A DNA stretch of 21,913 nucleotides from a virus: IMG/VR virus record IMGVR_UViG_3300035698_007790, positions 1 to 21,913 of that record. One strand, written 5' to 3'. The notes below the pieces were generated by a model. It was not told the origin of the DNA. It ran no database searches and saw only the letters and a list, made by a program, of their open reading frames with translations. Positions 1 through 21,913 of the stretch are shown piece by piece; position 1 is the first letter of the stretch, and each line of letters starts with the position of its first letter. Both the position numbers and the translations under genes were made by a program.

Positions 1-202
1 TCCAATTAGTAGTGTAGTCGTTCTTACCTTGAGCATATCTAACGGCCCCTGTTGAGGTGTTTTGCTCCATAATTATCCACCTACCATGTTGTTCTAAATA
101 CCCATAATATCTCGGGTTGTCTGATTCATCAACATCGCTCGTTGCGTATGAGGAATCAATACCACTATTTAAATGATTCATTGTGTCAAAAAAGCTTGGC
201 AT
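1..202 (-). CDS. Phage structural protein, N-terminal part only
   Basis: The gene starts at 202 with AGGAG a few bases upstream and runs off the left end of the window, so only about 67 residues are visible. They begin MPSFFDTMNHLNSGIDSSYA and contain a YYGYLEQHGRWIIMEQN segment followed by GAVRYAQGK. The pattern of a Gly-Tyr strand, Gly-x-Trp and a Tyr-Ala-x-Gly stretch resembles a small beta-rich domain often found in phage tail or fibre-associated proteins; that comparison is from memory and weak. It is the next cistron after the ejection-type genes and is read with the same late operon. The function is not known to me. Confidence 0.6.
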   Translation of the reverse strand, partial: MPSFFDTMNHLNSGIDSSYATSDVDESDNPRYYGYLEQHGRWIIMEQNTSTGAVRYAQGKNDYTTNW

Positions 203-211
203 TATTTGCTC

Positions 212-1900
212 CTATTGTTGTACAAAATCAGCTACAGACCTAGCACCTTTAAGTCCAAGCATGTATAGTCCATAACCAGTCCCTGCTGCTACGGCCCCAG
301 TTACTGCTGTATTTTTTATATCTTGAGATAATTTTTTACCAATAACAGATGATCTCACATCTTGAAATAATTTATCAACATTCTTATTTCCAAGAATTCC
401 CGACCACTTATCCTTCATAACATTAAAGTTTTCTTTATCTCGCGCTTTCAATAAATCAGATCGTAAAACATCAGGCCCTGTCTTAGCTTTTAATACCTGT
501 AATTCTCTTGAAGCAATGGTAGATTCCAAATCATCAATAATACCAGAATCTAAAGGAAAATCATCTTCAATATATGAAACTAAATCTTTTAATTCATCTC
601 TCTCAGAATCACTAAATTTATTGTATTTATTTAATTTATTTGTTTTAGTAATGGCACTTTTAGAAAATCTCTTTTCCATTTCAAAAGCAGTTTTCTGTAA
701 ACCCCTCGCTTCATTTAGACCCTTGAATCCAGAATTAGCTGCATCATCATATAATGAATCAATAGCTTTAAAAACATCTCGATTAGTTGTTCCAGTTTCT
801 TTATATAAACTACTCAGCTTATCCCTATAAAATGTAAAATCTACTTTTCCAGCCCCTGTTGATTTGTCCATTTCTCCATAGACATCTAACAATGTTCTAT
901 CTGGTGCAGTAGCAATTTTCGCTCTATCGACATTGATAGAATTATCTGCATTCAATATCCCCTTAGACCTTAATCCTTGGGAAATTTTATTCTTAGCTTT
1001 AGTAATTTGAAATATATGACCATCAGGGACAGAATCCATTGCTTGAGAATATGCTTGGTCAGCGATATCTCTTCTTTGTCTAATACCAATATGCAATCTA
1101 TTCTCAATGTCGTCAGCTAAACCTCGTGTTGCCGCAAATACTTCATCTAACGTAGCGGCTCCTTTCTCAGCAATCTTTTGCATAGAGTTTCTTGAAATCT
1201 TTAAGACATTCTCAGCATAATCTACAACATTATCATCTAAAGAAGAAACCGCTTTTCCAAATTTATCTGCTAACTTTGGAGCAATAACATCAGATATATA
1301 ACCCTCGGCAGACTTCTTCAAATGACGTACAGCTGATTTTGTTTTTCCAATAACGGTTCCACCAAGAGGAATAGCTCCACCTAACGCTGCGCCAGCACCT
1401 GCTTGAAATGCTTGTTTTCCAACTTGTCCAATAATGCTATCTTCTAATTCACCAGTAACCTGAGTAGCGCCACCAACAGCTCCTTGAGCAGCACCTCCTA
1501 CAATTCTTCTTCCTAATTTTGCACCAGCTGGGATTAACTTCCCTGTTTGTTTTACTAATTTAGCAGCGCCTCCTACAAGTAGTCCTCTTACTTGTGATCC
1601 AATATTAAGAGTCTTTCCTTTTAATGTTTCTTGGTCAGGGAATAAAGATTTATCTAATTCTGGATTATATTTCTTTAACATAGCCCTTGGAAGTCCAAAA
1701 GCAGCTACATCAAGACCCTTTCCAATTGGAGAAATAACTTCTGAATGTGTATCAGATAAAGCTTTCTGAAAATTATCAGAAACTATTTCAGTCAAAGGCT
1801 TGGCTTTCTTCTCGTCAAGCTTTGCCTCGAACTTAGTTATCTCTTCATCAGAAAACCCTTGATCTACTAAATTAGTAAATTCATCTTTATTAAGAGCCAT
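212..1900 (-). CDS. Probable internal virion / DNA ejection protein (562 aa)
   Basis: The first ~80 residues are charged. A long glycine/alanine-rich, mildly hydrophobic stretch follows at roughly residues 100-190, with GGAAQGAVGGATQVTG and AGAGAALGGAIPLGG. The rest is helical and lysine-rich, ending in a second glycine-rich hydrophobic segment (about 535-552). This make-up, and the position as third of three similar genes after the tail genes, fits the ejection proteins of P22-like podoviruses (gp16/gp20 type), which leave the capsid and help DNA cross the envelope. No sequence motif proves this; the call rests on composition and gene order. A structural lytic or pore function in the glycine-rich part is inference. 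It lies 3 bases from the upstream gene, so the two are probably translated together. Confidence 0.6.
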   Translation of the reverse strand: MALNKDEFTNLVDQGFSDEEITKFEAKLDEKKAKPLTEIVSDNFQKALSDTHSEVISPIGKGLDVAAFGLPRAMLKKYNPELDKSLFPDQETLKGKTLNIGSQVRGLLVGGAAKLVKQTGKLIPAGAKLGRRIVGGAAQGAVGGATQVTGELEDSIIGQVGKQAFQAGAGAALGGAIPLGGTVIGKTKSAVRHLKKSAEGYISDVIAPKLADKFGKAVSSLDDNVVDYAENVLKISRNSMQKIAEKGAATLDEVFAATRGLADDIENRLHIGIRQRRDIADQAYSQAMDSVPDGHIFQITKAKNKISQGLRSKGILNADNSINVDRAKIATAPDRTLLDVYGEMDKSTGAGKVDFTFYRDKLSSLYKETGTTNRDVFKAIDSLYDDAANSGFKGLNEARGLQKTAFEMEKRFSKSAITKTNKLNKYNKFSDSERDELKDLVSYIEDDFPLDSGIIDDLESTIASRELQVLKAKTGPDVLRSDLLKARDKENFNVMKDKWSGILGNKNVDKLFQDVRSSVIGKKLSQDIKNTAVTGAVAAGTGYGLYMLGLKGARSVADFVQQ

Positions 1901-1903
1901 TAT

Positions 1904-3217
1904 TTAACGCCCTCCCTGTCGTGCTTTTTGATATTGTAAAAATCTATCATCAACATCATTTTCTTGTGATCCTTGTTGAAAAATAGACTCTGCTTTAGAT
2001 GCTGGAGTTGAAACAATTTCTTGCCATTGCTCATCAAAGAATTTATCATCTGCGTCTACCCAAGAAGTTCTATCCAAAACATCCTTCATTGTTTTCTTGA
2101 TGTCTGCTTCATCTCCAGAATTCAACTTAGATATTTCTTCTGCTGTTAAAGCTCCAGTAGATAGTGCTTTACTTAATCTAAAAGCATTCTTAGTAGTTTG
2201 CTTCAACTGTGCTGTAAATTCTGTACCTGTTGTTGGCTTATCTGGATCTGGAACTGTCTCAGATAACATATCAACAATCCCCTGAATTACCCTGTTCTGA
2301 TTTGTTAAGATAGGGGAAAGAGCTAAAACCATTTCACGAGTCATACCAATTAACTCAGCTCTACCTGCCTGAGCATTTTCAGGCTTAACTTCACCTAGTC
2401 CTAATTTAGCACTAAATCGCTTTATCTTTCCTGTTGCTATCTGAATAAATCCTAGTCCGCCCTGCTCTTTAACAACTCTCTTAGCAGCTGCAACCATCCC
2501 GGATGATGCTTGTTTAATACGATTAAAATTAGAAATAGATTTAACAGCATCTTTAATTTGAGTTTCTTGAATTTTACCAATAGCTGAAATTTCACCAGCT
2601 TTTAGTTTTCCAGATTTAGAAATAATACTTTTTGGTCTACCTTGTGGCGTTAAATCTGTAACTATAGAATCACTCTCAACGGTATCTTCAACCTTTTCCG
2701 AACCACCGACAACATTACTAACAGTAATCTGAGACAAAACATGAGGTTGCTGAACAAATCCTTGAGGACTAACCGCGCCTAAATCTTCTAAGTCTTTAAT
2801 ATTCTTAGCCATAGAAGGGAATTTAATTGCAAGTTCAGTAGATGAAACACCATCAATAACGCTTTGTTTAAAGTTTGATGCAAGCTCCTCTTCACGTTGA
2901 ATCTTCTTTTCGGCAGGTGAGGCAGACTTTCGCGTTAATTCATAATTACCATCTTTAGTTAATTTCAGAGAAGGTATTAACTTACCCGCCCCTACGTTAT
3001 CTCCTGTTAATTCACCGAAATTCTTAATTGCCATAGCATTTGCTTTTTTCTGATTACTAACCTTAGTAGCCGCATCTCTTTCTTTATCAATTCTTGCAGA
3101 AATGTCATCTGCCATACTATATAATTGCTTGCTGGGCGCTCCTGTTCCATATCCTGGACGAAATTCTGGAAATAATATAGCCGCTCTCTGCATTAATATC
3201 TGATGTAAACTACTCAT
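1904..3217 (-). CDS. Probable internal virion / DNA ejection protein (437 aa)
   Basis: This is a charged, mainly helical protein with a Gln/Lys-rich N-terminal half and a central RKSASPAEKKIQREEELASN segment. It has no membrane segment and no recognised enzyme motif. Its start codon overlaps the stop of the gene before it in TAATG, a sign of coupled translation. It lies between two glycine-rich ejection-type proteins in the late operon, so a role as an internal capsid protein delivered with the DNA is likely by synteny with P22-like phages. I do not recognise the family from the sequence. A minor structural protein of the tail is the main alternative. Confidence 0.55.
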   Translation of the reverse strand: MSSLHQILMQRAAILFPEFRPGYGTGAPSKQLYSMADDISARIDKERDAATKVSNQKKANAMAIKNFGELTGDNVGAGKLIPSLKLTKDGNYELTRKSASPAEKKIQREEELASNFKQSVIDGVSSTELAIKFPSMAKNIKDLEDLGAVSPQGFVQQPHVLSQITVSNVVGGSEKVEDTVESDSIVTDLTPQGRPKSIISKSGKLKAGEISAIGKIQETQIKDAVKSISNFNRIKQASSGMVAAAKRVVKEQGGLGFIQIATGKIKRFSAKLGLGEVKPENAQAGRAELIGMTREMVLALSPILTNQNRVIQGIVDMLSETVPDPDKPTTGTEFTAQLKQTTKNAFRLSKALSTGALTAEEISKLNSGDEADIKKTMKDVLDRTSWVDADDKFFDEQWQEIVSTPASKAESIFQQGSQENDVDDRFLQYQKARQGGR

Positions 3218-4125
3218 TATGATCCACCTCCTGCACCGCCACCAGCTCCAGCCTTAAGAAGTGCCATAGCCATTTTTTCTGATTTCTCTTTACTCTCTTT
3301 TATACTTGTTTGATTTGTTGTATATCCGAACTTATGTGTATTACTAGATCCAGCAAAACCACTAACTTCACCCGCCATTTTCATAAAAGTACTTGGACCT
3401 TTAGTTACAATAGTATTCAATGGTGTACGTGTTTGATCTTGCATTAATCCAATCCTTATTAACTCTTCACCTCTAGCACGTTGAAATTCTGTATATCCTC
3501 GACGAGCTTCTTCATCTTTTAATAATCTTCCAATCTGTGCTTGTTCTTGTAACTGTCCAAGTAATCCAGACTTTGTTCTAGATAAGTTTTGTAGTCCTTG
3601 CGCTCCTGCTATACGCTCAGATGAAACTCTTGATTGACCAGTATTAAATAAATTTGCTAAGAATTGACCTCTTTGATTAGATAAATCTGCATTTAAACTT
3701 GCTGTATCACGACCACGACCGCTACCAAATACTCCACCTGTTCGTGCAGCTTCTTGATTAATTCTATCTTGCGCCTCTCCACCAGATTTAGCTAAAGCAC
3801 GACTAAAGTCTGCAAAACCACTCGAAGGATCATCTGGGTTAAACTTAAACTTCTGACTTGCTAAATCAGATAATGTAGACTCAGAAGTCTTTAAGGCATC
3901 GCCAGATATTAAATCTTTAAGCCCTTGAAGTGATTCTAACTCTCCCATAGTCTGGTCAAAATTCCCTAAAGGTCCATCAAATCCTTCACCTAAAGTAATT
4001 CCACCACCAGTACCAGTAGAGGCTAAAGTCTCTAACGCTTTAATAGATGCTACCTGCTCAGGCCTAAATTGAGTAATTGGATCAAACTCTCTAGTTTTAG
4101 TCCCTCTTATTCCCAAAAATGCCAT
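3217..4125 (-). CDS. Probable internal virion protein (302 aa, glycine-rich tail)
   Basis: The start at 4125 follows GGGAGAAGG. Residues about 75-250 are strongly helical and rich in Gln, Arg and Ala, for example RTGGVFGSGRGRDTASLN and QLQEQAQIGRLLKDEEARRG. The C-terminus ends in a hydrophobic glycine/alanine run (LLKAGAGGGAGGGS). Small helical proteins with such a tail commonly open the ejection-protein gene trio of podoviruses (P22 gp7-like position). The assignment rests on gene order, length and composition. Its stop overlaps the next start by one base. Confidence 0.55.
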   Translation of the reverse strand: MAFLGIRGTKTREFDPITQFRPEQVASIKALETLASTGTGGGITLGEGFDGPLGNFDQTMGELESLQGLKDLISGDALKTSESTLSDLASQKFKFNPDDPSSGFADFSRALAKSGGEAQDRINQEAARTGGVFGSGRGRDTASLNADLSNQRGQFLANLFNTGQSRVSSERIAGAQGLQNLSRTKSGLLGQLQEQAQIGRLLKDEEARRGYTEFQRARGEELIRIGLMQDQTRTPLNTIVTKGPSTFMKMAGEVSGFAGSSNTHKFGYTTNQTSIKESKEKSEKMAMALLKAGAGGGAGGGS

Positions 4126-4136
4126 ACCCTTCTCCC

Positions 4137-4277
4137 TTATGGTAATTTACTTTCAATCTCAGTAAGTACCTGTCTTATACTTGTAAAATATTCATTTAAA
4201 ATCTTCTGCATTTCCGCTTCCTCTGGAGTCTTCGGAACAGGAAAAATAATATCGTTTGGCATGTTTAAAGTTGCCAT
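4137..4277 (-). CDS. Small protein of the late operon (46 aa)
   Basis: This is a short complete frame, MATLNMPNDIIFPVPKTP then a charged helix ending EIESKLP. Its ATG overlaps the stop of the gp10-like gene as TAATG, and its stop is 11 bases before the next start, so it fits exactly into the coupled operon. There is no membrane segment or signal peptide. The proline-rich N-terminus followed by an amphipathic helix would suit a small virion or chaperone-like component. The function is unknown. Confidence 0.6.
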   Translation of the reverse strand: MATLNMPNDIIFPVPKTPEEAEMQKILNEYFTSIRQVLTEIESKLP

Positions 4278-6157
4278 TATTGTCTAAACTCCCTTGACAT
4301 ATAACTAATAATAAACTGTTTAATTGCTAATGTTTCGCCTAGATTCCCATTAGAAAATCTAAATCTAATTTGAGATGATACAACATCAAAGTAAAAAATA
4401 TCTGGGGAATCAATCCCGGGATAACTGTCAGTTAATGTCATCGGGCTATCAATCATCTCAACCCACGTAGAACCTTGATCTATTGAATACTCTACCTTAA
4501 CATCTCCACCCTTTGCCCAAATCTCTAACTTATTCCACCTAGAAATTTTCTGTTGTGAATCTTGGAAATCTTTTGATTCCCACAAAGCATTTACAGCGAC
4601 ATCATCATCATTATTAGTTACACTAGAAGATTTATATGTATAGCCATCCGAATCAGATATATTTATAACATCAAAACCTTTAGATAATCCTGATCCATCC
4701 CAACGTGACGTGTTTTCATCCCACGTACCTACCATCTCATCCCAAGTTAATCCAGATGTCGCATCACCTAACCATGCTGAATTAGAATTTGTACGCTTAT
4801 CTTTTAATATAATTCCTGTTTCATAATTATATTTATAAATTGTATCTCCAATGGTTGATGAACCAATAGGTATTCCAAACCAAACTTCTTTTTTCTCTCT
4901 AACAACTACTGACCATGACTTCTTGGCATATTCTGGATTAATAGTATCTCTAATCTCTTCATTAATTTTTTGTGATAAAGACCTTGTATTAACACCATTA
5001 AATATATAAAGACCATCTTTTGCTAAGAATATTTGTTCGCCCGACGGTATATTCTGTATTGCACCATTAGCAATGGCACCAACACCAGTTGCCTTACGAT
5101 CAAATTGAAATATTGCAGATCCACTGATCAAATAACCTAAATAAATAGATTTCTCTTTATGAACACATACATAATTACCAAATAAATTAAGACCAGTAAC
5201 ACCTTCACCATCTTCAACTAAATCAAGTGAGCCAGCGTTACCGCTTCCCCAAGTTTCAGGGTCTGCTGTATCTGACCATTGAACTCGTTGCGTAATATCT
5301 GTTCCACCTTGAATATTTGCACATACTAAATATGTTTTATATTCTTGAATAAATTTTGCTACTGGAGGCGTTCCACCTAATACTGCTGTGTCTCCAGAGG
5401 ATGTCCATTTACGTATTGCATCAATTCCATTTGTAATACATAGAATAACTGATCCACTTAATAACGGTACTGCCATATCAATTAAATCTAAAGATGTTCC
5501 AGTTAAATCTGTTCCTGTAATATCAACCCATAATTGGCTATTTGCATTATAATGCTCAATCTTATCAAGACCAATCCTTACATTATATCTAATTTCTGAT
5601 CGTATAAATTCACGACCACCAACTATCTCAACTTGAGTTGGAAAAACAATTGCTACAGCACCCCACGATCCATTAGCCATTGTCTCAGTTGTAGGTATTG
5701 TTGAGGTATCACCAGCATTAACAGTAACATCCATCGTGTCTCCTGCTCCAGCAGATGCTGCAACACTTTCTGGCTGTGCTGTCATTGAAGTAGCATATGT
5801 ACTACCAGCACCCGCAGCTAAATTAATAGCAGCAATCAAGTTGTCAATAGAGGCGGAAGCCGAGCCACCAATAAGTACATTGCCATCTACGTCAGTAAGA
5901 GAAGTTTGAAAAGTATATGTCTTAGTTCCAAGAACAACAGTTTCTGTATTACCTGCATTAGCAGCTAAAGTAAGAACCACATTCCCAACTATTCCGCCGA
6001 GTTGTAGAGTTCCATTCCGCTTAGATAATATGCCACGAGATACTTCAAAGTTTTCACTATTCCTAGCAGAATTATCCGAAATATATTCAGCAGGTTGCGA
6101 AATGTCAATACCTTCTATAAGAAGAACTGAACCTTTATTTTTTTCTCTTAATGCCAT
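4277..6157 (-). CDS. P22 gp10-like tail hub / DNA-stabilisation protein (626 aa)
   Basis: The N-terminus has the pattern of gp10-like phage stabilisation proteins: a GIDISQPAEYI segment, then ARNSENFEVSRGILSKRNGT, meaning a tail protein fold in which a loaded list of parameters is followed by 'kRnGt'. The remainder is a run of beta strands with many WxD/WxE turns (TSGLTWDEMVGTWDENTSRW at about 470-490), as expected for a beta-propeller-like nozzle. Between about residues 55 and 165 is an Ala/Gly/Thr-rich insertion with ETVVLGTKTYTFQTSL and ASIDNLIAAINLA, which resembles a domain that recurs in many phage tail proteins. It probably closes the portal channel and binds the fibres. It lies after the collar-type gene and directly before the ejection genes. 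Confidence 0.65.
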   Translation of the reverse strand: MALREKNKGSVLLIEGIDISQPAEYISDNSARNSENFEVSRGILSKRNGTLQLGGIVGNVVLTLAANAGNTETVVLGTKTYTFQTSLTDVDGNVLIGGSASASIDNLIAAINLAAGAGSTYATSMTAQPESVAASAGAGDTMDVTVNAGDTSTIPTTETMANGSWGAVAIVFPTQVEIVGGREFIRSEIRYNVRIGLDKIEHYNANSQLWVDITGTDLTGTSLDLIDMAVPLLSGSVILCITNGIDAIRKWTSSGDTAVLGGTPPVAKFIQEYKTYLVCANIQGGTDITQRVQWSDTADPETWGSGNAGSLDLVEDGEGVTGLNLFGNYVCVHKEKSIYLGYLISGSAIFQFDRKATGVGAIANGAIQNIPSGEQIFLAKDGLYIFNGVNTRSLSQKINEEIRDTINPEYAKKSWSVVVREKKEVWFGIPIGSSTIGDTIYKYNYETGIILKDKRTNSNSAWLGDATSGLTWDEMVGTWDENTSRWDGSGLSKGFDVINISDSDGYTYKSSSVTNNDDDVAVNALWESKDFQDSQQKISRWNKLEIWAKGGDVKVEYSIDQGSTWVEMIDSPMTLTDSYPGIDSPDIFYFDVVSSQIRFRFSNGNLGETLAIKQFIISYMSREFRQ

Positions 6158-6166
6158 TAATTATCC

Positions 6167-6859
6167 CTATGCAGTTCTTTGCCATACATATTTTGTGATA
6201 TAAGGCTGAAGATTGTTGTGAGCAGATCCTCCACCAGTTGAACCAGTATTCATACTTCCCGGATTTTCGTCATTTGCATAATTTGCTATCCCACCATTTG
6301 AGCTATCTGGCGCGCCAATACCCACAGTATGAGTGTGAGCAGGAATTTCATCTGTTGTTAAGGTATGTGTTTTAGAACCACCTGTTTCATCTAAAGTGTC
6401 AAATTCTGTCTGTCCTGAATCAAGACCTACAATAACTTTACCTTCAATAGCTGTCCAAGTACCTAAGCCAAATAAAGTCGCAGGATTTGTGCTAACACCT
6501 AATGTTACAACAATCCCAATAGGATAAACTGCTGCTAATGCACTTAAAGCACCAGCACTAGTAATCTGAATATCATTGTCATCTTCATCAGTAAAAACAA
6601 GCTCTGCTTTACCACTAATTGTCTGCGCTCCAAGAATAGGTTTACCAGTTGCGCCAGTTCCTAAATCTGCTTGCTCAATAAGAGATACTTTCTTATGCTT
6701 ACCCGCATCAGCATCTTGACCGCTAGACTGATAATTATGGTCTACTTCTAAAATCTCTCTGTTCTGAGTTTTAAATTCACGAATCTTGTTGTCGCCAAGA
6801 GCAATTTGATCGCTTCCAGCTGGGCTTGCTTCATCTATTCCTGTAGTTGGTATTGTCAT
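6167..6859 (-). CDS. Tail fibre / collar-domain protein (230 aa)
   Basis: The C-terminal half carries the hallmark pattern of phage tail-collar proteins: YPIGIVVTLGVSTNPATLFG (about 111-130), then LGTWTAIEGKVIVGLDSG, then EIPAHTHTVG and finally HNNLQPYITKYVWQRTA at the very end. In such proteins the histidine-rich HTH and LQPY segments form the receptor-facing tip, often with bound metal. The N-terminal ~100 residues (VDHNYQSSGQDADAGKHKKV) look like a short attachment and shaft region. At 230 residues it is a short fibre or spike rather than a long fibre. It likely contributes to host recognition. Start at 6859 follows AGGAG. Confidence 0.8.
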   Translation of the reverse strand: MTIPTTGIDEASPAGSDQIALGDNKIREFKTQNREILEVDHNYQSSGQDADAGKHKKVSLIEQADLGTGATGKPILGAQTISGKAELVFTDEDDNDIQITSAGALSALAAVYPIGIVVTLGVSTNPATLFGLGTWTAIEGKVIVGLDSGQTEFDTLDETGGSKTHTLTTDEIPAHTHTVGIGAPDSSNGGIANYANDENPGSMNTGSTGGGSAHNNLQPYITKYVWQRTA

Positions 6860-6869
6860 AATCTATCTC

Positions 6870-7385
6870 CTAATTTTTATCTAGTAGTGCATTTATATCT
6901 TTTAAATATTTCTTACCTTTTTTTCCAATATTTCCACGTGAAACATTTCCGGCACCTGAATGATATGCAGTGATTAGAGCATCTCTTGTTGGCGCCACTC
7001 CTTCACTAGCTAAGTTCATTGATGTTACTTCTAAAGCTTTACTTGCAATCTCTCGTCGTCTAGTTCCGAGAGCAGCTTCTTTAAAGGTTAAATTTCTAGT
7101 GTCAGGGAAATGTTTCTTAACATCTGTAAACATATCTTTTTTTATTTGAAATTCCCCTAAAGCACCATCTTCATTCTCTACTAACCTTGCAGGGTTAGTA
7201 TTATTAGATGATTCAATAAATGATATAGCATTCAGAATGTTATTATTAACATCAACGCCACTAACATTACTCTGAGACATTAGACTAGCAAAAGATGATC
7301 TCTGATCACCTTCTGTTAAACCAAACCTGTCTCTTTCTTCTTGTGCCGGTGCGCCTGATAATAATTCTGCAATATTAAATGCCAT
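6870..7385 (-). CDS. Virion-associated lytic transglycosylase (SLT-like)
   Basis: From the ATG at 7385 the product has 171 residues. It carries the SLT signature: AISFIESSNN with catalytic-type Glu58, GALGEFQI (74-81), and LITAYHSGAGNVSRG near 135-150, which matches the AYNxGxG region. The enzyme should cut the glycan strands of peptidoglycan during DNA entry. I preferred this start to the upstream one at 7427 because it begins inside the end of the adaptor gene with GGAAGG upstream, and because the extra 14 residues look like out-of-frame adaptor coding. A parS-like palindrome lies inside it. No signal peptide is present, as expected for a particle-borne enzyme rather than a lysis enzyme. 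Confidence 0.75.
   Translation of the reverse strand: MAFNIAELLSGAPAQEERDRFGLTEGDQRSSFASLMSQSNVSGVDVNNNILNAISFIESSNNTNPARLVENEDGALGEFQIKKDMFTDVKKHFPDTRNLTFKEAALGTRRREIASKALEVTSMNLASEGVAPTRDALITAYHSGAGNVSRGNIGKKGKKYLKDINALLDKN
6930..6945. promoter_or_regulatory. parS-like palindrome, imperfect copy
   Basis: The 16 bases match the bacterial parS consensus TGTTTCACGTGAAACA at 13 positions, with CACGTGAAACA exact on the right side. It lies inside the transglycosylase gene, where it encodes part of the AYHSGAGNVSRG motif, so coding constraint could explain it. It is the weaker of two copies in the window. Confidence 0.35.
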
Positions 7386-8028
7386 GATAAGTAACACCTT
7401 CCATACTTTGTGTATTTTCATCGTCATTCATCTTTAGTTTAGTTAAATCACCGTTATAGAATTCACGCCAATAATTCGATTCCTCAAATGATTCAAGCCC
7501 AGCATAAACTTCAGCAAGAATTCCGGCTCGTAACATCCTTCGATACCTTTCAGAGAAAGGAACAGGGTCTGTTAATGCAGTTATCTCTGTATAATTTTCT
7601 GTAGAATAATTTAATGAATATTTATATGCAATGCTATCAGGCACAGGCCCGATATATATTGTTCCACTATAAATACAGAAATCAATTGGAACGCCGCTAT
7701 CACGATTAGCGACAGTAGTTAATAAACGATCTCCATATTTATCATCATATGATTGCTTATTTAACTTGTTTAGTGTTCGTGTCATAGTTCCAGCATTATC
7801 AACTAATGTAATATTGCCAATTATATGACCGAAGTCAGTTGGTAGGGTTGTACTGTAATCTCCAAGTGTTACTAAAGAAGTTGCGAAAGCTTCTGTCTTA
7901 TAATCTTCAGTACGCAATTGCAAACGAATGTCAGCAATAATGTCCGTCGCTGCTTCATATATCTCAGAATCTTTATCCGTACGGATTAAGGTATTCTTTA
8001 CATATACTAGTAATTCTGCTCCTGTCAT
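7375..8028 (-). CDS. Head-to-tail adaptor (connector) protein, P22 gp4-like position (217 aa)
   Basis: The protein starts with a helical region (LLVYVKNTLIRTDKDSEIYE) and a DIIADIRLQLRTEDYKTEAF segment. It then has beta structure with TLPTDFGHIIGNITLVDN and a YIGPVPDSIAYKYSLNY segment, and ends with helices (SERYRRMLRAGILAEVYAGL). This helix-strand-helix order, with 'adaptor' style LPxDF and YxIxPxP patterns, is that of phage connector proteins that bind the portal ring. It would join the portal to the tail nozzle. The stop overlaps the transglycosylase start by 11 bases. Confidence 0.7.
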   Translation of the reverse strand: MTGAELLVYVKNTLIRTDKDSEIYEAATDIIADIRLQLRTEDYKTEAFATSLVTLGDYSTTLPTDFGHIIGNITLVDNAGTMTRTLNKLNKQSYDDKYGDRLLTTVANRDSGVPIDFCIYSGTIYIGPVPDSIAYKYSLNYSTENYTEITALTDPVPFSERYRRMLRAGILAEVYAGLESFEESNYWREFYNGDLTKLKMNDDENTQSMEGVTYHGI

Positions 8029-8037
8029 AATCTATCC

Positions 8038-8478
8038 TTATGCAAAAGTTTTTAATTCATCAAGTAGAACTTCTTTGCGAATGTCTTGTTTTCTTTTCTT
8101 GTGCGCTTGCAATTCTTTATCTAAGTTTTCAGTCTTAGTAGCATAGATTGACTTCATCTTTTTTAATTCTTCATTCTCTTTTGCAAGGTTGTCTTCTTTT
8201 TCTTTCCATTGCTTTTTGAGAGTCTCAATTCTTAGGATTTCATTGTTGTTTCTAATCTTAACTTCATTAGCTTTTTTAAGAACTTCTTTTGCATCAATGA
8301 TACCTTTACATAATTTTTCTTTTTGCTTTAATGATTTTAAAACGCCTTCTTGCTCTGTTTTAAGACGAAAAATTTCTTGAGAATCTTTTGCTGCTTTTTG
8401 AAACTTTACTTCATAAGATGCAATCTTAGAATTCAATAAATCGTAAGCTTGCTCAATCTTCTTAATTATGTCTTTCAT
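8038..8478 (-). CDS. Coiled-coil protein of the late operon (146 aa)
   Basis: Nearly the whole length is predicted helix with abundant Lys, Glu and Leu and no proline or glycine breaks, for example KEVLKKANEVKIRNNNEILR and KKMKSIYATKTENLDKELQ. It is therefore a long coiled coil. It starts at 8478 with AGGAG upstream and lies between the triple-repeat protein and the adaptor. A tail-fibre chaperone, a rod-like virion part or an assembly factor are all possible. No family is recognised. Confidence 0.6.
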   Translation of the reverse strand: MKDIIKKIEQAYDLLNSKIASYEVKFQKAAKDSQEIFRLKTEQEGVLKSLKQKEKLCKGIIDAKEVLKKANEVKIRNNNEILRIETLKKQWKEKEDNLAKENEELKKMKSIYATKTENLDKELQAHKKRKQDIRKEVLLDELKTFA

Positions 8479-8490
8479 TTTATCATTCTC

Positions 8491-9006
8491 CTATTCTGCG
8501 TCTGCATCTAATTTAGCATTAAGAGCATTTACATTGGTAACAACTGAATTTAATAATGTATATAATGCACCTTGACTCATGCCAGCATTTATAATTGCCG
8601 TATTACGATCAACTACAGATTGTGCATTAACAACATCCGTAATCGCAAGAACTGAATTGTAATCTGTGTCTGCTACGCCTTCGTCACCATCTAATTGAGT
8701 AAGTGCTAAATTAAGGTTTGTAATAAAACTATCTAATAAGTTAACAATTGCAGATTGATTTAATCCTAATGAACCTACAACAGTGTCATCTAAATCAACA
8801 GCAAATGTTGCATTATAATCTGTATCTGTAACTCCACCGTCAGTGTCGAGCTTTGTTAGTATTGCATTGAAATTTGCTTCTAATTCTGTTAACTGTGCTA
8901 CTAAATCTTTTTGTCGCATTCCATTTGCTGATAAACCACTACCTTGTGATGCAAGGGCAGTTAAATCCAATGTTGATGCGAAATCTGTATCTGTTACCGG
9001 ACACAT
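8491..9006 (-). CDS. Triple-repeat protein, possible capsid decoration or fibre (171 aa)
   Basis: Three tandem units of about 55 residues make up the whole protein. Each opens with (T/A)DTD(F/Y)xxx(L/F) at about residues 5, 60 and 112. Each ends in a helix with the pattern LxxxxxNxxxxLTxLDxDxG: LEANFNAILTKLDTDGGV, FITNLNLALTQLDGDEGV and VVTNVNALNAKLDADAE. No Cys or membrane segment is seen apart from Cys2. The position directly after the capsid and decoration genes suggests a virion surface protein. Function is unassigned; the repeat is seen directly. The ATG at 9006 follows AAAAGGAG. Confidence 0.65.
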   Translation of the reverse strand: MCPVTDTDFASTLDLTALASQGSGLSANGMRQKDLVAQLTELEANFNAILTKLDTDGGVTDTDYNATFAVDLDDTVVGSLGLNQSAIVNLLDSFITNLNLALTQLDGDEGVADTDYNSVLAITDVVNAQSVVDRNTAIINAGMSQGALYTLLNSVVTNVNALNAKLDADAE

Positions 9007-9026
9007 ATTATTCTCCTTTTAAAATA

Positions 9027-9052
9027 CTCAGAGGAAGTTTCCCCCCTCCGAG
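9027..9052 (-). terminator. Hairpin between late genes, possible attenuator
   Basis: On the transcript strand CTCGGAGG pairs with CCTCTGAG (8 pairs, one of them G-T) around a 10-base loop, and is followed by TATTTT. The short uneven T run makes it a weak terminator or a stabilising 3' end for the capsid and decoration part of the message rather than a strong stop. AGTATT and AATACT lie outside the stem and could extend it. Confidence 0.5.
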
Positions 9053-9066
9053 CATAAGTATTCTAA

Positions 9067-9372
9067 TTACTGTCCTAAAACTGTAATTGCAATTGTAGTA
9101 TCTGTCCATGCAGTTGAAGCTGTTCCGTCTTGCTCTACTGAAACGACTGTGATAACTAAACCACTGTAGCTTGCTGACACTGCTGTAAAAGCTGCATCTT
9201 GTCCACCAGTAATAACTAAACCAACGATTGCATCGATTTGGCTAATACCATGATCTGCTAATGTTAATGTAATAGTATCACTTGCTGTTGCGATTGGTGC
9301 TGTTAAGCTAACAATTTTTGAATCTCCAGCAAATTCTGTTACTTTTACTAATGTTCCGACTGCTGCTGCCAT
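9067..9372 (-). CDS. Probable capsid decoration / head-stabilising protein (101 aa)
   Basis: I chose the ATG at 9372 because AAAGGAG lies 8 bases upstream; a longer frame upstream is only the shadow of the HNH gene. The product, MAAAVGTLVKVTEFAGDSKI onward, is nearly all beta strand, rich in Thr, Ala and Val, with no charged cluster. That composition and the place just after the capsid gene fit a small decoration protein on the capsid surface. The HNH gene separates it from the capsid gene. Family not firmly recognised. Confidence 0.55.
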   Translation of the reverse strand: MAAAVGTLVKVTEFAGDSKIVSLTAPIATASDTITLTLADHGISQIDAIVGLVITGGQDAAFTAVSASYSGLVITVVSVEQDGTASTAWTDTTIAITVLGQ

Positions 9373-9385
9373 AATAATTTCTCCT

Positions 9386-10015
9386 TTATAAAGCGTATTC
9401 CCAACGGAATCCCGCATGTGTTTTTCTTTTATTTTTACAGCATTTAATAATGTTAGGTCTTTGAAAACCATTCTTTCCAGCTTCAGCAAATGACTCCCAT
9501 GTTTTAATCAGTTCACCATCAACAGTTAATTGATTAACTTGTTTCATAGAATCTTTATTTGCATTATCTGAAAATTCCAAAAACTGACAATTATCAAACT
9601 TGTAATTACCATCCACGTTGATTCTATCAATGCTAGGATTCTTCATATCCTGAGCATCACCTCTATCCCATAATATAGATAACTCATCATAAGTAAGAAC
9701 GCTTGTAATCCCACGACCACCATAACGATGAAATCTGTTATTGTTAGGGTCTTCACATATCTTCTTTATGTTTGATAATATCTGCATTATTTTTCCGTGC
9801 TTGGTTCTTGCTCTTTTATTTTTTCTTTTACTAATTGAATCTCTGTTTTTTAAGTTGTATTCTTTCTGAGTTTTAAGAAGCCTGTCTTTGTTATTATTGT
9901 AGAACTCTTTCCGACATTTCTTACACTGATTATGTCTTCCATCAATCGACATTCTATTTTTTACAAATAATTCTAACTCCTTTGATTCTTTACAGCCTGA
10001 ACATATTTTGTTCAT
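9386..10015 (-). CDS. HNH homing-type endonuclease with NUMOD1 domain (209 aa)
   Basis: The N-terminus has a zinc-ribbon pattern with Cys5, Cys8, Cys31 and Cys34. The middle (about 125-155) has NPSIDRINVDGNYKFDNCQF followed by NANKDS, the degenerate HNH/AP2-type nuclease core. The C-terminus from about 158, with VNQLTVDGELIKTW, SFAEAG, NIIKCC and HAGFRWEYAL, is a NUMOD1-type DNA-binding unit. Such enzymes cut the intergenic site of phages lacking the gene and so spread themselves. It is inserted between the capsid and decoration genes, whose reading frames are intact, as is usual for free-standing homing genes. Its ribosome-binding site lies inside a hairpin with an embedded promoter (see 10023-10078). 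Confidence 0.85.
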   Translation of the reverse strand: MNKICSGCKESKELELFVKNRMSIDGRHNQCKKCRKEFYNNNKDRLLKTQKEYNLKNRDSISKRKNKRARTKHGKIMQILSNIKKICEDPNNNRFHRYGGRGITSVLTYDELSILWDRGDAQDMKNPSIDRINVDGNYKFDNCQFLEFSDNANKDSMKQVNQLTVDGELIKTWESFAEAGKNGFQRPNIIKCCKNKRKTHAGFRWEYAL

Positions 10016-10022
10016 GTATTAC

Positions 10023-10062
10023 CTTCCGTTAAATAGTTAATTTCTAACTATCATAACGGAAG
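10023..10062 (-). promoter_or_regulatory. RBS-sequestering hairpin in front of the HNH gene
   Basis: CTTCCGTTA (10023-10031) pairs perfectly with TAACGGAAG (10054-10062), and inside it TAGTTA pairs with TAACTA around a 5-base loop, giving 15 pairs with a small internal bulge. On the message, the arm nearest the gene ends in AACGGAAGG, and that GGAAGG is the ribosome-binding site 6 bases before the ATG at 10015. A transcript coming through from the capsid gene would therefore have this site paired. No T run follows, so a terminator is unlikely. Confidence 0.75.
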
Positions 10063-10078
10063 ATGATACATTTGTAAA
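10050..10078 (-). promoter_or_regulatory. Sigma-70-like promoter embedded in the hairpin
   Basis: On the minus strand TTTACA (5 of 6 to the -35 consensus) and TATGAT (5 of 6 to the -10) are separated by exactly 17 bases. Transcription would start near 10043, in the hairpin loop, giving a leader of about 28 bases that lacks the upstream arm, so the GGAAGG site would be free for ribosomes. Confidence 0.6.
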
Positions 10079-10096
10079 CAATTAATTTAGTTCACA

Positions 10097-11221
10097 CTAA
10101 ACAAGAGCTGTTGCTGCGGTATCGACACTGACGACGCCAAAGTCTTTAGAATTAAAAGTCAACTTTTGAATTCCACCGATCATACCTGTAGCATAACCAA
10201 CTTTGTTTTTGTAGTCTTTTGTTTCTTCAACCATTTTCATTGAACTATCAGCATGAGCAATTACAGCTGCTTGTTGTCCACAAAGTAAAGCACGGAAACA
10301 ATCTGCTGAAATGTCAGTTCCTGAATCAGCTGAGAAGAAGTTATTTCCAGCAACACTAATATCAAGAAATGGTACATACTCATGTTCGAAAAGAATAACA
10401 TTGTCCCAAACACCTAAAGCACCAGTGAAAATGTTATTTTTGCTTCCACGATCTCCAGCTTCACGTTGTGCTTGTGTCCACACAGCGTTGTTCTTAAGAT
10501 CAAATGCTTGCCAAGGGTGAACAAACATAACGTAGCTTTCACGACCATCAACAATAATAGGATTCATTCGTGGCATGCCATTTGCTTGTTTTTGACTTGC
10601 TTTATACTTAGCGCGAGAAATCAACTCAGGAGTCAACAAATCTGTTGCAGCTAAAGAGTCAGCACCATTAGTATAATCTGCACATAAATAACGTGAACCA
10701 AAACCTGCCGCAGTCTCTGCTGTAGGAACTTGTGCTGGTGTGTTTGACCACAACGCAGAAGTACCAACGACATTACCAGCAACATCAGTTAAAGTTGTGT
10801 TATTTACTCCACCTAATTTCAAGAAAAATTGACGAGTTTCGAATTCAGACAACCAGATAGCTAATTTACTAGCTGCGTCTGATCGCATGTTATAAGCATT
10901 CTTTTTCTCATCTAATCTACCTTTAAGGCGTACTGCATTACGTTTCTGGTCAATAGAAACACCGTCGCTATATGCAACGATTGCTTCTTCTTTACCTTCT
11001 AGTTCTCCATCACCATTAACACCATCTCCAGTTAACTTAGCAGTTAAAGGAATAGTAATTGAATCGCCTGATTCTTTCTTAAGATCATTCTTTGATTGGA
11101 TAATATTGTTTTCGCCTTCTCCAATAAAACGAGAAAGAAAACTCATATCCGATTTGTTTTTCATCAATACTTTTTGCCAAAGCTCTGGTCTTAAAGCATC
11201 AAGTGAACTTGTATTTGCCAT
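10097..11221 (-). CDS. Major capsid protein, N4-gp56 family (374 aa)
   Basis: The opening MANTSSLDALRPELWQKVLM is typical of N4-gp56-family capsid proteins. It is followed by a charged FIGEGENNIIQSKNDLKKES segment and the SGDSITIPLTAKLTGDGVNG strand, then IDQKRNAVRLKGRLDEKK and the ISRAKYKASQKQ helix. Later come YVMFVHPWQAFDL and an alanine-rich end. Length (374) fits an HK97-fold shell protein without a fused protease domain. It would form the icosahedral head, with the scaffold encoded directly upstream. There is no separate protease gene nearby. ATG at 11221 follows TAGGAGATAC. Confidence 0.85.
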   Translation of the reverse strand: MANTSSLDALRPELWQKVLMKNKSDMSFLSRFIGEGENNIIQSKNDLKKESGDSITIPLTAKLTGDGVNGDGELEGKEEAIVAYSDGVSIDQKRNAVRLKGRLDEKKNAYNMRSDAASKLAIWLSEFETRQFFLKLGGVNNTTLTDVAGNVVGTSALWSNTPAQVPTAETAAGFGSRYLCADYTNGADSLAATDLLTPELISRAKYKASQKQANGMPRMNPIIVDGRESYVMFVHPWQAFDLKNNAVWTQAQREAGDRGSKNNIFTGALGVWDNVILFEHEYVPFLDISVAGNNFFSADSGTDISADCFRALLCGQQAAVIAHADSSMKMVEETKDYKNKVGYATGMIGGIQKLTFNSKDFGVVSVDTAATALV

Positions 11222-11241
11222 GTTGTATCTCCTAAATTATA

Positions 11242-12183
11242 TTATGGGTTATTACCCATTAAGATTCTCTCTCTAGTTTCTTCTTTTAATTTGTTCCACT
11301 GACTTGTTGATAATCTTTCAGCTTGATCTACTGTCAATTCTGACTCGCTGATAATACGCTTACCACTTGCCCCATTAACAGAGGCACTACTAGATTTTTT
11401 CTTAGAGTTATTTATTACTCTATTTTCAACTTCTGTTTTCTTTTCAACCTTAGGCTGAACTGGATCATTAAATTTAGGACTCATCTTTGCAATCCTAACA
11501 ACCTGCTCTACTAATGTATTTTCATCAATCGCATCATTCATAAACGCATCATCGATTATTTTTTGATATACACCAGTTGTATCTTCTACCATTAATTCTT
11601 TTACTAAATTTGAATAGTTCTCGAATTCACTTTGACCATATTTAGCACTACCAATCTTTTCTGCAAACATTGCCTTATTGGCTACCTTCTGCTGGATGAC
11701 TTGTGCATTATCTAATTCACTCTTCTTCTCGTCGGGCTTTTCTGCTTCTTCATTTAATACTGCTTCTAAAGATTCAACTGTCAAAGAGTCTGGGTCTTTA
11801 AGTAATTCTTTAATCTTATTTAACTTCGATGCGCTTGGTGCATTTTCTAACGCTGAGTTCAATTTATCTCTTAATTCTTCGCTTTCTTTCTGAGCATCTT
11901 GTCTCTTGTGCTTGTCTGTCTTCCACTTCCAATACAAACCTTTTTCATTCTTATTGAATTTATCTAAAAGCTTCTCATCTTTTTCAATGTCATCAAAGGT
12001 TGTAACATCTTCTTTCTTTTCTTCTTCCTTTTTGTCGCCATCTTCTTCTTCCTTATATAAGCCATGCTCTTTGGCCAGATCTACTTCACTTTCATCTAAT
12101 CCTTCTACATCAAATTTTTCTTCTTTTACATCTTCTACTACTTCGTCAAGTGTGATTGTTTCTTCTGATTTATCCTCAGACAT
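11242..12183 (-). CDS. Scaffolding protein (313 aa, acidic)
   Basis: The N-terminal third is extremely acidic (GDKKEEEKKEDVTTFDDIEK). It is followed by long helices rich in Lys, Glu and Leu and a basic, serine-rich linker at about 255-272 (NNSKKKSSSASVNGASGKR) before a final helix. That is the usual make-up of phage scaffolds: an acidic disordered start, coiled coil and a capsid-binding basic end. It sits between portal and capsid genes, where scaffolds normally lie. Its ATG overlaps the end of the small upstream gene by 8 bases with AAAAGGAG upstream. Confidence 0.75.
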   Translation of the reverse strand: MSEDKSEETITLDEVVEDVKEEKFDVEGLDESEVDLAKEHGLYKEEEDGDKKEEEKKEDVTTFDDIEKDEKLLDKFNKNEKGLYWKWKTDKHKRQDAQKESEELRDKLNSALENAPSASKLNKIKELLKDPDSLTVESLEAVLNEEAEKPDEKKSELDNAQVIQQKVANKAMFAEKIGSAKYGQSEFENYSNLVKELMVEDTTGVYQKIIDDAFMNDAIDENTLVEQVVRIAKMSPKFNDPVQPKVEKKTEVENRVINNSKKKSSSASVNGASGKRIISESELTVDQAERLSTSQWNKLKEETRERILMGNNP

Positions 12184-12361
12184 TTGCTTTCTCCTTTTTA
12201 ACGGATTTTGTTTCCGTCACGTTTTTTGATAACTCGTCTTGCTCTTTTACGAACTTTGTTAATACAGAAATGAAGTCGTAAATTGTAGATGAATTTTCTA
12301 ATCCAAATCTTTCTCTTAAAAAATCACAATTCTCTGGGTATTCTTTTGAGCCATAGCCCAT
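12176..12361 (-). CDS. Small protein between portal and scaffold (61 aa)
   Basis: It starts MGYGSKEYPENCDFLRERFG, continues with a helical STIYDFISVLTKFVKEQDEL stretch, and has a lysine-rich end. The start is one base after the portal stop, with GGAG upstream inside the portal end, and the end overlaps the scaffold start. The gene is well placed and spaced, so it is probably real. A role in head assembly is inferred only from its place. Confidence 0.6.
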   Translation of the reverse strand: MGYGSKEYPENCDFLRERFGLENSSTIYDFISVLTKFVKEQDELSKNVTETKSVKKEKANV

Positions 12362-12362
12362 G

Positions 12363-14303
12363 TTATTCTCCTTGTTTTGCTGGCTGTGCGATTGCCGCCT
12401 CCGCTTGCGCCTGCAATTGTTGTAGTATTCCTTTCTTATCTGACTCTGGAATCATCGAGAGTTCAATAAGAACATTTGGTGGTATTGGCACCCCTTGTGA
12501 AGCTAATTCTTTTAAATCATTGAAGTTAGCCAGCTTTATAGTATCTGCATACAGCCCTTCGCCAATTGAAACATCGTACTTAACTAATTCCTTATTATTA
12601 AGGATATTTGAAATTATTTGGTTAGCTACATCGTCATCAACAACATTGACAAGTTCATTATTCTCGTCGACGATTGGCTCTCCATTTGTTATATCTGGAT
12701 ACGTTAACATCGCGTTATTTTCAAGCTCTGTTACTTCGCTATCTTGATTGTTTTCTAATTTAGCTAAACCACGCTCAAGAACAACATTCACAGGTGTATT
12801 GAAATTGTCATAAATAAATGCGCTTCCTAAAATACGTCTTGCAGAATCAACAGTGAAGATGTCCGGTAGCTGAGAAAGAATAAATTTTCCAACCGTCTTC
12901 TTTGTCTGGCTGAAATTGTCTATCATCTCCTGGATCATTACTAAACCCTGCTGCTGCTTTAAAAGAATGGCACGCCCAGATTGAGACTGAGAATTATTGG
13001 CAAGAAGGTCAGGATTTACGCCCGATGCTTCTTTTAAGTCTTGTGCGTTCTCTGCCGCTAGTTGAGCATGCCCTTGAGATAATGGCATTGGTGAAATACG
13101 TCCAATAGGAGGTGAATTCTGTCTACGCTTAATTACAATTCCTGAGGACGATCCAAAATTAGTTAGCTTTTCTTCTTGATCCTTTGTTAATTGATTTTCT
13201 TCAATCTCGAATCCTGAATTTGCACTTGAATTTAAATGCTTAAGCTCTTGGGTTCTTCGCTTGTTATACTCTAAATTTAAATCTTTAATTCCTCTAACAA
13301 TACCCTGAATCATTAAGGACATATCGCCTAGCTCTTCAGTAACAAGGTCAGCAAAATAAGAAATGACAGGATATGTTCTCCAATTAGGATATGAACTGGA
13401 AATACCTTCAAATAGAATGGTCTGGCCCACTACTTGAGCAAGCATAATTACAGGCACCTTTCTCTCGATGATGATGCCACCAAATTCTTGTTGGAATTCT
13501 TCCGCTTCTTCTTTTGTCTTGTATTCTTCAATTGTATTGGGATTCTCAATGAAAACAAAATATCTTAATTGGCTTTCCTTATAATAATAGTCAATAAGGT
13601 CGTACCTGTCGCCACGCTCAAGGTCTTCTACACTCTGCGCCTCTTTGCTACTTAACTCTGGATAGTCTTCGGTTTCACGTGAAACGTCCATCTTGTTTAT
13701 GATATCAAAATTTAACTTGCCGTCGCCAATCTTCTCTATTTCTTTTTCTTGCTCAGGAAAAAGGTTGACTAAGTCGTCTTTGGAAAGATCTTGTGTTACT
13801 TTTATTAGAAACTTTGAATCGGAAAGGTCGTACTCTTTGAAATGAGGGTCAAGATAATAATCAGAGGTGGATACCTTGAACTTCATATTACCATTAATCA
13901 TGTCAAACGAATAATCTATATACGGCTCAATAAAACACATGCCGCCAATTGATCCGAGCTTGAATTGTTCTGAAAGTTTTATTTCTAAAGAGCTGTTCTT
14001 AGTGACACTCTTCATTAATCGAGATGCTATCTCTGAGGAAATTGAATCTTCTGCACCCTCTGGAAATACTTTGAAATCAGACTTGCTCTGACGTTCAATT
14101 CCTGTTAGGAGCTTTATGATTGGTTTAATTTTATTTATTGTGAGGGCTAAGACACCTTGTTTTCTTAATGACTCAATGTCTGCGTCGTCCCACTGTTTGC
14201 CGCGTTCAAATTCTTGGTCTTCTTTAATTTTAGCTCTTAGTGACTGCATCCTCGTCGAGGAATACTTTAAATCTCTATAAATTCTTTTTATGATATCTTC
14301 CAT
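12363..14303 (-). CDS. Portal protein, P22-like (646 aa)
   Basis: Length and pattern match large P22-type portals. The N-terminus has MQSLRAKIKEDQEFERGKQW and DADIESLRKQGVLALTINKI, then IKPIIKLLTGIERQSKSDFK, a standard opening of this family. The central region carries DYYLDPHFKEYD and a long wing, the crown-side helices follow at about 330-470 with NLEYNKRRTQELKHLNSS and ASGVNPDLLANNSQSQSGRA, and the end is Gln/Ala-rich. As a ring at the unique vertex it nucleates the shell, is the site for the terminase motor and holds the adaptor. It is the first gene of the portal-capsid segment and has its own promoter-like sequence upstream. Confidence 0.85.
   Translation of the reverse strand: MEDIIKRIYRDLKYSSTRMQSLRAKIKEDQEFERGKQWDDADIESLRKQGVLALTINKIKPIIKLLTGIERQSKSDFKVFPEGAEDSISSEIASRLMKSVTKNSSLEIKLSEQFKLGSIGGMCFIEPYIDYSFDMINGNMKFKVSTSDYYLDPHFKEYDLSDSKFLIKVTQDLSKDDLVNLFPEQEKEIEKIGDGKLNFDIINKMDVSRETEDYPELSSKEAQSVEDLERGDRYDLIDYYYKESQLRYFVFIENPNTIEEYKTKEEAEEFQQEFGGIIIERKVPVIMLAQVVGQTILFEGISSSYPNWRTYPVISYFADLVTEELGDMSLMIQGIVRGIKDLNLEYNKRRTQELKHLNSSANSGFEIEENQLTKDQEEKLTNFGSSSGIVIKRRQNSPPIGRISPMPLSQGHAQLAAENAQDLKEASGVNPDLLANNSQSQSGRAILLKQQQGLVMIQEMIDNFSQTKKTVGKFILSQLPDIFTVDSARRILGSAFIYDNFNTPVNVVLERGLAKLENNQDSEVTELENNAMLTYPDITNGEPIVDENNELVNVVDDDVANQIISNILNNKELVKYDVSIGEGLYADTIKLANFNDLKELASQGVPIPPNVLIELSMIPESDKKGILQQLQAQAEAAIAQPAKQGE
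13671..13686. promoter_or_regulatory. parS-like palindrome, exact 14-base core
   Basis: GTTTCACGTGAAAC at 13672-13685 is a perfect palindrome identical to the core of the bacterial chromosomal parS site; the full 16 bases match the consensus at 14 positions. It is inside the portal gene, encoding Val-Ser-Arg-Glu-Thr. An exact 14-base match is unlikely by chance in 22 kb, though coding use could help. Confidence 0.55.
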
Positions 14304-14336
14304 TGAACGCCTTATTTGTTTTTGTCAAGCATTTAA

Positions 14337-14365
14337 ATAATAGTATGGTTTTGTTTATGTTACAA
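14337..14365 (-). promoter_or_regulatory. Leftward promoter candidate before portal
   Basis: On the minus strand TTGTAA (4 of 6) and TATTAT (5 of 6) lie 17 bases apart in the 79-base gap between terL and portal, which is otherwise AT-rich and non-coding. Start near 14330 would give a leader of about 27 bases to the portal ATG. A second TTGACA just before the ATG has no -10 partner. Confidence 0.45.
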
Positions 14366-14382
14366 GATAATTGTGGTTTATT

Positions 14383-15849
14383 TTATGCTGTCATTGGACT
14401 GAAGTTGTAACTTGCATCTCTGGATAGATAATCTTTCTTTGGCTCCTCTTGCACACAATAGGCTCGCATCTGCGTAATTAACATCGAAAGAGCATCAACA
14501 AGATCGATATACTCACTCTTGATCTCAACTCGCGTTACCCCAGCCAACTCACTCTCCATCTCTGCCTTCCACTCAGACTCCTGAGGAAACCAAATGCCGC
14601 CAGACTTGAAGTAGGGTTGTAACATCTTTATCCGCTCAAGCTTAGATCCTATCTTGGCATGCTCCAACGGTGTAATATTAAACCTACACCTTCTCGTCGT
14701 CATCTCCTTATATAACACCGGCTCCAAAAATTGCTGGTACTGACCCTTCTCTATACCAAAATCTCTTATCCCCCACTTCCTCACCGCTGTAAACATATGG
14801 TTGATTAATTCAACCGAATCCCACCTGCCAAATAATGTATCTAATATATACCAATGACCGTCCGGCATCAAACTACCTATTACTACCGCTCGGAAACATG
14901 AGTCCTTTCTCTTACTAGATGCTGGGTCAAGCGTTGCCAATATCTCGCCCTGTGAAGCTAAATGCTCTTTCAGCGACGGAGGATAATAACGATACATGTC
15001 CTTCTTGAAAATTCTTATCTCATCATTAACCGCCTGACACATCTTCTCCTTTAACCAAATATCTAACTTACCCTCATTACTGAACTTCTCCCGCTCTTCC
15101 TTTATCTCTTCTATAGTACTCTGCTCCGGCCACGTCGGCGTTGTAAGCTGCGCATCTGCACAAGGAATCCTATTAAACTCGAAATCCCACTTCTTAGGGT
15201 TCTTAGATAACTTCTCTATAATACACCGCTCTCCTAAGTTGTTGCCTATCATGAAGATTCGCGTCTCTTTACCTAAAAATATTACATCAGATAAAAACCA
15301 ATCCCAATCGTTCTCAGGCACCACCTCCGAACGCATATCTAAAGTGTCCTGAACATCATCCATCAAAATTATCGATGGCCTCACATCTCGGTTAAGTAAA
15401 CCTCTAATCGAAGCTCCCTTACCATATACCTCAATGCGCTTCACGCCATACTTGCCGAGATCTATCTCAAATACATCAGAGGAATTCTTTAAAACTTTCT
15501 TTAAATGACACTTTAACAACGGATTATCCAAATACTCAGTAGTGATATTACGTAACGATCTCCTCGCCTCCCTCTGATTAGCTTTTATGATGACTATGAA
15601 GTCCCACTCCGGCCTCGGATATAATAGAGCATACAACGGAAAGGATCTTAATATAAGTGAGGTTTTTCCCGACTCTCGATATCCTTCATAAGCTATATGA
15701 TTACTCTTATTTAAAAGACTGTCCGACCAGTCTTGATGAAACGTGGCAGGGGGCAACTCATTAGGGGCAGGCATAAAAATGCGCCTGAAGTCTACCAGAC
15801 CTCGACGCGTTACTTGATACATCTCTTGTAACTCTGACTTTGTCGCCAT
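14383..15849 (-). CDS. terL: Terminase large subunit (488 aa)
   Basis: The ATPase half has a Walker A-type GYRESGKTS (about 56-64), a Walker B SIILMDDVQD (159-168) with Asp-Asp, and a coupling IGNNLGE (201-207). The nuclease half has the expected acidic residues at ATLDPA (Asp308), DFGIEKG (Glu367) and DLVDAL (Asp449/Asp452), which fit an RNase H fold. The enzyme moves DNA into the prohead through the portal and cuts it. It directly follows the small subunit, with stop and start adjacent, and is the second gene of the late operon. Confidence 0.92.
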   Translation of the reverse strand: MATKSELQEMYQVTRRGLVDFRRIFMPAPNELPPATFHQDWSDSLLNKSNHIAYEGYRESGKTSLILRSFPLYALLYPRPEWDFIVIIKANQREARRSLRNITTEYLDNPLLKCHLKKVLKNSSDVFEIDLGKYGVKRIEVYGKGASIRGLLNRDVRPSIILMDDVQDTLDMRSEVVPENDWDWFLSDVIFLGKETRIFMIGNNLGERCIIEKLSKNPKKWDFEFNRIPCADAQLTTPTWPEQSTIEEIKEEREKFSNEGKLDIWLKEKMCQAVNDEIRIFKKDMYRYYPPSLKEHLASQGEILATLDPASSKRKDSCFRAVVIGSLMPDGHWYILDTLFGRWDSVELINHMFTAVRKWGIRDFGIEKGQYQQFLEPVLYKEMTTRRCRFNITPLEHAKIGSKLERIKMLQPYFKSGGIWFPQESEWKAEMESELAGVTRVEIKSEYIDLVDALSMLITQMRAYCVQEEPKKDYLSRDASYNFSPMTA

Positions 15850-16251
15850 CTATTCTTTCTTTATCGTCTCTTGGACTACCTGCTTCGCTCGATCTACTGT
15901 CTCATCTACCGCTCGACCAAACGTATTGGAAATATTTACATTCTGATCCTGCGCCCAACTATGATACGTCTTGCCCAACTGCATAGCTAACTGATCCTTT
16001 ATAGAACCATTCTTAGCCATCGTGATGATCTTGAACTCCTGCACCATCATCGCCTTCTTATAACAATTATCTAAATTATTGTCGGACTCACACATCTCTG
16101 AAAATTCTTCTTCTGTTAAGTCTTGCTGCACAAGGAATTTCTTTATCCAGTAATTGTCTTCCTCTACTAACCAATCTAATAATGCATTACCTAAATCTTT
16201 TAATGGTATGATCTTTGGGATATCTTCTTGAATGGGGTCTTTGATATTCAT
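15850..16251 (-). CDS. terS: Terminase small subunit (133 aa), by position and form
   Basis: The product is all-helical, beginning MNIKDPIQEDIPKIIPLKDL. LTEEEFSEMCESDNNLDNCY near 45-64 looks like a helix-turn-helix unit, and a basic segment and helix end the protein. It lies exactly before terL and is the first gene of the leftward operon, as small terminases are. They bind the packaging start site and feed DNA to the large subunit. No strong family motif is present, so the call depends on place, length and helix content. Confidence 0.7.
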   Translation of the reverse strand: MNIKDPIQEDIPKIIPLKDLGNALLDWLVEEDNYWIKKFLVQQDLTEEEFSEMCESDNNLDNCYKKAMMVQEFKIITMAKNGSIKDQLAMQLGKTYHSWAQDQNVNISNTFGRAVDETVDRAKQVVQETIKKE

Positions 16252-16308
16252 AAGTTATTTAACATCAACCTGGTTTTTATGCTTTTTCGGATGGCTCCTG
16301 ACTAAATA

Positions 16309-16337
16309 ATGATACCACTTGATATGAGTATTGTCAA
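16309..16337 (-). promoter_or_regulatory. Strong leftward promoter for the late operon
   Basis: The minus strand reads TTGACA, a spacer of exactly 17 bases, then TATCAT (5 of 6 to TATAAT). Transcription would begin near 16302, about 50 bases before the terS ATG. It is the best sigma-70 match in the window, so the virion block may use the host polymerase directly, perhaps under a regulator not seen here. Confidence 0.7.
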
Positions 16338-16456
16338 TGTTAATTTAGTGTTATAGTACTTGATAGGGATATTTGAGTTTATTGTGAGGGGTGGTAGATA
16401 GACATCCTACCCCCATGACTTATTAGGTGGGGCGGGGGTCTGCCAGCGTCCTAACT

Positions 16457-16545
16457 GTTAATAAGCTGTGGATAACTCGAGAATCCTGTGGATAACCATG
16501 TGTTCTAAGTGTTAACAAGCTACTTAACAGACTAGTTAACAACTA
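16457..16545. other. Candidate replication origin: DnaA boxes and short repeats
   Basis: Two perfect DnaA boxes (TGTGGATAA, the complement of TTATCCACA) lie at 16467-16475 and 16487-16495, 20 bp apart and in the same orientation, so they face one side of the helix. GTTAATAAGCT (16457), GTTAACAAGCT (16511) and GTTAACAACTA (16535) are three related 11-base repeats around them. AT-rich DNA follows to the right. Origin function is inferred from these matches alone. Confidence 0.5.
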
Positions 16546-16816
16546 GGAAGGCACGCATTCTATATATAAACTACATACACCAGACCAGACAAGTACAGAC
16601 TAACCTTCCCTATATATAGGTGGATTCCTTTACCACTCAACGATCATGGCGCTCAACCATACTCAACGCCTTATCACCCTAACATCTAACGAAAGGGCTG
16701 TCACAAGGCTGTCAAGGACTATTGGAGATTGGTAGTAATAAACATATAATAAAGAATTAAACAAAGAGTCCACAAAGTCCGTATGAGTCACTGAAAAGGC
16801 CATGCTTAAATGACGC

Positions 16817-16882
16817 TACATGGGCACCTTAAACCATTAAAATATATACACTTATATAAAATATGTATCAAATGCCCATGTA
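16817..16882. repeat. 10-bp inverted repeat around an AT-rich spacer
   Basis: TACATGGGCA (16817-16826) is exactly complementary in reverse to TGCCCATGTA (16873-16882). The 46 bases between them are almost all A and T, with TATATA stretches. It may mark an unwinding element or a protein site next to the DnaA boxes; a transcription role is also possible. Confidence 0.5.
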
Positions 16883-17187
16883 TATAAAATTCTGTATAAA
16901 GGCTTGAAAACGCTCACACAGAGAAAATTTAGCGGTGGCAAAAAAGGGGCAAAGTGGTGGACACCTACCATCAAATTTCCCATAACCTCTTACTCTATAA
17001 TCGTTTAAGTGCGCCCACCCTTGCCTCAGGAGCATGGACACATTGCCCCATGGCTTACGATTACTTATGCTACATACTGATTTTTATTAGTGCATAGCAC
17101 TGTACCAAACCAGACCCGAAACCAAACCCATATTCACTAGGTATAACCATTTAACTAAATAAAGAAAATAAACTAATCACAATACCC

Positions 17188-17282
17188 CTTGACAAACGAA
17201 CATATACTAATAACATCAAACAAACACTTGACAAACAAACATTAAACATATAAACTAATCTTAACAATTAAAACACTTGACA
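17188..17282 (+). promoter_or_regulatory. Repeated TTGACA boxes, rightward early promoter region
   Basis: CTTGACAAACGAACAT (17188) and CTTGACAAACAAACAT (17227) differ by one base, and a third CTTGACA follows at 17276. The middle box has TAAACT (4 of 6) after a 17-base spacer, so a promoter start near 17263, about 60 bases before the first small gene, is likely. The outer boxes have no good -10 and may be binding sites rather than promoters. Confidence 0.5.
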
Positions 17283-17325
17283 TCTAAACAAAACAAATCA
17301 ATACATCAACTAAAGGAACGATTAA

Positions 17326-17487
17326 ATGAATATAACAAATCAAGAAGTTTCAAATTATTTACAAAGTTGCCTCAATTACGATAAACATATGATAGAAAGT
17401 TTACATAAAGACTTTAAAATACTTATGCAGTCATTAAGTAAAGAGCAAGCCGAGGCCTGTATTAACCATAATCAACAACATGCCTGA
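17326..17487 (+). CDS. Small early protein (53 aa)
   Basis: A complete frame starts MNITNQEVSNYLQSCLNYD and ends EACINHNQQHA. AAAGGAA lies 9 bases before the ATG. It is predicted helical, with no membrane segment. It is the first gene after the early promoter region and overlaps the next start in ATGCCTGA. No family recognised. Confidence 0.6.
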   Translation: MNITNQEVSNYLQSCLNYDKHMIESLHKDFKILMQSLSKEQAEACINHNQQHA

Positions 17488-17626
17488 ATTATTTATTTTA
17501 ATATTTTTAATATTAACGATATCCGTATCCTTGTTTATCTGTAATTCACTAGAGAAGCTGTATAACACAAGACAAAGAAAAAATCAAGAATTAAAGCTAA
17601 ATATTGACCCAAAAGTTTGTTTATAA
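17480..17626 (+). CDS. Small membrane protein (48 aa)
   Basis: The product MPELFILIFLILTISVSLFI is one hydrophobic segment (about residues 3-21) followed by a basic, hydrophilic tail (YNTRQRKNQELKL). That is a single-pass inner-membrane protein with the tail probably in the cytoplasm. It begins inside the end of the previous gene (8-base overlap). Small membrane proteins of this type in early regions may change host transport or exclude other phages, but no function is shown. Confidence 0.6.
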   Translation: MPELFILIFLILTISVSLFICNSLEKLYNTRQRKNQELKLNIDPKVCL

Positions 17627-17640
17627 CAAAGGGGAATAAA

Positions 17641-17952
17641 ATGAAGACAATAAAAATAAACATTTATAAAATCAATGAGTTATCAAAAGCTATTGAAGAA
17701 TATCGAAATTAATTGGCTTGGGATTCGTTTTTTTAATGAGTATGGCATAGAGTTAAACGATTGATGGTCAGAATGACTGTCCTTTATAATAGAAACTATA
17801 ACATTTAATAAGGCAACAAAATCTTGTGATGAGTCACTTTTGGGAATAGCGAATAGAGTAGATATTTTAGTTGCAAATTGGAAGAAAGATTTAAAGTCTC
17901 AGAATAGTATATACAAGAGCATTTAGATTATACTGCCGATGGTAACGCATAA
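17641..17952 (+). pseudogene. Broken early gene, MKTIKI-type phage protein
   Basis: AAAGGGG lies before the ATG, and the first 23 residues read MKTIKINIYKINELSKAI, as in a common group of unnamed phage proteins, then TAA. Coding-like pieces continue: LAWDSFF in the same frame, NEYGIELND in another frame after a run of seven T, and YIQEHLDYTADGNA at the end. The total length, 312 bases, is a multiple of three although there are about nine internal stops. The group's proteins that I recall are longer, so deletions are likely. Function unknown. Confidence 0.5.
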
Positions 17953-17953
17953 A

Positions 17954-18117
17954 ATGAAAATAAAGTGTCAATAAAAACGTTTTTTAAAGAACAGAAAGGG
18001 TTACAAAGTATTTTTGCGTAAAGATATCGCAATTATTGAACCTGTAATGAGCGTTAAGAAGAGTTGTACAAGATTATTAACAATTTCAATTTAATAACGC
18101 ATAAACAGATAAAATGA
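17954..18117 (+). pseudogene. Broken small early gene
   Basis: The ATG follows the previous stop by one base. Coherent pieces are RKGYKVFLRKDIAIIEPV in the start frame (after an early TAA) and EELYKIINNFNLITHKQIK ending in TGA in another frame. The frame changes near 18048, where GTAATGAG would have to be read one base off. The end overlaps the next ATG as ATGA, as expected of an intact gene junction. No family recognised. Confidence 0.45.
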
Positions 18118-18325
18118 AAAACATTATAAGCATGTAAAGCAATCGCATTATTAAAGGAAGGTAAAAGTTTGCAATTGGAGCGACAACCGTACCGCGCAAG
18201 GATATCTCGCCACAAGTAAAGAAAATAACAGTATCGATAGGGAAGGCTGGTTATGACAAGCGCAATTAGTGCAGCGTTACATAAGTTGAAGGTGGATCGT
18301 ATTTGAAGAAGCCGGTTTCTGTTAA
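18114..18325 (+). pseudogene. Broken small early gene (about 70 codons)
   Basis: Four pieces in two alternating frames join into a sensible helical protein: CKAIALLKEGKSLQLERQPY (from 18133), SKENNSIDREGWL (from about 18215), AISAALHKLKVDRI (about 18259-18303) and FEEAGFC ending in TAA. Frame changes are needed near 18130, 18213, 18253 and 18303. The product would be a small DNA- or protein-binding type, but no family is recognised. Confidence 0.5.
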
Positions 18326-18348
18326 TAAAAAACCAAAGGGGAATAGAT

Positions 18349-18500
18349 ATGACAAGAAAAGAGAAGAAGGCAAAACGTAAATTATAGAACGGCTTACATT
18401 TTAAGATATTCGTAAAAGATTATATATTACAGAAAATTAAAAAGAACGTAAGTCAGTTACGTTAAAGGGAAGATATTTTGCAATTACACCAGATAGCTAG
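18349..18500 (+). pseudogene. Broken small basic early gene
   Basis: AAAGGGG precedes the ATG. The start frame gives MTRKEKKAKRKL, TAG, then NGLHFKIFVKDYILQKIK. Another frame from about 18438 gives KERKSVTLKGRYFAITPDS and TAG. The total is 152 bases, two over a multiple of three. One frame change and one in-frame stop are therefore needed to restore a basic protein of about 50 residues. Confidence 0.5.
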
Positions 18501-18518
18501 AAAACAACTACGCATAAA

Positions 18519-18668
18519 ATGAAGACAAAACTAACAAGCGAAAAGCATTTATGTAAATAAAAGAAATCAGGTTGCTGGATGTAGAGATTCAAACCTTAAT
18601 TTCTAAAAACTTGTGGTTATCCAGATGAACAGATACTAACAGAAATAAAAAAAGAGCAAGAATATTAA
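18519..18668 (+). pseudogene. Broken small early gene (50 codons)
   Basis: The start frame reads MKTKLTSEKHLC and then hits stops. YVNKRNQVAGCRDSNLNF is in the next frame (from 18550), and CGYPDEQILTEIKKEQEY ends the gene back in the start frame. Two compensating shifts would explain it, since 150 bases is a whole number of codons. The stop overlaps the next ATG as TAATG. Confidence 0.45.
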
Positions 18669-18776
18669 TGGAAAGTTCATATTTGGTCAGACTTATCGTA
18701 CAGATAGGCAATTATAGAATCGTTTTTTAACTCTAAAGGCAATCAGTTTTTCTGGGAAAGGCCTACCACCCCATAA
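18668..18776 (+). pseudogene. Broken small early gene with a shift in a T run
   Basis: MESSYLVRLIVQIGNYR reads in the start frame and ends at TAA after six T. One base over, the sequence continues FFNSKGNQFFWERPTTP and TAA. The whole gene is 109 bases, one more than a multiple of three, so a single one-base error in the T run (18723-18728) restores it. Confidence 0.5.
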
Positions 18777-18803
18777 AACAAGAATAGAACGAAAGAAATA
18801 AAA

Positions 18804-18950
18804 TTGTACATACTCGGCAATCAGAGTTTTATAGGATTAGAGCGTTTCAAAAACATTACACTCCAGAATCTATTCATTAACAAAGGTAACTACAAAGAAA
18901 TTGATAGCTACACGCTAAGAACCGAAGACTTTATCAATAAAGGGGCATAA
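18804..18950 (+). CDS. Small early protein, possible TTG start (48 aa)
   Basis: An uninterrupted frame of 49 codons reads YILGNQSFIGLERFKNITL to TLRTEDFINKGA and TAA. The start is uncertain: ATAAAATTG takes the place where sibling genes have ATAAAATG, so TTG may be the start or a changed ATG. The last codons (AATAAAGGGGCA) are also the ribosome-binding site of the next gene. Function unknown. Confidence 0.45.
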   Translation: MYILGNQSFIGLERFKNITLQNLFINKGNYKEIDSYTLRTEDFINKGA

Positions 18951-18951
18951 A

Positions 18952-19102
18952 ATGAAATATCATACAATTAGATTCAATAAAAGAGCGAATGGTACTTTTG
19001 CAATTTATGAACATGGAACTGGTGAAAAGATAGCGATGTTAAAAGATGGCTTGAGATAGCGATTATCTAGGCGCGCCATTTTTCACATCAACAAAGGGAT
19101 AA
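18952..19102 (+). pseudogene. Broken small early gene, 35-codon frame plus lost end
   Basis: The start frame gives MKYHTIRFNKRANGTFAIYE and ends KDGLR with TAG at 19057. In the next frame, from 19055, DSDYLGAPFFTSTKG runs to a double TAA. A one-base difference near 19054 would join them. The 35-residue product could still be made. No family recognised. Confidence 0.45.
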
Positions 19103-19106
19103 TAAT

Positions 19107-19233
19107 ATGAATATCTTAAAAAGAGGTTTTTTTAACGAAATTGAGATGGTTATAAATACCCCAACCCACAAAACCAACAATAACCGTTGAAAACATTATA
19201 TTAACGCGTGATGAATTTTCACAAACCAAATAA
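19107..19233 (+). pseudogene. Broken small early gene
   Basis: AAAGGGA precedes the ATG. MNILKRGFFNEIEMVINTPT is in the start frame. Another frame gives KPTITVENIILTRDEFSQTK and TAA, one base before the next ATG. The frame changes near 19160 (127 bases, one over a multiple of three). Function unknown. Confidence 0.45.
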
Positions 19234-19234
19234 A

Positions 19235-19424
19235 ATGAAAACAACACTAAATAAAATCCTAGAATCTCATAAAAAATGGTTGAATAGTGAAGATAGGGCA
19301 GACCGCAAATCTTCGCAAGGCATACCTTAGTGATGCAGACCTTAGGCATGCAACCCTTATTGGTGCAGACCTTAGTTATGTAATCCTAGAAGATCATAAT
19401 ATAATTACTAACAAAGGGGCATAA
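19235..19424 (+). pseudogene. Pentapeptide-repeat protein gene, frameshifted
   Basis: The start frame gives MKTTLNKILESHKKWLNSED, the usual lead of small phage pentapeptide-repeat proteins, then RADR. From about 19311 another frame reads ANLRK, AYLSD, ADLRH, ATLIG, ADLSY, VILED, a clear A(D/N)Lxx repeat, and ends NKGA and TAA. Repeat spacing fits a loss of 8 bases after GACC. Intact members fold as right-handed quadrilateral beta helices. The last codons contain the AAAGGGG site of the next gene. Confidence 0.75.
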
Positions 19425-19425
19425 C

Positions 19426-19550
19426 ATGAGCATAGCGCAATGCATAAGATGTAAAGATACCGACAATCAAGTATATGAGGACGTTGTGATAAATGTATTG
19501 AAGAACTAGTTAATGAAGAGGGTGAACCAATAAAGGGGCTAAAAAAATGA
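19426..19550 (+). pseudogene. Zinc-ribbon protein gene, frameshifted
   Basis: The start frame gives MSIAQCIRCKDTDNQVYED with the first CxxC. One frame over, CDKCIEELVNEEGEPIKG gives the second CxxC and the end. A single missing T in GACGTTGTG (near 19483) joins both into a 41-residue zinc ribbon with two CxxC pairs. It overlaps the next ATG in ATGA. Confidence 0.65.
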
Positions 19551-19646
19551 ATTGAAAAGACAACCTTCAACTTGAGACGAGTTTAAAAGATGTTAAAAGA
19601 GTATTCAGCAGACTATTATATTTCAAGTTTGGGTTGGAATGACTAA
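19547..19646 (+). pseudogene. Broken small early gene
   Basis: AAAGGGG precedes the ATG, but the third codon is TGA. KDNLQLETSLKDVKR continues in that frame, while MLKEYSADYYISSLGWND and TAA read in another. The end overlaps the HNH gene start. One stop and one frame change separate it from an intact ~33-residue protein. Function unknown. Confidence 0.4.
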
Positions 19647-19927
19647 ATTCAAGAAGGGGAATATCCCGCATAATAAGGGTATAAAAAAGCTGTAAGCTGA
19701 CATATTTCACACCAGAGAATAATGGTGAAAAACATGGAAGGGTGGCGTCCAGGTTATGGAAAAAGACTGCGTGTGGTTCAAAAAAGCGTAAGCCTAGAGC
19801 AATTTGTTTAATGGCATTATACCGGATGGTTTGGCATAAGGACGGCGATAAGCATAACGATAATCTTGAAATAGTAACAAGGTCACAAATGATGAAAAGA
19901 AATTCGGAGAATAAAAACATGAAATAA
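19639..19927 (+). pseudogene. HNH endonuclease gene with several indels
   Basis: The start reads MTKFKKGNIPHNKGIKK, the usual FxxGxxPxNKG lead of phage HNH enzymes. Another frame from 19700 reads YFTPENNGEKHGRVASRLWK to KPRAIC. A third, at 19807, gives FNGIIPDGL. Back in the second frame is HKDGDKHNDNLEIVTRSQ, the HxDGDKxN active-site region, to TAA. In intact relatives IPDG is followed by HHxDG, and two or three residues lie between HND and NLE. An in-frame 9-base loss is therefore also likely. The GTG-initiated 61-codon frame at 19742 is only a fragment of this gene. Confidence 0.7.
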
Positions 19928-20093
19928 GTATCACCTGGAACAATGTAGACAGTGCATTAACAGTATCTGAGGTTTTAGACTCATTAAAGAGCAACCATGA
20001 TGCAAACGTAGGAATTAAGTAATTCAATTAGATGAAGTAGTAAACATTGCCCAAAGGGAAAAAGATAATGAATTATTTAAGCGTTTCCAGTAA
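19919..20093 (+). pseudogene. Broken small early gene (about 58 codons)
   Basis: ATG AAA TAA opens it, within the end of the HNH gene. One base over, SITWNNVDSALTVSEVLDSL runs to HDANVGIK, and another frame gives VIQLDEVVNIAQREKDNELF to TAA at 20091. Two small indels (near 19925 and 20019) restore a helical protein. No family recognised. Confidence 0.45.
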
Positions 20094-20150
20094 CATCAAA
20101 AAATAACATTTCTAAAAACATCATTAAAATATTAAGTGAGGATAAATAGA

Positions 20151-20363
20151 ATGTTAAATAAGACAATCATATGCATTATGGTTAGCGAGTATGCAGTTAA
20201 AAGTGTTGCAGTTAGACTCTAATCAGTAAAAAGCGAAGTTAGCTGGTGGTTTAATAGAATTAAAGGAAATAGTGATAGGTGTTATACCGTTGAGAGTGCG
20301 GACGATTTAAACATCCTCAAAATTCGTCCAAGAGTATATAAGATAAATGTTCCAGATATATAG
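20151..20363 (+). pseudogene. Small early gene with one in-frame TAA
   Basis: The reading frame runs 71 codons, MLNKTIICIMVSEYAVKSVA to RPRVYKINVPDI and TAG, with a single TAA at codon 24 (20220-20222) and no frame change. It is either a nonsense or deletion mutant or, less likely, a leaky stop. AGTGAGGAT lies before the ATG. Function unknown. Confidence 0.45.
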
Positions 20364-20370
20364 GAGGTTT

Positions 20371-20454
20371 AAATCAGTTATTAAAATCATTTGGCTATTT
20401 AAAGAAACCAAAATCAGAACATCAACGAGGCGGGCAGATTATGAGTATAATTAA
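20371..20454 (+). pseudogene. Coding remnant without a start codon
   Basis: TAGGAGG at 20361-20367 is a strong ribosome-binding site, but no start codon follows at the right distance. The frame KSVIKIIWLFKETKIRTSTR then runs to TAA at 20452. An ATG may have been lost between GTTTA and AATCAG. The other frame, which joins the next gene, is equally open, so the assignment is uncertain. Confidence 0.3.
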
Positions 20455-20629
20455 TTTTTTTATGTGTGATGCGCATAAAAGTAATCCAAAAGACTTTGAA
20501 GAATACGAAAAGTGCATGGAAGATAATCCTTGTATCCTCGACGACGATTTCACAAGTGACTGGATTTGCAATTTAGAAGTTGATGAGTGGATACAGTTCG
20601 CCGAGGATTATGCAAAGAAGAAAGCATGA
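20441..20629 (+). CDS. Small acidic protein (62 aa)
   Basis: Complete frame MSIINFFMCDAHKSNPKDFE to WIQFAEDYAKKKA, rich in Asp/Glu, with Cys at 9, 26, 32 and 44. Its start has only GGCGGG upstream. It ends in ATGA overlapping the next gene. No family recognised. It is the first of four consecutive intact genes after the damaged stretch. Confidence 0.6.
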   Translation: MSIINFFMCDAHKSNPKDFEEYEKCMEDNPCILDDDFTSDWICNLEVDEWIQFAEDYAKKKA

Positions 20630-20715
20630 ATTTTTTCATATGTGTAGGCTTTATATTTCAATTTACAGCTTATTTCATGTTATTTCTAATAATAATCAAT
20701 AAAAAGGAGAATTAA
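20626..20715 (+). CDS. Very small membrane protein (29 aa)
   Basis: The product MNFFICVGFIFQFTAYFMLF is almost entirely hydrophobic, with a basic end NKKEN. Its ATG overlaps the previous stop (ATGA) and its end holds AAAAAGGAG, the site of the following secreted-protein gene. A single-pass inner-membrane peptide beside an exported coiled-coil protein could belong to lysis or superinfection exclusion, but this is inference. Confidence 0.5.
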   Translation: MNFFICVGFIFQFTAYFMLFLIIINKKEN

Positions 20716-20717
20716 AA

Positions 20718-21029
20718 ATGAAAACCTTATTAATCCTATTACTGTTAAGTACATCATCAATAGCAAGTGAAGTTGATAAAGACAGGTCATATTATATTAG
20801 TGGCCAGATAAACCAAGACTCTGAGACATTAATATCAAATAAACCTAGTCGTTACGCAGTTGTTAAGCGTGATGAGCTTATAAAAAAAGACATGATCATC
20901 GAGGAGCAGAAGCAAGTCATTGCTTTGTTTGAAGATTACATCAAAAGGAATGAAGAGTTAATGAAGAATGTCGAATCCTTATTAAAACAAGATGATGTAA
21001 TCGTAACTACATCGTGGGGTGAAGAGTGA
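20718..21029 (+). CDS. Exported coiled-coil protein (103 aa)
   Basis: MKTLLILLLLSTSSIAS is a clear signal peptide with likely cleavage after Ala16 or Ser17; there is no lipobox cysteine. The mature part has a short polar stretch, then a Glu/Lys-rich coiled coil at about 50-92 (IIEEQKQVIALFEDYIKR) and ends DDVIVTTSWGEE. A soluble periplasmic helical protein next to a membrane peptide resembles spanin or exclusion proteins in form, yet it has no Rz-type transmembrane anchor. RBS AAAAAGGAG at correct distance. Confidence 0.65.
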   Translation: MKTLLILLLLSTSSIASEVDKDRSYYISGQINQDSETLISNKPSRYAVVKRDELIKKDMIIEEQKQVIALFEDYIKRNEELMKNVESLLKQDDVIVTTSWGEE

Positions 21030-21094
21030 GAGAAATAGGGAAATCCATAGAAACAGCTTGTCGGAAACACCCACGAAAACCTAATGGAGGAATA

Positions 21095-21403
21095 ATGAGC
21101 ATAGAAAATCTTCAAAAGGAATATGAAAAGAGATTAAAGGTACAAAGTAATCGAGGTGGCTTTAAGGAGAGTAAGTTTCTTTTCAACATTGGTCATGACA
21201 AGACAATGGGTCAGAATTTCCGACCTTATAAGCAAGCCCGACGAGTGACTCAATTGGATATTAAGACAAATGAAATTATAGCTATTTTTGATTCCGTAAA
21301 CCTTGCGGCTCATAATACAGGTTTCTCTACGTCTGGAATATCGCGTTGTGCTTTAGGTAAGATCAAAACATCAATGGGCTATAAATGGTCGTATGATTAT
21401 TAA
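21095..21403 (+). CDS. Stand-alone NUMOD1-type DNA-binding protein (102 aa)
   Basis: I chose the ATG at 21095 because GGAGGAATA precedes it; a GTG at 21026 would add 23 residues overlapping the previous gene. Residues 51-100, VTQLDIKTNEIIAIFDSVNL, AAHNTGF, GISRCALGK and MGYKWSYD, form a NUMOD1 unit as in the HNH protein at 9386-10015. The first 50 residues (GGFKESKFLFNIGHDKTMGQ) are not a nuclease domain that I recognise. It could be a binding module left from a homing endonuclease or a specific regulator. Confidence 0.7.
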   Translation: MSIENLQKEYEKRLKVQSNRGGFKESKFLFNIGHDKTMGQNFRPYKQARRVTQLDIKTNEIIAIFDSVNLAAHNTGFSTSGISRCALGKIKTSMGYKWSYDY

Positions 21404-21413
21404 GGGGGAATAG

Positions 21414-21586
21414 ATGAAAACAAATTACAACATATTAGGATCGGTAGAAGCTGTTCAGTACTTATGCGTATATGGAGAACTGTTAATCAATGGATTATAT
21501 TACACAGGCTAACAGTATATAAAAATGCCAGCAATGAACAAAACCAGGGCGTTATTTATGCAACCAAGAAAGTGAGGTTCAAATGA
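21414..21586 (+). pseudogene. Small early gene with one frameshift
   Basis: AAGGGGG lies before the ATG. MKTNYNILGSVEAVQYLCVY to LYYTG reads to TAA at 21510. One frame over, LTVYKNASNEQNQGVIYATK runs to a TGA that overlaps the next ATG. The total is 173 bases, so one base is missing near 21507. It lies outside the main damaged stretch, between intact genes. No family recognised. Confidence 0.45.
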
Positions 21587-21913
21587 AAACAGGAGACATA
21601 GTAAAAATTAGAAGTTGGGAAGCAATGCAGCGTGAGAATGGTTTAACTAAAAATGGGGATTTAGAAGTAGGTAATGCAATAATCCTTAGAGATATGCGAA
21701 AATATTGTGGTAACAGTTATAATATTAGAGGAAACATAGGCGGGGTATATAAACAATATCTCTTAGATGATTGTACTGGATATAGTTGGACGGAAGACAT
21801 GTTTGAGCCAAACTTCCAGTACGGCGAAATGATTGAAGTTCGTGACACCATCGACCAACCATGGCAAGAAAGAATCTTTGTTGGCTACATCGATGGGGCT
21901 AAACATCCTTTCA
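21583..21913 (+). CDS. Phage two-domain protein, C-terminus beyond the window
   Basis: At least 110 residues are visible without interruption. The first part, MKTGDIVKIRSWEAMQRENG, then a WTEDMF segment near residue 74, looks like a small beta-barrel-type domain. The second, GEMIEVRDTIDQPWQERIFV then GYIDGAKHPF, is a known pattern in unnamed phage proteins (mIEV, Trp, RxFVGYxDGxxHPF). It begins in the ATGA overlap of the previous gene. Function not known to me. Confidence 0.65.
   Translation, partial: MKTGDIVKIRSWEAMQRENGLTKNGDLEVGNAIILRDMRKYCGNSYNIRGNIGGVYKQYLLDDCTGYSWTEDMFEPNFQYGEMIEVRDTIDQPWQERIFVGYIDGAKHPF

Follow-up and report, generated by a model that had tools for sequence, protein, structure and literature searches.

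Endonuclease gene and its genomic setting

The window analyzed here is a 21,913-nt stretch of viral DNA (IMG/VR record IMGVR_UViG_3300035698_007790, positions 1 to 21,913). On its minus strand, a gene for an HNH-type endonuclease lies downstream of a major capsid protein gene of the N4-gp56 family, in the same direction, and is followed by the gene for a protein with a TEFAG/TEFSG motif; both the endonuclease gene and the hairpin described below are on this strand (Table 1). The best PHROG match of the endonuclease was to an HNH endonuclease group (6e-13), and a homologue from a second phage, L003, matched at 1.5e-17. No Pfam family scored above its cut-off for the endonuclease homologues. For a NUMOD-type tail, the search gave an I-HmuI NUMOD-like match, with E values of 0.024 and 2.6e-5 for the two homologues, below the Pfam cut-off; a relative from Vibrio phage 1.245.O exceeds the cut-off for NUMOD1. 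A search of solved structures gave no match to the endonuclease, and an AlphaFold model of it, built with two sequences, was discarded (mean pLDDT, 39).

Two further open reading frames of the window, both on the plus strand, resemble endonuclease parts. The first (21026-21403) encodes 125 amino acids with an I-HmuI NUMOD-like tail, 36% identical over 50 residues to the tail of the endonuclease, and is likely a second endonuclease or a fragment of one. The second (19742-19927) is short, has an HNH-like end (VWHKDGDKHNDNLEIVTRSQ) but no Pfam match, and is probably a remnant.

Table 1. Features around the endonuclease gene and upstream of the structural operon
Feature	Position	Strand	Remarks
TEFAG/TEFSG motif protein gene	9067..9372	-	Immediately behind the capsid gene where relatives lack the endonuclease
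HNH-type endonuclease gene, 209 aa	9386..10015	-	N-terminal CxxC..CxxC, HNH core, C-terminal NUMOD-like tail; from alignment
Hairpin 3' arm	10014..10039	-	Contains the Shine-Dalgarno sequence and extends into the start codon; from folding
Shine-Dalgarno GGAAGG	10022..10027	-	Within the 3' arm
Predicted transcription start	10041..10045	-	At or in the loop; from the spacing to the -10
Hairpin 5' arm	10045..10071	-	Outer 10071-10066, main 10064-10054, bulged T10053, inner 10052-10045
-10 element TATGAT, 17-base spacer	10050..10055	-	In the 5' arm; L003 has TATAAT in the same register
-35 element TTTACA	10073..10078	-	From sequence; -35 and next 9 bases (spacer start) 14/15 identical to L003 (TGTACAAATGTATCA)
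Major capsid protein gene, N4-gp56 family	10097..11221	-	Pfam Phage_capsid_3, 4.7e-55; NCBIfam TIGR04387, 3.7e-39
Sigma-70-like promoter TTGACA-17-TATCAT	16309..16337	-	Strong, 11/12; extended -10 (TG before the -10)

A hairpin predicted to hide the ribosome-binding site

RNA folding gave a single hairpin (10071-10014) of about 25 pairs between the capsid gene and the endonuclease gene. Sequence and folding agree on its main 9-bp stretch, CTTCCGTTA (10062-10054) paired with TAACGGAAG (10031-10023), within a helix of 11 pairs. An inner helix of 8 pairs includes TAGTTA (10050-10045) and TAACTA (10039-10034), closing on the loop GAAAT (10044-10040), and a one-base bulge falls inside the -10 element. 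The leader reads, in order, TTTACA AATGTATCATCTTCCGT TATGAT AGTTAGAAATTAACTATTTAACGGAAGGTAATAC ATG. The initial annotation had described the 9-bp stem with its TAGTTA/TAACTA extension, the Shine-Dalgarno (SD) sequence in the 3' arm, and TTTACA-17-TATGAT across the 5' arm, and both sequence and folding bear out all of these positions. An outer helix, ATGTAT (10071-10066) with ATACAT (10019-10014), was absent from it; this helix brings the first two letters of the start codon (ATG, 10015-10013) into the pairing as well. The minimum free energy had a z-score of -7.5 over 111 nt and -8.6 over 77 nt, and none of 200 shuffled sequences folded as well. An intrinsic terminator of the capsid message was rejected, as the stem has no following U-tract and did not appear in a terminator scan; Rfam family membership was likewise rejected, the sole match being at chance level, far below threshold.

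The cost of opening the SD was computed for long and short RNAs. On read-through RNA it was 17.5 to 18.2 kcal/mol for any start from -60 to -300, on RNA starting at 10045-10041 it was 1.1 kcal/mol, and for 14 other genes of the window the same computation gave 0.4 to 5.9 kcal/mol. I-TevI of T4, used as a positive control for the method, gave 12.4 kcal/mol for the long RNA versus 4.5 kcal/mol for the short one. In a ranking of the ORF starts preceded by an SD in the fetched loci (1300 in total, with promoter-like sites upstream numbering 105), the window gene came first both for SD-opening cost and for the drop from long to short RNA (17.2 kcal/mol), and the L003 gene came second for the drop (10.0 kcal/mol).

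A comparable layout was seen on the minus strand of L080, before a gene for a 178-aa protein of unknown family whose start codon lies at 6690, counted on the reverse complement: TGTACA-17-TATAAT lies within a hairpin that pairs the SD, and SD opening costs 9.7 kcal/mol on the long RNA and 0.7 kcal/mol on the short one. The device therefore occurs outside endonuclease genes as well.

A putative promoter within the 5' arm

The 5' arm of the hairpin takes in the -10 element and most of the spacer of a sigma-70-type promoter. The promoter match by itself is not significant, since positions 2000-21913 hold 75 such sites versus 74.5 expected from shuffled sequence. Judged from the sequence, the weight of this putative promoter as evidence lies in its conserved position within the hairpin, not in the quality of the match. 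The idea that the -35 element is native flanking sequence, on the pattern of the TTACAARTGT found at an equal distance from the capsid stop codon in the related loci L005-L007, was not significant and was rejected, with 3 to 23% of shuffles matching it.

The arrangement recurs in a diverged phage

One intact relative carries the device: L003 (IMGVR_UViG_3300023202_000079; L012, L149, L160, and L205 are the same contig). It has a homologue of the endonuclease, 50% identical overall, at the corresponding site, immediately preceded by a capsid gene that shares 54% identity with that of the window. Its leader hairpin has TGTACA-17-TATAAT in the 5' arm, AGGAGG in the 3' arm, and the predicted start in the loop, and SD opening costs 13.9 kcal/mol on the long RNA versus 3.9 kcal/mol on the short one. 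The AUG is predicted to be open and part of the SD falls in an internal loop, and repression, going by this fold, may be weaker than in the window. Alignment of the two leaders on the promoter gave 18 shared stem pairs; in 7 of these both partners have changed, in 2 only one has, and 9 are identical. That pairing and promoter are kept in a distant phage, despite turnover of the stem, suggests that the layout is under selection.

A broken remnant of the endonuclease gene occupies the same site in L194 (3629-3975), with a frame change and without the C-terminal part. It has no promoter and no stem that blocks the ribosome-binding site (RBS) (SD cost, 3.3 kcal/mol); a large hairpin stops before the SD. 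Such a loss would be expected if selection had relaxed once the gene was dead, and we count this locus as no support for the device. The initial annotation had held that its reading would fall if related insertions lacked both the stem and the promoter; both are lost only in this dead copy, which does not refute the reading.

Further intact homologues were sought by a pattern scan, which gave, besides L003, only chance sites among the matches listed; a narrower 29-base pattern found the layout in L003 only. HNH searches of viral and genome contigs yielded no further full-length close relative, and the same device was absent from related HNH genes of other phages (L161, L162, L164, and L165), whose folds and promoter lists were judged by eye.

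Proposed mechanism and its alternatives

We consider it probable that the leader is a translational lock combined with a transcriptional bypass, serving a mobile endonuclease gene whose insertion separates the capsid gene from the structural gene that follows. Read-through mRNA of the capsid operon would contain both arms, and the hairpin would hide the SD and part of the AUG; little endonuclease would be made from the most abundant message. A terminating capsid ribosome should not melt the hairpin core, because the hairpin is set off from the capsid stop codon by 25 nt. RNA polymerase at the internal sigma-70-type promoter would start in the loop and omit the 5' arm, leaving a short mRNA on which the SD is predicted to be open and from which a presumably active endonuclease would be translated. 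The core of the initial annotation, a combination of an RBS-sequestering hairpin and an internal promoter whose RNA omits the 5' arm, like that of the homing endonuclease genes of T4, holds up in silico, and the comparison with L003 and with relatives lacking the HNH gene strengthens it.

These gene-less relatives bear on an alternative, that the stem is mainly a 3'-end or processing hairpin of the capsid message (an mRNA stabilizer or RNase III site) and covers the RBS as a by-product. The site is empty in L005-L007, whose capsid proteins are 83 to 84% identical to that of the window and whose next gene directly follows the capsid gene; in these and further relatives the next structural gene begins at most about 107 bases downstream. 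A stable hairpin (-10 kcal/mol or lower) is present at the same position in 18 of 28 gene-less relatives, so that a capsid-downstream hairpin is ordinary in the group, and in both endonuclease-bearing phages the device is the sole hairpin behind the capsid gene, as this alternative would have it. However, the hairpin of the gene-less relatives leaves the next RBS uncovered: SD opening for the next gene costs 0 to 3.6 kcal/mol in 26 of the 28, and the two higher values (6.5 and 8.9 kcal/mol) come from loci without a strong hairpin. Within the group, only the endonuclease gene has a hairpin that both engulfs the RBS and contains a promoter, and the SD and promoter are enclosed only in the two diverged phages, by different stems. 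We therefore regard a processing hairpin as an unlikely explanation. Among loci L169-L202, the hairpins between the capsid gene and the next gene are mostly GC-rich, without a U-tract, and unrelated in stem sequence.

Inverted repeats that span a -10 element are typical of operators, and the repeat could instead be a DNA operator that overlaps the promoter and to which the endonuclease, or some other repressor, binds, by comparison with I-TevI. Autorepression by I-TevI is known, its operator overlapping the I-TevI late promoter (PMC2988022), and the conserved TKTACAAATGTATCA is a putative binding site. The arms differ, however, between the window and L003 while the pairing stays, and the 3' arm contains the SD in both; moreover, G-U pairs (10063/10022 and 10052/10032 in the window, one in L003) preserve the symmetry of an RNA but not of a DNA site. 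An operator in place of RNA control is, in our judgment, quite improbable; by analogy with I-TevI, an operator and RNA control could act together.

That a stable stem and a promoter-like match overlap by chance in AT-rich DNA is barely credible, even though shuffled DNA has promoter-like matches just as often and a comparable layout precedes the unrelated gene of L080: only 1 of 20,000 dinucleotide shuffles of the window leader (SD kept) rebuilt a promoter of at least 10/12 inside an SD-blocking hairpin, none of 20,000 shuffles of the L003 leader rebuilt the device, and the device recurs, with pairs changed on both sides, before a homologue of 50% identity.

Possible origin of the two messages

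The first gene of the structural operon begins about 58 nt downstream of the promoter at 16337-16309, which is a candidate source of the read-through capsid message. Because this promoter too is sigma-70-like, both the capsid-operon message and the endonuclease message may come from host polymerase. For the same reason, the proposal of the initial annotation that late messages leave the enzyme silent and that its own sigma-70 promoter is its sole source is not established. The device may separate level rather than time, giving low, promoter-limited expression within a highly transcribed operon. A bolder version inverts the T4 logic, with late read-through RNA translationally dead, a host-type promoter in the hairpin providing the enzyme either early or in small but constant amounts, and the hairpin doubling as the capsid-downstream hairpin; we offer it tentatively, as possible but doubtful.

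A search of six fragmentary records for a phage RNA polymerase of the PF00940 type gave no match, and the control was equally without a match; terminase genes were not found by tblastn in the relative L249. Upstream of the structural operon promoter, the window has two DnaA-box-like TTATCCACA words (16460-16500, minus strand).

Relation to known leaders and significance

Reviews of T4 describe an RBS hairpin with an internal promoter for I-TevI, I-TevII, I-TevIII, T4 segB, Aeh1 mobE, and the lysozyme gene e, and about half of the free-standing endonuclease genes of T4 as promoter-less cassettes (PMC2988022, PMC3014915). The window leader resembles those of I-TevI, -II, and -III in that the SD is paired on read-through RNA and transcripts from a promoter in the 5' arm omit that arm (PMC2988022, PMC3014915). 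The T4 genes, however, use phage middle or late promoters (the late ones of the TATAAATA type) and lie in introns of early or middle genes, whereas the window has a host sigma-70-like promoter, a free-standing gene, and a structural operon as the source of the read-through message. The mobE gene of Aeromonas phage Aeh1, an HNH gene between nrd genes, and T4 segB are, like the window gene, free-standing, with an RBS-sequestering hairpin and an I-TevI-like promoter arrangement (PMC2988022), but they belong to T4-like myoviruses, lie in an early or middle host operon or a tRNA region, and use a late promoter. In T4 gene e, the hairpin of a long early RNA blocks the RBS and late promoters in the 5' strand give hairpin-free RNA, with a reported effect of about 100-fold (PMC3014915); this gene differs in not being mobile and in its T4 late promoters.

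A T4 late promoter (TATAAATA) was not found in the two leaders, which have TTTACA-17-TATGAT (window) and TGTACA-17-TATAAT (L003) instead, and for this reason we class the device as a variant, not a member, of the T4-type leaders, with a host-type promoter, a structural operon, and an unrelated phage group.

The position behind the capsid gene is less singular than the initial annotation implied. In Vibrio phage 1.245.O (MG592610, Schitoviridae), a related endonuclease gene (28.6% identity over 69% of the query; E value, 2e-11) directly follows a TIGR04387 capsid gene. It differs in having an intrinsic terminator, GCCCTTACT..AGTAAGGGCTTTTTT, by the start codon, and no SD hairpin with a good sigma-70 promoter. 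This terminator (L163:1304-1340) stands behind the capsid gene, covers the leader, and extends to the endonuclease start codon. Vibrio phages 1.238.A and 1.238.B gave similar endonuclease matches, at the level of sequence matches. On sequence comparison, then, the site behind N4-gp56 capsid genes is occupied in several settings. A limited literature search found no paper naming N4-gp56, HNH, and capsid together.

Read as a lock with a bypass, the leader would extend a control device of T4-like phages to an unrelated group, the phages with N4-gp56 capsids, and to a host-type promoter. It also offers a general rule by which similar genes may be sought: a -10 element in the 5' arm, an SD in the 3' arm, and a start in the loop. 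The window and L003 form a natural pair whose stem sequence has turned over with promoter and pairing intact, and this pair favors the view that selection keeps a mobile endonuclease off the phage's busiest message.
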